The notes below the pieces were generated by a model. The model was not told the origin of the DNA and did not search any database. It saw only the letters and a program-made list of their open reading frames with translations. Position numbers and translations under genes: made by a program. From NCBI RefSeq assembly GCF_011067135.1, contig NZ_JAAMOW010000006.1, forward strand, positions 124,001 through 188,000: a stretch of 64,000 nucleotides of DNA, read 5' to 3'. Shown piece after piece: positions 1-64,000 of this stretch. This DNA is from Solimonas terrae (GTDB taxonomy: Bacteria > Pseudomonadota > Gammaproteobacteria > Nevskiales > Nevskiaceae). The first letter of the stretch is position 1, and each line of letters starts with the position of its first letter.

Positions 1-1118
1 ATTTCGCCAAACCCGCGGGTCGTCATGCGTTCACCCGCCACGCCGCGTTCAACCAGATACTGCATCACTGCGTCGGCGCGTTGCTCGGACAGAGCCTGGT
101 TGTAGGCATCGCTGCCACGCGAGTCCGTGTGCCCGTCAATCTCGACCTGCAGATCCGGCGACTTGCCGAGCGCATCGGCGACGCCGTCGAGGATCATTTT
201 TGCGTTCACCGTCAGTCGTGCGCTGTTGTCCTCGAAGTTCACGCCGCGCAACAGCACGCTGTCGCCGACACCGCAACCCGACAGATCGACACGCTGCCCG
301 GCCTCGGGCGGCTTGCACGGCGGCGGCAGCGGGCAACCACTCGCATCGACCTGTGCGGTCGCCGGCGTCTTCGGGCACTGGTCCTGCGGATCGGCAACAC
401 CATCACCATCGCTGTCGACCGGCGAGGCAACGGGCACGACCACTGGCGGCGGCGCCACGGGCGCCGGTTCCGGCGCCGCTGCACCGAGCGGAATCTGTAC
501 GCCGAGATTTGCAACATAGTCGGTGAATCGAAGCGTGTTGCCGGCACCAAAATCATCGGGACGATGATGCTCGCTATACCGCGCAAGGACTTCGGCGCGA
601 ATCGCGAAGCGGTGGCCGGCGACATTGAAGCCGAACAACTGACCAAACCCACCTTGCGCATACATCGCATTGAAGACATCGTTCGCGACGCTGGCGCCGG
701 GCGGTAGCAGTGGTCCGTTGGGATCGGCGACTGCGCGCGCGTAGTCGTCGGCATGCAGCATGCCGACACCGCCGATCGCGTAGAAATTCGGTGCAAAATC
801 GAACGGCAAGACCAGAAGGTTGGCGCCGATGCCGCCGGCGACTGTACTGCGGTTTCCGGTCGAAGCGCCGAGCACGGCCAGCGAAGCCTGCACTTCGGCG
901 GCCAGCATGCCGGCGCGATAGCCGGCAAACAGCACAGCACCCGGCCCATTGTTCGCGTGCCAGTGATCATCGGCGACGACGTAAGAAGCCATCGGGCCGG
1001 CATACCAGCCATCCAGCGCATCGGACTGCGAGGCATCAGCAGCAGCTTGCACAGTCACACCACCGCCGGCAAAGCAGACAAGCGCGATCAGCAGAAACCG
1101 CACTGGCAAGAATCTCAT
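1..1118 (-). CDS. OmpA/OprF-family outer membrane protein, C-terminus cut by window edge
   Basis: The protein starts at the ATG whose complement ends at 1118, 5 bases after a strong GGAGGAG-type ribosome site, and opens with a signal peptide ending near AQAAAD. An N-terminal eight-stranded-barrel-like region of about 230 residues follows, with many alternating aromatic stretches. A Pro/Ala-rich linker carries a thrombospondin type-3 calcium motif (DSDGDGVADPQDQC). The end shows the peptidoglycan-binding OmpA domain, with the signature GHTDSRGSDAYNQALSEQRA. The frame is still open at base 1, so only the last few tens of residues are missing. The expected role is to link the outer membrane to peptidoglycan, possibly also as a slow porin. 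It is not obviously part of the neighbouring catabolic operon, though transcribed the same way. Confidence 0.93.
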   Translation of the reverse strand, partial: MRFLPVRFLLIALVCFAGGGVTVQAAADASQSDALDGWYAGPMASYVVADDHWHANNGPGAVLFAGYRAGMLAAEVQASLAVLGASTGNRSTVAGGIGANLLVLPFDFAPNFYAIGGVGMLHADDYARAVADPNGPLLPPGASVANDVFNAMYAQGGFGQLFGFNVAGHRFAIRAEVLARYSEHHRPDDFGAGNTLRFTDYVANLGVQIPLGAAAPEPAPVAPPPVVVPVASPVDSDGDGVADPQDQCPKTPATAQVDASGCPLPPPCKPPEAGQRVDLSGCGVGDSVLLRGVNFEDNSARLTVNAKMILDGVADALGKSPDLQVEIDGHTDSRGSDAYNQALSEQRADAVMQYLVERGVAGERMTTRGFGE

Positions 1119-1389
1119 CCCTCTCCTCCTGGAAAATTGCAGCCGCAATCTAGTTATGGGCACGCCGAGCGGCGACGCTCGCAATTCAGGACACCGCGTC
1201 GGCCACGCTCGCCGCACGACTTCCCTGCACGTCATCCCGTCGTGCGGAACAGTCCTTGCAAAGCGATCGGTGTAAGGGTGCCCGTCGGACGATGTCGAGT
1301 GACTGACGGCGCGCCGCCGCGCACATCAATGATTGCGACGTCGATTGCAAGCAAGGCAACAGCTGCGCGACGTGCGATCGTGCGGCAAG

Positions 1390-2214
1390 CTAGCGGATGC
1401 CGCCGGCACAGAGCAGCGTCTCGCCGCTGATGTAGTTCGATTCCGGGAAACAGAACAATGCAACCGCGGCCGCAGCTTCCTGCGGCGTGCCGGCGCGACC
1501 CAGTGGAATCTGTGATTCCGCCGCCTTCAGGAAATCGGGATTGACCCCGACCTTGATTTTGCGCCCCTCGATGTCGACCATCGCTCCCGAACCGGCCGGC
1601 GCCTCCGTCAGGCGGGTCTTGATGAGGCCGAAGGCAACCGCGTTGACGTTGACCTTGAAGCGCCCCCATTCCTTGGCCATGGTCTTGGTCATGCCGAGCA
1701 CACCGGCCTTCGCGGTGGAATAATTGATCTGCCCCGCGTTGCCGCTGGTGCCGGCGATCGAGGAGATGTTGACGACTTTGCGGAAATTCTCGATGCCGGC
1801 TTCGGCTTCCTTCTTCGACGCTTCGCGGATGAATCCGGCGGCGGCGCGAAGCACGCGAAACGGTGCCGTCAGATGCACGTCGATCATCGCGTACCACTGC
1901 TCGTCGCTCATCTTCTGCACAACGTTGTCCCAGGTATAGCCCGCGTTGTTGACGATGATGTCGATCCCGCCGAATTGATCGAGGGCGCACTGCGTGAAGC
2001 GTTCTCCGAAATCCGCTTCGGTAACGCTGCCGACACAGGCGACCGCCTTGCTCCCGAGCGCCCGGATCGCGTCGACGGTTTCCTCAGCAGGGCCGGCATC
2101 GAGATCGTTGACGACCACGACGGCACCCTCCGATGCCAGCTTCAGCGCAACCTCACGGCCGATGCCGCGGCCTGATCCCGTGATGAGCGCAACCTTGCCT
2201 TGCAACTTTCCCAT
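1390..2214 (-). CDS. SDR-family oxidoreductase (FabG / 3-hydroxyacyl-CoA dehydrogenase type)
   Basis: This 274-residue classical short-chain dehydrogenase has the nucleotide-binding TGSGRGIG at 12-19, NNAG at 89-92, and the catalytic Ser151/152, Tyr165 and Lys169. It most likely oxidises a 3-hydroxyacyl-CoA or reduces a 3-oxoacyl thioester. An insertion around residues 132-145 (a Lys/Glu-rich stretch before the catalytic strand) and another near 215-235 are longer than in FabG itself and resemble the SDRs of sterol or branched-acyl degradation clusters. It is the last gene of a leftward run (acyl-CoA dehydrogenase, multifunctional enzyme, thiolase, SDR), 172 bases after the thiolase. The substrate cannot be read from the sequence. 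Confidence 0.9.
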   Translation of the reverse strand: MGKLQGKVALITGSGRGIGREVALKLASEGAVVVVNDLDAGPAEETVDAIRALGSKAVACVGSVTEADFGERFTQCALDQFGGIDIIVNNAGYTWDNVVQKMSDEQWYAMIDVHLTAPFRVLRAAAGFIREASKKEAEAGIENFRKVVNISSIAGTSGNAGQINYSTAKAGVLGMTKTMAKEWGRFKVNVNAVAFGLIKTRLTEAPAGSGAMVDIEGRKIKVGVNPDFLKAAESQIPLGRAGTPQEAAAAVALFCFPESNYISGETLLCAGGIR

Positions 2215-2386
2215 TCCAAATTACTCCTGATTGCTGTTGAAGCCACGAAACGCAACCCGCCCGGATCCCCGCGGTCTGGCATCCGGCATGATCTGCATTC
2301 TCTCTGTCTGCTTCGACCGACTGCCCTGCCCGAAAAGGGAGGGGTTGACGCCCGAAACTTTTTGGCGTCGCTGCGATGCAGAACCG

Positions 2387-3568
2387 TCAATCGCGGCGGT
2401 ACATCGTCACCACGCAAGCGCCGCCCAATCCGAGATTGTGCTGAAGGGCGACATTCGCACCTTCCACCTGGCGGTGCTCGGCTACACCACGCAACTGCCA
2501 GACGAGCTCGGTACATTGCGCAAGCCCGGTCGCTCCGAGGGGGTGTCCTTTGGACAGCAGGCCGCCCGAGGGGTTGGTCACGACCTTGCCGCCGTAAGTG
2601 TTGTCGCCATCCCAAATGAATTTCTCGGCGCCACCTTCCGGACAGAGCCCCAGTCCCTCGTAGGTCAGCAGTTCGTTGGCGGTGAAGCAGTCGTGCAATT
2701 CGACAACGCTGACATTTTCGGGCCCGATGCCGCTGGCTTCATAGACCTGCCGCGATGCTTCGCGTGTCATGTCGAAGCCGACCATCTTGATCATGCTCTG
2801 CTCGTCGAAGCTGCTGGCGTAGTCGGTGGTCATTGCCTGAGCGGCAATGTAGACGGGCTTTGAAATTCCCTGCTTCTTCGCGAATTCGTCAGAACACAGG
2901 ATCGCGGCGCCGGCGCCGCAAGTCGGCGGACAGCACTGAAAGCGGGTCAGTGGATCGAAAACTTCTTCGGACGCCATGATTTCGTCCAGGCTCAGTCTCT
3001 GGTTGAACAGGGCGTAAGGATTGCGGCTGGCGTGATCGCGAGCCTTTTCGGCAATCTTGCCGAAGGTTTCCTTTCTGGTGCCGTGCTGGAAGCGATATTC
3101 GCGACCGGCGCCACCAAACATCTGCGCCGCCGGCGGTGCGCTGTTCATGCCCTGCACGTCGAGCATCACCTGCACATGACGGCTCATTGGCGTCTCGCGA
3201 TCGTCATACTTGTTGCCCAGTGCGCCGCGCGACATTTTCTCGAAGCCGAGTGCCAGCACGCACTCCGCCGCACCGCTCTCGATCGCCTGACGCGCCAGCC
3301 ACAGCGCCGTGGAGCCGGTCGAGCAATTGTTGTTGACGTTGACCACGGGAATTCCCGTCAGCCCGAGCTCGTATACCGCCCGCTGTCCGCAGGTCGAATC
3401 GCCGTAGACGTAGCCGACGTAGGCCTGCTGCACATCCTTGTAGGCGACGCCGGCATCGCCGAGAGCCTTGCTCCCGGCTTCCTTCGCCATCTCGTGGTAT
3501 TCCGGGCTGGCGCCGGGCTTGGCGAACTTGGTCATGCCGACACCAATGACATTGACGCGACGTTTCAT
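2387..3568 (-). CDS. SCP-x/lipid-transfer-type thiolase (acetyl-CoA acetyltransferase family)
   Basis: This 393-residue thiolase-fold protein belongs to the sterol carrier protein-x group. The nucleophilic cysteine is Cys82 in NNNCSTGS. The HDCF motif lies around residue 290, and the C-terminal GHPLGATG supplies the second catalytic region. Such enzymes cleave 3-oxoacyl-CoA, often bulky or branched, in the last step of a beta-oxidation round. There is no SCP2 tail here; two SCP2 domains are instead attached to the multifunctional enzyme encoded just upstream, which suggests that the pair works together. The gap to that gene is 54 bases. Whether it acts on straight, branched or sterol-derived acyl chains is open. 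Confidence 0.9.
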
Positions 3569-3622
3569 TTCGGGTTCCTCGATCTTCGGTTGGTGAAACG
3601 GCTGGACAATGGCGCGGGTCGC

Positions 3623-6220
3623 TCAGATCAGCCTGTCGAACATCGTCAGCTGATACGCAAGTCGCACATCACCATCGACGCGCAAACGGCCGCGCTGGTA
3701 GAGATCACGAATGCCGGCCTGACCGGTGGCCAACGCGACCAGATCGTCGTCGGCGATGCCGAAAACCGCCTGCGCTGCATTGCAGGAACCTGGTTCGATC
3801 ATCGGCGTCTTGCCGGAGAAATCCACGAACCAGCTGGCCGCTGGCGCTTGCAACTCGAATCTGAGGGCCTGCCCCTGGAGGCCGTCGGCCGCTTGCGGAT
3901 CGCGGCTCAGGCGCTTGCGCAGTGCATCGAAGATTTCGCCTGCACGGCCAGGCTTCGGAGCTTCCGATGGCACGTCGATGGCCTGCGCGGGCGCGCCGCC
4001 CTGCCCCAGCCGGGCCTGCACCACTTCGTCGATCAGCCCGGCTTCGAGCTTCTGCAGAAAGCCGAGCTTCTGGGAGGCCATGACATTGCCGCTCACTTTC
4101 ATCTTGCCGCCGAAGTACAGCTTGTTGGGGTCGGCACGTCCGGTGGACATCGCGACGAAGTCGTTTTCATTGAGCTCCAGCGTCACGTCAGCGCTACCCT
4201 TGATGCCGGACACGACGAGGCCGTCGCCGGATTTCATGTCGAGCGTCCAGGCGCTCTCCGGCGATTTCAGCTTGAATTGGAAGACCGTCTTGAGCTGATC
4301 GCCGAGACCTTTGCTGGTTGCGAGGTATCGACCGATCGCGGCGAAGATGTCCGCCGCGATCGGTCCTTTCGTGGGCGTCGCGCTTTCGCCGGTCGCTGCG
4401 CCGCTCGTGGCCGGCAGAGGGATCTGTTCGAACAGCTCGACAGCAGCGTTACGGATCACCACCTTGTCCCGCTCCTTGACACGCACTTCGCAGACGATGC
4501 GCAGCTCGGACTCCTTCCACATGCGCGTCTCAAGCGTCTCGCCCGGAAAGACGGTCTCGGCGAAGCGCACCTTGATGCTCTTGAACTTGCGCGGGTCGTT
4601 GCCACAGAAGGCCTTGACCACTTGCCGGCCGAGGATGCCGTAGGTGCATAGTCCGTGAAGGATCGGCCGGTCGTAGCCGAAGGCCTTGGCAAATGCCGGA
4701 TCGGCATGCAGCGGGTTCCAATCGCCGCAAAGTCGGTAGAACAGGGTCTGGTTCGGCAGCGTTTTTTCTTCGATCACGAAATCCGGATCACGCGGCGGCG
4801 GCTGGTTGATATCGCCGCTCGGGCCGCGATCGCCACCCCAGCCGCCGGCACCGCGCACGAACGAAGTGGACTCGTTGTACGCGATCTCCTGGCCGCTCTC
4901 ATCGGTTGTCGTGATCGAAGTCACCACAACGGCGTGCGGATTCTTGTCGTAGGCAGCCTTGAGTCTGAACGTGTGCTTGAAGCGACCACGACGCGGCAGC
5001 GGCCGCCTGATCTCCGTGTACTGCTCGCCATGCAGCAACCGGTCGAAGCCGAAATTCAGACCAGGCAGCGGCAACTTGCCGTCCTTGCTCATCGCCAGCA
5101 TCACGTTCGACGGCGGCATCACGGCGTAGGTGGGCAAGGCCGCGAACTGCTCGTCAAGTTCATAGACGTATTTCAGTTCGTCGCCGTCAACCGGGTTTCG
5201 CGCTGCGCCGACGCCGAGCGCATACAGCGCCAGATCGTTTTCGTCGTAAGCCGACTCCAGCGTGTTCTCGGCGGCGTAAGCCACGTCCAGATCGAGAAAC
5301 TCGTTGCCACCGTAGCTCCTGGCATTGAGCGCCGTCATGATCGCGGAGACCGTGTCGTTGACGGACTGCGGGTGTTCGGCATCGTCGAAGTCGATGACCT
5401 TGGGCCACTTCGCCGCCACCTGCTCGACGTCCCACTTGAGCCCCTGGCCAAAGGTGTGCCCACGGGTTCTCTCCCAGCGCAGCTTGGCCATGTAGCCGGC
5501 ACCCACCTCGAAGAGTCCGCCGGTCTCCGTGCACTGCTCGTGGCAAAGCCAGCCGACCAGCGGACTGATGTAGTCGGGTTTGAGAACGGCCAACAGCTCT
5601 GCCGGCATCACTGTCTCAGTGAGCCGCGAGGCCGCGATCGGCGCGATGGTGTTGACCAGGATGTTTCGATTGCGGCCTTCCAGCGTCAGGGTGTTGGCCA
5701 ATCCCAGCAGTGCCAATTTGGCTGCCGAATAGTTGGCCTGACCGAAGTTTCCGTAAATGCCGGCACCGGAGGTCGTGAAGATGATGCGGCCGTAACCCTT
5801 GTCGCGCAGGTACGGCCAGGCGGCATGGGTCACCGAGAACGCACCGTTGACGTGCACTTTCATGATCAGGTCCCAGTCGTCCCGGCTCATCTTCTGGAAA
5901 CTGACGTCGCGAAGGATGCCCGCGTTGTTGACGACGATGTCGACGGTCCCGAATGCGTCGATGGCGGTCTGCACGATACTGGGCCCGTCTTCGACGGAAT
6001 CGTGATTGGCGACCGCTTCGCCACCTGAACGCCTGATTTCCTCCACGACTGCGTCGGCGGACGCGGAGGATTTGCCACCGCCATGGGCGCCGCCACCGAG
6101 ATCATTGACGACAACCCTGGCGCCTCGCGCAGCGAACATCAGGGCGTGCTGGCGGCCGAGGCCGTTGCCGGCGCCGGTGATGATGACGACTTTGCCGTCG
6201 AATCGAAGTTGTTCGCTCAT
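3623..6220 (-). CDS. MFE-2-like multifunctional beta-oxidation enzyme: SDR + MaoC hydratase + two SCP2 domains
   Basis: The 865-residue protein has the order of eukaryotic peroxisomal multifunctional enzyme type 2. Residues 1-300 are a (3R)-hydroxyacyl-CoA dehydrogenase SDR (TGAGNGLG at 15-22, NNAG at 98-101, Ser151, Tyr164, Lys168). Residues about 310-600 are a double hot-dog 2-enoyl-CoA hydratase 2, with the catalytic motif GDWNPLH at 499-505 and HADP after it. Residues about 620-730 and 758-865 are two successive SCP2-like lipid-binding domains. Animal MFE-2 carries a single SCP2 domain, so the tandem pair is unusual. The enzyme should hydrate trans-2-enoyl-CoA and oxidise the (3R)-hydroxyacyl-CoA. 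It lies 31 bases after the acyl-CoA dehydrogenase and 54 before the thiolase, completing a beta-oxidation set. Confidence 0.93.
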   Translation of the reverse strand: MSEQLRFDGKVVIITGAGNGLGRQHALMFAARGARVVVNDLGGGAHGGGKSSASADAVVEEIRRSGGEAVANHDSVEDGPSIVQTAIDAFGTVDIVVNNAGILRDVSFQKMSRDDWDLIMKVHVNGAFSVTHAAWPYLRDKGYGRIIFTTSGAGIYGNFGQANYSAAKLALLGLANTLTLEGRNRNILVNTIAPIAASRLTETVMPAELLAVLKPDYISPLVGWLCHEQCTETGGLFEVGAGYMAKLRWERTRGHTFGQGLKWDVEQVAAKWPKVIDFDDAEHPQSVNDTVSAIMTALNARSYGGNEFLDLDVAYAAENTLESAYDENDLALYALGVGAARNPVDGDELKYVYELDEQFAALPTYAVMPPSNVMLAMSKDGKLPLPGLNFGFDRLLHGEQYTEIRRPLPRRGRFKHTFRLKAAYDKNPHAVVVTSITTTDESGQEIAYNESTSFVRGAGGWGGDRGPSGDINQPPPRDPDFVIEEKTLPNQTLFYRLCGDWNPLHADPAFAKAFGYDRPILHGLCTYGILGRQVVKAFCGNDPRKFKSIKVRFAETVFPGETLETRMWKESELRIVCEVRVKERDKVVIRNAAVELFEQIPLPATSGAATGESATPTKGPIAADIFAAIGRYLATSKGLGDQLKTVFQFKLKSPESAWTLDMKSGDGLVVSGIKGSADVTLELNENDFVAMSTGRADPNKLYFGGKMKVSGNVMASQKLGFLQKLEAGLIDEVVQARLGQGGAPAQAIDVPSEAPKPGRAGEIFDALRKRLSRDPQAADGLQGQALRFELQAPAASWFVDFSGKTPMIEPGSCNAAQAVFGIADDDLVALATGQAGIRDLYQRGRLRVDGDVRLAYQLTMFDRLI

Positions 6221-6251
6221 ATGAGTATTTCCGTGTTCTCGAATGTCAGGC

Positions 6252-7403
6252 TCAGATCGACATCGAACGCGCGATGAGTTCCTTCATCACTTCATTCGAT
6301 CCGCCAAAGATGCGCGTCGGCCGGCAGTCGACGTACGCGCGCGCGATGGGGTACTCGAGCATGTAGCCGTAGCCACCATGCAGCTGCAGACACTGGTCGA
6401 CGACGCGACAGTACAGATCGGAGCACCAGTACTTCGCTGCTGCGGCGTCTTCAGGGCTCAGCTGCCCCTTGAGCAACAGCTCCAGGCAGCGATCGACGTA
6501 TACACGGCCGAGGCCGATCTCCGTGTTCATCTCGGCAAGGCGAAACCGGGAGTTCTGGAAACTGGCGACCGACTGCCCCATCACCTTTCGGCTTCGCGTG
6601 TAGTCCATCGTGTTCTCGAGCGCAGCCTCTGCTCCGGCGATCGAGCCAATCGAGATGATCATCCTTTCCCAGGGCAATTCCTTCATCAGCGCGACGAACC
6701 CCTTGCCGGCGGCGCCAAGCAGGTTCGCCTTCGGCACCTCGACGTTCTCGAAGAACAGCTCGCAGGTGTCCTGCGCCTTCATGCCGATCTTCTTCAGCGG
6801 AGCCCCCTTGCTGAAGCCCTTGCGGTTCGCTTCGACGATCAGCAGAGAGATGCTGTGTGCGCCTTTGTCAGCCTCCGGTGGATCGGTTTTTACTGCGACG
6901 ATCGCCATGTCGGCGAGATAGCCGTTGGTGATGAAAGTCTTGGAGCCGTTGACCAGGTAGTGGTCGCCCATGTCGAGCGCGCGTGTCTTGATGTTCTGAA
7001 GATCCGTGCCGACCGCGGGCTCGCTCATTGCGATCGCCGTCACGATTTCCCCGGTCGCCATTCTCGGCAGCCATTCGAGCTTCTGCTCGTGGCTGCCGAA
7101 GTTGTTGAGATAGTTGGAGACGATATCGGTGTGCAGCGAAAAACCGAGGCCGCTCGCGCCCGCCCGCGACTGCTCCTCGATCAACACGGCGCTGTAAAGC
7201 CGGTCGGCACCGCCACCACCGTATTCCTCCGGCATCGTGATGCAGAGCAGGCCGAGCTCCCCGGCGCGCTTCCAGATGGCACGATCGACCTGGTTCTGTG
7301 CCTCCCAGGTGTCGTGTTTCGGAACGACTTCCTCCTGCATGAAACGCCGCACGTTGCGACGGAACTCCTCGTGCTCGGGCTGGAACAACGCTCTGGGTAT
7401 CAT
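6252..7403 (-). CDS. Acyl-CoA dehydrogenase, LCAD-like
   Basis: This 383-residue flavoprotein introduces the 2,3-double bond into acyl-CoA. The ATG at 7403 gives a start MIPRALF that aligns with the paralogue at 21-22 kb; the longer frame begins with TTG and lacks support. The FAD/substrate motif AMSEPAVGTD lies near 125-134. The position that is the catalytic Glu in MCAD is Gly in the motif IFGGSNEVMKELIAR, as in long-chain acyl-CoA dehydrogenase. Glu246 in ELPWER takes the place of the LCAD/IVD base. It leads the dehydrogenase, multifunctional enzyme, thiolase, SDR unit. A perfect 15-bp dyad resembling the putative LuxR operator lies 70-86 bases upstream. Confidence 0.93.
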   Translation of the reverse strand: MIPRALFQPEHEEFRRNVRRFMQEEVVPKHDTWEAQNQVDRAIWKRAGELGLLCITMPEEYGGGGADRLYSAVLIEEQSRAGASGLGFSLHTDIVSNYLNNFGSHEQKLEWLPRMATGEIVTAIAMSEPAVGTDLQNIKTRALDMGDHYLVNGSKTFITNGYLADMAIVAVKTDPPEADKGAHSISLLIVEANRKGFSKGAPLKKIGMKAQDTCELFFENVEVPKANLLGAAGKGFVALMKELPWERMIISIGSIAGAEAALENTMDYTRSRKVMGQSVASFQNSRFRLAEMNTEIGLGRVYVDRCLELLLKGQLSPEDAAAAKYWCSDLYCRVVDQCLQLHGGYGYMLEYPIARAYVDCRPTRIFGGSNEVMKELIARSMSI

Positions 7404-7471
7404 CGAAATTTTTAGGACACGGCATGTGGCTGGACTTGCCTTCAAGTTACCGGCAGACCGCCTGGCCCGGA

Positions 7472-7489
7472 CCTACCGCCGCGGTAGGG
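7472..7489. promoter_or_regulatory. Putative LuxR-type operator, site A
   Basis: CTACCGC-C-GCGGTAG is a perfect 15-bp palindrome inside CCTAC-N7-GTAGGG. It lies in the 146-base gap between the sugar symporter and the acyl-CoA dehydrogenase, about 70 bases before the dehydrogenase start. It matches the dyads at 12727, 15782, 15857 and 27607. Assignment to the MalT-like regulator of this cluster is an inference from shared location. Confidence 0.55.
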
Positions 7490-7549
7490 TGCCGTGGAAC
7501 GTGCCCCTCCAGACCTTGCGGGTCTGACTGCGCGCTACGGTCTGCGGCG

Positions 7550-8827
7550 TTAATCCGCGCCGACCGGGCGCACATTGCAGAAGCGCCCATACGCTGCGAT
7601 CCCGCCATAGCACAGGAACGGCACCAGGAGCGCCGCACGAAGTGTCGAGACATCCGCTACGGCGCCGGCGATGACCGGCACGATGGCACCGCCGACGATC
7701 GCCATGCAGATCAGTCCGGAACCGCCGGGCGCGCGATCCCCGAGCCCCTCGGAAGCCAGCGAGAAGATCGTCGGAAACATCACGGAGTTGAAGAGACCGA
7801 CCGAGATCAAGGCCGCACCCGACAACGCACCCGTGCCGAACCCCGAGAGCAGCAGCAGGCCCATCGCACCCAGCGCCGCAACGGTGAGCACTTGCGGCGG
7901 ACTGAAGCGGCGTAACAGTTCTGCTCCTGCAAATCGGCCGAACAGCGCGCCGCCCCAGTACAGCGCGACGCGCTTGCCGGCAGTTTCGGCTGTCAGCGCC
8001 ATGGTGTCGGCCTGCATCAGATAGCTGACCAGCATGCTGCCGATCGCCACTTCGGCACCGACATAGACGAAGATGCCGAGGGCACCCAATGCCAGGCGTG
8101 GTCGGCGCAGCAGGGTCAGTGCGCCGGACAGCCCCGAGCCGGACTCGTGATTTTCCGTCAGGCGGTTTCTTTGCAGCCACACGACTGCAGCCACCAGCAG
8201 CAGGAACAGCGCCAGCGCGAGGTAGGTATGCGACATCATCGCGGCCTCTGCAGGGTTGAACGCACCCTCCGCAGCACTCGCTGCCGGCGCGCCGTCGGCG
8301 AGCGGACGGAGGATCAACAAGGCGCCAAGGTATGGAAACAGCGTAGTGCCCAGCGAATTGAACGCCTGCGCGAAGTTGAGCCGACTATGCGCGGTTTCAG
8401 GGGCGCCAAGCACACAGATCAGCGGATTGACGACGACCTGCACGATGGTGATTCCCGACGCCAGCACGAACAGCGCAACGAGGAACGCGGCGTAGAGCCC
8501 ATAGGCGCAGGCTGGAATGAACAGCAGGCACCCGAGCGTCATCGTCATCAGACCCAGAACGGCGGCGCGCAGGTACCCGATCCTTTGAATGAGCGCACCA
8601 GCTGGCGCGGAAACAAGAAAGTAAGCGAGGAAGAAGGCAAACTGCACCAGCATTGCTTCTGCGTAGTTGAGAGAAAACAGACTTTTAAGCTTTGGAATGA
8701 GAACGTCATTCAAGCTGGTAATGCCGCCGAAAACGAAGAAAAGGGCGAACACGAACGGACGCAGGCCGGGCGCCGAGGAGGCGGCCTTGGGCTCTCCGAG
8801 CGAGGAACTTCCGGAAGCGATTTGCAT
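7550..8827 (-). CDS. MFS sugar symporter, FucP/GluP type
   Basis: The 425-residue protein shows about twelve hydrophobic membrane segments. The family signature GGITSLNDVLIPKLK follows the first helix, and VVNPLICVLG and NFAQAFNSLGTT come later, typical of fucose/glucose/galactose:H+ symporters of the inner membrane. It starts 60 bases after the stop of the GH1 beta-glucosidase and is transcribed with it. A simple reading is that sugar freed outside the cytoplasm by the glycosidase or by the trehalase is taken up here. Glucose or galactose is likely, but the sugar is not proven. Confidence 0.9.
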   Translation of the reverse strand: MQIASGSSSLGEPKAASSAPGLRPFVFALFFVFGGITSLNDVLIPKLKSLFSLNYAEAMLVQFAFFLAYFLVSAPAGALIQRIGYLRAAVLGLMTMTLGCLLFIPACAYGLYAAFLVALFVLASGITIVQVVVNPLICVLGAPETAHSRLNFAQAFNSLGTTLFPYLGALLILRPLADGAPAASAAEGAFNPAEAAMMSHTYLALALFLLLVAAVVWLQRNRLTENHESGSGLSGALTLLRRPRLALGALGIFVYVGAEVAIGSMLVSYLMQADTMALTAETAGKRVALYWGGALFGRFAGAELLRRFSPPQVLTVAALGAMGLLLLSGFGTGALSGAALISVGLFNSVMFPTIFSLASEGLGDRAPGGSGLICMAIVGGAIVPVIAGAVADVSTLRAALLVPFLCYGGIAAYGRFCNVRPVGAD

Positions 8828-8887
8828 GTCTATCCCTCAGTTGATTGTCTGGTGGGCGATCCCGACGCGTGCTCGGTGCCCCTGCGC

Positions 8888-10165
8888 TCAGGGGTCTACG
8901 ACCGGTCGGTAGGCCGGCGCGACACCGGCATTCGCGATGATCTGGCGGTAGACAGGTACCGCTGCCGTCGGAATGCGGGTCAGCGCCGGATCGGTCAGTA
9001 CGTTGACGGTGTACAGGCCGAAGCGCGGTGAATAGCTGCCCCATTCGAAGTTGTCGGTCAACGACCACACCATGTAACCGACGACGTCGATGCCGTCGGC
9101 GCGCGCGCGCTGCACCCAGTACACGCTGTCGCGCAGGGCATCCTCGCGTCGCACGCCGTCACGACGCGGCGCAGCGTTGTCGGTCGCCATGCCGTTCTCC
9201 GTGACCAGCAGTGGCAAACGCGGATAGTGTCGAGACAGCTCGTGCAGTGCGCGATAGAGCCCGGCCGGCTCCTGGCGCCAGTCCCAGTCCTTGCCGGCCA
9301 GACCGCTGATGTCCGAGGTGTAGTAGTCGAGCCCGATATAGTCGATGCGGTCCGCGATCTGATCGAGGAACGCCCAGTCCAGAAGCTTTTCGACGAGCCG
9401 GCTCGCGAAGGTGTCGCCCGCCCAGGCGATATTCGACGACACCATGGCATCCGGCTGCAGGCTGTGAATCAGTTCGTAACTGCGGCGGTGCGCGTCGATC
9501 AGGTTGTGGCGGATTTTCGCGGCACCGCCGAGACCGTGGCCGGCACGGGCGGCGGCGGCAATCATGTACAACGAGGTTTCGTTGAAGCTCAACCACCATC
9601 GGACATCGGGGTCGTAACGCTCGACGATCAGTTGGACATAAGCAAGAAAGTCGTCGACGGTCCGCGGATTGCCCCAGCCGCCCTGATCCGCGATCCATCC
9701 CGGCTGATCGAAGTGCTCCAGCGTGATCAGCGGGCGAATCCCGGCGTCTTTGAGGGCGCGAATCACATCGTCGTAGTACGCAAGTTCCCGCGTGTCGATC
9801 TGACCTTTCCTTGGTTCAACACGCGCCCAGCTGACTCCCAGGCGAAAGGTGTTGACGCCCAGATCGTGCGCGAGTGCGATGTCATCGCGATATCGATGGC
9901 GAAAATCGACGGAATGACCGAGCGGGTCCTCGGGGTTTTCGGCAGCTGAGACGGCTTTCCTGTTCAGGCGCAGAACAGCCGAATCGACGGAGCCGCCTTC
10001 GCTCTGCACGGCGGACGACGATACCCCCCAGATGAACCCGACCGGCAGCGGCTTGGCAGCCGCGACGTCGGGCGCCGCTGGCAACTTCAGCCAAAGCCAG
10101 AGGCTCACGACGAGGGCAAGCACGCCAACCAGGATAGCGGCTGTGATCTTCAGGAAGGTGCCCAT
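8888..10165 (-). CDS. GH1 beta-glucosidase-like glycosidase with N-terminal membrane anchor
   Basis: This 425-residue glycoside hydrolase family 1 protein starts at the ATG at 10165; the longer frame begins with TTG and adds no conserved residues. Residues 6-27 form one hydrophobic helix, so the enzyme is probably anchored facing the periplasm, which is unusual for GH1. The acid/base is Glu196 in SFNETS, where the usual TFNEP has lost its proline. The nucleophile is Glu323 in VTENG. It lies between the TonB receptor (60 bases upstream) and the sugar symporter (60 bases downstream), which suggests import of a glycoside through the outer membrane, cleavage in the periplasm and uptake of the sugar. 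Confidence 0.9.
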   Translation of the reverse strand: MGTFLKITAAILVGVLALVVSLWLWLKLPAAPDVAAAKPLPVGFIWGVSSSAVQSEGGSVDSAVLRLNRKAVSAAENPEDPLGHSVDFRHRYRDDIALAHDLGVNTFRLGVSWARVEPRKGQIDTRELAYYDDVIRALKDAGIRPLITLEHFDQPGWIADQGGWGNPRTVDDFLAYVQLIVERYDPDVRWWLSFNETSLYMIAAAARAGHGLGGAAKIRHNLIDAHRRSYELIHSLQPDAMVSSNIAWAGDTFASRLVEKLLDWAFLDQIADRIDYIGLDYYTSDISGLAGKDWDWRQEPAGLYRALHELSRHYPRLPLLVTENGMATDNAAPRRDGVRREDALRDSVYWVQRARADGIDVVGYMVWSLTDNFEWGSYSPRFGLYTVNVLTDPALTRIPTAAVPVYRQIIANAGVAPAYRPVVDP

Positions 10166-10224
10166 GACGTGACTCGATTTCCAGGTGCGGCCAGCAAGGC
10201 ATCGCGGCAACGTTCGCGTACGGC

Positions 10225-12627
10225 CTAGAAATGGCCACTCAGTCGCAGGCTGATCTGGCGGGGCTGAATGAAGGTCAAGTCGTCAAAAGGATTGGCGCCA
10301 GCCGAAACGTTGTGGTTCACGAGGCCGCGTTCATCGAGCAGGTTGCTGACGGTCAGCGTCAGTTCCGGCATCCAGCGCCAGGACTTGCTGTCGAGACTGA
10401 CGTTCGCGTCCCACTGCTGGTATCCGAAAATCGGCAACTGCTGCTGGAGATTGTTGACGGCCTTGCCGAGGTAGGTATGCGTCGCCGCACCGTAGACGCT
10501 CCAGTCGCCGATGTCGCGTGTGTACGCCAGCGTGGTCGCGGTCTGCCAGTGCGGCGCGAACGGCCATGGTGTGCCGGCCGGTGCGGTGCTGCCATCCGGG
10601 TTGTCGAACGGCTTGGTCGTCACGGTATCGGCGTAGCTGCCGGACACGCTGAACATCAGGCCGCGCACCGGCAGCAACACTTGCAGCGCCGCCTCGGCAC
10701 CGACGCTCTTCACGCCGCCGACATTGGTCATGAAGGAATTGAGTCCCAGGTTGTCGAACTCCTGGTACTGCGGATCGCTCCAGCGTTCGTAGAACCCGGT
10801 GACATCGAAGCGCAGAGTGCGATGGAACCATTCGGTACGGACGCCGCTTTCATAGTTCCAGATCGAGTCAGACTTGAAAACGGGCGGCGGTGCTGCCTCT
10901 CCCGGCAAAGTCGAGCCGGTCTGGAGCCCGCCGACCCGGAAACCCTTCGACGCCGCGACATAGGCCATGAATTCCGGGGTGACGTGCCAGCTCAGCGAGA
11001 CTTTGGGATTGAATCCGGTTTCGCCGACAGCACCGGATCGCTTCTCGACCACTTGCTGGTTTTCCGCGACGCTGGCGATCACCAGCGGTCCGTATGCGAC
11101 GCCGTTGCCCGAGGACTTCGTGTTGTAGAGACGGCCACCCAGCGACAGCTCGACTTCCTTCCACAAGCGCCGTGTGACGTCTGCGAACAGCGCCAGCTCC
11201 CGCACCTCGGCGTCTACCGCCGAATGCTCGCCGTTGACGATGCCACCCTGCGCCTCCCCGCCCGTGATCTGCGGGAAGAACTGCTGGATCAGCGGCAGGA
11301 GATCACCGAACGGAATGGATGCATCTCCGATGGGCGTGTCGAGGGATGTCACGGCATGCTGGCGTGAGCCGAAGACTCCGGCCACCCACCGCCAGGGGGA
11401 ATCCTTGTCGTCCGGGGACACCAGCCGGAATTCCTGGCTGATCGTGTTCGAATGTGCGTTGACGACCAGCGCGATCAAGGGAATCGAGCCGTCCGGAATG
11501 ATGTCGGGCGCCAACCCCTCCAGACGATTGGATTCCTCGGAATAGAGGTAGCTGCGCTTGTGAACGTAAGCCGTGTCGGAGACGAGGCGCGCGAACCCGA
11601 GATTGAAGCCGGCGTTCAGATCGGCCAGTGAGTAGCCGACATGCGTCGGACTTGCTCGCGGATTCACCGTGTTGTCGAGATTGGCGTCGGTGGCGACGGC
11701 GGTGTCGGCGACGTGGGTATTCTGCCAGGCGTAGGTGAGCTTGACGTCGATATCGTCTTGCGGTTGCCAGCCGAGGATGGCGCGCGTGCCGTCCTGATCG
11801 GTCCTGTTCGCGGCATCAACGCCCGTGCGGGTATTGTTGATCCATCCCGGCGCATGACGATCGAACCCCATGAAGCGCAGCGCCAGCGTATCGCCGATCG
11901 GCACATTGACGACCGCGCCAATGTTCGGCTTCCAGTCGCTGTCCACGTAGCGGCTGTAGCTGGCGTAGTAATTGAACTGCCACTGATCGAAATGTGGCGG
12001 CTCCGGCACGTAGCGAATGGCGCCGTTCAGTGCGGATGCGCCGAACAGGGTACCCTGCGGCCCCTTGAGCACGTCGACGCTCTGCAAGTCGAAGGGATTG
12101 GGGTCGAGTGCCGAAACCGGGATGTATTCGTCGATGAACGAGACATCGCCGAACAGCACGCCGGTCGTGAAGCCGGTGCTCGGGGCCGCCGAAATGCCGC
12201 GCACCGTGATATGCCCCGGCGTCACTGCATCCTGTGTGTAGTTCACGCCAGGCACCAGCTTGACGATGTCCTGCATGTTCTGTGCATTTCGCTGTGCCAG
12301 CTCTTCGCCCGGAATCGACGTGATGCTGGCCGGAATGTCGCGCAGCGATTGCTTGCGCTTGGTTGCCGTCACGATGACCTCGGGAATTTCTGCCCGAGAG
12401 CTGTTGGTCACCTGCCCTGCCGACGCATCCGGAGCCTGCGCCGGCGCCGCCACGTTCGAATCCGACGGCGTTGCCGGCCCGGCCTGTGCGATCGCAGGCG
12501 ACTGTTCCTGCGGCCCCTGTGCATCATCGGCTCGCGCGCAGACGCACACCGACAGCCCGAGCGCGACGACAACAGCGGCCACCGCACCGCAGCGCTGACG
12601 CGGATTCCCGACTTGCTGATGCCGCAT
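10225..12627 (-). CDS. TonB-dependent outer membrane receptor
   Basis: This 800-residue receptor starts at the ATG at 12627, 5 bases after GAGGAG, and opens with a signal peptide ending after CVCARA. A TonB box (EVIVTA) near residue 70 is followed by a plug domain (VLKGPQGTLFGASALNGAIRY region) and a long beta-barrel ending in the C-terminal aromatic GHF. It resembles the large Caulobacter/Sphingomonas-type receptors that import hydrophobic or glycosylated carbon sources rather than siderophores; no iron-uptake genes are nearby. The gene lies directly after the LuxR-type regulator with a candidate operator in the gap, and precedes the GH1 enzyme. The substrate is unknown. Confidence 0.92.
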   Translation of the reverse strand: MRHQQVGNPRQRCGAVAAVVVALGLSVCVCARADDAQGPQEQSPAIAQAGPATPSDSNVAAPAQAPDASAGQVTNSSRAEIPEVIVTATKRKQSLRDIPASITSIPGEELAQRNAQNMQDIVKLVPGVNYTQDAVTPGHITVRGISAAPSTGFTTGVLFGDVSFIDEYIPVSALDPNPFDLQSVDVLKGPQGTLFGASALNGAIRYVPEPPHFDQWQFNYYASYSRYVDSDWKPNIGAVVNVPIGDTLALRFMGFDRHAPGWINNTRTGVDAANRTDQDGTRAILGWQPQDDIDVKLTYAWQNTHVADTAVATDANLDNTVNPRASPTHVGYSLADLNAGFNLGFARLVSDTAYVHKRSYLYSEESNRLEGLAPDIIPDGSIPLIALVVNAHSNTISQEFRLVSPDDKDSPWRWVAGVFGSRQHAVTSLDTPIGDASIPFGDLLPLIQQFFPQITGGEAQGGIVNGEHSAVDAEVRELALFADVTRRLWKEVELSLGGRLYNTKSSGNGVAYGPLVIASVAENQQVVEKRSGAVGETGFNPKVSLSWHVTPEFMAYVAASKGFRVGGLQTGSTLPGEAAPPPVFKSDSIWNYESGVRTEWFHRTLRFDVTGFYERWSDPQYQEFDNLGLNSFMTNVGGVKSVGAEAALQVLLPVRGLMFSVSGSYADTVTTKPFDNPDGSTAPAGTPWPFAPHWQTATTLAYTRDIGDWSVYGAATHTYLGKAVNNLQQQLPIFGYQQWDANVSLDSKSWRWMPELTLTVSNLLDERGLVNHNVSAGANPFDDLTFIQPRQISLRLSGHF

Positions 12628-12726
12628 GTGCTCTCCTCGGCTTGTGTCCGCTGCACGGATCTTTCGGGTGATGCGCACCGGCATCACGATGAGGAGGAAT
12701 TCTAGGTTTCCGGACTTGTCCTTCCA

Positions 12727-12744
12727 CCTACCGCGAAGTAGGGG
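12727..12744. promoter_or_regulatory. Putative LuxR-type operator, site B
   Basis: CCTAC-CGCGAA-GTAGGGG is an inverted repeat with a 6-base spacer, about 100 bases before the TonB receptor start and just past the regulator gene. It has the same arms as sites at 7472, 15782, 15857 and 27607. Confidence 0.55.
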
Positions 12745-12806
12745 ATTCCGAGGGGGCGGCGGACGCGAGAGGCGGCATTCACCGATCTGCCCCGCGCCAA
12801 CTCGCG

Positions 12807-15530
12807 TCACTGCAGGATGTGCAGGCTCCGGGCTTTCGACAATGCCTCTTCGCGCGAGTTTGCACCGAGCTTGCCGTAGACGTTCCGCATGTGCCACTTG
12901 ACGGTGCCAACACTCAGGTCCAGCGAGCGCGCGATCGTCTTCGCGGACAGCGCACGGCTCAACAGTACAAGTATCTCGGACTCGCGCGCCGAGAGAATTT
13001 CGGTCGTCGCCGTCGGCAGCAAGACTGCCGATGCCGGCGGCCGCCGCTCGTTCCCGTCATGACGCCCGAGCTCGGCCTGCGCCGATTCGAGCAGCGTCCG
13101 TCGCCCGACGTCCCGCTCGCCATCGAGCAGCCGATCGACCATCGGCAGTACCGACACACCGATATCCGGTAGCACGCGCCGCATGCACTTTACAGCAGCG
13201 TCGTCCAGCGCCTGGCGCGCTTCGTCAAGTGCGGCGTCGACGCGACCGCTGCGATGAAGGACAAGCGCACGCATCAAGACCAGGCGCGTTACCGACAGTT
13301 GCCGACGATTTCGTTGCGCCGCCACCAATGCCGCTTCGATCGCGGCCCGGGCCGACACATCACTTTCCAGCGCGCAGGCTGCATTCGCGCGTGCCAGCAA
13401 TGCAACCAGGCCGATCTCTGCCCGGGCACAGTCCACGCAATCCGCGTAGCGTTTCCCGATTTCCTGCAAGCGTGCCAGCAGATCCGGAACGGCCGCGTGC
13501 TGCTTGACGTGCAGTGCGATTTCGATCCGCTCGTGAAGTGACCAGGCAATCAGGCGGTCGAGCTTTCTGCGGTAGCCGAATTCTTCAATCAGCGACAGCG
13601 TCTTCTCCGCCGCGACGACCTCGCCACCCAGCAATTCAATGCGAGCGCGCACGCGGTAGGCGTGGAGAAGCCCGTTGTGATTGCCGACGGCGTCGATGGC
13701 ATCGATATGCTGATCGAGAAGATCGCGCGCCTCCTGGATTTCGTTTTCCTGATACAGAGCTTCGAGCAGATATCCGGAAAACAGACCAACAGCGTCGAAG
13801 GCAAATTCGGTGTGCGGTTCGATGTCCTTGATGAAGGCCGTCAGTGCCGTTTTCGCGATCGCGATATTGCCTTCGATCAGATGACTGAATCCGTCGACGA
13901 CATCGATCAATGGACGGGGCCGATCGGGACGGCCGCGGATGTCGATCTGGCGGCGCAGCCGCGCAACCTCCCGTGCGCGCTCGAACTGCCCGGCATAGAC
14001 CAGACAAATGCTCGTGATGTTGCTGGCGATCAGGGTCTGAAATGGATTCAGTCCGCTGGCGTCCTGCTGTGTCTGCTCGAGTATCTCCAGGGCCGCAGCA
14101 CCGTCATCGGTGGAAATCAGGAAATACGCGCGCAGCAGCCTGGATTCCGCTTCGGCGCTGGCGGTCTCGCGGCCAGGATGTGCGGCGATGGTCGACATTG
14201 TGCGTTCGAACTCGTCGATACGCCCGCAGGACAGCTGGGCCCAGGCCATGCACAGCAGAACATTGAGCTGACCGGCCAGGCTTTCAGGCGGCAACGCATC
14301 GCACCACTTCAGCAGTTCGACGAAATTCGCGCCATTCACGAAGCGCCGCGCCGTGCGATCGACCAGGGTGACGGCGAACGCAGTGTCATCCGCCAGCATG
14401 GCATGACGCATCGCTTCGATCAGCAGATCGCGACCCGCGAACCAATGACTTGCGCGTGTATGGATACCGGCAATTTCCGTCGCGCCCAGGCGCGCCAGGC
14501 GCCGATGCAGGAAGGTCGCGAACAGACGGTGGAAGCGGTACCAGGGCTCAGCGTCACTGGTGTCGATCGGCAACAAGAACAGGTTTTCCCGCTCGAAGCG
14601 CTCAAGCAGTCGGCCCGATTCGGCATTGCCGGTCACTTGTTCACAGAGCTCGCGATTGAAACGTCGGCAGGCGGAAATGCGGACCAGGAAGCTCAGCTCG
14701 TCGGCACCGAGATGCTGGTTGACGGTGCTCTCCAGATACTTTTCCAGAGAATCGACGCGCGACACCAGCAGGCCGGGCTGGTCCTCGAAGAATTGCTCCG
14801 GGCTTTTGTGCTGACGCAGCGAATAGGCAAGCAGCTGCAGGCCCGCAGCCCACCCATCGCTCATTTCATGCAGACGCATCTCCTGCGCGCTGCTGAGTCC
14901 AGCCAGGTTCTGCGACCTCAGGAAGTGGCGCGTCTCGTCGAGGCTGAAGCGCAGATCGCTGAACTGGATTTCGGTCACGCCATCAGCCATGCGCAGGCGC
15001 CCGAGTTGCAGCGGCGGACTGGTTCGCGAACCGAGCACAAGATGAAAACGCTCCGGCGCCATTCCGAGCCAGACGTCGAGCATCTGCAACAGCCTGAACG
15101 ACGAGATGTGGTGCAGATCGTCGATGACGACGAAGACATCGCGATCTTCGTCGAACAGGTCGTCGATCAGGGACGAGATCAGCGGGCGCCACGCCTTTCC
15201 GCCCGAACGTCGGTAAGCCTGCAAGGCCTCGGTATCGATATTCACTTCGGCCTGCATCAGGCCTTCGATCAGGTATTCGATCACCAGATCGTCACTGTCG
15301 TCGGCCGACGCGTTGTACCAGGCGACCTTGGCGCCTTGCAGCGCAAGACTCTTGCGCCATTGCGTGAGCAGCATGGTCTTTCCGCAGCCGGCCGGCCCGG
15401 TCACCAATGTCAGGCTGCGGCTGCGCTGGCTCTCCAGCCGCTGCAGCAGAGACTGACGCGGCACCGGAGAACTGCCGATGCGCGGAGGAGCGAGTTTCGT
15501 CCTGATCAGCGGCAAATCGCTGTGAATCAT
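12807..15530 (-). CDS. MalT-like LuxR-family transcriptional activator
   Basis: This 907-residue regulator has the MalT layout. An N-terminal STAND-type NTPase carries Walker A GPAGCGKT at 45-52 and a Walker B around VFVVIDDLHH near 130. A long helical TPR-like sensor region spans about 330-830. The C-terminal LuxR helix-turn-helix covers about 845-905 (SARESEILVLLSRA, then SVGTVKWHMRNVYGKL). Such proteins bind ATP and a small inducer and activate catabolic promoters. It is transcribed leftward ahead of the TonB receptor and divergently from the hydrolase at 16058, so it probably controls both. Five similar dyads in the cluster are its likely targets. Confidence 0.92.
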   Translation of the reverse strand: MIHSDLPLIRTKLAPPRIGSSPVPRQSLLQRLESQRSRSLTLVTGPAGCGKTMLLTQWRKSLALQGAKVAWYNASADDSDDLVIEYLIEGLMQAEVNIDTEALQAYRRSGGKAWRPLISSLIDDLFDEDRDVFVVIDDLHHISSFRLLQMLDVWLGMAPERFHLVLGSRTSPPLQLGRLRMADGVTEIQFSDLRFSLDETRHFLRSQNLAGLSSAQEMRLHEMSDGWAAGLQLLAYSLRQHKSPEQFFEDQPGLLVSRVDSLEKYLESTVNQHLGADELSFLVRISACRRFNRELCEQVTGNAESGRLLERFERENLFLLPIDTSDAEPWYRFHRLFATFLHRRLARLGATEIAGIHTRASHWFAGRDLLIEAMRHAMLADDTAFAVTLVDRTARRFVNGANFVELLKWCDALPPESLAGQLNVLLCMAWAQLSCGRIDEFERTMSTIAAHPGRETASAEAESRLLRAYFLISTDDGAAALEILEQTQQDASGLNPFQTLIASNITSICLVYAGQFERAREVARLRRQIDIRGRPDRPRPLIDVVDGFSHLIEGNIAIAKTALTAFIKDIEPHTEFAFDAVGLFSGYLLEALYQENEIQEARDLLDQHIDAIDAVGNHNGLLHAYRVRARIELLGGEVVAAEKTLSLIEEFGYRRKLDRLIAWSLHERIEIALHVKQHAAVPDLLARLQEIGKRYADCVDCARAEIGLVALLARANAACALESDVSARAAIEAALVAAQRNRRQLSVTRLVLMRALVLHRSGRVDAALDEARQALDDAAVKCMRRVLPDIGVSVLPMVDRLLDGERDVGRRTLLESAQAELGRHDGNERRPPASAVLLPTATTEILSARESEILVLLSRALSAKTIARSLDLSVGTVKWHMRNVYGKLGANSREEALSKARSLHILQ

Positions 15531-15781
15531 GTCCGACTGCTCTCCTCCACGTCTTCTGCCTCTTCGGCCTTTTTCGGCTCTTTCGATATTGCAGGATTAC
15601 AGACTACCAATCGCGTTCTGCAACGTCGACGCGAGGCCGGCAGCCCGGAGTTGCAAGAAACGGTCACCGCCGCAGGCCGCCACACGTACGGCGAGGGCAG
15701 CGTTCAAATGCCCGCATCGCCGCCGTCCGGCGATTTGTCTCGCCGCGCGCGACCATACTGCAATAACGGTCGAGGTGTGTC

Positions 15782-15799
15782 CCCTACCGCCGCGTGGGG
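15782..15799. promoter_or_regulatory. Putative LuxR-type operator, site D
   Basis: CCCTAC-CGCCGC-GTGGGG is an imperfect copy of the cluster dyad in the 527-base divergent gap between the regulator (start 15530) and the hydrolase (start 16058). This gap holds no convincing gene. It is about 250 bases from each start, so it could serve either promoter. Confidence 0.45.
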
Positions 15800-15856
15800 G
15801 CGCCGCGCGATCCGAAGGCGGAATGGTTGCGCCGAACGTGACGCCGGCGATCGAAT

Positions 15857-15876
15857 CCCTCACGAAATGGTAGGGG
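15857..15876. promoter_or_regulatory. Putative LuxR-type operator, site E
   Basis: CCCTCAC-GAAATG-GTAGGGG keeps a perfect right arm, while the left arm has a one-base insertion relative to CCCTAC-N6-GTAGGG. It lies about 185 bases before the hydrolase start at 16058, in the same divergent gap as site D. Confidence 0.4.
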
Positions 15877-16057
15877 ACAGGTTTCGCGCCCCGGCACAGA
15901 CTGCCGACGGTGCGCACCTGCGAATCGTGCCGCGCATTTTCGATGTGGTCGCCGCACGAACGCGTCGCGTTCCGGCGCGAGTCCGTTGCGTGCGCAACGG
16001 GTCGAATCGGTCAGAGGGTTCACGGTCACCGGAACCCGCAACAGAGGGGGAACAAGC

Positions 16058-17134
16058 ATGACCCGTCAAACTAGCCGCTGGATCTTTGCGGTGCTCGCCG
16101 GGGCCCTCGCCGCGTCGAACGCCGTCGCCGGCGACGTCGATGCCAAAGGCCGCGATGCCGCTACGCTCGACGTCCCGGCCATGCAGGTTCCGTTCTCTGT
16201 ATATGCCAGCGCTGAAGCAAGAGCCGCATTCCTCCACAATCTGCAAACGCGGAACGACGCACCGCCGCTGGGCGGCGACATCGCGGCGTCGCGCGCGTAC
16301 TACGACAAGTACAACCGCGACCTGCTCGAAAAGGCGCGCCGTCTTTATGATGTGAAGATCGAGCATCGCCGGATCGGCGGCGTGGAAACCGATGTGGTCA
16401 CGCCTGCCGCCGGTGTTGCCGCCGCGAACCGTCATCGTGTGCTGATCAATCTGCATGGCGGCGCCTTCCTGTGGGGTGCTGGCGCCGGAGGTCAGCTCGA
16501 GGCCACCCCGATCGCGGCACTGATGGGTGTCGAGGTCGTGACCGTCGACTACCGCGAAGGTCCGGAGCACCATTACCCGGCGGCCAGCGAAGACGTGGCA
16601 GCCGTCTACCGGGAGTTGCTGAAGACGCACGATGCCAAGAGCATCGGCATCTACGGTTGCTCGGCCGGCGGAATCCTCACGGCGGAATCCGTTGCCTGGC
16701 TTCGCCACGTCGGTCTGCCGACACCAGCGGCGATCGGCGTGTTCTGCGGCGCCGGCGGCGGCATCGACGGCGACTCCCTGTACATGTCTGCGCCGCTGCT
16801 CGGGGCGCCACCGGTAGCGCCTGGCAACCCCATGTTCATGCTTGGCAATTGGCCGTACTTCAACGGCGCCTCCGTGGATGATCCGCTGGTGGCGCCAGTG
16901 CGTTCGCCGGAAACCCTGCGCCACTTTCCACCGACCCTGCTGATCAGTGGCACCCGCGATTTCATGATGAGTGCGGTGATCCATCAGGACAACGAACTGG
17001 TGAAGGCCGGCGTCGATACCGAGCTGCATCTGTGGAACGGCATGTGGCACGCCTTCTTCATGGATGCCGACCTGCCGGAGTCGCGCGAAGCCTACGCCGT
17101 GATCGTGACGTTCTTCGAGCGTCATCTGCGCTGA
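16058..17134 (+). CDS. Secreted alpha/beta hydrolase, HSL-type esterase
   Basis: This 358-residue enzyme starts at the ATG at 16058 behind AGAGGGGG and has a signal peptide ending near NAVAGD, placing it in the periplasm. The oxyanion-hole motif is HGGA at 133-136, and the nucleophile is Ser202 in GCSAG. The acid and histidine lie in SGTRDFMMS and WNGMWHAFF near the C-terminus. These features fit the hormone-sensitive-lipase family of carboxylesterases. It is expressed divergently from the regulator and is followed after 55 bases by an MBL-fold enzyme. It probably removes an ester group from the imported compound. Confidence 0.9.
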   Translation: MTRQTSRWIFAVLAGALAASNAVAGDVDAKGRDAATLDVPAMQVPFSVYASAEARAAFLHNLQTRNDAPPLGGDIAASRAYYDKYNRDLLEKARRLYDVKIEHRRIGGVETDVVTPAAGVAAANRHRVLINLHGGAFLWGAGAGGQLEATPIAALMGVEVVTVDYREGPEHHYPAASEDVAAVYRELLKTHDAKSIGIYGCSAGGILTAESVAWLRHVGLPTPAAIGVFCGAGGGIDGDSLYMSAPLLGAPPVAPGNPMFMLGNWPYFNGASVDDPLVAPVRSPETLRHFPPTLLISGTRDFMMSAVIHQDNELVKAGVDTELHLWNGMWHAFFMDADLPESREAYAVIVTFFERHLR

Positions 17135-17189
17135 GATCAGGCAGGACGTGCCGGACACACCGGCGGCATTCCAACCCGAGGAGAATGAA

Positions 17190-18218
17190 ATGCGGAGAAC
17201 CACAGCCACTACCCTGCTCGCACTGGCGGCAGCCGCCAGCGTCCTGCCGGTCCGAGCGAGTGTCGTGCCCGATCTGCCGGTTGTGACAACCGAGGAAGGC
17301 CAGCACGTCGCATTCGACGAATACACCTGGAAACGACGCGAGCTCGACAAACGGCTGCCGATCGAACAGCCGTGGCCGTCGGATGCCGATATCGACACCG
17401 CGTATGCGAAGCTCGGCCCGAGGTCCGCTCCGCCGTTCCTGACAGCGCCATCGCGCATCCTGCCCGATGTCTATCTCGTCAATACCGAGCCGAATCTCAG
17501 TTATGTGATCGACGCCGGCGAGGCGGGCCTGGTGCTCGTCGACCCGGGCATGACCAATACGGTCGAAAGCGAACGCGCCAACATCGCCAGGCTCGGCCTC
17601 GGTAATCGTCGCGTGCGCTGGGTACTCAACACGCATGCGCATTTCGATCATGCGATGGCAGACGAGGAATTCCGCAAAACCGGGGCCGAAGTCATGATCG
17701 GCGCAGGCGACGCGGACGCCATCGAGAAAGGCACCGCGGTCACGGCGCTCTACCTGATCATGCCGAACCAGCCCTATCCTTATACCAAGGTGGGCGACCG
17801 CCTGGCAGACGGCGAAATCCTGCATCTCGGCAACAAGACGATTTATGTCATCGCAACGCCGGGACACACGCCCGGCTCGTCATGTTTCCTGCTGCAGGTG
17901 GGCGGACGCAACGTACTGTTCGGCGGCGACACGGCTCTCTACGACAATCGCCTCGGCAACCAGAGCACCTCGTTCACCGACAATCGGGAATACTTGGCCT
18001 CACTGCGCAAGCTCGCCGGCTTTCATCTCGACCCGCGTCTGCCGTTTCAGTGGGACGTGCTGTTGCCCGGCCACGGCGCGATCGTGATGGATCATGCTTA
18101 CATGGATGTGGAGAAGGATTTCCGCACGACGCAGATCGATCTTCTTGAGGGCTACCCGATCGAAGCGCTGCCCTTCGCGACACCGCTCTACCGCAAGATG
18201 ATGGCCGGGCGGCCTTGA
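17190..18218 (+). CDS. Secreted MBL-fold metallohydrolase (class B3-like)
   Basis: This 342-residue protein starts at the ATG at 17190, preceded by GAGGAG, and has a signal peptide ending near VRAS. The zinc-binding motif HAHFDH lies at 149-154, a further ligand histidine in TPGHTPGS near 230, and another in LPGHGA near 300. The fold and motif order resemble class B3 metallo-beta-lactamases, but in a catabolic cluster a lactonase or thioester/ester hydrolase role is as plausible as antibiotic hydrolysis. It is co-transcribed with the esterase upstream. It converges on the operon ending at 18275. Confidence 0.85.
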   Translation: MRRTTATTLLALAAAASVLPVRASVVPDLPVVTTEEGQHVAFDEYTWKRRELDKRLPIEQPWPSDADIDTAYAKLGPRSAPPFLTAPSRILPDVYLVNTEPNLSYVIDAGEAGLVLVDPGMTNTVESERANIARLGLGNRRVRWVLNTHAHFDHAMADEEFRKTGAEVMIGAGDADAIEKGTAVTALYLIMPNQPYPYTKVGDRLADGEILHLGNKTIYVIATPGHTPGSSCFLLQVGGRNVLFGGDTALYDNRLGNQSTSFTDNREYLASLRKLAGFHLDPRLPFQWDVLLPGHGAIVMDHAYMDVEKDFRTTQIDLLEGYPIEALPFATPLYRKMMAGRP

Positions 18219-18274
18219 AGCCGACACTCGCGTTTACCGTGTGTCATGGACATCGCGCTGCCCCCGGGCGCCAT

Positions 18275-19285
18275 TCAGGGCGCGCGCAGGATAAAGGCGA
18301 CGGCTCCGCTGTCCGCTGACTTCGCCTCCGGAACAGGCGCCAGCATCCAGTCGTGGAACATGTTCGGAACTTCGCGGTAATCCAACTGCGCACCGTCGTG
18401 ACGGGCTTTTTCCACAAGTTGCCGCGCATCGGCATTGAGCAGATCCATCGTGCCGCTGAACAGCAGGATCGGCGGCAGGCCGCGAAGCGACCCGAGTACC
18501 GGACTGATATGCGGATCGCCCAGCGGGGTGCCGTTTGCCCATTGCATCGCCGCCCACTCCAGCCCGACCCGCGACAGGGCCGGATCTCTTTCTTCGAGCG
18601 CGGCCTGCGCCGGATTGTCTTGCACCAGGTTCAGCCACGGCGACATCAGCACGAGACCACCCGGCATCGGCTTGCCCTCGTCCCGCAGCGCCTCTGCAAA
18701 GCCCAGCGCGAGGCCGCCGCCCGCCGAATCGCCGGCGATCGTGATCGACGAGGACGGTCCGTCGGCCAGTAGCTGCGCGTACAGATGCCCGAGCATGGCA
18801 TATGCCGGTTTCCAGTCGTGCTCGGGAGCCAGCGGATATTGAGGCAGCACGATACGAACGCCGGTCCTTTCACCGATTTTCCCGACGAAGTTCCAATGTC
18901 CGTCGTTCGTGGCGCCGCAGTACGCGCCACCGTGGATGAAAATCAGGCTGCGTTCCGGGTTCGGCATCGCGCGCGGCACAAGCGTGTAGACGGCGCCGCC
19001 ATCGAGCGCTTGCCGTGAGATCAGATACCGACGCCGCAGTGCATCCGGTGGCGGCGCTTCACCGCGGCGGCGGTCCTCTGCAACTGCGGCCTCGAAGGCC
19101 GTCACCGTCTGCATGCTGTGCCTGGCGCCGATTGCGCGCAGCAGCAGAACGATCGCGCGGGCCTGCATGCTCTGCCCTTCGTGCACGCTCGAAATCCACA
19201 GCGCGAAGATCGACAGCACGACGAGCCCACACAGACCGCCCAGAATGCGCCATCGCAGGCGCCGGAACATGAAAGGAATTTTCAT
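18275..19285 (-). CDS. Membrane-anchored alpha/beta hydrolase, HSL family
   Basis: This 336-residue protein starts at the ATG at 19285 with an AGGG ribosome site. Residues about 12-31 are a hydrophobic anchor. The motifs are HGGA at 118-121 and the nucleophile Ser187 in GDSAGG; the acid and histidine lie in SGTMDLLNAD and MFHDWM near the end. It belongs to the family IV (hormone-sensitive lipase) esterases and is probably anchored on the periplasmic side of the inner membrane. It is the last gene of a seven-gene leftward operon that begins with the acyl-CoA ligase at 27515. The paralogues at 16058, 23235 and 27810 suggest several ester bonds or several substrates. Confidence 0.88.
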   Translation of the reverse strand: MKIPFMFRRLRWRILGGLCGLVVLSIFALWISSVHEGQSMQARAIVLLLRAIGARHSMQTVTAFEAAVAEDRRRGEAPPPDALRRRYLISRQALDGGAVYTLVPRAMPNPERSLIFIHGGAYCGATNDGHWNFVGKIGERTGVRIVLPQYPLAPEHDWKPAYAMLGHLYAQLLADGPSSSITIAGDSAGGGLALGFAEALRDEGKPMPGGLVLMSPWLNLVQDNPAQAALEERDPALSRVGLEWAAMQWANGTPLGDPHISPVLGSLRGLPPILLFSGTMDLLNADARQLVEKARHDGAQLDYREVPNMFHDWMLAPVPEAKSADSGAVAFILRAP

Positions 19286-19342
19286 AGTGCCCTTGTCATT
19301 GATGGCGAGACGCAATGGGATCGCAACCGATCCAGCCAATGC

Positions 19343-20947
19343 TCACTGAGCGACGTCGGTGCAGCGAAAATTTTCGGCAAGGTCGGTGCTGCCCACGCCG
19401 GTCCAGCGCGCCACCTGCGGATAGGGGCATAGCGGGCGCGAGCGCAGCCGTTTCGCCTTCTGAGGCGCAAAGAACGGCTGGATATCGTCGTCGTACTTCG
19501 TCGCGATGATCGCGTCGGGCGCGGATCCGTTTTCAACCCAACGCTCGAGCGCGGCTGCCATGTCGCGATGCGGATCGGCGCCGGCAGCCGGCGGCATCGT
19601 GCCGAAAAAGTTCGGTCCCGGTCCGCCGACGCAATGTTGCATCCCAGGCACCATGTAGAGGCGCGCGAAGTCGGCAACTTGCTCGGCACCCATGCGTTCG
19701 CGCACGCTCTCGTAGAAATCCACCGTGGTCTGCGGCGTGACCGCCGGATCGCTCCAGCCCTGATAGAGGATCAGCTTTCCGCCGCGCGCCGCAAACGCGC
19801 TCAGGTCGGGATCGCTCGCGTCTGAGCCGTACTCGATGCCCTTGTTCAGCATCAGTGCACTGTCGCGGGAAAAATCGAAGCTTTCGAGACTCCAGCTCGC
19901 ATCGCCGTAGACGGTATACCGATAGAAGTCCTGCACGTAGGCATACTCGAAGTTGTCACCGGGCTTCTTGCCGGTGATCCAGGTCAGCCAGCCTCCCTTG
20001 TCGCCCAGTTCGCCCCCCGGCTCGAACCCGTGAAAGCCTGCTCCAGGTCCGCTGTAGATATCGCGCAGCGACTGCACCTGGCCCGGCGTCAGACAGTCAG
20101 CCCTGTCGCCAGCCTTGCATTGCAGTATCGCCGGATCAAAGTGGCAACGGCGCGGGTCATCAATGATGCCGTCGGTCACGCCGTCGCGAGCGTCGCAGGC
20201 AGCGAGCGTCGCGGCGGCGACGGTCGGAATCTTCTGCGGCGGTATGAAAGCCCCCGCCCGCTTGATGCGCAACTGGATCCACGCCCAGGCAGGCAGGATG
20301 TTCAGGCCCGGCGCGCCAGCCATGATCCCGTCGTAATCCTGTGGAAAGCGCTCCGCCTCAACCAGCGCCTCGCGACCGCCGCCGGAACATCCGGTGAAGT
20401 AAGCATGCTCGGGCGGGCGTCCGTAGTACGCCTGGATGAGCGACCTGGCGACAACGTTGGATACGTGGACGGCACGCCACGCGAAGTCTTTCATCTTCTC
20501 CGGATGCCCCAGCGCCCAGGTACCGTCACGATCGTTGCCCTCGTGCCCGGTGTCCGTGCCGACACCGACACTGCCGTTCTCGAGCGAGAAGCGCAGACTG
20601 GTCGTATCGATGCTGCCCCCGAAGCCACCGACGCCGACGCCCTGCAGGCGTCCGTTCCAGTGTTCAGACGGCAACCAGACCGCGGTGCGGATCTTCGAAT
20701 CGGCACTGGGCGTCAGTTCAAGCTCGACGCGACAGGACGCGGGCTCATGGAAGAACGGTCGGCCGAACCAGGCGCCGGCCAGCGAGAACTCGCGGCCGCC
20801 GCGGTGCGGTTCGGCGGCGACCACGCGCGCATGGTCGAGCGGCAGTCCGGCCAGCCGCTCGCAGCGTTCGGCGACGTCCTTGCTGACGCAGCCGACGAGT
20901 GCTGCCAGCAAGGGCAGCAGCAACATTCCCAGATTTCTCGCCTTCAC
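19343..20947 (-). CDS. Tannase/feruloyl-esterase-family lipoprotein
   Basis: This 534-residue protein starts with GTG at 20947, 6 bases after AGGGAG. A lipoprotein signal ends LVGC with the modified Cys20. The tannase-family nucleophile elbow is GCSGGGREAL with Ser188, and Asp and His follow in WSDPAVTPQ and GMQHCVGG. The paired cysteines around the nucleophile and histidine are typical of this family. Such enzymes cleave aromatic or other acyl esters. The lipid anchor places it at the outer or inner membrane, probably in the periplasm. It follows the second acyl-CoA dehydrogenase by 93 bases. Confidence 0.87.
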   Translation of the reverse strand: MKARNLGMLLLPLLAALVGCVSKDVAERCERLAGLPLDHARVVAAEPHRGGREFSLAGAWFGRPFFHEPASCRVELELTPSADSKIRTAVWLPSEHWNGRLQGVGVGGFGGSIDTTSLRFSLENGSVGVGTDTGHEGNDRDGTWALGHPEKMKDFAWRAVHVSNVVARSLIQAYYGRPPEHAYFTGCSGGGREALVEAERFPQDYDGIMAGAPGLNILPAWAWIQLRIKRAGAFIPPQKIPTVAAATLAACDARDGVTDGIIDDPRRCHFDPAILQCKAGDRADCLTPGQVQSLRDIYSGPGAGFHGFEPGGELGDKGGWLTWITGKKPGDNFEYAYVQDFYRYTVYGDASWSLESFDFSRDSALMLNKGIEYGSDASDPDLSAFAARGGKLILYQGWSDPAVTPQTTVDFYESVRERMGAEQVADFARLYMVPGMQHCVGGPGPNFFGTMPPAAGADPHRDMAAALERWVENGSAPDAIIATKYDDDIQPFFAPQKAKRLRSRPLCPYPQVARWTGVGSTDLAENFRCTDVAQ

Positions 20948-21040
20948 TTTTCACTCCCTGTCTGCCAGGCCACGCGTAACCCGGCTTCGCGCCAGCGACC
21001 AGTGCTCCTCGCCGCATCGCCGTCTGCGGACATGCGCGAC

Positions 21041-22180
21041 TCACATCGCGCGCGCGATGAGCTCCAGCATGACTTCGTTCGCGCCGCCGAATATGCGATG
21101 CACGCGAGAATCGACATACGCGCGCGCGATGGGGTACTCGAGCATGTATCCGTTGCCGCCGTGAAACTGCACACAGCGATCGACGACGCGCCCGAGCAAC
21201 TCCGAGCACCAGTATTTGGCGATCGCCGCATCGTCGGGCGCGAGCCGGTGTTCGAGCAGCATGCCGATGCACTGATCGACGAAAACACGACCGATCGCCA
21301 CTTCGGCCTTGAGCTCGGCGAGCCGGAAGCGCGTGTTCTGATAGTCCGCCAGGGGGCTGCCGAAGATCTTGCGATTGCGCGCGTACTCAAGGGTGCTGCG
21401 CAGCGATTCTTCCGCACAGGCGATGCCGGCAATGGCGATGGTCAGGCGCTCCCACGCAAGCTCCTTCATCAAAGCCTTGAAGCCTCCGCCCTCCTCGCCG
21501 AGCAGGTGGCTGCGCGGCACGCGGACGTTCTCGAAGAAGAGCTCGCATGTGTCCTGCGCCTTCCAACCGACCTTCTTCAGCGGCTTGCCCTTAGAAAAGC
21601 CCGGCGAATTTGCTTCGACCAGCAACAACGAGATGCCCCTGGCCCCGTCGCCGACAGCGCCGGTCTTGGCGGCGACGACGACCAGATCACAGAGATAGCC
21701 ATTGGTGATGAACGTCTTCGTGCCGTTGAGAACGTAGTGGTCACCGTCGGGCACCGCCGTCGCTTTGATCGCCTGCAGATCCGAGCCGGCGCCCGGCTCC
21801 GTCATCGCGATCGCGGTGATCAATTCGCCGCTGGCCATGCGCGGCAGCCACTGAGACTTCTGCCGGTCGTTGCCGAAATGGTCGATGTAGTTGGCAACGA
21901 TGTCGCTATGCAGGGAGAAACCCACCCCGGTCGCGCCTGCCTTGGTCAGTTCTTCGAGCATGATCGTGCTGTACAGGCGATCCGCTCCGGCGCCGCCGTA
22001 GGCCTCGGCCATGGTGACGCAGAGAAAGCCCAGCTCGCCGGCACGCGTCCATATCTTCCGGTCGACGTGCTGATCTTCCTCCCACTGCGCATGAAACGGC
22101 ACGATTTCCTCGTCGACGAAGCGACGGAACGAGCGACGGAAATCCTCGTGCTCGGCACTGAACAGGCTTCTTGGTATCAC
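21041..22180 (-). CDS. Acyl-CoA dehydrogenase, LCAD-like (second copy)
   Basis: This protein is about 379 residues long and a close paralogue of the enzyme at 6252. I place the start at GTG 22180: GGAG lies 6 bases upstream, and the resulting MIPRSLFSAEHEDF aligns with the paralogue start; ATG at 22186 directly abuts the GGAG. The substrate/flavin motif AMTEPGAGSD, the catalytic-base motif ELAWER and the C-terminal IFGGANEVMLELIAR are all present, again LCAD-like. Two dehydrogenases in separate operons suggest different chain lengths or successive oxidation rounds. It follows the crotonase gene by 116 bases. Confidence 0.92.
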   Translation of the reverse strand: MIPRSLFSAEHEDFRRSFRRFVDEEIVPFHAQWEEDQHVDRKIWTRAGELGFLCVTMAEAYGGAGADRLYSTIMLEELTKAGATGVGFSLHSDIVANYIDHFGNDRQKSQWLPRMASGELITAIAMTEPGAGSDLQAIKATAVPDGDHYVLNGTKTFITNGYLCDLVVVAAKTGAVGDGARGISLLLVEANSPGFSKGKPLKKVGWKAQDTCELFFENVRVPRSHLLGEEGGGFKALMKELAWERLTIAIAGIACAEESLRSTLEYARNRKIFGSPLADYQNTRFRLAELKAEVAIGRVFVDQCIGMLLEHRLAPDDAAIAKYWCSELLGRVVDRCVQFHGGNGYMLEYPIARAYVDSRVHRIFGGANEVMLELIARAM

Positions 22181-22296
22181 AAGCATCTCCACTGTAAGGG
22201 GTTCACGAGCGCCGCCATCGGGCCGGCGACATCGCGGCTGCGCCACTCGCGCGGAAAGCGGTGCCGCGACGAGCGCTGGCACATGCCGCGCGACGT

Positions 22297-23220
22297 TCAG
22301 TCAGGTCTTCTCGCGTCCGCGCTCGTAACCGCTTGCACGCGCAGGCTCCCCGCCTCCTGCGCCAATCGGACTTTGGCGAGGACGGCCGGCGGCAGTTGCG
22401 AGGTGTCGACTGGATAGCCGTGCACAAGCAGGTTGTGCAGGTGGCCGATGGTGTGCAAAGCGTGTGCGTGCTGCAGATATTGGCGCCGCCCTTGCGCGTC
22501 CTGCGCGGCATTGATCGATTCCTTCATCAGCTTCAGCGAGAACAGCGGCTTGGCGGCAATCGTCTTCGCCAGCTCCAGTGTCGCTGCCGACAACTCCGCA
22601 CGCGGCACGACGCGATTGACCATGCCGCAGGCTCTCGCCTCCTGCGCGCTCAACCAGCCACCGGTGAACGCCCATTCCTTGGCGCGCCGCACGCCCATCT
22701 CGTAAGGATGCATCGCGAACTCGGTGCCGGGAACGCCAAGTTCGGCACCGGTGTTGTCGCGGAATTTCGCATCGTCGGACGCGACGATGAGATCGCAGGC
22801 CCATACCAGCATGTTGCCCCCGGCGATGACGTTGCCCTGCACCTCCGCAATCAACGGCTTCGGCGCATTGCGCCAGCGTTCCGTGATGTCGACGTAGATC
22901 TCTTTCTCGCGTCCGTAGAAGCCTTCCGCCCCCGGCGCCGCGAACTGCCCCCAGAGTCCGTTCGTCGATTCGGCGTCGGTGTGCTCGTTGAAATCCTCGA
23001 GACCTAGATCATGCCCGGCGTTGAAGTGCTCTCCGGCACCGGCGAGGATGATCGCGTGTACGCCGTCGTCGAAGCAGGCCCGTTTCAAGGCGGCGTCCAG
23101 TTCGTATATCAGCGTGATGTTCTGGGCGTTCCGCTTCTCCGGCCGGTTCATCAGGATACGCACCACCCGGTCGGCCGCGCGTTCGTAGACGATATGACGA
23201 TAGTTCGTGTTCGTATTCAT
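22297..23220 (-). CDS. Enoyl-CoA hydratase/isomerase (crotonase family)
   Basis: The 307-residue crotonase-fold enzyme starts at ATG 23220. The oxyanion-hole segment HFNAGHDLGLED lies near 65-77, and VIAGGNMLVWACDLIVASDDA carries the second oxyanion glycine. The catalytic Glu is probably in AELGVPGTEF near 165. It could hydrate enoyl-CoA, or act as a related isomerase or hydrolase; the family is broad. It lies in the ligase, trehalase, hydrolase, crotonase, dehydrogenase, tannase, hydrolase operon, 14 bases after the hydrolase. Since the MFE-2-like protein already supplies a hydratase, this one may work on a different intermediate. Confidence 0.88.
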   Translation of the reverse strand: MNTNTNYRHIVYERAADRVVRILMNRPEKRNAQNITLIYELDAALKRACFDDGVHAIILAGAGEHFNAGHDLGLEDFNEHTDAESTNGLWGQFAAPGAEGFYGREKEIYVDITERWRNAPKPLIAEVQGNVIAGGNMLVWACDLIVASDDAKFRDNTGAELGVPGTEFAMHPYEMGVRRAKEWAFTGGWLSAQEARACGMVNRVVPRAELSAATLELAKTIAAKPLFSLKLMKESINAAQDAQGRRQYLQHAHALHTIGHLHNLLVHGYPVDTSQLPPAVLAKVRLAQEAGSLRVQAVTSADARRPD

Positions 23221-23234
23221 CCGTGGAGCCTCGC

Positions 23235-24278
23235 TCAGTGCGTCGACGTCGCGTTGTTCGCGGCAAGATGCTGCTCGAAGAAGCGCGCCTGCAGTTCGAA
23301 GGCTTCCCTGGACTCCGGCAGATCGAGGTAGGCCCAGTGCGCATGCATCATCCCCTCGAACACGACCAGCTGCGCATCGTCGCCGGCCTTGTACATTGCC
23401 ATCTGCATCATGATGGTCTGGCTCAGCAGCAGATCGCGAGTTCCCGACATCAGCAGCGTTGGCGGCAGGCCGGCGAGATCGGCGAACAGCGGCGACAGCA
23501 TCGGGTCCTTCAGATCGTTGCCTTGCGCGATCAGGTCCTGCTTGCCCTGGGCGAGATCTTTTTCCGGCGGCGGCGGGATCAGCGGGTTGAGTCCCATCAT
23601 CGACTCGCCGTAGCGGGAGAAATCGCTGATCAGCGAGAACATGCCGAGCGCGGCGGGCATTGGCAGACCGTCTCGCTTCAGTCGCACCGCGAGCTGCGCG
23701 GTCATCGTGGCGCCGGCCGAAGTGCCGTAGACGATGATGTTCCGCGGCTCGTAAGTCTCGAGCAATTTCTTGTACACGGCCATCGCATCGTCGATACCGG
23801 CCGGGTACGGGTGCTCCGGCGACAATCGATAGCGCACAGCGACGATCTTGCGGCCGGTCAGTGCGGCGATCGGGATGTTCTCGGTCTGCGATCCGGCATC
23901 CAGCGTGAAGCCGCCGCCGTGCAGATTCATCAACACCTGGTTCGGTTGCTTGAGCGTCGCCGGTTGTACGATCAGTACCGGCACACCGGCCATCTCGGAA
24001 GCCTGCGTCGTCACATCGGCCCCGTACTTTTCCTTGAGTTTGGCGCCGAATTCGTCCTGATACTTGTTGATGGCGATGCGTTTGAGCGTCAGCGGCAGCG
24101 CGTCCATCGATACGAAGGTGTGCGGTGGATGCGCGTAGAACTGCTGTGCCTCCGGGCTGATGGTGTCGACCACGGTCACTGGCGTCACCGGTGGTTTGCC
24201 GCCGGTCGGCGCGTGCGTGCACCCGACGGCCAACAGGCCGCTCATCAGCGACAGGCGCACTGGGATCTTGAGTTTCAC
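23235..24278 (-). CDS. Lipoprotein alpha/beta hydrolase, HSL family
   Basis: The 347-residue protein has a lipoprotein signal ending LAVGC (Cys20). The oxyanion motif is HGGG at 120-123 and the nucleophile Ser187 in GTSAG; SGTRDLLLS and MMHAHWAY near the end supply the acid and histidine. It is a carboxylesterase of the hormone-sensitive-lipase family, anchored to a membrane and probably periplasmic. The start overlaps the trehalase stop by 4 bases (ATGA), so the two are probably translationally coupled. Confidence 0.9.
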   Translation of the reverse strand: MKLKIPVRLSLMSGLLAVGCTHAPTGGKPPVTPVTVVDTISPEAQQFYAHPPHTFVSMDALPLTLKRIAINKYQDEFGAKLKEKYGADVTTQASEMAGVPVLIVQPATLKQPNQVLMNLHGGGFTLDAGSQTENIPIAALTGRKIVAVRYRLSPEHPYPAGIDDAMAVYKKLLETYEPRNIIVYGTSAGATMTAQLAVRLKRDGLPMPAALGMFSLISDFSRYGESMMGLNPLIPPPPEKDLAQGKQDLIAQGNDLKDPMLSPLFADLAGLPPTLLMSGTRDLLLSQTIMMQMAMYKAGDDAQLVVFEGMMHAHWAYLDLPESREAFELQARFFEQHLAANNATSTH

Positions 24279-25939
24279 GTCGGGGCTCCTGGTGTTGAAC
24301 TGTTTGCATCACCGGTGCGACTCGCGGGAGGACGTGCACCGCCTGCGCTGCTGCCGCAGTGCGGATAGTCGTCGAGCAAAGCGGCGGTCACACCGTTGGT
24401 CCAGCCGAATCCGTCCTGCAAGGGATACTCGCCGCCACCCGCGGGGGCGCCGCTCTCGAGGTTGTATTTCTCGACGAGCTTGTGCTCGCGCTCGTAGTTG
24501 CGGCCAACCGTGGCAAGCCAGCGGCAGGCGATGTCGCGTGCCAGATCCGGCTGCTGCCGCGCCCGCAGGCCGACCACGGCAATCCACTGCAGTGGCGCCC
24601 AGCCATTCGGTCGATCCCATTGCTGCCCGGTCGCCACGGTCGTGGTGGCGAGCCCGCCCGGCATCAGCAGGCTTCTGCGGACGGTCCCGGCGACGGCCGC
24701 CGCCTGACGGGTGTCGGCAACACCGACGAACAGCGGGAACAGTGTCGCCGCGCTGAGACGCTGCGTCGGTTCATGCTTGCGCCACTGATAGTCGTAGAAG
24801 CAGTGGTCGCCGGTATTCCACATCCAGGTCTGGATCGCGGCTCGCCGTTGTGCGGCACGTTGCGTGTAGAGGTGAGCGCAGGCCTGTTCGCGTCGGTGCC
24901 GGCACCCGTCGGCGATGGCGCGCTCCATTCCGTAGAGCAGACTGTTGAGATCGACCGGCACGATGGCCGTCGTCTCGATCGTTGTCAGATCGTGACCGTC
25001 GGCGAACCAGCGCGAACTGAAGTCCCAGCCGCTTTCCGCTGCCGATCGCAATTCGCGGTACAGGATTTTCGGCGGACGAGACGAATGCGCTGCCAGCGCG
25101 ACGTCCTCCACATAGGATTCATCGCGCGGGTGATCGTCGGCATCCCAGTACCGATTCAGCAGAGCCCCATCCTGCATGCGCACGACATGGCGTGCAGCGT
25201 GGCCTCGCCGGAGCCCTTCTGCGCCGCGCATCCACCAGGCATATTCAGCCTGCAGGGCCGGCAGATAGCGGGCGTAGGCGACGGCCGGATCCCGCGGTGA
25301 AAGCAGCCCGACCATCAGATAGAACACCGGTGGCTGCGATCGGCTCAGATAGTAAGTTCGAGTACCGTTTGGGATGTGTCCGTAGCGGGCGATCAGACCG
25401 GCGAAGCCGTCGACCATGTCCTTCGCCAGATCGGCGTGCCCATCACGAACGACGCCGAGCAGGCTGAAATAGCTGTCCCAATAGTAGAGTTCCCGGAATC
25501 GGCCGCCAGGCACAATGTGACGAAAGTCCACGTCGAGCGCGGACGAGCCCGGGCTCGATTCCTGCGCGGGTCGTACGAGCTGTGGCCACAATGCGCTGAT
25601 GTGACGACGCAGCGGCAGCGTCGGGCCGGCAGGCGCTGTCGTGTCGGGCGTGCCCGGAATGTCGAAATGCGCTGCGACGAAGTCGGCCAGCGCCTTGTCA
25701 TCTGCCGGACGCTCGCGATCAAAGTCGGCCAGGATCGAGCCTGGCGTCTGCTTCGGGATCGCATCGGCGAAGGTCTTGCTGTCCGGATAAAGTCTTGCGT
25801 TCTCGACGCGGACGAACAGGTCCTTCCAGAGCGTGCTCGGCGTCGGCGGCGCCTCCGCGTGCGCGAGCCCGATGCTTGCCAGCAGGCAAATTGCCAGCCA
25901 GGCCGTCCGCACGCCTCCCCCTCTCCGCGAAACGCGCAT
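24275..25939 (-). CDS. Periplasmic trehalase (GH37)
   Basis: The protein has about 554 residues from the ATG at 25939; a TTG 15 bases further up is less likely. A signal peptide ends near GLAHAEA. Both family signatures are present: PGGRFRELYYWDSYF near 165-180 and QWDRPNGWAP near 465-475. GGGEYPLQDGFGWTNGV near 510-525 carries the C-terminal catalytic region. The enzyme hydrolyses alpha,alpha-trehalose to glucose. Its location inside an operon of esterases and beta-oxidation genes is unusual. It would fit breakdown of acylated trehalose, though other glycosidic substrates remain possible. The start lies 7 bases after the ligase stop. Confidence 0.92.
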   Translation of the reverse strand: MRVSRRGGGVRTAWLAICLLASIGLAHAEAPPTPSTLWKDLFVRVENARLYPDSKTFADAIPKQTPGSILADFDRERPADDKALADFVAAHFDIPGTPDTTAPAGPTLPLRRHISALWPQLVRPAQESSPGSSALDVDFRHIVPGGRFRELYYWDSYFSLLGVVRDGHADLAKDMVDGFAGLIARYGHIPNGTRTYYLSRSQPPVFYLMVGLLSPRDPAVAYARYLPALQAEYAWWMRGAEGLRRGHAARHVVRMQDGALLNRYWDADDHPRDESYVEDVALAAHSSRPPKILYRELRSAAESGWDFSSRWFADGHDLTTIETTAIVPVDLNSLLYGMERAIADGCRHRREQACAHLYTQRAAQRRAAIQTWMWNTGDHCFYDYQWRKHEPTQRLSAATLFPLFVGVADTRQAAAVAGTVRRSLLMPGGLATTTVATGQQWDRPNGWAPLQWIAVVGLRARQQPDLARDIACRWLATVGRNYEREHKLVEKYNLESGAPAGGGEYPLQDGFGWTNGVTAALLDDYPHCGSSAGGARPPASRTGDANSSTPGAPT

Positions 25940-25946
25940 GGGCGGC

Positions 25947-27515
25947 TCAGCCAACCTTGCGTTGTTGCGTGCGCCAGTGCGGCTCCCTCAACGTGTTCTT
26001 GAGAACCTTGCCGGCGCCGGATAGCGGCAGCGTGTCACGAAATTCGACACTGCGAGGACACTTGTAGCCGGCGATCAGCTTCCCGCAGTGTGCGCGCATT
26101 TCTTCCAGCGTCGGTCGTGCCACGCCGGCATGGCAGACGATCACCGCGTGCACGGCTTCGCCCCAGAGCGCGTCCGGGATGCCGATCACCGCGCAGGCCG
26201 CGACTGCCGGATGCTGGGCGACCGCATTCTCGACTTCGGCCGAGTACACGTTTTCCCCGCCACTGACGATCATGTCCTTGACCCGATCGACGATGTAGAG
26301 AAAGCCGTCTTTGTCGACGTAGCCACCGTCGCCCGTGTGCATCCAGCCGTCGCGCAGGACTTCGGCAGTGAGCTCCGGCTTGCCCCAGTAACCCTGCATG
26401 ACACCGGGACTGCGTGCGACGATTTCGCCGACCGTGCCAATCGGCACTTCCCGGCCGTCGGTATCGACGATCTTCAGTTCGACGCCGGCCATCGGTCGGC
26501 CGGCAGAACGCAGACGACCGGCGCTGCGCCCCTCCGCACCATGCCAGGATGGTGCGAGAAACGTCACGCTCGGCGACATCTCGGTCTGTCCGTATGCCTG
26601 CATGAAACTGACGTTCGGCAATCCATGCATGGCGCGATCAAGCAGCGCTTCGCTGATCGGCGAAGCGCCATAAACCACGGAACGCAGCGAGTCGAGCCTG
26701 AAGCTGGCGAACTGGGGATGATCCACGAGCATCTGGATCATGGTCGGCACCAGCAGAATCGACGACACGCGCTCCTGTTCGATGGTCCGCAGCACGGCTT
26801 CCGGCTGGAACATCGGCAATACCACCTGCGTACAGCCGTACATGAACGAGACGATCGCGTAGAAGCCATCGGCCAGATGAAACATCGGCGCGACGTGCAG
26901 CACGACTTCGCCGTCACCCGACACACCCTCGGCCATGCCGCTCAGCGCCGTCGCGAACAGGTTGGTATGCGACAGCATCACGCCCTTGGGGAAGCCGGTG
27001 GTGCCACCGGTGTAGAAGACGCCTGCCAGATCGCCGTTGGCGCGTTCGGCGTCGGGCACTGGCTCGTTTTCCGCGATCAGTTGCTCGATCGGGAACATGC
27101 CGCTGCGAGCCTCGCCGTTGCCGAGGTACACGAGCGTCCGAAGCGAGCGTGAATGTTCGGCGAGGGCCGGCACGACATCCGCGAACGTGTCGTCGACCGC
27201 GAGGATCTGCGTGTCGCAGTCGTCGAGCGAATACGCGATCTCGCGCGGATTCCAGCGTGTATTCACAGGGTTCACTGCGCCGCCGCCCCACCAGACGGCG
27301 AAATACAGTTCGAGGAAAAAGTCCGAATTCAAGGACAGGATGCCGACGCGATCGCCAGGCCGCATTCCCAGCTGCTGCAGGGCGCCAGCCAGACGTGCGA
27401 CCCGCTCGTGGAACTCACCGAAGCTGCGGCGGCGATCACCGCATACCGTCGCCAGCCGCTGCGGGAACTGCCGCTTGGCGCGGTGCAGCGCCTGGGTCAG
27501 ATTCATCGTGCTCAT
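25947..27515 (-). CDS. AMP-forming acyl-CoA ligase
   Basis: This 522-residue member of the ANL superfamily activates a carboxylic acid with ATP and CoA. It shows the phosphate-binding loop YTGGTTGFPKG at 168-178, the YGQTE motif near 328, the TGDGGYVDKDGFLYIVDR region near 410, and the C-terminal catalytic lysine in PLSGAGKVLK near 507. It starts at ATG 27515 behind GGGGAG. It is the first gene of the seven-gene leftward operon, with the best copy of the cluster dyad 92 bases upstream. The acid it activates is unknown; fatty, branched and terpenoid acids are all compatible with the family. Confidence 0.92.
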   Translation of the reverse strand: MSTMNLTQALHRAKRQFPQRLATVCGDRRRSFGEFHERVARLAGALQQLGMRPGDRVGILSLNSDFFLELYFAVWWGGGAVNPVNTRWNPREIAYSLDDCDTQILAVDDTFADVVPALAEHSRSLRTLVYLGNGEARSGMFPIEQLIAENEPVPDAERANGDLAGVFYTGGTTGFPKGVMLSHTNLFATALSGMAEGVSGDGEVVLHVAPMFHLADGFYAIVSFMYGCTQVVLPMFQPEAVLRTIEQERVSSILLVPTMIQMLVDHPQFASFRLDSLRSVVYGASPISEALLDRAMHGLPNVSFMQAYGQTEMSPSVTFLAPSWHGAEGRSAGRLRSAGRPMAGVELKIVDTDGREVPIGTVGEIVARSPGVMQGYWGKPELTAEVLRDGWMHTGDGGYVDKDGFLYIVDRVKDMIVSGGENVYSAEVENAVAQHPAVAACAVIGIPDALWGEAVHAVIVCHAGVARPTLEEMRAHCGKLIAGYKCPRSVEFRDTLPLSGAGKVLKNTLREPHWRTQQRKVG

Positions 27516-27606
27516 GGGCTCCCCGTATTTGGCCGGCCTCCATCTGGATGGCCGATCCGGTTATTCATCCGTCGACGACAGCTTAGAAGAGCAAGCAGCA
27601 CGGCAA

Positions 27607-27624
27607 CCCTACCGAAACGTAGGG
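27607..27624. promoter_or_regulatory. Putative LuxR-type operator, site C
   Basis: CCCTAC-CGAAAC-GTAGGG is a perfect 6-bp-arm dyad with a 6-base spacer. It lies in the 294-base divergent gap between the acyl-CoA ligase (start 27515) and the hydrolase (start 27810) and may serve both. It is the cleanest of the five cluster sites. Confidence 0.6.
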
Positions 27625-27809
27625 CACCGGCATCCGTTGTCGCTCATATCCGGCGCCCCTCGCCCAGGCAGGGGACAAGAGGGTACGACGCGTCTATGTT
27701 GAGACCCTCAGGGAAGATGGATCGCCAAAGGATGTGCGATCGCAATGCATCGAATCGCAATCGACCACGAACACGCCGGCGATCCCCCGCGCGTGACGGA
27801 GACCGAATC

Positions 27810-28766
27810 ATGAACAGCCAGAGCCGGCACCTTGTCGACCCGGAACTGTGGAGCCTTCTGGACACCCTGCCCGACATTTCATTCGGGGCAGAAGTCCTCG
27901 GTGCGCTGCGCGAAGCGCCGACGCCGGCGTACCCGATGGATACCACGGCCGTGTCGGTCGACGTCCGCTCGTCGATCGAGCATGCACCCGGTACCGGGGA
28001 CGCGCCGCCGGTGGCGGTCCGCATACATCGGCCGATGGCGGTGGAGCGTCCCGTGGGCTGCCTGTTCCACATTCACGGTGGTGGCTTTGTGCGCGGCAAC
28101 TCGGAGGCGCACGTCGAACAGCATCGCATGCTGGCAGCGACGCTCGGCTGCGTGGTCGTGTCGGTCGATTACCGCCTCGCGCCGGAAACCGCGTTCCCCG
28201 GCAATCTCGACGACTGCTTGGCGGCGCTGTCGTGGGTCTTCCGCGATGCCGAGGCATTGTCCGTCGATCCGGCGCGCATCGGTGTGGCCGGCGAAAGCGC
28301 CGGCGGCGGTCTGGCGGCCTGCCTGTGTCTGGCGGCGCGCGATCGCGGCGAGATCCGGCCGGCCTTCCTGCACATGATGTATCCCATGCTTGACGATCGC
28401 ACCTGTGTCGAAGCCGAACCCAACCGTTATGCCGGTGACTACGTCTGGAACCGCACCAGCAACCGCTTCGGCTGGTCGTCGCTGCTCGGCGCCCCACCCG
28501 GAGCGGATGGCATCTCGCAATACGCCGCCGCCGCGCGGGCAGACGATCTGGCTGGCCTGCCGCCGACCTTCATCTGCACTGGATCGCTGGACCTGTTCGT
28601 CGACGAGAACCTGGAATTCTCCAGGCGACTCATGCGTGCCGGCGTGCCAACCGAGCTTCACGTCTTCGCCGGCGCCGTACACGGCTTCGACTACCATCCG
28701 ACCGCGAAGATTTCCGCCGCCGCACGCCGCGCAAGTCTGGCGGCGCTCGGGGCGTTTCTGGCCTAG
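27810..28766 (+). CDS. Cytoplasmic alpha/beta hydrolase, HSL family
   Basis: The 318-residue protein starts at ATG 27810 with GGAG 8 bases upstream. It has HGGG at 89-92, the nucleophile Ser163 in GESAGGG, TGSLDLFVDEN carrying the acid, and AVHGFDY carrying the histidine. No signal peptide is visible, so unlike its three paralogues here it is probably cytoplasmic. It is a lone rightward gene, divergent from the acyl-CoA ligase operon. It may remove an ester group from an internal intermediate. Confidence 0.9.
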   Translation: MNSQSRHLVDPELWSLLDTLPDISFGAEVLGALREAPTPAYPMDTTAVSVDVRSSIEHAPGTGDAPPVAVRIHRPMAVERPVGCLFHIHGGGFVRGNSEAHVEQHRMLAATLGCVVVSVDYRLAPETAFPGNLDDCLAALSWVFRDAEALSVDPARIGVAGESAGGGLAACLCLAARDRGEIRPAFLHMMYPMLDDRTCVEAEPNRYAGDYVWNRTSNRFGWSSLLGAPPGADGISQYAAAARADDLAGLPPTFICTGSLDLFVDENLEFSRRLMRAGVPTELHVFAGAVHGFDYHPTAKISAAARRASLAALGAFLA

Positions 28767-28914
28767 AACCGAGCGGCAGTGGGGTATACCCGGCCATCCC
28801 GGTAGGGACGAAGACGGCACCTGGCGCGCCAGTTTTGTGATCCTGGCGTCGGAACACATGTGAACGGCGGCCGCCCTGATCCATCAAGACAATCGGGTGT
28901 GTCTTGGCGTAGAT

Positions 28915-28962
28915 CTCAGACGCTTCTTATTGGAGCTGGACGCATACTATTGTTCCTTTTCA
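28915..28962 (-). repeat. Solitary Tn7-like right end (older insertion)
   Basis: Two abutting 21-base repeats (28915-28935 and 28936-28956) are followed by CTTTTCA ending at 28962. Read on the minus strand they run TGAAAAG, GAACAATAGTATGCGTC, then a related copy with CAATAAGAAGCGTC. The outer repeat and terminus are identical to the right end at 48762-48788 and point the same way. It marks the end of an element that would extend leftward, into or through the catabolic cluster. The stretch 28767-28914 shows no gene. Confidence 0.6.
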
Positions 28963-28966
28963 AGGC
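28936..28966. repeat. 31-bp direct repeat, left copy
   Basis: This 31-base stretch begins CTGGACGCATACTATTGTTC and ends CAAGGC. It is identical to 48762-48792 in the same orientation, and the two copies bracket a 19.8-kb island. I read it as the outer part of a Tn7-like right end plus the flank AGGC. Confidence 0.85.
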
Positions 28967-29064
28967 TGACTCCGAACAATAAAATCCGTCGATAGCGACA
29001 GCGCAACTCATTGAAAATATTAGCCTCGACATTATCGACAGTTTTTGCAAAATCTGTCGAAGAT
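28967..29064 (+). repeat. Left end of the Tn7-like element
   Basis: From TGACTCC the sequence runs GAACAATAAAATCCGTCGA (28974-28992), matching the right-end repeat at about 15 of 21 positions. A second copy of the core, AAAATCTGTCGA, lies at 29049-29060 against AAAATCCGTCGA at 28981-28992. Several ATCGAC/TTCGAC steps lie between and after them. The stretch up to 29426 has no convincing gene. Confidence 0.5.
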
Positions 29065-29426
29065 TTCGACGAAAATCGACGTGCTAGCCCTCTACCGCCA
29101 GCCGTCGTCCCTGACAAACCAGCCAGACCGCACGACATGCCGAATCAGGCACACGGCGTTGCGCGCTTGACGCTGGTCGAACATTCCCCTTGCATAGAAG
29201 TCGACAGCATGTAGCGAAGCACGACAACCGCTCAGCCTCTCGAAGGCGTGCCGTCACGCATAATTCATCAGCTTCCGTTCCCACTATGTTTTTGGGCGCG
29301 GGTCACGCGTAACTTCCGTACCAGCCGCGCGCTGCTGCATACCGACAGAGACCCACGATGCTCTGTACGCCCAGATAGATGCCGGCGAAAGTGCACTGCG
29401 GTATTGACACTCACTTGTCGCTATAG

Positions 29427-29542
29427 CCGACAACTGCTATCGTATTCACGGAATTTAATGATTCCAAAAAGTTGTCGGTTAATTCCGGCGACGCACACTA
29501 CGAGAGTAGACCACAGCCACCGTCAGGTGGCTGTTTTCTTTT
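29427..29542 (+). ncRNA. Candidate structured small RNA ending in a rho-independent terminator
   Basis: CCGACAAC (29427-29434) pairs with GTTGTCGG (29471-29478), enclosing a small hairpin GGAAT-TTAATG-ATTCC. After about 35 bases comes a textbook terminator: ACAGCCACC (29513-29521), loop GTCA, GGTGGCTGT (29526-29534) and TTTCTTTT. TTGACA at 29404 resembles a -35 box, but no -10 box is correctly spaced. No open frame of coding quality covers it. It may instead be a terminator that shields the transposon interior from outside transcription. Confidence 0.4.
29513..29542 (+). terminator. Rho-independent terminator near the left transposon end
   Basis: A perfect 9-bp stem ACAGCCACC/GGTGGCTGT with loop GTCA is followed directly by TTTCTTTT. 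There is no gene immediately upstream on this strand, so it ends either a small RNA or read-through from outside the element. Confidence 0.75.
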
Positions 29543-29711
29543 GGGGGCCAGCCAGGTGACTGATCCGACTTGGCGCAGCAAACGAAGTCTAGTCGATAGA
29601 CTTTGCCTTCGATCGCATTGCCTCTGGTCGCGCGCTCAAGTGCCTGGCCATTGCCGAGCATGTCAATAAGATAGTAAGCGCGACCTAAGGTATCGTCACG
29701 CGCAAAGCGTC

Positions 29712-30317
29712 GTAAGCGTCTGCCGCGGTCACCTTGAAGCCGGATTGACGCTTAATTAGCCCGTTTTGTCTGGCGACCGTCAGCGATGCGGCAGCAGCTC
29801 ACCGATGCGGCGATTGAGAAGGGCCGGCAGACGCGTGAGCACGTCCGTGAACAAAGCGTGCGGATCATGGCCGTTGGCCTAGGCGGCTGCGATCATGCAC
29901 ATGATCGCAGCCGCGCGCCGGCCGGCCGATTTGGAGCCGGCAAACAGCCGGTTCTTGCGGCCGAGCGCAATCGGCCAGATCGCGCTTTCGATCGGATTGT
30001 TGTCAGTCGGGTAACGGCCGTCGTCGAGATAGCGGGTCAATGCCGCCCAGCGCCGCGGGGTGTAATCGATAGCCTTCGTCAAATCCCTCTGGCGAAGGGT
30101 GGACTGTTGCAGATGAATCAACCAGTCCTTGAAGGTCGCCAGGTGCGGCGCGGCGTGTTGTTGGCGCCAAGCCTGTTTGGCTTGTACATCCAAAGCGCTG
30201 ATGGCGTCCTCGATGCGGTACAGTGCACCGATCCCGGTGATGGCTTCCATCTCGCCGTTCTCCTCGTCTGTGGGTGAGAACAGCGCAACTCGGAAGGTGT
30301 CTACGACAGACGCTTAC
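29712..30317. mobile_element. Internally deleted IS66-family element
   Basis: Terminal inverted repeats of 24 bases begin GTAAGCGTCTG (29712-29735, and complementary at 30294-30317) and agree at 20 of 24 positions. They enclose only 606 bases, against about 2.5 kb for a complete IS66, and contain the 3' part of the transposase gene. No 8-base target duplication is visible (AAAGCGTC versus GATATACG), so the flanks have been rearranged or the element has drifted. Confidence 0.75.
29780..30250 (-). pseudogene. IS66 TnpC transposase fragment with an in-frame stop
   Basis: Only the C-terminal region of the DDE transposase remains. YLDDGRYPTDNNPIESAIWP and GRKNRLFAGSKSAGRRAAAI are diagnostic of IS66 TnpC. 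A TAG at 29879 interrupts the frame. The same frame then continues ANGHDPHALFTDVLTRLPAL and ends in ELLPHR, the normal IS66 C-terminus, with a stop at 29780. The first several hundred codons are missing, so the protein cannot transpose anything. Confidence 0.85.
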
Positions 30318-30435
30318 GATATACGCGCCCTATGAATGTTCGTTGTGAATTCGAGACATCCGGCGCAATGCTTTTCGGTTATTTCGCCCTACGGCTCCGG
30401 CGGGCGCAATCCCGTCAGCTCGACCCGATCGCGGG

Positions 30436-30648
30436 CTACGAGTCCCTATTAAGATACGAGCGAAATAATCGATAAATAGCGAACACCCCGGCCAAATACA
30501 CAATCCACCCAAAAATCGTGATCGGCGACAGCCACACCGTAGTTGCTTCTAGGACCCTCACGCCTGATCTCGCGCAAGCGTTTAGAAGCAGCCACCAGAC
30601 GACGAATGATGTCACCGCCGCCGCAAGCAAAGTAGTTAACGTCCTCAT
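30436..30648 (-). CDS. Small two-helix membrane protein downstream of the RHS gene
   Basis: The 70-residue protein begins MRTLTTLLAAA at ATG 30648. Two hydrophobic segments (about 3-24 and 42-62) and a short basic tail are visible; no family was recognised. It starts 14 bases after the RHS stop on the same strand, the usual place of an immunity gene for a polymorphic toxin. An immunity role is only an inference from position. The longer frame to 30768 runs inside the RHS gene and is unlikely. Confidence 0.5.
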   Translation of the reverse strand: MRTLTTLLAAAVTSFVVWWLLLNACARSGVRVLEATTVWLSPITIFGWIVYLAGVFAIYRLFRSYLNRDS

Positions 30649-30662
30649 AGAATAGCTCAGGG

Positions 30663-33600
30663 CTAGTGATTGGTCGCTGGAGAATTTGGCGTTCCGTTGC
30701 CTAGCGGAATTCCCAACGGATTCACACTCGGATATCGGATGGGTGAAACGCCGCACTGGCTGTAGCACTGCTTGTGATAGTTGTCGATTGTCGAATCTGT
30801 TGGCGCGGTGTAGCAGTTCTTTCCAGAACTATCACAAAACGTCCCAACTTTACTTGGGTCTTTGCGCGCATTCTGGTCCGAATCGATCAAGCAACTTCTA
30901 ACGTTGTCCACTTTATCCTGCGGCACCCCCCACAGCAACGGGCTGGCGTATGGGTAGTTGCACATCATGGGAGCCGTGTAGCAGTAGTAACTCGACTGAC
31001 CGTGGCTCGCTGAGCAGGCTTGGCTGTAATATGCGCATTGTGTTGCTAGACCTTCTGGGTCCACGAAGCTCAGCGGATTGCCCTGGACATAGGCATAAGT
31101 GTTGATTCCGCCCTGCAGGCCGATCGGATCTGATTCGATATATCGACCTAGGGCTGGATCATAGTCCCGCGCGCCGTTATGGAATAGTCCGGATTCAGAA
31201 TCATAGTATTGGCCCGGATATCGAAGATTCCAGGTAAATTTGAAGAGCTGACCATTCGGCCGTTCATTTGGCGCACCACCGCCGAAGGGAACGGGGTCCC
31301 AGGCCCAGACTGCCTTCTTATTCGCATCGTCAATCTGCCGCGTCGCGTTGCGCCAGTCTGCATGGATGGCATAGACAAGATTGCCCACGGACAAGACCAC
31401 GGGCATGTCACCCAGATAGATAACCTCGGCGATGATCGTTCCTGAGCCGTTGTACTCAGCGATGAAATGACCTTCGCTGTCGTAGACGTAGTGGCTCGTG
31501 CTTCCGTCCAGCACCTTCTCCACACGCTCTCCCAGGCCATCGTATTTGTAACTGGCACTGTGGCTGCTTGAAGTAAAGGCCGACAACCGGCCGCCGGCAT
31601 CGTAGGTATACGCGCTTGACCCAGAGCTCGACGCGCTGCGACTGCCGTTGCTGTCGTAGGCGTAGCTGAGCCCCACACTTTCAATCACGGCCTGGCCAAC
31701 TCGGTTGCTGTTCGATTCAACCGTAAAATTCGTTGTTATGCCTGCAACCGTCTGTTGATCGCGGTTTCCGTTCGCATCGTACGAATAGGCAAAGTTACCA
31801 AGTGGATCGGTATAGCCCGTGACGCGATCCAATGCGTCATAGTCCAGCGTGTGCGAGTCCGTCAGTACCGAAAGGTTCCCGAGTGAATAGCCGGTGATTC
31901 GCGAACCGGCGTCGTACGTAATCGACGAATCGACCGGATCTGATGTGATGCGTCCATCCAAATCATAGCTGCGCCCAGTGGTTTCTCCGTTGGCGTGCGT
32001 CCAGGTTTTCGGGCCTCCGAACGGTTGGTATGCAATATTGCTGACAACAGTTTTTGTCGTTGATCCGCTCTTGAGCGACAGGCCAGTTATCTGCCCTTGG
32101 CTCCACCCGTAAAGAACGACCTTCCCGGACGGGAGCGTCATCGAAACCAACTGTCCCGTCACCGCATCGTAGCTCCAGCTCATGCTCGACGAAAAACTGC
32201 CGAGGACAAGCGATTTCTTGACGACGCGGCCGTGCTCGTCGTAGGCGAAGTCGAGCGTAGACCCACTCAAGCTGTCGACGACACGCGTCAGATGACCGAT
32301 CCCCAGCCCGTGCGCGGAATCATGCAGATCCCACGTCAAGCTTACGGTACTGCCGTCAGCACGTGTGACCAGCACGAGACGATTCAGAGCGTCGTACTGA
32401 TAGTTCGTGAGTTGGCCCTTGGCATCCTGGCGTTGCAGCACATTGCCGGCGCTGTCGATCTGCCCCTGCGTTGTGATTCCGGTGTCCGGACTATTGATCT
32501 GGCCGACACTGCCGAACGCATCACGCGCGTAGCTCGTATTCAAGCTGCGCGGATCGCTGATTCCGGTGATCTGGTCCAGGGCATTCAACGCATACGCGGT
32601 ATCGTTCTGGCTCGGATCAGTCACCCGATTCAGTCGATTCAGCGCGTCGTACCAGTTGGTCGTTTGATGCGAAAGCGGATCGCTGACGGTCTTTCGATTT
32701 CCGTTGGCGTCATACCCGAGAACCGTGGTTTCCCCGCTGTATGCACCAATGTCCTTCCACAGCCGATTCAGCGCGTCAAAGAGCTGCTGGTGGGTTTGTA
32801 CCAACACACCGCCGGCATCATGCACGTCCGTCTGCACGGCATTTCCCATGCTGTCCAGGGTGTAGTTGATGTGGTTGCCGAGCTGATCGCTGATCTGAGT
32901 AACGTGATGCGCGGAATCGTAGATGTAGCTGATCGCGCTGCCGTTAGGGAAGCTGATAGTCTTCAGATCGCCGGTCGGCCAATATGCAAGACTTGTCGTT
33001 TCAGAGGCTACCTGGATCGATTTAAGCCAGCCCCTTGGCCAGTAGGTCAGTTGTGTCACGACCCCGTTGGGATCGGTAACCATGGTCGGCCGGGCACCGT
33101 CGTCGTAGCTGTTGAAGGTCGTGACGTGCCCAAGCGCATCGGTGAGAGCGTGTAGCTGACCCGACTTGCCGTCGCCGGCTACGATCGGATAATAGCTGCG
33201 CGTCGTGACGTCGGCGACATCAGTGCGCGGACCATCGGTGATTTGCGCCTCACCGAAAGACGTGTAGTTTGAATACGTCGAGGTACGGCCGGCCCCTGTA
33301 GCCGTATCCGTTACGGCCTTGCTCACCAGATTGCCGTCCGAATCGTACTCGTAAGTCGTACTGCGACCAGGTTCGTTGATGATGTGCGGCAGTCGGAAAT
33401 TCGCGTCCCAGATCGTGGTGATTTCGCGCTGCTGAGGCGTGCCGAATGCCTCGATTCGGCTGGTCTGAAGTTGCCGGTCGTAGTCCCAGTCATACTTCGT
33501 AACGTTGCCGTTGAAGTCCGTGCTTTGGGTCATCAGGCCGTACTGGCCCAGGGTACGACTCTTGATTCCGGGCCCACACTCCTGGCACGGCTTGTCCACG

Positions 33601-35105
33601 GCCTTCAACACGAATCCGCTGGCGCCGGTGTCTTGATAGGTCAGCGTACGCTGAGTGCCTTTTGGATCGGTGACGACGATGCTCTCATCGCTCGCATAAT
33701 CGAAAAGGTAGTGCGGCGGCGTCGATCCAGACTGTGATCCGAGCTGAACGCTCGTTACTCGTCCTTGCGCGTCGTATGTCCAGGCCCGATACAGATCGCC
33801 ATTTTGGTCGTAATAGGCGGTCGGCTTATCAGGGTTTTGGGAATCTGCGTAGACGTATTTTGCCGCGGCGCCATCAGGTGACGTGAAAGTTTCGTTCATT
33901 ACGCCATCGACAAAGGTAATGGCGTCCGAGTAGTCACCGCCACCACCGGGGTACGTAGCTGTCGTGGTCCAGCTATTTAACGTGTTGGTCTGTGAATCAA
34001 TGTCGATCTCGCTATCGAATAACATCTCATGGCCAGCGCCGTCTTCGACCTTGGTCAGCGTCAGGAGTGACGCGCCGTCGGGGCTCGGGGCCCACGAATA
34101 GTGGAGACTTCGCCCGTTCTGGGCGCGATATAGAATCATTGCGCCACGGTCGTCGAATTTCTCCACCGAGCCATCGATCGCGCTCAAGATATAAGTGGCG
34201 CCGTCACTATCGGGCGCAGCCAAATGTTCAAATGTGGAGCTAATGTTCGCAGGAGCGATCCACTGTGCCGTTCCGCCGCTAAAGTCAGGTGCGCCGAATG
34301 TCACGACGCCGCCATCTGGCCAGCACACATCCCATTCGACCCAATCCAGATGTCGACCTGGACCTCGCGCTGCGCACAGCCTCGGAAGCGTCGGCAAGGG
34401 CCACGCCAGATATCCTGTTGCCTGCATGATATTTGGCTGAAATGACGATGACCCGAGTGGAAGGTCGACGTCGGCCACAGCGGACTCGTCGCCGTTGTTT
34501 TGCCTGACGCATTTTGTACAGTCGGTTCCCGGAGTTTCAGGAAGCACAGTTAACTCAATGTGATGCTTCTCAGCCACGCAGTCGCCGTTTGCCGGGGCGA
34601 AGGTCACCGTCACAGTCGATGTCGCCCCTGCCTGTGCATCGGGTCCAGCAAAAAAATCGACGTGGCCGACACCATCTGGCACCGGAATCGGATTCTGGTC
34701 TACCGTGTAGTGGACGCCCGGCGGAAGACCACCATCTACAACGACGGACACTGGGCCACAGGTACCGCCATCCGATATTCCAATTGTGCCTCGCGAGTTA
34801 AAGGCGTCCGTATTTATCGGAATTCCATAGGCTTCATTTACTTCGTGGAGCCCCGATTTTGCGGTCGTTCTGCGTACCGCCGTTGACGCTATTGATCCTG
34901 CGTGCGGGTCGGATACTCGCGTGCCGATCAGTTCCGGCATTGGCTGTACATACTTGCCTAGCGAGGTAGCGGCAATTAATACGCCAATCGACTGATCGGA
35001 ACGTTTCTCCACCTTGGAGACATCATTATCGGTTTGCGAACAACCCGAAGCAGCAATAAAAAGCAAGGCGGTAAGCAGCCGACAGGCTTCGCGAGCGGTC
35101 AACAT
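30663..35105 (-). CDS. RHS-repeat lipoprotein with variable Cys-rich C-terminus
   Basis: The protein has about 1480 residues from ATG 35105 (GAGG 9 bases upstream; the ATG at 35114 is an alternative). A lipoprotein signal ends IAASGC. An extracellular-type N-terminal region of about 330 residues is followed by many YD/RHS repeats of the type YDANGNR and YDALNRL, forming a shell. The RHS core ends in GRYIESDPIGLQGGINTYAY and VDPEGL. The last 126 residues are unlike the core, contain nine cysteines and resemble no toxin I recognise. RHS proteins often deliver such tips as toxins to neighbouring cells. Neither a secretion partner nor VgrG/PAAR is in the window. Confidence 0.88.
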   Translation of the reverse strand: MLTAREACRLLTALLFIAASGCSQTDNDVSKVEKRSDQSIGVLIAATSLGKYVQPMPELIGTRVSDPHAGSIASTAVRRTTAKSGLHEVNEAYGIPINTDAFNSRGTIGISDGGTCGPVSVVVDGGLPPGVHYTVDQNPIPVPDGVGHVDFFAGPDAQAGATSTVTVTFAPANGDCVAEKHHIELTVLPETPGTDCTKCVRQNNGDESAVADVDLPLGSSSFQPNIMQATGYLAWPLPTLPRLCAARGPGRHLDWVEWDVCWPDGGVVTFGAPDFSGGTAQWIAPANISSTFEHLAAPDSDGATYILSAIDGSVEKFDDRGAMILYRAQNGRSLHYSWAPSPDGASLLTLTKVEDGAGHEMLFDSEIDIDSQTNTLNSWTTTATYPGGGGDYSDAITFVDGVMNETFTSPDGAAAKYVYADSQNPDKPTAYYDQNGDLYRAWTYDAQGRVTSVQLGSQSGSTPPHYLFDYASDESIVVTDPKGTQRTLTYQDTGASGFVLKAVDKPCQECGPGIKSRTLGQYGLMTQSTDFNGNVTKYDWDYDRQLQTSRIEAFGTPQQREITTIWDANFRLPHIINEPGRSTTYEYDSDGNLVSKAVTDTATGAGRTSTYSNYTSFGEAQITDGPRTDVADVTTRSYYPIVAGDGKSGQLHALTDALGHVTTFNSYDDGARPTMVTDPNGVVTQLTYWPRGWLKSIQVASETTSLAYWPTGDLKTISFPNGSAISYIYDSAHHVTQISDQLGNHINYTLDSMGNAVQTDVHDAGGVLVQTHQQLFDALNRLWKDIGAYSGETTVLGYDANGNRKTVSDPLSHQTTNWYDALNRLNRVTDPSQNDTAYALNALDQITGISDPRSLNTSYARDAFGSVGQINSPDTGITTQGQIDSAGNVLQRQDAKGQLTNYQYDALNRLVLVTRADGSTVSLTWDLHDSAHGLGIGHLTRVVDSLSGSTLDFAYDEHGRVVKKSLVLGSFSSSMSWSYDAVTGQLVSMTLPSGKVVLYGWSQGQITGLSLKSGSTTKTVVSNIAYQPFGGPKTWTHANGETTGRSYDLDGRITSDPVDSSITYDAGSRITGYSLGNLSVLTDSHTLDYDALDRVTGYTDPLGNFAYSYDANGNRDQQTVAGITTNFTVESNSNRVGQAVIESVGLSYAYDSNGSRSASSSGSSAYTYDAGGRLSAFTSSSHSASYKYDGLGERVEKVLDGSTSHYVYDSEGHFIAEYNGSGTIIAEVIYLGDMPVVLSVGNLVYAIHADWRNATRQIDDANKKAVWAWDPVPFGGGAPNERPNGQLFKFTWNLRYPGQYYDSESGLFHNGARDYDPALGRYIESDPIGLQGGINTYAYVQGNPLSFVDPEGLATQCAYYSQACSASHGQSSYYCYTAPMMCNYPYASPLLWGVPQDKVDNVRSCLIDSDQNARKDPSKVGTFCDSSGKNCYTAPTDSTIDNYHKQCYSQCGVSPIRYPSVNPLGIPLGNGTPNSPATNH

Positions 35106-35631
35106 GCGGATCATCCTCAGATCAGGTGCCGCATTGTCATGACTCGTCGAATGCAGTGTGTCCGGAAGCGGACAAAAGGCGGGTAAGCGTCTGACGGCCG
35201 GCTCAGTAGCTCCCCTGGGACCTTGCCGTCGAATCAGGAGGGGGTCAGCTTTCAACGAGCGGAGAGAACATTATCTACGTCAGCTTCTTACAGGCGCCAT
35301 CTCTGCTCACAAGAGGCCGAACAAAACAGCCCGCACTAATCAACCTCGCACGGGCATCAACACTTAATCGCTATTCAGCTTCTCCAACAAGAAGAAGCGC
35401 TGCCATCCCGATCCCCTTTGTGATCTATGTCACGCTGAACCGAGCCTTTATCCAGGCTATTCGACTGGCTCTTAAGCATCTATGACATGGTCTCGTTTGC
35501 GCTTAGCAACGAGCAATTGCCGGGCGCGGCCCTGTAGACCTGAAATACTAGAGTCCCCGCGGGGTGAGTGCCGACGATGGGTCTACTTGCACTGAGGCCG
35601 TGAGCGGCGCTCGGGCAGATCGGAGAGGGAT
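35106..35631. other. 526-base gap with an isolated IS66-type end
   Basis: No convincing gene is visible between the divergent RHS and MazG-like genes. GTAAGCGTCTGACGGCC at 35183-35199 matches the IS66 terminal repeat at 29712 (GTAAGCGTCTGCCG) and faces right, but no transposase follows. The promoters of both flanking genes must lie here; I could not define them. Confidence 0.4.
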
Positions 35632-36795
35632 ATGGATATGGATAACTGTGGCGACCGTCGGACATCGGAGCTATTCAGGGAGTTCCTGGACAACGTCAAA
35701 AACACCAACGAACTGAAACAAGGCGACGTCACTGCAATCCGCTTCGGCATTTTTGGCGAGGTCGGCGGCATCGTGGCGACCGCCAAGAAACTGCGCCGCG
35801 ACGAGAAGGCCTTACCAGGCCCTCGGGAGGCTGCGATCGAAGAGTTTGGCGACGCGCTCTGGTACGTTGGAGCGCTCTGCCTCAACCGTGATGTTGGGCT
35901 TGACCAGGTATTCAGCGAGGTCATGCACGTAATTAACGAGTCGTACACCTTCGCAGGTTCTGCCGCACCGACCCCGAGCGCACGAGACCCTTTGCTCGTC
36001 GCACTGGATGCTCGCGACGAATCCTTGCTCACACTAGGGAAGGCCGCCGCTGACCTGCTCAATGTTGGCGAGGATCGCGAGGCCGAGCTGCGGCACCTAC
36101 GTGCCTTTGGCTGGGCCTACGCTGGCGCCCTGAGTTCCTGCGAACTCAATTTCGAGGTAGTGGTTCGGGAAAATATAGCCAAGACCAGCGGCGCTTTCGG
36201 CAAACCTGTCTTCAAGAACCTTCCCCGTTTCGATAATGATTACCCCGCGCACGAGCAGCTGCCCGACGTCATCGAGATCTGGTTTGTAGAGCACGACAGT
36301 GGCGTCAGCTATATGAGCTGCAATGGCGTGTTCGTCGGCGACCCGCTGACTGATGCCATCGAAGACGAGGACGGCTACCGTTTCCATGACGTTTTCCACT
36401 TGGCTAACGCCGCCTTCCTGAATTGGTCGCCCGTCACGCGGGCCCTGCTGAAACGAAAGCGCAAGAGCAAGAAGAGCACCGATCGCAATCAGGACGGCGG
36501 ACGCGCGACGGTCGTCGAAGAGGGCCTAACGGCTTGGCTCTTCGCCAAGGCCAAGAAGCTCGAGTTTCTGCAAGGCCAGAACAAGGTCGCCTACGACATC
36601 CTCAAGACGATCCTCGACTTCGTCACTGGTTATGAAGTCGACAAGGTCCCGCTCAAGCAATGGACCACGGCCATCCTCGAGGGTTACGCGGTGTGGCGTC
36701 AAGTCCATGCCAATCAAGGCGGTATCGTCACTGCGAATTGCCGCGATCGAACGCTCACTTATCAGCCCCTGCCCCCAGACAGAGTATCTAAGTAG
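35632..36795 (+). CDS. MazG-like nucleotide pyrophosphohydrolase-related protein with a C-terminal helical extension
   Basis: This 387-residue protein resembles MazG/all-alpha NTP pyrophosphohydrolases in its first 95 residues. FGEVGG lies at 41-46 and EEFGDALWYVG at 70-80, the latter matching the second metal-binding ExxxD motif. The first motif has Gly where MazG proteins usually carry the second Glu, so activity may be altered. Residues about 245-380 (YRFHDVFHLANAAFLNWSPV, then VVEEGLTAWLFA) form a conserved extension that often accompanies such domains. Initiation at Met3 (35638) would have a better-spaced GGAG. The operon with XRE/ImmA begins 114 bases downstream, so functional association is plausible. 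A role in cleaning or depleting modified nucleotides is inferred. Confidence 0.72.
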   Translation: MDMDNCGDRRTSELFREFLDNVKNTNELKQGDVTAIRFGIFGEVGGIVATAKKLRRDEKALPGPREAAIEEFGDALWYVGALCLNRDVGLDQVFSEVMHVINESYTFAGSAAPTPSARDPLLVALDARDESLLTLGKAAADLLNVGEDREAELRHLRAFGWAYAGALSSCELNFEVVVRENIAKTSGAFGKPVFKNLPRFDNDYPAHEQLPDVIEIWFVEHDSGVSYMSCNGVFVGDPLTDAIEDEDGYRFHDVFHLANAAFLNWSPVTRALLKRKRKSKKSTDRNQDGGRATVVEEGLTAWLFAKAKKLEFLQGQNKVAYDILKTILDFVTGYEVDKVPLKQWTTAILEGYAVWRQVHANQGGIVTANCRDRTLTYQPLPPDRVSK

Positions 36796-36849
36796 ATGAA
36801 TTTAAAGTGTCTTTTAAAGTGATCACCGTTTGGCGGAAGGTCGTTGCGG

Positions 36850-36899
36850 TTTGTTCGATTTTCGAACAAAATGACTTCAGTTCGTTAGAATGCCTAACG
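36850..36899 (+). promoter_or_regulatory. Candidate XRE operator/promoter: two palindromes
   Basis: TTTGTTCGA-TTT-TCGAACAAA (36850-36870) is a perfect 9-bp-arm palindrome. A second, CGTTAG-AATGC-CTAACG, covers 36883-36899 and contains TAGAAT, a plausible -10 box. They precede the carrier-like gene and its GGGAGG ribosome site. Repression by the XRE protein two genes downstream is the natural reading, by analogy with XRE-ImmA pairs. Confidence 0.55.
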
Positions 36900-36909
36900 G
36901 GGAGGCCCC

Positions 36910-37191
36910 ATGGATGCGATCAATGAAGGTGAACTGAAGCGGATGTTGGGTGACCACTGGGATTGCGAGATGGGAAAAACCGAGGACGGCGAGGAATCAC
37001 CGTTCCCAGTCGACAGCGGGATGGACTCGGTGTCGGCCGTACATGTCTTGGCCAAAGTCATGGAGCACAGTGGAGCAAAAAAGATTCCGGTGACGGTGAT
37101 ACGCAAGGGCGGTTACGTAGACAAGGATGACTTCGTGTCGACGCTTTCAGCGTCGTTGATGACGTTCTTTGCCGGTACGAAGAAGCACTAA
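36910..37191 (+). CDS. Small acidic protein, possibly acyl-carrier-protein-like
   Basis: The 93-residue protein starts 8 bases after GGGGAGG. The stretch SGMDSVSAVHVLAKVME at about 36-52 resembles the phosphopantetheine-attachment helix of carrier proteins (D-S-hydrophobic). The spacing to the following VTVIRKGGYVDKDDFV also fits, but the similarity is short and I do not claim modification. It is the first gene of a tight operon: XRE follows after 18 bases. It could equally be an antitoxin or a substrate of the proteases downstream. Confidence 0.6.
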   Translation: MDAINEGELKRMLGDHWDCEMGKTEDGEESPFPVDSGMDSVSAVHVLAKVMEHSGAKKIPVTVIRKGGYVDKDDFVSTLSASLMTFFAGTKKH

Positions 37192-37209
37192 TCCCAACCG
37201 GAGCAGGCG

Positions 37210-37572
37210 ATGAGCACCAATGAACAGAGCGAGCGGGTCACGCTCGGCCAGCGAATCAAGGAGACCCGTGACTATCTTGGGTTTTCGCAGGACGAAGTAG
37301 GCGAGGTTCTGGGGATTTCGAGATCCGCCGTGTCACTGATGGAGAGCGGGCAGCGGAAGACGGATGCACTAGAACTGCAGCGTCTCGCTAAGCTGTTTGA
37401 GCGGCCGATCTCTTTCTTCACCGGGGAGGATCTCGCCATGGAAAGCCGGAATGTCGCGATTCTGGCGCGCATGGCCGGGAAACTAGAGCCAAGCGACCTA
37501 GAGGAACTGCGCAAATTCGCCGAGTACCTTGAGGCGCGCGCGCAGGCCAAGGGTAAGGGCAAAAATGGCTGA
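37210..37572 (+). CDS. XRE-family transcriptional regulator
   Basis: This 120-residue protein has an N-terminal helix-turn-helix at about 14-70 (GQRIKETRDYLGFSQDEVGE, then ISRSAVSLMESGQRK), typical of Cro/C1 repressors. A short C-terminal tail follows. Its last 8 bases overlap the ImmA/IrrE gene, the hallmark of XRE-ImmA regulatory pairs in which the metallopeptidase cleaves the repressor on a signal. Its likely operators are the palindromes at 36850-36899. Confidence 0.9.
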   Translation: MSTNEQSERVTLGQRIKETRDYLGFSQDEVGEVLGISRSAVSLMESGQRKTDALELQRLAKLFERPISFFTGEDLAMESRNVAILARMAGKLEPSDLEELRKFAEYLEARAQAKGKGKNG

Positions 37573-38584
37573 TACCCGATCGGCGGAGCTGCAGGCGGCG
37601 GAACAGGCGCGACTGATCCACGATCAATACGACACGCGCAAACGTCTCGTCCACAGCTACGGCGGCCTGGATGTGTACCGACTGGCCGAGGATCTGGACC
37701 TACCGGTCCGCTTCACCAAGCTCAAGGGGCTGCTCGGGTTTTATATGAACGAGCCGATACCCGGTATCGGCGTAACAACGGAACGTCCACCAGCGGTCCA
37801 GCGCTTCACTTGTGCACATGAACTTGGGCACCACTCTCTGGGGCACGAGACGGTGCTGGACGTTGAAGCCAACATCGCCTTTGGTCGTGGTGCGCCGGCC
37901 GCCAATGACATAAAGGAATACCAGGCCAACGTGTTCGCGTCGCATCTGCTGATGCCGAAATGGCTACTGCATGATCGCGCCAAGGATCTATTGAAGGCCG
38001 GCCTGCGTATTCCCGACCCGCTTGCGGTCTACCAGCTTGCCTTGCGCCTAGGCACCAGCTACCAGGCAACCGTGAATACACTGTTCTGGCGCAATCTCAT
38101 CACGCGCACGCACCGCGCGAACCTTTTCGCGATCCAGCCGAAGGAGATTAAGCAGAATATCCTTATTGACGTGGCTCTCGCAGGAGACTGGCACCGCGAC
38201 GTGTGGTTGCTGACACCGCACGATGACGGCGGGGAAGTGCAAGCGCGCAGCGCCGACTTGATCGTCATGCGCGTCCCCGAACTAGCCGCTTCCGGCTACG
38301 TCAACGACTTCCGCGTCAGCGATTCGGCGAAGGTGCTTCTCACCCGTACAGAGGCACCTTCTGGGGCGGCAGAGCATATCGGCGGCGCCCTTGAGTACAC
38401 GGCGATCGCCAATCTGGAGTTAGCCGGCAAGTCGGCGATGACGGTCCGCCAACGCCGGCCATGGGAGCCCGCCGAGAATGCGTCCGTGGCGATGAGCCTG
38501 AACGTAGATGTCGCGGCAAAGATTGCCGGCGGTATGTCTCACGATGCCCGAGTGGCCCGCATGAAAGAGGCATCGGCGCTCTGA
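37565..38584 (+). CDS. ImmA/IrrE-family zinc metallopeptidase
   Basis: This 339-residue protein starts at ATG 37565 inside the XRE gene. The zinc motif HELGH is at 85-89 within CAHELGHHSLGHE, and the third ligand is probably in the helix DIKEYQANVFASHLLMPK near 118-135, as in ImmA and IrrE. The C-terminal 130 residues form an additional domain that could sense a signal. The stop TGA overlaps the start of the papain-like gene (TGATG). It is expected to cleave the XRE repressor, and may have other targets. Confidence 0.9.
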   Translation: MADTRSAELQAAEQARLIHDQYDTRKRLVHSYGGLDVYRLAEDLDLPVRFTKLKGLLGFYMNEPIPGIGVTTERPPAVQRFTCAHELGHHSLGHETVLDVEANIAFGRGAPAANDIKEYQANVFASHLLMPKWLLHDRAKDLLKAGLRIPDPLAVYQLALRLGTSYQATVNTLFWRNLITRTHRANLFAIQPKEIKQNILIDVALAGDWHRDVWLLTPHDDGGEVQARSADLIVMRVPELAASGYVNDFRVSDSAKVLLTRTEAPSGAAEHIGGALEYTAIANLELAGKSAMTVRQRRPWEPAENASVAMSLNVDVAAKIAGGMSHDARVARMKEASAL

Positions 38585-39231
38585 TGATCACTGCTTGTGT
38601 AGACCACTCCAGCAGTCTCGGCCCGGTACGCGACCAAGGCAGCCGTCCGACCTGCTTGGCGATCGCCGCCAGTGATGCACATGGTCGCCTGATTCCGCCC
38701 GGCACGATCCTGAGCCCTGAATACGCGTTTTACTTCGCGGCCGAGCGCCAGAAGCCGATGGCGTACTTCCGAGGCCTACATGCCCCGAAACTCTACGAGG
38801 CGATCGCACACGACGGTCAGCCAGCGGAATCAGCATATCCCTACCAAGACCGAGTGTCGGCATACGCCAAACTGGTGTTACCCCAGGTCGCCGCGAACGC
38901 GCCGATCTACCGGAGATCCGCGATACCGATGGCGCTGGCGGACCTTAAAACCCGCCTGATGGGCGGCATTACTCCGGTGCTGCACCTGGAGACGACGGAG
39001 GGCTTTCGCGACATCAACCAGCACGCCGGTGTTCTGGAGTACTCGGCCAACGATCCCGTCGTGGTGCGACACGCCGTCGTCGCCGTCGGCTTGGGCAAGA
39101 ATGCCGCTGGTGGCGAGTACGTGATGGTCCGCAACAGCTGGGGCTCCGGCTGGGGGCTGAACGGCCACGGCTGGTTGTCCGAGACGTATCTGAAACACCG
39201 CTACAAGGGCGGCGCGTACTACACGCCATGA
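38584..39231 (+). CDS. Papain-like (C1 family) cysteine peptidase
   Basis: This compact 215-residue protease lacks signal and propeptide, so it should be cytoplasmic and active as made. Gln18 and Cys24 occur in VRDQGSRPTCLAIA, His163 in VRHAVVAVGLG, and Asn184 in VRNSWGSGWG, a full Gln-Cys-His-Asn set. Cytoplasmic C1 proteases are uncommon in bacteria. Its start overlaps the ImmA stop, and its stop overlaps the next start by 4 bases (ATGA). This coupling suggests a fixed stoichiometry with the metallopeptidase and the thymidylate-synthase-like protein. Confidence 0.88.
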   Translation: MITACVDHSSSLGPVRDQGSRPTCLAIAASDAHGRLIPPGTILSPEYAFYFAAERQKPMAYFRGLHAPKLYEAIAHDGQPAESAYPYQDRVSAYAKLVLPQVAANAPIYRRSAIPMALADLKTRLMGGITPVLHLETTEGFRDINQHAGVLEYSANDPVVVRHAVVAVGLGKNAAGGEYVMVRNSWGSGWGLNGHGWLSETYLKHRYKGGAYYTP

Positions 39232-40010
39232 GTGAACTCTATAAAGTCGAATCGGTCGCGGAAGCTTGGCTCACTGGAGTTCGGCACCTGTTGAATAGTC
39301 CGGGCCACACCGATTACAACGTTATCCTCGAAATCTCAGCGCCGATGAAGGTCAATGACGGCGAGGCGATGGTCTTTAAGTCCGTTGACGCCATGCTGAA
39401 GACATCAGGTAACCAGACGCTGGAGACGGTTGCCAATACGATCTTTCCGCACGGCCTCTACCGACGCCACGGCACGCCGGCGTTCTACGACATCTACAAG
39501 AAAGAGGTCTATCCGGCTATCCGGCAGCTCCGCGAAAACCGCTGGGGAACGTATGCGCATCGCCTGATGCATCGCGAGGCCCCCAAGGGGAACATAGTCA
39601 ATCCGGTCGACGTGATTATCCACCGGATCAAGACGGAGACGCGGGGTGTGCAGAAAATGCGCTCGCGCTTCGAACTGAACATGGTCGATCCTTTCATCGA
39701 TCTCAACCTTTCGGATCCTGGGCTGCCTGGCGATACCTACCGGATGGGCGGCCCGTGCCTCAGCCATCTAAGCTTCAAAATGCGCGAGGACGGCCAACTG
39801 GCCCTGACAGCGTTTTATCGTTCGCACTACTACGTCGAGCGCCTGCTCGGAAACCTGATGGGCCTGAGCCACCTGATGTCGTTCGTCGCCAAGGAAGCAA
39901 ATGTTGCGCTCGGGCCGCTGACGGTGATTTCGTCCTATGCCCTTTTGGACACTGGTAAGGAACGCGGGATCGCGGAGTTGCGCAAGCTAGTCAATCAGTT
40001 CCAGCTGTGA
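39228..40010 (+). CDS. Thymidylate-synthase-like protein
   Basis: This 260-residue protein carries thymidylate-synthase family features in its C-terminal half. The nucleophile Cys177 lies in GGPCLSHLSFK, then comes DGQLALTAFYRSH with phosphate-binding Arg198, then Asn209 exactly eleven residues after that Arg, as in E. coli ThyA Arg166/Asn177. The Asp that follows Arg-Ser in ThyA is Tyr201 here. The N-terminal folate/dimer region is divergent. The match is closest to the archaeal type (YFRSNDAVRA pattern). It may bind or modify a pyrimidine nucleotide rather than make dTMP. It is translationally coupled to the papain-like gene. Confidence 0.72.
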   Translation: MSELYKVESVAEAWLTGVRHLLNSPGHTDYNVILEISAPMKVNDGEAMVFKSVDAMLKTSGNQTLETVANTIFPHGLYRRHGTPAFYDIYKKEVYPAIRQLRENRWGTYAHRLMHREAPKGNIVNPVDVIIHRIKTETRGVQKMRSRFELNMVDPFIDLNLSDPGLPGDTYRMGGPCLSHLSFKMREDGQLALTAFYRSHYYVERLLGNLMGLSHLMSFVAKEANVALGPLTVISSYALLDTGKERGIAELRKLVNQFQL

Positions 40011-40673
40011 TGCCAAAGCGCCAGTCCTGTTGGCGGCGCAGTGCTCCGAATAAATGCGGCGCAGGCCGGCGACGAAGTCGGCCTGTCCGCCATAGCTGGG
40101 ATGACGTACATAGGAGCATGGCAGCCCCGCGTTCGCCAGAGCGACATGCGCATCGTTGCCAATCGCCACGAAGTGACGCGGCTTGAGGACGTCCACCAGT
40201 TCCATGTTGAACGACCAGATCTGCGACAGCTCGCCGCGGGTATGGCTGCGATTGCTCAGCGGAGCCTTGGCTTCGTGTGGGTGCAGGGGAAACGCATTCC
40301 ACATGAAGGGCAGCTGGCCGATCTCCTCGACCATGCTCCAGACTACCGTCGCGGTGCGCTCGATCACCATTTCGCTCGCGGTGGCCTTCCGAATACCCCG
40401 CGTATGGAGACGGGCCGCCAGCAGCGGCAAATGCTTCTCGTCGGTCAGCGCGATGCCAGTACGGCGCCCGCCACGGTGGCCAAGATCGCGGCCAAACCAG
40501 ATCGAATCGACGCCCTGCTGGACGGCAAGTGTCAGGTAGGCGCGCAGGCTCTGCAGCCTGATCTGTGCCGACTCGGCATGATCGTGGATTGGGCAGATGT
40601 CCCGATACGGGTTGAAGACGTTCTCAAGTTGGACCGCCGCCAGGCGCGCGAGGAATCGGTCGATCGTCTTCAT
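39987..40673 (-). CDS. Uracil-DNA-glycosylase-superfamily protein
   Basis: The 228-residue protein starts at ATG 40673 with AAGGA 7 bases upstream. GRDLGHRGGRRTG at 61-73 occupies the place of the GEAPG-type motif. FMWNAFPLHP at 123-132 is the second substrate-pocket region. VRHPSYGG at 189-196 matches the HPS/HPSP DNA-intercalating motif. It converges on the thymidylate-synthase-like gene and overlaps its end by 24 bases. Base excision or base-modification sensing would fit the nucleotide theme of the neighbourhood. Confidence 0.75.
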   Translation of the reverse strand: MKTIDRFLARLAAVQLENVFNPYRDICPIHDHAESAQIRLQSLRAYLTLAVQQGVDSIWFGRDLGHRGGRRTGIALTDEKHLPLLAARLHTRGIRKATASEMVIERTATVVWSMVEEIGQLPFMWNAFPLHPHEAKAPLSNRSHTRGELSQIWSFNMELVDVLKPRHFVAIGNDAHVALANAGLPCSYVRHPSYGGQADFVAGLRRIYSEHCAANRTGALASQLELID

Positions 40674-40700
40674 GCCTAGTCCTTTCAATAAAAATCGTCG

Positions 40701-40997
40701 CTACAGCAATGACAGTTGCTCCACATTCTGCGACGGGTGATCCCGCTCTGTCCTCAGGCGCGTCGACAGCCGAACCACCATCAGAGGATCAGCTTCCCGT
40801 GCCCCTAAAGCCAGCGCTTTGGCGCGCATGGTATCCGTGATGTCGTAGTGCGGATACTTGGTATGCCATTGGTACCACTCCGCCTTCAGTCCCAACCGCC
40901 TAGCGAACCGATGCAGCTCGCCGAGCGAATCCGCCAAGAGATGGCACCAAAGGCGTCCCCGCCATTCCCAGGCCGCATCATCGACGTATACCGTCAC
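40701..40997 (-). CDS. DUF4031 protein
   Basis: This 98-residue protein begins GTG ACG GTA TAC, giving MTVYVDDAAWEWRGRLWCHL, the hallmark of DUF4031; HTKYPHYDIT follows. Function is unknown. It is the first gene of a two-gene leftward unit with the uracil-DNA-glycosylase-like gene, 27 bases apart. The divergent 27-bp palindrome at 41023 lies directly in its promoter region, so the CopG-like protein probably controls it. Confidence 0.8.
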   Translation of the reverse strand: MTVYVDDAAWEWRGRLWCHLLADSLGELHRFARRLGLKAEWYQWHTKYPHYDITDTMRAKALALGAREADPLMVVRLSTRLRTERDHPSQNVEQLSLL

Positions 40998-41022
40998 GCT
41001 GAGCTTTCGGATAAGTTAGTAT

Positions 41023-41049
41023 GTATGAATTGTATCATACAATTCATAC
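41023..41049. promoter_or_regulatory. 27-bp perfect palindrome, candidate CopG/RHH operator
   Basis: GTATGAATTGTAT-C-ATACAATTCATAC is perfectly symmetric around 41036. It lies in the 66-base gap between the divergent DUF4031 gene (start 40997) and the CopG-like gene (start 41064). Its A/T richness contrasts with the surroundings. Binding by the adjacent ribbon-helix-helix protein is inferred. Confidence 0.7.
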
Positions 41050-41063
41050 GTTAATCAGCATTT

Positions 41064-41318
41064 ATGCCCAAACGGGATGGCGTTTTTCGTTCCACGTACT
41101 CGTTGCCACCGGATATCGGCGAGCGCATCGACGGATTGCGTAAAAGGGCCGCCCGCCACGATGCGCTCTTGAACAACAGCGAAATCATCCGTGCCGGCAT
41201 TGCCGCGCTCGAGGAGGCGACGGACTCCCATTTCAAGCAGCTGGCCAAAAGCGTCGTCAGGCTGACACCGGGCCCGGCGCCCAAGCGTCGAACCGCGATG
41301 CGCAAATCGGGATCATGA
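41064..41318 (+). CDS. CopG/ribbon-helix-helix-like small regulator
   Basis: This 84-residue basic protein begins MPKRDGVFRSTYSLPPDIGE. A beta-strand-like start is followed by two helices (ERIDGLRKRAARHDALLNNS, then EIIRAGIAALEEA), the ribbon-helix-helix pattern. The C-terminal tail is basic. It starts 15 bases after a perfect palindrome, as expected for an autoregulated repressor that also controls the divergent DUF4031/glycosylase unit. Confidence 0.7.
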   Translation: MPKRDGVFRSTYSLPPDIGERIDGLRKRAARHDALLNNSEIIRAGIAALEEATDSHFKQLAKSVVRLTPGPAPKRRTAMRKSGS

Positions 41319-41770
41319 TTTGAGCTAGGGGCGGGCTAGATTGTTGGGCTATCGCGAAAGCTCCGCTTTCGCGGGTGGTTTCATGCTCGCGTAGTGCACG
41401 GCAGGAAACGGTGTTGGCACACATGAAGATTTCATCGGTTCTGGCCTATGCCACTCCCGCTCCTGAGACCGGTGACGGCACGCGTAAGGCACCGGCGCCG
41501 TTTAAGTTCTCCAGACAGCCGATGGCCGATGGCCAAGCGCGATGCCGCAGGCGAGCCAGCGTGGCGGTTCATCAGCGATGGACGCCGAGTGGGCGAGACG
41601 CGCAGCGGCTCAATCGAGCGCTTGCGCGAGACGACGTAGCGCCCGGATGCAAGATTCTTGAAATTTTACCGGCCATCCACATGAAGAATTGCCAGACCGA
41701 TCTGCAGTGAAAGACTCATCGCGCTTTGGCCTGCAACACTCACAATGATTACAAGGTCAAAGGACAGAAG
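41319..41770. other. 452-base gap with a strong hairpin
   Basis: CGCGAAAGC-TCC-GCTTTCGCG (41353-41373) forms a 9-bp stem directly after the CopG-like gene and could terminate or attenuate. No T-run follows it. Short frames in 41375-41710 have no recognisable features and no convincing ribosome site; I do not call a gene here. Confidence 0.5.
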
Positions 41771-42211
41771 ATGAATTTCAGTCAGAAGCAAAGAGTTGTC
41801 AGCACTTTGGTGTGCCGAGAAGCCAAGTTCAAGAAACACTTCGAGACGTTCAAGGAAATGCTGCTCATCGTCGCGAAAGAGCCGAGCAACCGTCTTCCCT
41901 TCAACGAAGACAGAGATATCAACGGAACCCTGCAGATCACACTTGCGGGACGAGACTTCCGTATCAAGATGCAATCACCGCGTCTGGTTGCCGGAGAGGT
42001 TGAAGACAGCTTCAAGATCGTCGCCGAGCACATCACGTCGGATCTAAATGGTCAGCTGCAAGGAAAACTCGTGATCGAAGTAGCCGTTGACACGCTGGGC
42101 AACCTGCGGATGACACCGGACGGACAGTTCTCGGAGCACGTCAATCAGCCGGCCCCGGCGGTTCAATTCCTGACGACGGCGCTGTTCAACACGATCGAGG
42201 CGGCCAACTAA
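41771..42211 (+). CDS. Uncharacterised 146-residue protein
   Basis: The protein starts at ATG 41771 directly behind AGGACAGAAG. The sequence (MNFSQKQRVVSTLVCREAKF onward) is soluble, mixed charge, with a likely alpha/beta composition; no signal peptide, membrane segment or known motif is seen. The codon pattern and clean ribosome site support a real gene. It lies between the CopG-like unit and the exonuclease within the transposon cargo. Confidence 0.65.
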   Translation: MNFSQKQRVVSTLVCREAKFKKHFETFKEMLLIVAKEPSNRLPFNEDRDINGTLQITLAGRDFRIKMQSPRLVAGEVEDSFKIVAEHITSDLNGQLQGKLVIEVAVDTLGNLRMTPDGQFSEHVNQPAPAVQFLTTALFNTIEAAN

Positions 42212-42212
42212 G

Positions 42213-42605
42213 GTCGTCGATCGCTACAGTAGAAGAACGCCGTCGCCGGCGGCGAGAGCCGCCGTCATTCAAGGCGAGGAGGCAAAAACGGCGCTTGCGA
42301 TCCCGCAGCATGTTGTACAGCTTGGTGAATTCGCTCTTGAAGGCTGGCGCGAACGCCCTAGTAGAGCGCGTCCTGGGGATCGCCGTGGAGCGGCCGGAAG
42401 TGTTGTCATCAATGGAGCTTTCAATGCTGCGCGCTTCCGTAATCGCGTGTCGAGAGATGCCTGGACTCGTCTGAGCCACCTGGCGATCGGGCAGTTTCGT
42501 ATCCGCAATCTTGATGTCGAGCGCGAACTTTCCGGACTGCTGGATGAACACGCGATGGCGCTCATCGAAAGATTGAAGGTCAATCCCACGGCGGAACCCA
42601 CCTGA
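42213..42605 (+). pseudogene. Open frame without start codon, possible gene remnant
   Basis: A frame of 130 codons runs from just after the previous stop to TGA at 42603 with protein-like composition. VVINGAFNAARFRNRVSRDA and AWTRLSHLAIGQF, then a charged C-terminal helix, are visible. No ATG, GTG or TTG stands near its beginning. It may be the end of a gene whose 5' part was lost or frame-shifted. No family was recognised. Confidence 0.3.
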
Positions 42606-42607
42606 CG

Positions 42608-43186
42608 CTACGCGCCTTCACGCCACTTCAGATAGGCGCTGCGCAACGCCTGAGCGTCGCTGTATGCGTTGTGCCGTGCAACGGCCTGCTGTGCACTAAA
42701 GAAGGTGTCCATGCTCGTCGACAGGCCCGGAAGATCTTCCAGAAGGATCCACGGGGTTCCGGACGGCGCAACGGGATCCAACAGCCATGCGTCACCGGCC
42801 CAGTCGACCGCGAACGCCGGCAATTTGCCCGTCGCTTTGCTTCGCGCCCGCAAGTAGTCAGTCATAGCTTCCCCAAGCCCTTTTGGGGCGTCGAACCGTA
42901 CGGTCGACGCGACAGCGTCCAGGTGCAGAAGAACTTCGTCGGTAACGAACGATGAGCAGACTCTCCGAATCTGCGGTGTCAGCCGCCGTGTTGCGTAGAA
43001 CACCAGCGGCTCGACGCTGTCGAGCGCAGTGATGCCGACTGACAGTAACTCCACGGAACGCGCCCAGTCCCAAATGCCTTCATGCCGGTGAGGCAACCGA
43101 CTGAACTCAGTATCGACAAACAGGACGTCGTAATCGCGACCCAGATCACGATTCGGCGCCAAGAACTCGCGACGGGTCACGGGCAC
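42608..43186 (-). CDS. DEDDh-type 3'-5' exoribonuclease-like protein (Rv2179c-like)
   Basis: The 192-residue protein begins with GTG at 43186, GGAG 8 bases upstream. Asp25 and Glu27 occur in LFVDTEF, further acidic residues in AVDWAGD near 130, and His172/Asp177 in RHNAYSDA, the exonuclease-fold set. It resembles single-domain 3'-5' exoribonucleases related to RNase T. Its role in the cargo is unknown; nucleases of this class appear in both RNA processing and defence islands. Confidence 0.72.
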   Translation of the reverse strand: MPVTRREFLAPNRDLGRDYDVLFVDTEFSRLPHRHEGIWDWARSVELLSVGITALDSVEPLVFYATRRLTPQIRRVCSSFVTDEVLLHLDAVASTVRFDAPKGLGEAMTDYLRARSKATGKLPAFAVDWAGDAWLLDPVAPSGTPWILLEDLPGLSTSMDTFFSAQQAVARHNAYSDAQALRSAYLKWREGA

Positions 43187-43360
43187 CGTTGGACTCCTGG
43201 TCGAAACAGTCGCCCTCCGAAATCCATCATGCTAGGGTCGCTCCGGACCGCTGTCGCTCCAGATCGCCTACCTCCGCGCGGAAACGCAGCTGAGCTGACA
43301 TGCGGGTGAAACCCCCATCGAGGGCGCCCCATACATGCATCGTCGGCGCTTTGCATTGAT

Positions 43361-43543
43361 CTATTTCGAGGTCTTCTTTCGGTTCGAATCTTTCCGTTCC
43401 CCCGGAGTATCGTCCCATCCCTGATTGGGCCATTCCCGCCCAACGGCAGGCATGCGCTCCCATTCGATCATGTCCGGCGTTCGCTGTAACTTCCGGCGGC
43501 TGACTTTCAGTAGCTCGTCGAGCGACTTGTTGCGCTTTTTCAT
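43361..43543 (-). CDS. Small basic protein after the TnsC-like gene
   Basis: The 60-residue highly charged protein begins MKKRNKSLDELLKVSRRKLQ at ATG 43543, GGAG about 10 bases upstream. It has no recognised domain. It lies 98 bases after the TnsC-like gene in the same direction, a position where TniQ/TnsD-type targeting genes occur in related elements, but it is far too short and lacks their zinc motifs. Confidence 0.4.
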   Translation of the reverse strand: MKKRNKSLDELLKVSRRKLQRTPDMIEWERMPAVGREWPNQGWDDTPGERKDSNRKKTSK

Positions 43544-43641
43544 GCCATTTTCACTCCAAGCTGAGCCCGGCAATACGCACAGCGAACAGGCGGAGGGTGA
43601 CCGATGAGAGCTCATCTCAGGCCGCGAGATTGCCGGTAGTG

Positions 43642-44985
43642 CTAGTCACCATCAAAACGATTATGCGCCTCGATCAGGCTTCGAGCGGTCCGCTCCTTAT
43701 GCTTCTTGATCGACACAACCTTGCCAACGGCATCCGTCTTCCCGCGCTGCTCGGCGGCGAGCCGCCAGCCGCTCCGTTCTTCCGCGGTCATCGACTTTTC
43801 CAGCATGTGCCGCGTCAAGACATTCAGCTTCTGGTCGGCGGTCGCGGAGCCCGCCTTCGGGGCCGAGTCCTGTCGCAGCTCTTCCGGGCAATGCAGGTCC
43901 AAGCGCCGCGTGGATCTCCATCCGGCGCCATCTGCGATCTCATGGATCGCCTGGATGTCACTGCGCGCTGAGGCGAATGCCCGTGAGTGGAACGCGTCCC
44001 GCACGTGCTTCATCGTGATCGCCTTGGAAGCTGACTCCCTGGCGATCTCATAAGCGATGCCCAGCAGCCGATGCAGGTTCCGCGGCAGACATCCGCTGAG
44101 ACGACCAAGCTCGGCTGCCTCGCTTTCCGCGTCAAACCGGAGGTATGCCCGCAAAACCGATCCTGTTCCGTTGACGATCAGCCGCCAGCCCTCTGATTCT
44201 GGCCGCTCCGGGGTTAACACCGTCACTCGCGCGAGCAGTCGATCCCGGTCTTCCTGCGGGCGCTCCAGGAGCCGATGAATCAGGCTGAAATTACAGGCGT
44301 ATGCCACGGGGATGCCGGTCGCCCGCGCCGTCAGCAACAGGCTCGTCACACGAGAGTTAGCGGCGGACAGGGTACCGTGCTGGAACTCATCAAGATTCAG
44401 GCCGGCGACGCCGTCTCGGTATCCAATCTTCTTCAGCTGCGCCATCAGCCGCTCAACGTGGCTGCGGGCATCGGCTTCGATATCGAGCTGCTCGGCGATT
44501 CTGGCCAGCAGCCGACGATCCGAATCGCCCGGAACGACCGTGGTGGAAATAAATCCCCGAATCACCAGCGGATCGTGGGCATCGTCCAGTTGCGTGGTGC
44601 GGTCGTTGCCAATCAGCCTCTCCATCGCCCGGAACAAGGCTGACTTGCCGATGCCGGCGAGACCGACGATGCACATCGGCGGCGAGATGGGCACCTCCAG
44701 ATTCTTGTCGTAGCATTTTCGAAGGAATGCACGCCGATCGAAATACCGGGCGTCGGAGGCCGCTGCGGCATTCGCCCCCAGCGCACTCAAAACCGCAGCC
44801 GTCTTCGGCGTCACAATGAACAGCCGATCAAGTGCAATCCGTATCCGCTCCGCTGCAACTGCGGTGTTCACGGCATCTAGGTCGCTGACGGGCCGAGGAA
44901 TATGCTGGGCTATACGGACGATTTCATCGAGATCATCAAATATGATGAACCGGCTCAGCCACGGATTGTCGGAACGATCGTTCAC
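43642..44985 (-). CDS. TnsC/TniB-like AAA+ transposition ATPase
   Basis: This 447-residue protein has Walker A GLAGIGKS at 108-115 and Walker B-like GLNLDEFQHG near 195-204. A sensor/arginine region with CLPRNLHRLLGIAYE (residues about 305-320) is followed by a basic C-terminal tail. The arrangement matches TnsC/TniB target-selection ATPases, in which DEFQ replaces the DE-VQ of Tn7. The start overlaps the transposase stop by 4 bases, as tnsB-tnsC pairs often do. It looks intact although its transposase partner is not. Confidence 0.82.
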   Translation of the reverse strand: MNDRSDNPWLSRFIIFDDLDEIVRIAQHIPRPVSDLDAVNTAVAAERIRIALDRLFIVTPKTAAVLSALGANAAAASDARYFDRRAFLRKCYDKNLEVPISPPMCIVGLAGIGKSALFRAMERLIGNDRTTQLDDAHDPLVIRGFISTTVVPGDSDRRLLARIAEQLDIEADARSHVERLMAQLKKIGYRDGVAGLNLDEFQHGTLSAANSRVTSLLLTARATGIPVAYACNFSLIHRLLERPQEDRDRLLARVTVLTPERPESEGWRLIVNGTGSVLRAYLRFDAESEAAELGRLSGCLPRNLHRLLGIAYEIARESASKAITMKHVRDAFHSRAFASARSDIQAIHEIADGAGWRSTRRLDLHCPEELRQDSAPKAGSATADQKLNVLTRHMLEKSMTAEERSGWRLAAEQRGKTDAVGKVVSIKKHKERTARSLIEAHNRFDGD

Positions 44986-46091
44986 CGTCCCTCCGCGACC
45001 TTGCCGATGGCCCGGGTCTCGGCTCGCGCGTCCGTTGTCCTGACTTTCGCCCGCCCTTGTTGGCGGACTCTCGTTTCGGCGGCGCGCCCGAACACCGCTT
45101 CAAATCGTTCGTCCAAGTCGATGGCGACCGCGTCCTGATGTTCCCGCAACGCCGCCTCGTCGCTCTGATTGCGGCGATGCAGGGACTTGAGCTCCTCGAG
45201 CGTAAGGTAGGTTTGCGCCTCGCCGTCATCGAACGGGAGCGACCAGGTCACTTCGATGAGCGCCCCCTTCCATTCGATCCAAAATTGCCGGATGCACATC
45301 GGCATCACGTAGGCGGTGACGGTCAGCCTCCCCTCTGCGGCCGCAACATCGAGGATGCCGGAAGCCCACAGCGCCGGCGCCCGAAAGATCTCCCCGTAGT
45401 ACTCGATGCCGCTTGCTGTGCAAGGCACCTCGACCTTTGGCAGCAAGCGAATCGCATCCCACTCGTCGACGCTGCAGCTTTCTGTGCGACCGTACCGCTC
45501 AAGATACGTCCAGACGCCAATCGGCGTAGGCAGCACGCCTTCGGCCACCATTCTCGGGGTTCGTTTGACCTGGACGCTGCGGTTGGCAACCAGAAGCTTC
45601 TTGATTTCCTCGACCGCGAGTTCGATCGGCGACTTTGTCGAGCGCAAATAGGAGGGAGCACCGGAGAGCTTGTCGCGGCGGCGATGGCTGCTTTCGATGA
45701 TTGCCTTCGACTGGCCCGCGTAAGCGGGCGCCAGCTCCGAGAAAGCAATTTCTTCGAGGTCTATGAGCGAGCCTGGCCCTCGATCCACAACATGACGCGC
45801 CGGCCATCCTCGGGATGGCCACTCCGCCGGCGAGATGATGAGTCCGAGCCAAGCGCAATACTTGACCTTGTCGATGGCCATGCAAGCCAGTGCCATCTGA
45901 TAGGCCGCTGCTCGTTCGCTGTTAAGGCTGAATCCAATACCAAGAAGCATGCGGCTGACCGAGTCGATGATTCTTACGACAGTGAGCTTCGGAAGCAGCG
46001 CTCCGGTGATCCCGGTCGGATGGACCTCCAACACGTATGCGTCGGCTTCCACACACTCGAGCAGATTACCGAGATGTTCGGTGAACCGCAT
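44982..46091 (-). pseudogene. TnsB/Mu-type DDE transposase, N-terminus missing
   Basis: The 369 residues from ATG 46091 begin right at the catalytic core. Asp17 lies in EADAYVLEV, Asp103 in VVDRGPGSL, and Glu133 in AIIESSHRR, spaced like a retroviral-integrase fold. The beta-barrel and C-terminal TnsC-contacting tail follow. Complete TnsB proteins have some 250-300 further residues of DNA-binding domains in front. The open frame extends only to about 46166 before a TGA. The missing part and any tnsA have been replaced by the AbiJ-like/HNH pair, so autonomous transposition is unlikely. Confidence 0.78.
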
Positions 46092-46251
46092 CGGACAAGT
46101 GCTCCGTGCAGCATGGAAGCAAGTGTCAGGCTCAGACCTAGTCTTACTCTCTTCCGGTAGGGATCAACGGTTGATCAACCTTTTTGAAATGGTCACGATC
46201 TGACTCCTTCTGTACGGATTTTCTAATGTCGAAGGTACTAGGGGGGAATGT

Positions 46252-47043
46252 GTGCCTGAACTGAAGCGGTCCCAGATCCGAGCTATCGAGGAAGCCATGG
46301 GCTATCCCCGCGGGTATGGATATGTCCTCGATTTTTCTGATCGCACCCTTGAGGAATTCTTCGATGAAGAATTTGGCGTGGAAATCTTTGCGTCTGAAAA
46401 CAAGATCAACGGTGGTTCCAAACGAAATTGCCTGACCACATTCTTGGTCCAGGCGGATTCCCACTTGGCACTTCGAGTGCTTCGCGCCTTGTGGGACCGG
46501 CGTGAGGGACTTCTGGAATCAGCACCGAGTTCGGAGGAGGCGGCAGCGGCACGTACTAAATCCCCGGCGTTCCAGGACGTAATTTCATCCCTCCAGGGCG
46601 ATCCGGCACCACTGACTACCGCCGGAGTCGAAGCATTTGCCAAAGACCGCACGCTTGAAGAACTGGTCGCCGATATCGAACGGACACTGGCCGCGAACAA
46701 GCCGGAGGTCGCCATTGATCATCTGCACACCTACTGCATGAAGAAATTTGCGCACCTGCTCGAAGTTCGCGGTGAAACGTGCGAGAAAGATGAACCGCTC
46801 CATTCCCGTTTTGGCCGCTATAGAAAATGCTTGGAAGCGGAGCAAGATCTTCACGAATTCACGACGCGCGCACTCAAGACGTTTATCAGCCTTTTGGACA
46901 GTTTCAACGACTTGCGCAACAACCATTCCTTGGCACACGACAATCAATTGCTCGCGCCGATGGAGGCCAGGTTTATTTTCAGCAGCATCAGTTCAATCTT
47001 GGTTTTGCTGCGTGCGCTCGAGGCTGGCCGATATGGCGAATAG
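46252..47043 (+). CDS. AbiJ-like abortive-infection protein with HEPN-like C-terminus
   Basis: This 263-residue protein starts with GTG at 46252 behind GGGGGG. Residues 10-85 (GYVLDFSDRTLEEFFDEEFG, then GGSKRNCLTTFL) match the AbiJ N-terminal domain pattern. Residues 185-262 form a helical Abi_C/HEPN-like domain in which RNNHSLAH (222-229) has the R-N-x-H spacing of HEPN ribonucleases. The gene overlaps the HNH gene by 11 bases. The pair resembles phage-defence modules. Function is inferred from family resemblance only. Confidence 0.75.
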   Translation: MPELKRSQIRAIEEAMGYPRGYGYVLDFSDRTLEEFFDEEFGVEIFASENKINGGSKRNCLTTFLVQADSHLALRVLRALWDRREGLLESAPSSEEAAAARTKSPAFQDVISSLQGDPAPLTTAGVEAFAKDRTLEELVADIERTLAANKPEVAIDHLHTYCMKKFAHLLEVRGETCEKDEPLHSRFGRYRKCLEAEQDLHEFTTRALKTFISLLDSFNDLRNNHSLAHDNQLLAPMEARFIFSSISSILVLLRALEAGRYGE

Positions 47044-48337
47044 AAAAAGTCAGGCGATGGGTGCTTCCGCCGTGGGACAGTCCTGCTGCGAGGGTGGCTG
47101 TCGCAGACGGGGATTAGCCTTCTGCGATTCCGTTGTCTCGTGGATGACTTTCGGACGTATTCGGATCAATCGCTGCTTGTTTTGCGATGCAAGGTTGAAT
47201 CCTGGCAGCTCCGAACATGTATTTCTTAGTGCGCTCGGGGGGCGGCTGGAGACGAAGCAAGCCCTCTGTGGGATTTGCAACAACCATTTCTCCTCATCTG
47301 CGGGCGATAACGTTGACAACGAGCTCGCCGCGGCATTCATAGCGATGCGTTGTGCATTGCGTATTTGGACGGGCCGTAAACAACCGCCGCCGACGATTCA
47401 GCGAGCCGGAACGATGGCTGACGGGAGTGAATTCGACCTTGCCCCCGGGTTTGTTCCAATTCTGCGTCCCGGAAAGGTCCCGAAGAACATCACTACGGGG
47501 CCAACGACGCTGGTGGCAAGAGATGCTGACGATGCGAAGCGACTTATAGGAATCTTGAACAAGCGCGGATTGAAGGCGGAGCAGCTGACCGCGCGGGCTG
47601 TTAGCGAGAAAGCTCCGGAGACACGGCTACGCGTGATGTTCGATGGGCCGAAGATCACCAGAACGTTGGCCAAGACAGCCCTCACCGCAGCGTGCGTGCT
47701 CTATGGAAACGCAATGGTTCGCCGAAAAGCCGACTGGTGTTTGTGTTTGGCAGTGAAATCAGGAACGCCAGATATTAACGACTATGCTGGCTGGGACTAT
47801 TCACAGGGGTGGCCAACGAACATTTGCTGGGTTCCTGCTGAGCAATGCATAGACAAATCAATGTCAGGATTTGAGCATGCTGTGATGTTTTCAGACGTCG
47901 GGGACGACTGGGTCGCCTATGTGTCATTGTTTGGTGATTTTAGGTTCTCGGTGAGGCTAGGTAAGAAGTCTGGTCTCCCACCAGAAGGGCTGGCCATTAA
48001 TCCACGAGGAACCAAACACTCAAGGCTGAGCGGGACATTCACCGTCTCTGAACACTTTGAACGGCACTGGAACGGCCGATTTTCGGCGGAACATGCGACC
48101 GTCTCTGCCGGCGTAACTGGGGCATTCAATAGCGTGCTCAGTAGATGGCAGGCAGAGTCCAGGTCGGAGTTGGACGAGAAACGCGATCAAGAACTAGGAC
48201 AAGCCCTATCTGCGGCCGGACCTGATCCAGGGGATATAGAGAAGGCGACTGCGCGCCTGCTTGGGAAGTGGATGACAATTGAACTTGGCGATCGTTGGGA
48301 AGAAGATCTGGATCCCGTGTCCATCGACAAGAAATAG
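47033..48337 (+). CDS. HNH-type nuclease-like protein
   Basis: The protein has about 434 residues from ATG 47033, inside the end of the AbiJ-like gene. CLFC (48-51), SSEHVFLSALGG with His62, and CGICNNHF (79-86) make a zinc-stabilised HNH fold of the HNH_5 type. The remaining 330 residues match nothing I know and may recognise a target. An alternative start at Met38 (47144) would still include the zinc motifs. The overlap suggests coupled expression with the abortive-infection protein. Confidence 0.75.
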   Translation: MANRKSQAMGASAVGQSCCEGGCRRRGLAFCDSVVSWMTFGRIRINRCLFCDARLNPGSSEHVFLSALGGRLETKQALCGICNNHFSSSAGDNVDNELAAAFIAMRCALRIWTGRKQPPPTIQRAGTMADGSEFDLAPGFVPILRPGKVPKNITTGPTTLVARDADDAKRLIGILNKRGLKAEQLTARAVSEKAPETRLRVMFDGPKITRTLAKTALTAACVLYGNAMVRRKADWCLCLAVKSGTPDINDYAGWDYSQGWPTNICWVPAEQCIDKSMSGFEHAVMFSDVGDDWVAYVSLFGDFRFSVRLGKKSGLPPEGLAINPRGTKHSRLSGTFTVSEHFERHWNGRFSAEHATVSAGVTGAFNSVLSRWQAESRSELDEKRDQELGQALSAAGPDPGDIEKATARLLGKWMTIELGDRWEEDLDPVSIDKK

Positions 48338-48686
48338 TGCTCCAAGGGACTCAGTTCTGCGCTCGAGCGACAGGCCGTCGTGCTGGCGACAGCCTCTGAA
48401 TGTCTGAAGCTGTCGCTTAGGCGACCTCGCGGGATACTTGAGCCTGACTGACGGACTTCCTGAAAGCGGACGTTCGCAATGGACCGCTAATGGCACATTC
48501 CTGCCTTTCTGCGAGAAGCTCCCTAGCTGGTCTGATACGAGATCAAGCAAGCTCAGTCGCATCTACCGTCATACGGCCGTGCACTCGCCATGTTCTCTCT
48601 GCGTGTTGGCAGAAAATCCAACGCTGTTTTTACAACTTCTTGATGGCGTTCTGATTTTTTGCGAAGCCCGAGCTTCGACCACGACG

Positions 48687-48788
48687 CCGGACGCATACTA
48701 ATGTTCTTTAACATTAAGAAACAATAACTTAGGTACCACTTCCGGACACATATTAATGTGTCTGGACGCATACTATTGTTCCTTTTCA
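48687..48788 (-). repeat. Right end of the Tn7-like element with three 21-base repeats
   Basis: Repeats lie at 48687-48707, 48741-48761 and 48762-48782, the latter two abutting. The shared core on the + strand is GGACGCATACTA-TGTTC, with one variant GGACACATATTAATGTGT. The terminus TTTTCA ends at 48788, followed by the flank AGGC. The stretch 48338-48686 contains no gene. Confidence 0.65.
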
Positions 48789-48792
48789 AGGC
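48762..48792. repeat. 31-bp direct repeat, right copy
   Basis: Identical to 28936-28966 in the same orientation. It ends 18 bases before the glmS stop codon complement at 48811. Confidence 0.85.
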
Positions 48793-48810
48793 ACACCGAA
48801 CTCCGGAGCC

Positions 48811-50649
<1,839 letters not shown>

Positions 50650-50730
50650 GAGGCGAGGTCCGAAGCTGGGAACAGTCGTCGATTTTAGCGGCAGACCCCG
50701 TGCGGCGTACGGCGGCCCGTGGCGACGGCT

Positions 50731-51003
50731 CTAGGGTCTGTTAACGCGATGGACGATCGCTGCGTTGCTGCCAGCAATCGCGCCAGGCAAGGCAGGAGCC
50801 GCAGGGCTTGGTGGCGCCAAGCGCAAGGCTCGTAACGCCGCATGGCGCGATTTCCGGCGCAACCCGAATGGGGCGGGGCCGCCGTCGCGCAGGGCGGCGT
50901 TGCCAGCCGCTTGCCTGGCGCGACCAGGCGGCGCGGCTGGCGCCTTGCCCTGCGCCAAAACGACCTCCGCCGCAGCGATTGCCATCGCGTTAACAGGCCC
51001 TAG
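50731..51003. repeat. MITE-like element with 22-bp terminal inverted repeats
   Basis: CTAGGGTCTGTTAACGCGAT at 50731 has its complement at 50984-51003, one mismatch over 22 bases. Similarity continues inward through ATCGCTGCG on both sides. A nested pair GCGCCAGGCAAGG / CTTGCCTGGCGCG lies inside, so the whole 273 bases could fold as one long hairpin. There is no gene inside. It fills the gap between glmS (start 50649) and the flippase-like gene (start 51094). Confidence 0.7.
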
Positions 51004-51093
51004 TCCCCTTGGGGCAGCCTCGCCGCCGCCAGTCGGTATACGATCAGGCGCAGGAAAGACGCGCATGCCGGACACCGGGGAGAACGCGCAGCG

Positions 51094-52389
51094 ATGAACA
51101 CCGCCGTATCGCATGAACCAGCACGCCTGCATCCGGCCGCGGACACCGTGTTCCGGCTGATCGGCGTCGCGCTGCAGATCGCCGCAACCCTGGCGCTCGC
51201 ACACACGCTGACGATCGGCGATACCGGCCTGTTCTTCCAGGGTTTCGTCGTCACCATCGCCGGTGCGACTTTCATGCGCGCCAAGTTCGACCTCTATATC
51301 TCGCGCCACATCGTCGGCCGCCTCGAACGTGAAACCGGCCTGTCGACGGCCGACGTACTGCAAGTACTCGGCCGCCGCTTCATGACGCGTTGCTGCATCA
51401 TCTGCGCGGTCTTGCTCGTGATCGCGGCCGATCTCGATGTCACCTCGCAGTACCTGAAGCCTTATCTGCAGACCTTCGTGCCGTTCGTGATCGCCCTGCC
51501 GCTGGCCGGGTACGCGACCATGATCAGCTCGGCAATGCGCGCCGCCAATCGCTGGCTGCAGAGTCTGGCCTGCACGGCCTACGCGATGAACAGTGCGGTC
51601 CTGCTCGCGGTGCTGCTGGCGCCGCAGCCGACGCTGCAGCTGTTTTCCTGGACCTTCCTCGTCGGCAGCGCGCTCGGCGCGGCGCTTGCGTACGGCTTCG
51701 CGCGCCAGCAGTTCGGCAAACCCGGGCAGACCGCCGATCACTGCGCGCGGCAGAAGGCCTGGAAGGCAATCAATCGCAGCATCCACGACGACGCGGCGAT
51801 CGGCCTTGCCAACACCGCGCTGACCTGGGGGCCGCTGTGCCTGCTGGTGGTGCTGGCACCGTCCAGCGAAATGGCGCTGTACGCCATCAGCACGCGGACC
51901 GCGCAGCTGCTGATCTACGTGATGCCGGCGATCGCGCACCTGGTCGCGCCGCGCCATGATCGCGAACTCGAACTGCTCGGTGGCCGCCACGGACGCGCGG
52001 CATTGCGTCTGTCGCTTGGCGGCCTCGCGATCCCGAGCATCATCGTCGCCGTCGCCCTGGTCGCGAGCGCGCGCTGGAGCCTCGCACAATACGGCGAAGC
52101 ATACGAAGCCGGTTTTGCGGTGTATCTGGTGCTGATCCTGGCCGAAGGCTTCGGCGCGACGATCCGTCCGCTGTTCCGCTATCGCGCCGCGAACTGGGAC
52201 GCCACCATCGCGCGCCAGACGCTGTACGCCGCCAGCGCCACCGCGATCGTCATCTGCCTGGCCGGCGTTGCCATCCAGCCGGCACTGGCCGCCGCCGTCG
52301 CCTTCCTTGCCGGTCAGATCGTCGCCGCCGCAATGGGTTTGCGCGCACTGCAACGCCCGGAAGCGACATCGATGTCCTCGACGCGCTAG
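51094..52389 (+). CDS. Polysaccharide-flippase-like (MOP superfamily) membrane protein
   Basis: This 431-residue protein has about twelve hydrophobic segments spread over the whole length and few charged loops. Length and pattern resemble Wzx/oligosaccharide-repeat flippases; no strong motif confirms a substrate. No glycosyltransferases lie next to it, so it is not in a classical polysaccharide operon. Its closeness to glmS and glmU may be accidental. Confidence 0.65.
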   Translation: MNTAVSHEPARLHPAADTVFRLIGVALQIAATLALAHTLTIGDTGLFFQGFVVTIAGATFMRAKFDLYISRHIVGRLERETGLSTADVLQVLGRRFMTRCCIICAVLLVIAADLDVTSQYLKPYLQTFVPFVIALPLAGYATMISSAMRAANRWLQSLACTAYAMNSAVLLAVLLAPQPTLQLFSWTFLVGSALGAALAYGFARQQFGKPGQTADHCARQKAWKAINRSIHDDAAIGLANTALTWGPLCLLVVLAPSSEMALYAISTRTAQLLIYVMPAIAHLVAPRHDRELELLGGRHGRAALRLSLGGLAIPSIIVAVALVASARWSLAQYGEAYEAGFAVYLVLILAEGFGATIRPLFRYRAANWDATIARQTLYAASATAIVICLAGVAIQPALAAAVAFLAGQIVAAAMGLRALQRPEATSMSSTR

Positions 52390-52654
52390 CGCGCGCCGCC
52401 GCGCGAAGCGGTTCCGGCGCGATCCGCAATCCGCCGCCACGCCCCCATCCAGCGGGCACCGATGCCGGCGATCGGCACCGGCACGGCGCGCGCCATCGTC
52501 GCAAGCGATCCTCCAGCAAGCAGGCAAATGCCGCTGCGTCTGCAGTCAATTCGCGTCGGTCTGCGCTCGTCAGAATCGATGACAGCTGCACCACAAAACG
52601 AGGCCGCGCGCAGATCTTCGAAGCCGCGGCCCATCACGAGTGAGGAGAATCAGC

Positions 52655-55195
52655 ATGAACAAGCGCGTACTCGCCGCAGCGGTGACGTCGATCGGCAGCC
52701 TGTGCCTCGGATACGGCGCGGGCGCGGCAGCACAGGACAGTGATGCCGCGGCCGACACCGCAGCCACGTCGACCACGCAAACGCCGGCCGCGGACGGCAC
52801 GGCGCAGGACACGCAAGCTGCCACGGCCGCCGCCGGCGACGACCAGATCGCGACCGTGCTGGTGACGGCGCGGCGCCGCGAGGAAAAGCTGGAGAAAGTC
52901 CCGACCTCGATCACCGCGCTCGGCGCCCAGCAGCTGACACAGCAGGGCATCGTGTCGCAATCCGACCTGCAATCGGCCGTGCCGGGTCTGACCGTGCGCC
53001 AGACCCAGGGCTCCAACTCGCTGACCTTCTCGATCCGTGGCCAGACCGTCGACGCCTTCACCGGCTCGCGTTCGGCCGTGGTGCCGTATTTCGACGACGT
53101 GCAGCTCAATTCCGGCGGCGCGTCGACCTTCTTCGACCTGGAATCGGTACAGGTGCTGAAAGGTCCGCAAGGTACGCTGTTCGGCCGCAACACGACGGGC
53201 GGCGCGGTGCTCTATACCTCGACCAAACCCAAGGACGAACTCGGCGGCTACGCCAGACTGCGCGTCGGCAACTACGGCCTGAACGAAGGCCAGGGCGCGT
53301 TCAATGCGCCGCTGTTCGATCACAGCTTGCTGGTACGCCTTGCCGCCGATGTGACCTATCGGGACGGCTGGCAGAAGAATCTCTATGACGGCCGCGATCT
53401 CGGCGAAATCTCGCGCCAGAGCGGCCGCCTGAGCGCGCTGTGGAAGCCGAACGACGCGCTGCAGAATCTGACCGTGGCCGAGGTCGATCACTCCGGCGGC
53501 AACAGCACGGCGACGCGCCTGAAGACCGTCAACCGCTGCGGCGACAGCAACAACGGCTATGCGCTGAACTGCGCCGCGGACTACTTGTTCAATCCGAACA
53601 CGCCGGTCGGACCGGACGCCTGGGCCAACTATCTTGCGCACAACCCGCATGCCGATCCGGACGGCATCGCCGCCTATCTCGACAATGTGTCGCCGCATAT
53701 CGGCTTCTGGAAGGCCAACGAGATCGCGCCCGTCTTCCATCAGGAACAGGACTACTTCGCCGCCAATACCACGACCTACCAACTCAACGACGATCTGCTG
53801 CTGAAGAACATCGCCGGGTTTTCGACGTCGAACACGCATGATCTCGGCAGCTCGGTCGGTGCGCCCGACCCCGTCTTCTATTCGGCGACGCTGGCCAGCG
53901 ATGGCGCCGGTGGCTTCCTGACCGACGCCAACGGCCAGTACCTCTACGACAAGAAGGGCAATCACGTCGAGGACCGCACCTACTCGAACGAACTGCAGTT
54001 GCAGGGCAAGGCGCTCGAGCAGGCCCTGACCTACATCGTCGGCGCCTACTACCAGTACGAGGACGCGCGCACGCTCTTCCCACAGGTGTACTTCAACCTC
54101 TACCAGCCGGGCGCGTTCCTGCCGGCCAATGCGACCAGCAACTTCCAGATCATCGACGAAACACCGGCGGCGTTCGCACAAAGCACCTACGACTTCAGTT
54201 CGATCGGCCTCAGCGGCCTGAGCTTCACCGCCGGCGCGCGCTACACCTGGGAGTCGGTGAAGATCCATCAGCTCGAAGGCTCCGACAATCTCGCCGGTTC
54301 GACCGCCGACGCGGAGCTGCCGGCCAGCCAGAGCAGGCACTACAGCGATCCGAGCTGGACGCTGGGTCTGTCCTACCAGGCTACCGACGACCTGCTGCTG
54401 TATCTGCAGGGTCGCCGCAGCTGGCGCGCCGGTGGCTTCAACGGCACCGCGCCGGCCGCGATCAATCCGGGCGATGGCAGCCCGGTGATCCAGAACACCA
54501 ACGTGTTCAAACCCGAGCACACGAATGACGTCGAGCTCGGCACCAAGTTCGCCGGCAACGTGCTCGGCCGTCCGCTGCGCATGAACCTCGCGGTCTACAA
54601 CCAGTGGATCAAGGACGTGCAGCGCGCCGAGTTCCCGGACCCGCCGGGCCCCGCACAGTCGATCGCGTACACCGTCAACGTTCCGGAAGCACGCGTCACC
54701 GGTGCCGAGTTCGATCTGACCTTCAAGCCGGCACGCTGGCTTGAAGCCGGCGTGACCGGCGCGCTGACGCACGCGCGCTTTGTCAGTGGCAAGGACACCG
54801 CGGAAGTGTTCGGCACGACCTACCTGTTCGGGCCGTACGCCGACGTGCCGAAACGTTCCGGTTCGGCCTACGCAACCGTCTACCTGCCGACGCCGTCGGA
54901 GATGGGGCTGATGGACGTGCGCGCCGACGTCTACGGCCAAAGCAGCATGTACTTCTCGAACAGCGACAAGTCGATCACGCCGGATACGAAGATCCCCGGC
55001 TACGGCCTGGTCAACCTGCGCTACGAGTGGCTGGAAATCTGCGGCACCCAATATTCGGTCTCGGCCTTCGTCCGCAACCTTGCCGACAAGGAGTACTACA
55101 CCGGCGGCTTCGCGCTGACCGGTTCGCTCGGCGTGAATTCGGTGGCGGTGGGCACGCCGCGCATGTTCGGCGCCGAGATTTCGTACGAGTTCTGA
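52655..55195 (+). CDS. TonB-dependent outer membrane receptor
   Basis: This 846-residue receptor starts at ATG 52655 with GAGGAG 7 bases upstream. The signal peptide ends near GAAAQ, followed by an Ala/Thr/Asp-rich linker and the TonB box ATVLVTA. The plug contains VLKGPQGTLFGRNTTGGAV. The barrel ends in ISYEF, the aromatic C-terminus expected for BamA-assisted insertion. It resembles the receptor at 10225 in plan, but sits in the core region between a flippase and glmU. The substrate is unknown. Confidence 0.93.
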   Translation: MNKRVLAAAVTSIGSLCLGYGAGAAAQDSDAAADTAATSTTQTPAADGTAQDTQAATAAAGDDQIATVLVTARRREEKLEKVPTSITALGAQQLTQQGIVSQSDLQSAVPGLTVRQTQGSNSLTFSIRGQTVDAFTGSRSAVVPYFDDVQLNSGGASTFFDLESVQVLKGPQGTLFGRNTTGGAVLYTSTKPKDELGGYARLRVGNYGLNEGQGAFNAPLFDHSLLVRLAADVTYRDGWQKNLYDGRDLGEISRQSGRLSALWKPNDALQNLTVAEVDHSGGNSTATRLKTVNRCGDSNNGYALNCAADYLFNPNTPVGPDAWANYLAHNPHADPDGIAAYLDNVSPHIGFWKANEIAPVFHQEQDYFAANTTTYQLNDDLLLKNIAGFSTSNTHDLGSSVGAPDPVFYSATLASDGAGGFLTDANGQYLYDKKGNHVEDRTYSNELQLQGKALEQALTYIVGAYYQYEDARTLFPQVYFNLYQPGAFLPANATSNFQIIDETPAAFAQSTYDFSSIGLSGLSFTAGARYTWESVKIHQLEGSDNLAGSTADAELPASQSRHYSDPSWTLGLSYQATDDLLLYLQGRRSWRAGGFNGTAPAAINPGDGSPVIQNTNVFKPEHTNDVELGTKFAGNVLGRPLRMNLAVYNQWIKDVQRAEFPDPPGPAQSIAYTVNVPEARVTGAEFDLTFKPARWLEAGVTGALTHARFVSGKDTAEVFGTTYLFGPYADVPKRSGSAYATVYLPTPSEMGLMDVRADVYGQSSMYFSNSDKSITPDTKIPGYGLVNLRYEWLEICGTQYSVSAFVRNLADKEYYTGGFALTGSLGVNSVAVGTPRMFGAEISYEF

Positions 55196-55259
55196 GTCGC
55201 CGACGCGACCGCCGGCCGTCGGCACGCCTTCAACGGCGCGCCGACGAAGCTTCGCTGCA

Positions 55260-56645
55260 TCAGGTCTTTTTGCGCGGACGCTGCCAGTGCTTCACTGTCT
55301 TCTGTTCGCGCGCGCGCGCGATGGTCAGGCCGCCGGCCGGCACCTCGCGGGTGATCGTCGAACCCGCGCCGATCGTTGCGCCGTCGTGCACGGTGACCGG
55401 CGCAACGAGTTGCGTGTCGGAGCCGACGAAGACATCGTCGCCGATCGTCGTCAGATGCTTGTTGGCACCGTCGTAGTTGCAGGTGATGACCCCTGCACCG
55501 ATGTTGGTGCGTGCACCGACCTTCGCGTCGCCGACATAGGCGAGATGATTGGCCTTGGTGCCGGCGCCGAGCGTCGCGTTCTTCACTTCGACGAAGTTGC
55601 CGACATGCGCGCCGGCGGCCAGCGTGGTCGTCGGCCGCACGCGCGCAAACGGACCGATCACGCAATCCGCGCCCGTTTCACAGCCCTCCAGAACCGAGTG
55701 CGCATTGACGGTCGTGCCGGCGGCGAGCTTGACGTCGCGCAACATGCAGTACGGACCGACGCGCACGTTGTCGCCCAGTTCGATCTCGCCTTCGAACACG
55801 CAGCCGATGTCGATCATCACGTCACGGCCGTGACGGAGCGTACCGCGCAGATCGAAGCGCGCCGGATCGGCGAACGAGACGCCTGCCTGCATCAGCGCAT
55901 CGGTTTGGCGCAGTTGCAGTCGGCGTTCGAGACCGGCGAGCTGCGCACGGTCGTTGGCGCCCTCCACTTCGCGCGCATCGGCGTTGACGGTCGCGATCTT
56001 CAAGCCGGCCTTGGCGGCCATCGCGACGATGTCGGTCAGGTAGAACTCGCCGTTGGCGTTGTCGTTCTTCACCTTCGCGAGCCAGCCGCGCAGACGTTTC
56101 GCCGGGCCGCTCATCAAGCCGGTGTTGACCTCGCGAATCGCACGCTGCCGGACACTGGCGTCCTTTTCCTCGACGATGCCGGTCACCAACGCCTGCCGGT
56201 TGCGGACGATGCGTCCATAACCGCGCGGCTGTTCGAGTTCGACGGTCGCCAGCGCCAGGGTCTGCGTGCCGGCCGAGAGCAGTTCGCGCAGCATGGTCGC
56301 CGACACCAGCGGCACGTCGCCGTACAGCACCAGCACCTGCGCGGTATCCGGCACCTGCGGCATCGCCTGCTGCACGGCGTTCGCGGTGCCTTTCTGTTCA
56401 CCCTGCAACGCCCAGTGCAGCGCCTGTGCCGGGTATTCGCGATCCGCCCAGCGGCGCACGGCGTCACTGCCATGGCCGACAACCACGTGCACAGCGGCAG
56501 CGCCGAGTTCGCGCGCGGCATCGATGACATGGCCAAGCATCGGCTTGCCGGCAATCGTGTGCAGGACTTTCGGCAGCGCGCTTTTCATGCGCGTGCCCTG
56601 TCCGGCGGCGAGGATGATGACGTGCAGCGGTAAGGGCTTGCTCAT
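55260..56645 (-). CDS. glmU: Bifunctional UDP-GlcNAc pyrophosphorylase / GlcN-1-P acetyltransferase
   Basis: The 461-residue enzyme carries out the last two steps to UDP-GlcNAc. The N-terminal pyrophosphorylase has ILAAGQGTRMKS at 11-22 and LYGDVPLV near 105. The C-terminal left-handed beta-helix acetyltransferase has repeated hexapeptides ending in IGAGSTITREVPAG. It converges on the TonB receptor with a 64-base gap and follows the DUF3667 gene by 35 bases. The order atp genes then glmU, with glmS nearby, is common in gammaproteobacteria. Confidence 0.98.
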   Translation of the reverse strand: MSKPLPLHVIILAAGQGTRMKSALPKVLHTIAGKPMLGHVIDAARELGAAAVHVVVGHGSDAVRRWADREYPAQALHWALQGEQKGTANAVQQAMPQVPDTAQVLVLYGDVPLVSATMLRELLSAGTQTLALATVELEQPRGYGRIVRNRQALVTGIVEEKDASVRQRAIREVNTGLMSGPAKRLRGWLAKVKNDNANGEFYLTDIVAMAAKAGLKIATVNADAREVEGANDRAQLAGLERRLQLRQTDALMQAGVSFADPARFDLRGTLRHGRDVMIDIGCVFEGEIELGDNVRVGPYCMLRDVKLAAGTTVNAHSVLEGCETGADCVIGPFARVRPTTTLAAGAHVGNFVEVKNATLGAGTKANHLAYVGDAKVGARTNIGAGVITCNYDGANKHLTTIGDDVFVGSDTQLVAPVTVHDGATIGAGSTITREVPAGGLTIARAREQKTVKHWQRPRKKT

Positions 56646-56680
56646 CGACGCAGTGTAATGGGCTTGCAGGCCGTTGCGCG

Positions 56681-57523
56681 CTAGGTCCGGAGACCGACGA
56701 CGACGCCGACCGCTGCGGCGGCAAGGGCGAACGCATAGACGGCGGCGACGATGGCGACACGCAGCGCGGTTCCGAGCCGGCTACTGCCGTAGACGCGGCG
56801 CAGCGCGAGATACAGATAGCCCGCAAGGCCGACATTGATGAGGTCGTTGACGATGTCATGCAGCGGCTGCGGCCAGGGCACCAGGCCGGCGAGCAGGATC
56901 AGGAATGCGAAGCTGTGAAAGTGCAGCGCGAACAGCAGGTGTTCGCCGTAGTAGCGCTGGCGATACAGTGCAGCCAGCAATGCCGCGAACAGCGGCACCA
57001 GCACGAACATCGCGCGCGGCGCGTTGTGCAGCATGCCGTCGCGCAGCACGTGCTGCTGGCGCTCGTCAGGCAGGGTTCCGAACTCGGCCACGCGCGCGTC
57101 GATCATCGCCACGCCGGTGTCCGCCGTGATGCCGGACTGCGGCGCCGCAAGCGTGACGATCTCCAGCGTCCAGCCGAGATGAATGCGAATGCCGGGCACC
57201 AAGCCCAGCATCAGAAAGAACATGACGCTCACCGCGACGTAGAGATTGAGCGGCTTCAGATAGCGCGCGCGTCGGCCTTCCAGATAATCCGCCGTCAGGC
57301 CGCCGGGACGTGCGAGCAGGACTTTCAGGGTCAGCGGCAGTCGGCCCTGCAGCGCGAACAATTTGTCGGCGAACTCGGCAGCGAAGCCACGTACCGTCGG
57401 CATGCCGGTGCCGGCCGGCTGCGCGCAATGCGGGCAGTAGAGATCGGCGTAGCCCGTACCGCAATTCGGACAGCGCACTTCGGCCGTCGCCGCATCCTGC
57501 TGTGCTGAAAGGGGCCCGGGCAT
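56681..57523 (-). CDS. DUF3667 zinc-ribbon membrane protein
   Basis: This 280-residue protein has a zinc ribbon (CPNCGTGYADLYCPHC at 18-33) followed by PGGLTADYLEGRRARYLKPL near 92-111, the signature of DUF3667, and about five membrane helices. Function is unknown. It starts 60 bases beyond the atp terminator and precedes glmU on the same strand. Confidence 0.85.
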   Translation of the reverse strand: MPGPLSAQQDAATAEVRCPNCGTGYADLYCPHCAQPAGTGMPTVRGFAAEFADKLFALQGRLPLTLKVLLARPGGLTADYLEGRRARYLKPLNLYVAVSVMFFLMLGLVPGIRIHLGWTLEIVTLAAPQSGITADTGVAMIDARVAEFGTLPDERQQHVLRDGMLHNAPRAMFVLVPLFAALLAALYRQRYYGEHLLFALHFHSFAFLILLAGLVPWPQPLHDIVNDLINVGLAGYLYLALRRVYGSSRLGTALRVAIVAAVYAFALAAAAVGVVVGLRT

Positions 57524-57583
57524 CGTGATCTCCGACCTCGTCGCGCGCCACGATCATAGCGTGGAGCCCGGCCCGCAAATGCA

Positions 57584-57605
57584 AAGGGCGCCTTGCGGCG
57601 CCCTT
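57584..57605 (-). terminator. Terminator of the atp operon
   Basis: AAGGGCGCC-GCAA-GGCGCCCTT on the minus strand gives a 9-bp GC-rich stem 22 bases after the atpC stop, followed by TGCATTT. The T-run is weak but the position and stem are typical. Confidence 0.75.
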
Positions 57606-57627
57606 CGTGACCCGGCAGCGACGGACT

Positions 57628-58050
57628 TCAGTGATGCCCGGGTGCGCGCAGCTTGCGGACGAACTCGAGGCGCGCCGCGGCTTCGACCAGATCGGCCTGC
57701 GCCTTGGCCATGTCGGTTTCCGTGCTCGCACCGGCCAGACGATGCTCGGCATCGGCCTTGGCGGCCTGCGCGGCAGCTTCGTCGACATCCTTGGGATGCA
57801 GCGCGGTGTCGGCGAGCACCGTCACCAGATGCGGCTGCACTTCGAGGATGCCGCCGCTGACGAAGAACGGCAGCATCTGGCCGTCCGGCGTCTGCACGCG
57901 CAGGGTGCCCGGCTTGAGCCGGGTCAGCAGCGGTGCGTGGCGCGGCGCGATGCCGACCTCGCCCATTTCCGCCGGCGCGAACACCATCTGGGCTTCGCCC
58001 GAATGGATGTGGCCTTCGGCGGAAACGATGTCGACGTGAATTTGCGTCAT
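57628..58050 (-). CDS. atpC: ATP synthase epsilon subunit
   Basis: The 140-residue subunit has an N-terminal beta-sandwich (MTQIHVDIVSAEGHIHSGEA, GEVGIAPRHAPLLTRLKPG) and a C-terminal helical hairpin ending near FVRKLRAPG. It couples rotation of the c-ring to the F1 head and restrains ATP hydrolysis. It is the last gene of the operon, 34 bases after atpD. Confidence 0.97.
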   Translation of the reverse strand: MTQIHVDIVSAEGHIHSGEAQMVFAPAEMGEVGIAPRHAPLLTRLKPGTLRVQTPDGQMLPFFVSGGILEVQPHLVTVLADTALHPKDVDEAAAQAAKADAEHRLAGASTETDMAKAQADLVEAAARLEFVRKLRAPGHH

Positions 58051-58084
58051 GTAGGAACTCCGGGTCGATCGCGGCGGGCCGCGA

Positions 58085-59497
<1,413 letters not shown>

Positions 59498-59546
59498 CTA
59501 TCCACGTTCTCGCGCCGCTCGCACGGCGTCGAGGATTTCAAAAGTT

Positions 59547-60407
59547 TCAGACAGCGGCTGCGCCGCCGACGATTTCCGCCAGTTCCTTGGTGATGCTGGC
59601 CTGGCGTGCCTTGTTGTACTGCAGCTGCAGCTGGCTGATGATCTTGCCGGCGTTGTCGGTCGCCGCCTTCATCGCCACCATGCGCGCCGACTGCTCGGAC
59701 GCCGCGTTCTCGATCACCGCCTGATAGACCTGCGATTCGACGTAGCGTTGCAGCACCGCGTCGAGTAGTTCGGCCGCATCCGGCTCGTAGATGTAGTCCC
59801 AGTGTTCGAGCAGGCCTTCGCTCTGCGTCGCGACCACCGGCAGCAGCTGCTGGGCTTCGGCCTTCTGCGTCATGGTGTTGACGAAGGTGTTGCCGACCAC
59901 GTAGACGCGATCGACAGAACCGTCGCGGTAGGCGTCGGACAGCACCTTGATCACGCCGAACAGCTGTTCGAGCTGCGGCTTGTCGCCCAGATGCGCGGTG
60001 CTCGCCAGCACCTTGCCGCCGACGCGCTTGAAGAAGCCGACCGCCTTGTTGCCGACCAGCACGAGGTCCGCCTCGACGCCCTTGGCCTGCCATTCACGGA
60101 TCGAGCGGATCGCCGCACGGAACGCGTTGACGTTGAGACCACCGCACAGACCGCGGTCGGTCGACACGACCAGATAGGCGACGCGCTTGACTTCGCGCTC
60201 GGTGATGAACGGGTGCCGGTATTCGAGATTCGCCTGCGCCAGATGACCCAGCGTGCGGCGCAGTTTCTCGGCATACGGGCGGGCCGCCGCCATGCGTTCC
60301 TGCGCCTTGCGCATTTTCGACATGGCAACTTTTTCCATCGCACGCGTGATCTTCTGCGTGTTCTTCACGCTCTTGATCTTGGTGCGGATTTCCTTGGCGC
60401 CGGCCAC
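59547..60407 (-). CDS. atpG: ATP synthase gamma subunit
   Basis: The 286-residue subunit has the conserved start [20 protein letters not shown] and the C-terminal signature region [15 protein letters not shown] ending [11 protein letters not shown]. It forms the rotor shaft inside the alpha/beta hexamer. It follows atpA by 13 bases. Confidence 0.98.
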
Positions 60408-60420
60408 GGCTGGGCTCCGT

Positions 60421-61959
<1,539 letters not shown>

Positions 61960-61995
61960 ATGAACCGATTCCTGAGAGTTCTGCCTGAAGGCCCG

Positions 61996-62532
61996 TTAAC
62001 GGGCTACTGCGGTCTTGAGCCGCTCGAGTTCACCGGACACCGAACCGTCGATCACCAGATCGCCGGCACGGATCACCGCCCCGCCGATCAATGACGCGTC
62101 GGTCTTCCAGCTGATCGCCACATCGCGCGTGAGGCGCTGCTTGACGGCGGCTGCGAGCTTGTCCTGCTGGGCCGCTTCGACCGGCACGGCCGAAACGATT
62201 TCGACTTCAACGCGGCGTTCCGCCTCGGCACGCAGGGCTTCGAACTGTTCGGCCACCGCGGCGATCGCGTTGAGCCGGCCGTTCTCCACCAGCAGCCGCA
62301 CCAGCGACACGGCTTCGTGGGCGACCTTGCCGCTCAATGCCCCGGCGAGCACGTCGGCGAGATCGCCGCGCGTCAGCGCCGGGTTGGCAGCCAGCGCTGC
62401 GACATTGCGGTCGCCAAGCAGCCCGGCAACGGCGCGCAGCGAATCGTTCCAGGCCTTGTAGTCGCCACTTTCGCGGGCGAGTTCGAAGACTGCCTTGGCG
62501 TACGGGTGAGCCGTCGTGCTGAAGTCCGCCAT
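61996..62532 (-). CDS. atpH: ATP synthase delta subunit
   Basis: This 178-residue subunit (TTAHPYAKAVFELARESGDY at the N-terminus, then DPSLIGG-type segment DASLIGGAVIRAGDLVIDGS near the C-terminus) joins the peripheral stalk to F1. It starts 4 bases after atpF. Confidence 0.97.
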   Translation of the reverse strand: MADFSTTAHPYAKAVFELARESGDYKAWNDSLRAVAGLLGDRNVAALAANPALTRGDLADVLAGALSGKVAHEAVSLVRLLVENGRLNAIAAVAEQFEALRAEAERRVEVEIVSAVPVEAAQQDKLAAAVKQRLTRDVAISWKTDASLIGGAVIRAGDLVIDGSVSGELERLKTAVAR

Positions 62533-62536
62533 GGCG

Positions 62537-63007
62537 TCAGATCTTCGTTGCGAGTTCGTTCAACACGTCGGCATGTGCCTTGGTGTCGATTTCGCGCTTG
62601 AGGATCTTCGCGGCGCCGGCCACGGCCAGTTCGCCGACCTGCTTGCGCAGATCTTCACGGGCATGGGCCACTTCGCGGGCGACGTCGTCGTGCGCCTTGG
62701 CGACGATGCGGTCGGCTTCGACCTGCGCCGTACCCTTGGCCTGCTCGACGATCTGCGAGGCCTGCTTGTTGGCGGCAGCGAGAATGTCCTGCGCCTGCGC
62801 GCGGGCCGCGTGCAGCGCTTCCTCGCTCTTGGTCGAGGCGTCCTGCAGGGCGCGCGCGCCCTTTTCGGCGGCCGCGAGCCCGTCTGCGATGCGCGACTGG
62901 CGTTCGTTCATGGCCTTGAGAATCGGCGGCCAGACGTACTTCCAGGTGAACGCAACGAAGAGCAGGAACGCGATGCTCTGGAAGATCAGAGTAGCGTTAA
63001 GGTTCAT
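62537..63007 (-). CDS. atpF: ATP synthase b subunit
   Basis: The 156-residue subunit has one N-terminal membrane helix ([20 protein letters not shown]) and a long charged coiled coil, forming the peripheral stalk as a dimer. It follows atpE by 60 bases. Confidence 0.97.
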
Positions 63008-63067
63008 CGTTCAAGCCCCTTTGCGGGGAACCGGTGGTGGTGAGCGGAAAGTGACGGGACCGCGGCC

Positions 63068-63355
63068 TTAGCCGCCAGCCGCCGCCTTGACCGCTGCCGC
63101 GAACGGATTCGCGAACGTGAAGTACATGCCGATACCGATGCCGACGAACGTCACGGCGTCGAGCAGACCGGCGACGAGGAACATGCGGCCGGTCAGCATG
63201 CCCGCCATTTCCGGCTGACGGGCAACGCCTTCCAGCAGCTTGCCGCCGAGCAGGCCGAAGCCGATGGCCGTGCCGGCGCCGCCGAGGCCGAGGATCAGGC
63301 CGACCGCGAGGACGGTAGAACCGTTGACTTGGGCGAGCAGGTTTGCGATTTCCAT
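63068..63355 (-). CDS. atpE: ATP synthase c subunit
   Basis: The 95-residue hairpin of two helices has the polar loop ARQPE at 45-49 and the ion-binding carboxylate Asp66 in LLDAV. The surrounding residues match proton-type rather than sodium-type rings. It forms the rotor ring in the membrane. Confidence 0.97.
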
Positions 63356-63414
63356 GTGGGTCTCCAGTAACTCTCTTCAAAAACTGCGTGTTGGGATGAA
63401 AGGGGTTTGCAGCA

Positions 63415-64000
<586 letters not shown>

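Follow-up and report, generated by a model that had tools for sequence, protein, structure and literature searches.

Gene content and layout of the locus

The window, meaning the whole stretch of 64,000 nucleotides that was analysed, contains a run of six genes from 35632 to 40010 that an earlier note on this DNA had proposed as a candidate system, and all six were confirmed in place, every one on the + strand. The first (35632..36795, +) encodes a MazG-like protein of the MazG_C family (PF18722, E 1.2e-74) with PHROG MazG-like matches and an N-terminal region of MazG type. It is followed by genes for an acyl-carrier-like protein (ACP; 36910..37191, +) with an invariant Ser40 as predicted phosphopantetheine site, an XRE-type repressor (37210..37572, +; HTH_3, 1.8e-11), an ImmA/IrrE (M78) metalloprotease (37565..38584, +; PF06114, Peptidase_M78, 8.6e-13), a papain-like C1 cysteine protease (38584..39231, +; PF00112, Peptidase_C1, 8e-10) and a thymidylate-synthase-fold (TS-like) enzyme (39228..40010, +; Cys177, Arg198 and Asn209; TIGR03283). 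The tight packing previously described was borne out by overlaps of 8 (XRE/ImmA), 1 (ImmA/C1) and 4 bases (C1/TS), but ACP and XRE are separated by an 18-base gap.

The boundaries of the gene set had been drawn too narrowly, with four features overlooked. A UDG-superfamily protein is encoded at 39987..40673 (-), convergent with the TS-like gene and overlapping it by 24 bases, and a DUF4031 protein (40701..40997, -; PF13223, 7.7e-26) is the next gene of this UDG unit. The ImmA protein ends in a chagasin-like (I42) part resembling cysteine-protease inhibitors (38252..38482, +; PF09394 via homologues), and an operator-like palindrome lies before the ACP gene.

Recurrence of the module across bacteria and an archaeon

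Loci were drawn from 80 of 108 confirmed loci (numbered L), the window and 8 plasmid loci, 89 together, and removal of 36 copies at 90 percent TS identity left 53 non-redundant loci (L001, L010 and L011 were excluded). Among the loci, some are almost identical copies of a single element. Every count made in the 53 depends on loci retrieved via the TS-like gene; with it were found ACP in 48, XRE in 49, ImmA in 50 and papain-like C1 in 48, together with a convergent UDG-like gene in 40, MazG_C in 44 and DUF4031 in 7. Wherever ACP, XRE, ImmA, C1 and TS were all present, their order and strand were identical (45/45), and a rerun without the strand and distance filter again gave 45/45, distant matches being lost in no locus. 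Recurrence in unrelated replicons, the check on which the earlier note had staked its proposal, was thus positive, and this agreement of order and strand shows that the association is not due to chance. Hosts included Proteobacteria, Acidobacteria, Verrucomicrobia, Myxococcales, Dehalococcoidia, Phycisphaerae, Neobacillus, Streptomyces, cyanobacteria and Haloarcula. The module is real and recurrent, comprises about seven conserved genes, and is common to very different bacteria and an archaeon.

Plasmid C1 homologues were found in 16 records, all of which were also TS-like records, and all 15 records with ImmA matches of at least 80 percent coverage also contained C1. Five loci (two of Streptomyces, two of cyanobacteria and one of Rhizobium) lacked both C1 and a clear I42 domain, and L068 and L084 had TS, kinase and MazG_C only, with ACP, XRE, ImmA and C1 absent; the protease part is therefore dispensable in some loci.

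The possibility that the neighbours are independent genes sharing islands by chance has next to no probability. Many loci do lie on mobile elements, which gather unrelated cargo, and the near-identical copies also speak for it, but after copy removal the 45 five-gene loci still agree in order, strand and short joints, despite most TS rows being just 34-41 percent identical to the window copy, and the inhibitor domain comes and goes with the protease. Chance co-riding was refuted by the recurrence.

A predicted switch of repressor, metalloprotease and papain-like protease

In PADLOC, the XRE protein matched RmrA best (7.7e-15) and then capH (1.5e-12), and the top match of the ImmA protein was capP (1.5e-15). 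ImmA His85, Glu86, His89 and Glu118 were each kept in 50/50 proteins, and the C1 catalytic triad was retained as Cys24 in 47/48, His163 in 48/48 and Asn184 in 48/48, so the protease residues named beforehand (Cys24, His85 and Glu86) proved conserved, as did Cys177 of the TS-like protein (53/53).

At the ImmA C-terminus, PF09394 scored above cut-off in L003 (4.1e-11), L097 (5.4e-9) and L002 (1.7e-6), and below it in L005 and in the window protein (a weak E of 0.11), where the domain was assigned through homology. Chagasin GxGG-like and RPW features are present in this region, the PW of RPW in 47 of 48 C1-bearing loci. An I42 profile gave 81-123 bits in six tested C1-bearing proteins, three of which were also profile training sequences, and at most 7.1 bits in five tested C1-less loci, in which a clear I42 domain is absent; in the loci tested with this profile, inhibitor domain and protease were either co-present or co-absent. 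Two C1-less Streptomyces ImmA proteins have a short tail with PW at the RPW place and I42 scores of 7.1 bits (E 2.7e-4) and 5.4 bits (E 9.1e-4), both for a database size of 1, and because of this residual tail, the PW and the weak scores, the loss there may be decay rather than clean absence.

The known role of the chagasin family is the blocking of papain-like proteases. The C1 protein is predicted to have no room for a propeptide, because it is short and its residue 70 aligns to profile position 74. As the chagasin-type domain sits on ImmA, and the next gene encodes this papain-like protease lacking propeptide room, ImmA and C1 look like a predicted protease-inhibitor pair.

The palindrome before the ACP gene, TGTTCGA-N3-TCGAACA (36852..36868), has perfect 9-bp arms over 36850-36870. 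A similar palindrome scoring 9-11 of 11 precedes ACP in 44 of 48 loci, as counted with a motif defined on those same loci; an unguided scan found a perfect arm of at least 7 in just 25 of 48, not always at the operator site. Its pattern has one exact site only in the 4.42 Mb of the bacterium's own genome. The palindrome, with an XRE gene in the operon behind it, suggests that XRE probably autoregulates its own operon.

These features would also be consistent with an addiction module, in which the papain is the toxin, ImmA-I42 the antitoxin and XRE the autoregulator, plasmids and ICEs are stabilised, and the genes of nucleotide chemistry ride along or serve as targets. The position of C1 directly 3' of ImmA-I42 and the single exact operator site in the genome speak for it, as does the fact that, of 22 plasmid records holding the TS-like gene, 13 are predicted to be conjugative. 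Persistence of XRE-ImmA-TS without C1 and clear I42, however, places the protease pair outside the core, and no known toxin-antitoxin pair was matched as a whole in Pfam, NCBIfam, PADLOC and PHROG-type searches; we judge this reading unlikely. A plain XRE-ImmA lysogeny switch was rejected, as it leaves the remaining genes unexplained.

The carrier protein and the TS-like enzyme

The serine that would bear 4'-phosphopantetheine, by which PP-binding membership is judged, is conserved in the carrier-like protein (Ser40 in 40/40 aligned rows), and a phosphopantetheinyl transferase (PPTase) is encoded in 3 of 14 annotated module loci (L003, L097 and L100). PF00550 (PP-binding) gave E 0.072 for the window ACP and 1.2e-7, above cut-off, for the Streptomyces homologue in L006; the L007 ACP fell below cut-off and that of L005 had no match. 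Structure comparison returned weak matches to carrier-protein folds. The seed ACP profile matched L094 (1e-8) and L086 (2.1e-3), and the protein at the ACP place in L100, without a match to this profile, is named a carrier by position and eye only.

The TS-like protein matched NCBIfam TIGR03283 (E 1.3e-12) with 47.7 bits, where the curated cut-off is 174.55, and had no PF00303 match at E <=0.1. It has the fold of the TS superfamily together with its catalytic Cys177, Arg198 (52/53) and base-reading Asn209 (53/53), and lies under the score cut-off of the ThyA-type family; because of that shortfall it is a TS relative and not a scored member, and a role as a true thymidylate synthase supply gene was rejected. 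Its best structural neighbours include the CMP hydroxymethylase MilA and the phage dCMP hydroxylase AfhB. It is only 13-14 percent identical to MilA, AfhB and ThyA and, in contrast to them, is encoded beside a carrier protein in 48/53 loci. Structure inputs A4 and A5 drew on 44/52 and 39/47 non-window rows.

Such neighbours would suit modification of the element's own DNA (anti-restriction), or a carrier-aided conversion of a uracil nucleotide to a small nucleoside-type metabolite, and a carrier with a PPTase is typical of metabolite pathways. Among the 25 largest neighbouring-frame clusters of the 53 loci, however, no carrier-loading, tailoring or export genes were evident by eye, and the UDG-superfamily gene opposes retention of modified uracil in own DNA, which makes this reading very unlikely.

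UDG, 5-hmdU DNA kinase and MazG_C genes

The UDG-like family scored above the PF03167 cut-off in L002 (3.4e-6) and just below in L008; the window copy had no Pfam match and was assigned via homologues. Asp62, Asn125 and His190 were each kept in 40/40. A UDG was present in 40 loci and a 5-hmdU DNA kinase family protein in 8 (L003, L006, L007, L100 and others), both in none and neither in 5. The kinase family protein takes the UDG's place and never shares a locus with it, an exclusion suggestive of uracil or modified uracil as substrate. Some loci also encode a dCTP deaminase family protein (L004, L067, L097 and L099) or a dTMP kinase family protein (L003 and L100), and pyrimidine nucleotides, suggested from the outset as the theme, are where the module's enzymes point.

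The MazG-like gene noted before the operon is indeed present and of the MazG_C family, but this copy is unusual both in itself and in its position. Where UDG and MazG_C occur together (39 loci), MazG_C is downstream on the - strand in 38, and the window (upstream, +) is the sole exception. MazG_C-UDG is also found together with a TIR protein and Nmad2 as an operon of its own. Among the best 8 of 45 matches, the window MazG_C was closest to the MazG_C of such TIR-Nmad2-MazG_C-UDG operons, with which it shares 46 and 45 percent identity, against 37 percent for the protein ranked next by score. On position and relatedness, the window MazG was rejected as a standard module member.

A direct attack on phages with modified uracil (e.g. 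hmU) in their DNA or pool would assign base excision to UDG, dNTP destruction to MazG_C and a sensor or scavenger role to the TS-fold protein and carrier. The available text of PMC11078745 describes Brig1, a UDG-superfamily DNA glycosylase that excises glucosylated hmC and confers immunity alone, as a proven anti-phage effector. The mutual exclusion of UDG and kinase and the separate operon of MazG_C-UDG likewise argue for direct attack. Conservation of the TS Cys, Arg and Asn, however, goes beyond the seeming need of a mere binding pocket, and the carrier protein, with a PPTase in three loci, is awkward for a pure sensor, so that we hold this reading to be possible but doubtful.

Mobility and genomic setting

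The island is bounded by a 42-bp direct repeat, is lower in GC and adjoins glmS and a TniB-like ATPase. The element is mobile, as had been proposed, and no proven transposase was found that would bear out its naming as a transposon. Defence, toxin or caspase genes were found, by eye from gene names, in the flanks of 7 of 14 annotated loci (L002, L003, L007, L008, L009, L097 and L100), and none by name in those of the other 7. Searches of IMG/VR contigs, with a single sequence and with an alignment of five, and of 50,697 phage records did not find the TS-like protein, and MazG_C and UDG had no phage matches, each search detecting fairly close relatives only; a viral origin of the module was rejected on the IMG/VR and phage-record negatives within that range. 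E. coli genomes contained no near match.

Proposed mechanism and relation to known systems

The immune or addiction function proposed earlier is an inference. Our preferred reading, offered tentatively and with less than even confidence, is a mobile, inducible, protease-gated nucleotide or DNA-modification conflict system, most likely anti-phage, with chemistry, trigger and anti-phage activity all conjectural. XRE would repress its own operon via the palindrome before ACP, and ImmA, with its intact metalloprotease site and chagasin-type domain, would hold C1 in check; these two steps have support in the sequence, as do the presence in the operon of a carrier and of a TS-fold enzyme with its Cys, Arg and Asn, and the supply by the convergent unit of a UDG-superfamily protein (elsewhere one of the 5-hmdU DNA kinase family) and a MazG_C protein. 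The response of CapP/CapH in CBASS is triggered by infection or DNA damage. By analogy, either event may cause ImmA to cleave XRE, derepressing the operon and freeing C1. The carrier and TS-like enzyme might then convert dUMP to a C5-altered deoxyuridine nucleotide, with MazG_C, and in some loci dCTP deaminase, helping to provide dUMP; altered uracil incorporated in replicating DNA could become, through UDG or kinase, a lesion that blocks replication or breaks the strand. Cell killing, or an end to the response through degradation of XRE, ImmA or the carrier, is the probable role of the papain.

A bolder, quite unlikely version is that the phosphopantetheine arm replaces or supplements folate for the TS-fold enzyme, delivering a group to deoxyuridine C5 or becoming attached there through its thiol, so that invader DNA synthesised during infection bears a carrier-derived uracil adduct from which the glycosylase or 5-hmdU DNA kinase makes a lethal lesion. 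The gate would be a metalloprotease with its own papain inhibitor, and the whole an undescribed class of immunity.

No known defence system was matched as a whole. The module shares its pair of XRE repressor and M78 metalloprotease with CapH-CapP of CBASS and RmrA-type XRE-M78, from which it differs by the chagasin-type domain on its metalloprotease and the papain gene next to it. No CBASS cyclase was matched among 16 window proteins in PADLOC, and none was evident by eye in the 25 largest neighbour clusters of the 53 loci. PADLOC gave no match at E <=0.1 for the window MazG_C, ACP, C1, TS, UDG or DUF4031. In the chagasin/I42 inhibitors of C1 proteases, PF09394 and the GxGG-like and RPW features are common with the ImmA C-terminus, but the module's domain is fused to a metalloprotease whose gene immediately precedes that of the putative target protease.

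The available text of PMC13092281 (DefensePredictor) reports the validation of anti-phage units in which TS, dNMP kinase, 5-hmdU kinase and NMAD domains occur, and predicts MazG and MazG-C systems that are unvalidated. Domain kinds common to those units and the module are TS, 5-hmdU DNA kinase, MazG-C and UDG (the last in the Fig. 6F legend), a likeness of domain kind; the words 'acyl', 'papain' and 'ImmA' are absent from that paper's main text. Like Brig1, as far as PMC11078745 was available, the module UDG is a UDG-superfamily protein in defence regions with, in its case, a presumed modified-pyrimidine target, but its gene belongs to a fixed multi-gene set. We found no description of the gene set in the literature, including the available text of PMC13092281, PMC10853773, PMC7824862 and PMC11078745, and older surveys may mention it.

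If our preferred reading is true, a module that moves horizontally is common to bacteria and archaea and unites the chemistry of carrier proteins, uracil chemistry of the TS type and a switch of two proteases with a papain inhibitor built in, three things seldom combined; MazG_C and the I42-tailed ImmA proteins are among the families lacking a clear role that would gain one. It predicts, testably, that the ImmA tail inhibits C1, that Ser40 is phosphopantetheinylated and that modified uracil appears upon induction.

The operator-type site was absent from the UDG unit in 40 of 41 loci tested, and in the window a small protein, possibly the regulator of that unit, is encoded at 41064..41318 (+), with no family match in Pfam, NCBIfam, PADLOC and PHROG-type searches. 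A perfect 27-bp palindrome (41023-41049) lies before this gene, and a different small protein is found on the same side of the UDG unit in 14 of the 53 loci.

Conservation and recurrence of the gene set

The six genes that the earlier note had proposed as a candidate system were found on the forward strand, the MazG_C gene at 35632-36795 and the five core genes (carrier-like ACP, XRE, ImmA, papain-like C1 and thymidylate synthase (TS)-like) from 36910 to 40010, where XRE overlaps ImmA by 8 bases, ImmA overlaps C1 by a single base and C1 overlaps TS by 4. Family matches bore out the names MazG_C, HTH_3, M78 and C1; the window's carrier gave no more than a faint PP-binding match (E 0.072), and the TS-like protein matched the methanogen-type TS family with a score below the family cut-off.

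Using the TS-like protein as bait, matches were found in 22 of 72,556 plasmid records, in 0 of 50,697 phage records and in none of the viral contigs searched, and genome contigs yielded 108 confirmed loci, 80 of which were analysed. Gene profiles trained on the window plus eight plasmid loci were then searched against 89 loci, 53 of which remained after redundancy removal (TS copies at 90 percent identity). Among these 53, profile search found ACP in 48, XRE in 49, ImmA in 50 and C1 in 48 (with a further small carrier-like frame at the ACP place in locus L086 and, less clearly, L072), together with accessory UDG (40), MazG_C (44), DUF4031 (7), 5-hmdU-kinase family (8) and Sfp-type PPTase (1) genes. 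The recurrence in unrelated islands that the earlier note had set as a check was borne out, the five core genes having the same order and strand in all 45 loci that hold them, with every core joint at most 30 bases (stop codon to start of profile match); UDG lay on the opposite strand to the core operon in 40/40. Three reduced loci, L068, L084 and L067, hold TS, 5-hmdU kinase family and MazG_C genes but lack XRE, ImmA and C1; L067 also keeps ACP, its TS frame being interrupted.

In reverse tests, all 16 plasmids with C1 homologues of the module type fell within the 22 TS records, and all 15 plasmids whose ImmA match spanned 80 percent or more of the query also had C1. MazG_C was less faithful to the module: it matched 34 plasmid records, the first four listed not being TS records, and two of those four carried TIR-Nmad2-MazG_C-UDG four-gene operons (Nmad2 E 1.8e-70 and 4.2e-70), at L092:4882-7775 (TIR of ThsB type, another TIR gene nearby) and L093:4894-7787 (CBASS, SIR2 and other TIR genes nearby). 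Among the best 8 of 45 matches, the window MazG_C was nearest to these two copies (46 and 45 percent identity), the next by score being 37 percent identical.

A predicted protease-inhibitor pair and a probable XRE switch

By sequence, the ImmA region after the M78 domain is identified as a chagasin (I42) domain: it passes the Pfam cut-off in Haloarcula, Bradyrhizobium and Sphingobium, falls short of it in Burkholderia (L005) and matches weakly in the window copy; the PW of its RPW motif was retained in 47 of 48 C1-bearing loci. No frame matched C1 in L006, L007, L094, L096 or L100, and the I42 profile gave at most 7.1 bits or went unreported in these five loci, compared with 81-123 bits for six proteins from C1-bearing loci, half of them among its training sequences. 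Because the short tail of two Streptomyces ImmA proteins keeps PW at the RPW place, it may be a decayed I42 remnant. C1 proteases are targets of chagasin inhibitors. The C1 protein has a full catalytic triad and no space for a propeptide, and we infer that it would be restrained by ImmA-I42.

A palindrome, TGTNNNA-N3-TNNNACA, scored at least 9/11 upstream (5') of ACP in 44 of 48 loci, the motif being derived from the same loci on which it was counted, and in 2.2 percent of shuffles and 0/47 stretches within ImmA. An unguided search for perfect palindromes gave a less clear-cut picture, with arms of at least 7 in 25/48 loci, some at other sites. The window's copy of the motif, at 36852-36868, is perfect and is the one occurrence of the exact pattern in the genome. 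On the UDG side it was absent in 40/41 loci; the exception is the Streptomyces locus L006, where one palindrome is common to divergent MazG_C and ACP. In CapH/CapP-type pairs, a metalloprotease cleaves the repressor after a DNA-related signal. As XRE matches RmrA and CapH and ImmA matches CapP (PADLOC), analogy suggests that a DNA-related signal would lead ImmA to cleave the repressor XRE.

Distribution, transfer and the surrounding island

The module is rare and patchy, with hosts as diverse as Proteobacteria, Streptomyces, cyanobacteria, Neobacillus and the archaeon Haloarcula. It was present in 2 of 100 genomes of relatives (own genome counted) and in 0/10 other genomes of the genus. TS-like matches occurred in 15 of 249 phylum genomes (own counted), but only three look, by sequence, like members of the module's TS-like family, because the other 12 matches are partial, starting only at about residue 80-120 within frames of 503-786 aa; these possibly represent a longer TS-like family. 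In the twelve frames (genomes G101, G131, G142, G146, G154, G162, G170, G178, G182, G194, G202 and G206) the matching part was the C-terminal half of the TS-like profile.

The sphingomonad version is a very recently transferred, widely spread element, since 10 other contigs, labelled Sphingopyxis, Sphingobium, Novosphingobium, Aurantiacibacter and a Sphingomonadaceae bacterium, carry the 5,177-bp module of L048 at 100 percent identity. The module of about 5.2 kb was 99.7-100 percent identical among sphingomonad contigs L046, L048-L061, L063-L066 and L074, eight of which were 100 percent identical to L048 over 16.66 kb including flanks.

In the window, the module lies within a stretch of lower GC at about 28.9-48.8 kb (0.54-0.61 versus mostly 0.61-0.68 outside, 2-kb windows), and a 42-bp direct repeat (93 percent; 28936-28977 and 48762-48801) bounds an island of about 19.9 kb, the right repeat directly adjoining the 3' end of glmS (48811-50649). 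When this edge was searched in 12 genomes, the glmS side matched in 11 (own counted) and the island side in the own genome only. An RHS-repeat protein of 1530 aa (30663-35255, reverse strand) adjoins the module. A 447-aa TniB-like AAA ATPase (its TniB match under the cut-off) and, after it, a 369-aa protein with no Pfam, PHROG or PADLOC match (43642-46091, reverse strand) are possible transposition genes of the island; overlapping frames for an Abi_C protein and an HNH-type protein (46252-48337, forward strand; HNH below cut-off, no PADLOC match to the pair) are a possible second defence pair.

Comparison with known systems

The module probably belongs to the known broad class of nucleotide-centred conflict systems, with an unusual protease switch. 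Anti-phage activity is validated for TS, 5-hmdU kinase and NMAD domain units, and MazG, MazG-C and UDG appear among predicted defence systems (PMC13092281); an anti-phage effector can be a UDG-superfamily glycosylase (PMC11078745). The literature covered holds no account of ACP, ImmA-I42, C1 and TS together, the two surveys likeliest to name the combination lying outside that scope. A second TS-family protein lies within about 5 kb of the module in L013 (9557-11197; PF00303 E 8.4e-22, with a possible Nmad1 part at E 0.032, below cut-off), and has relatives in L008, L014, L019, L083 and L086.
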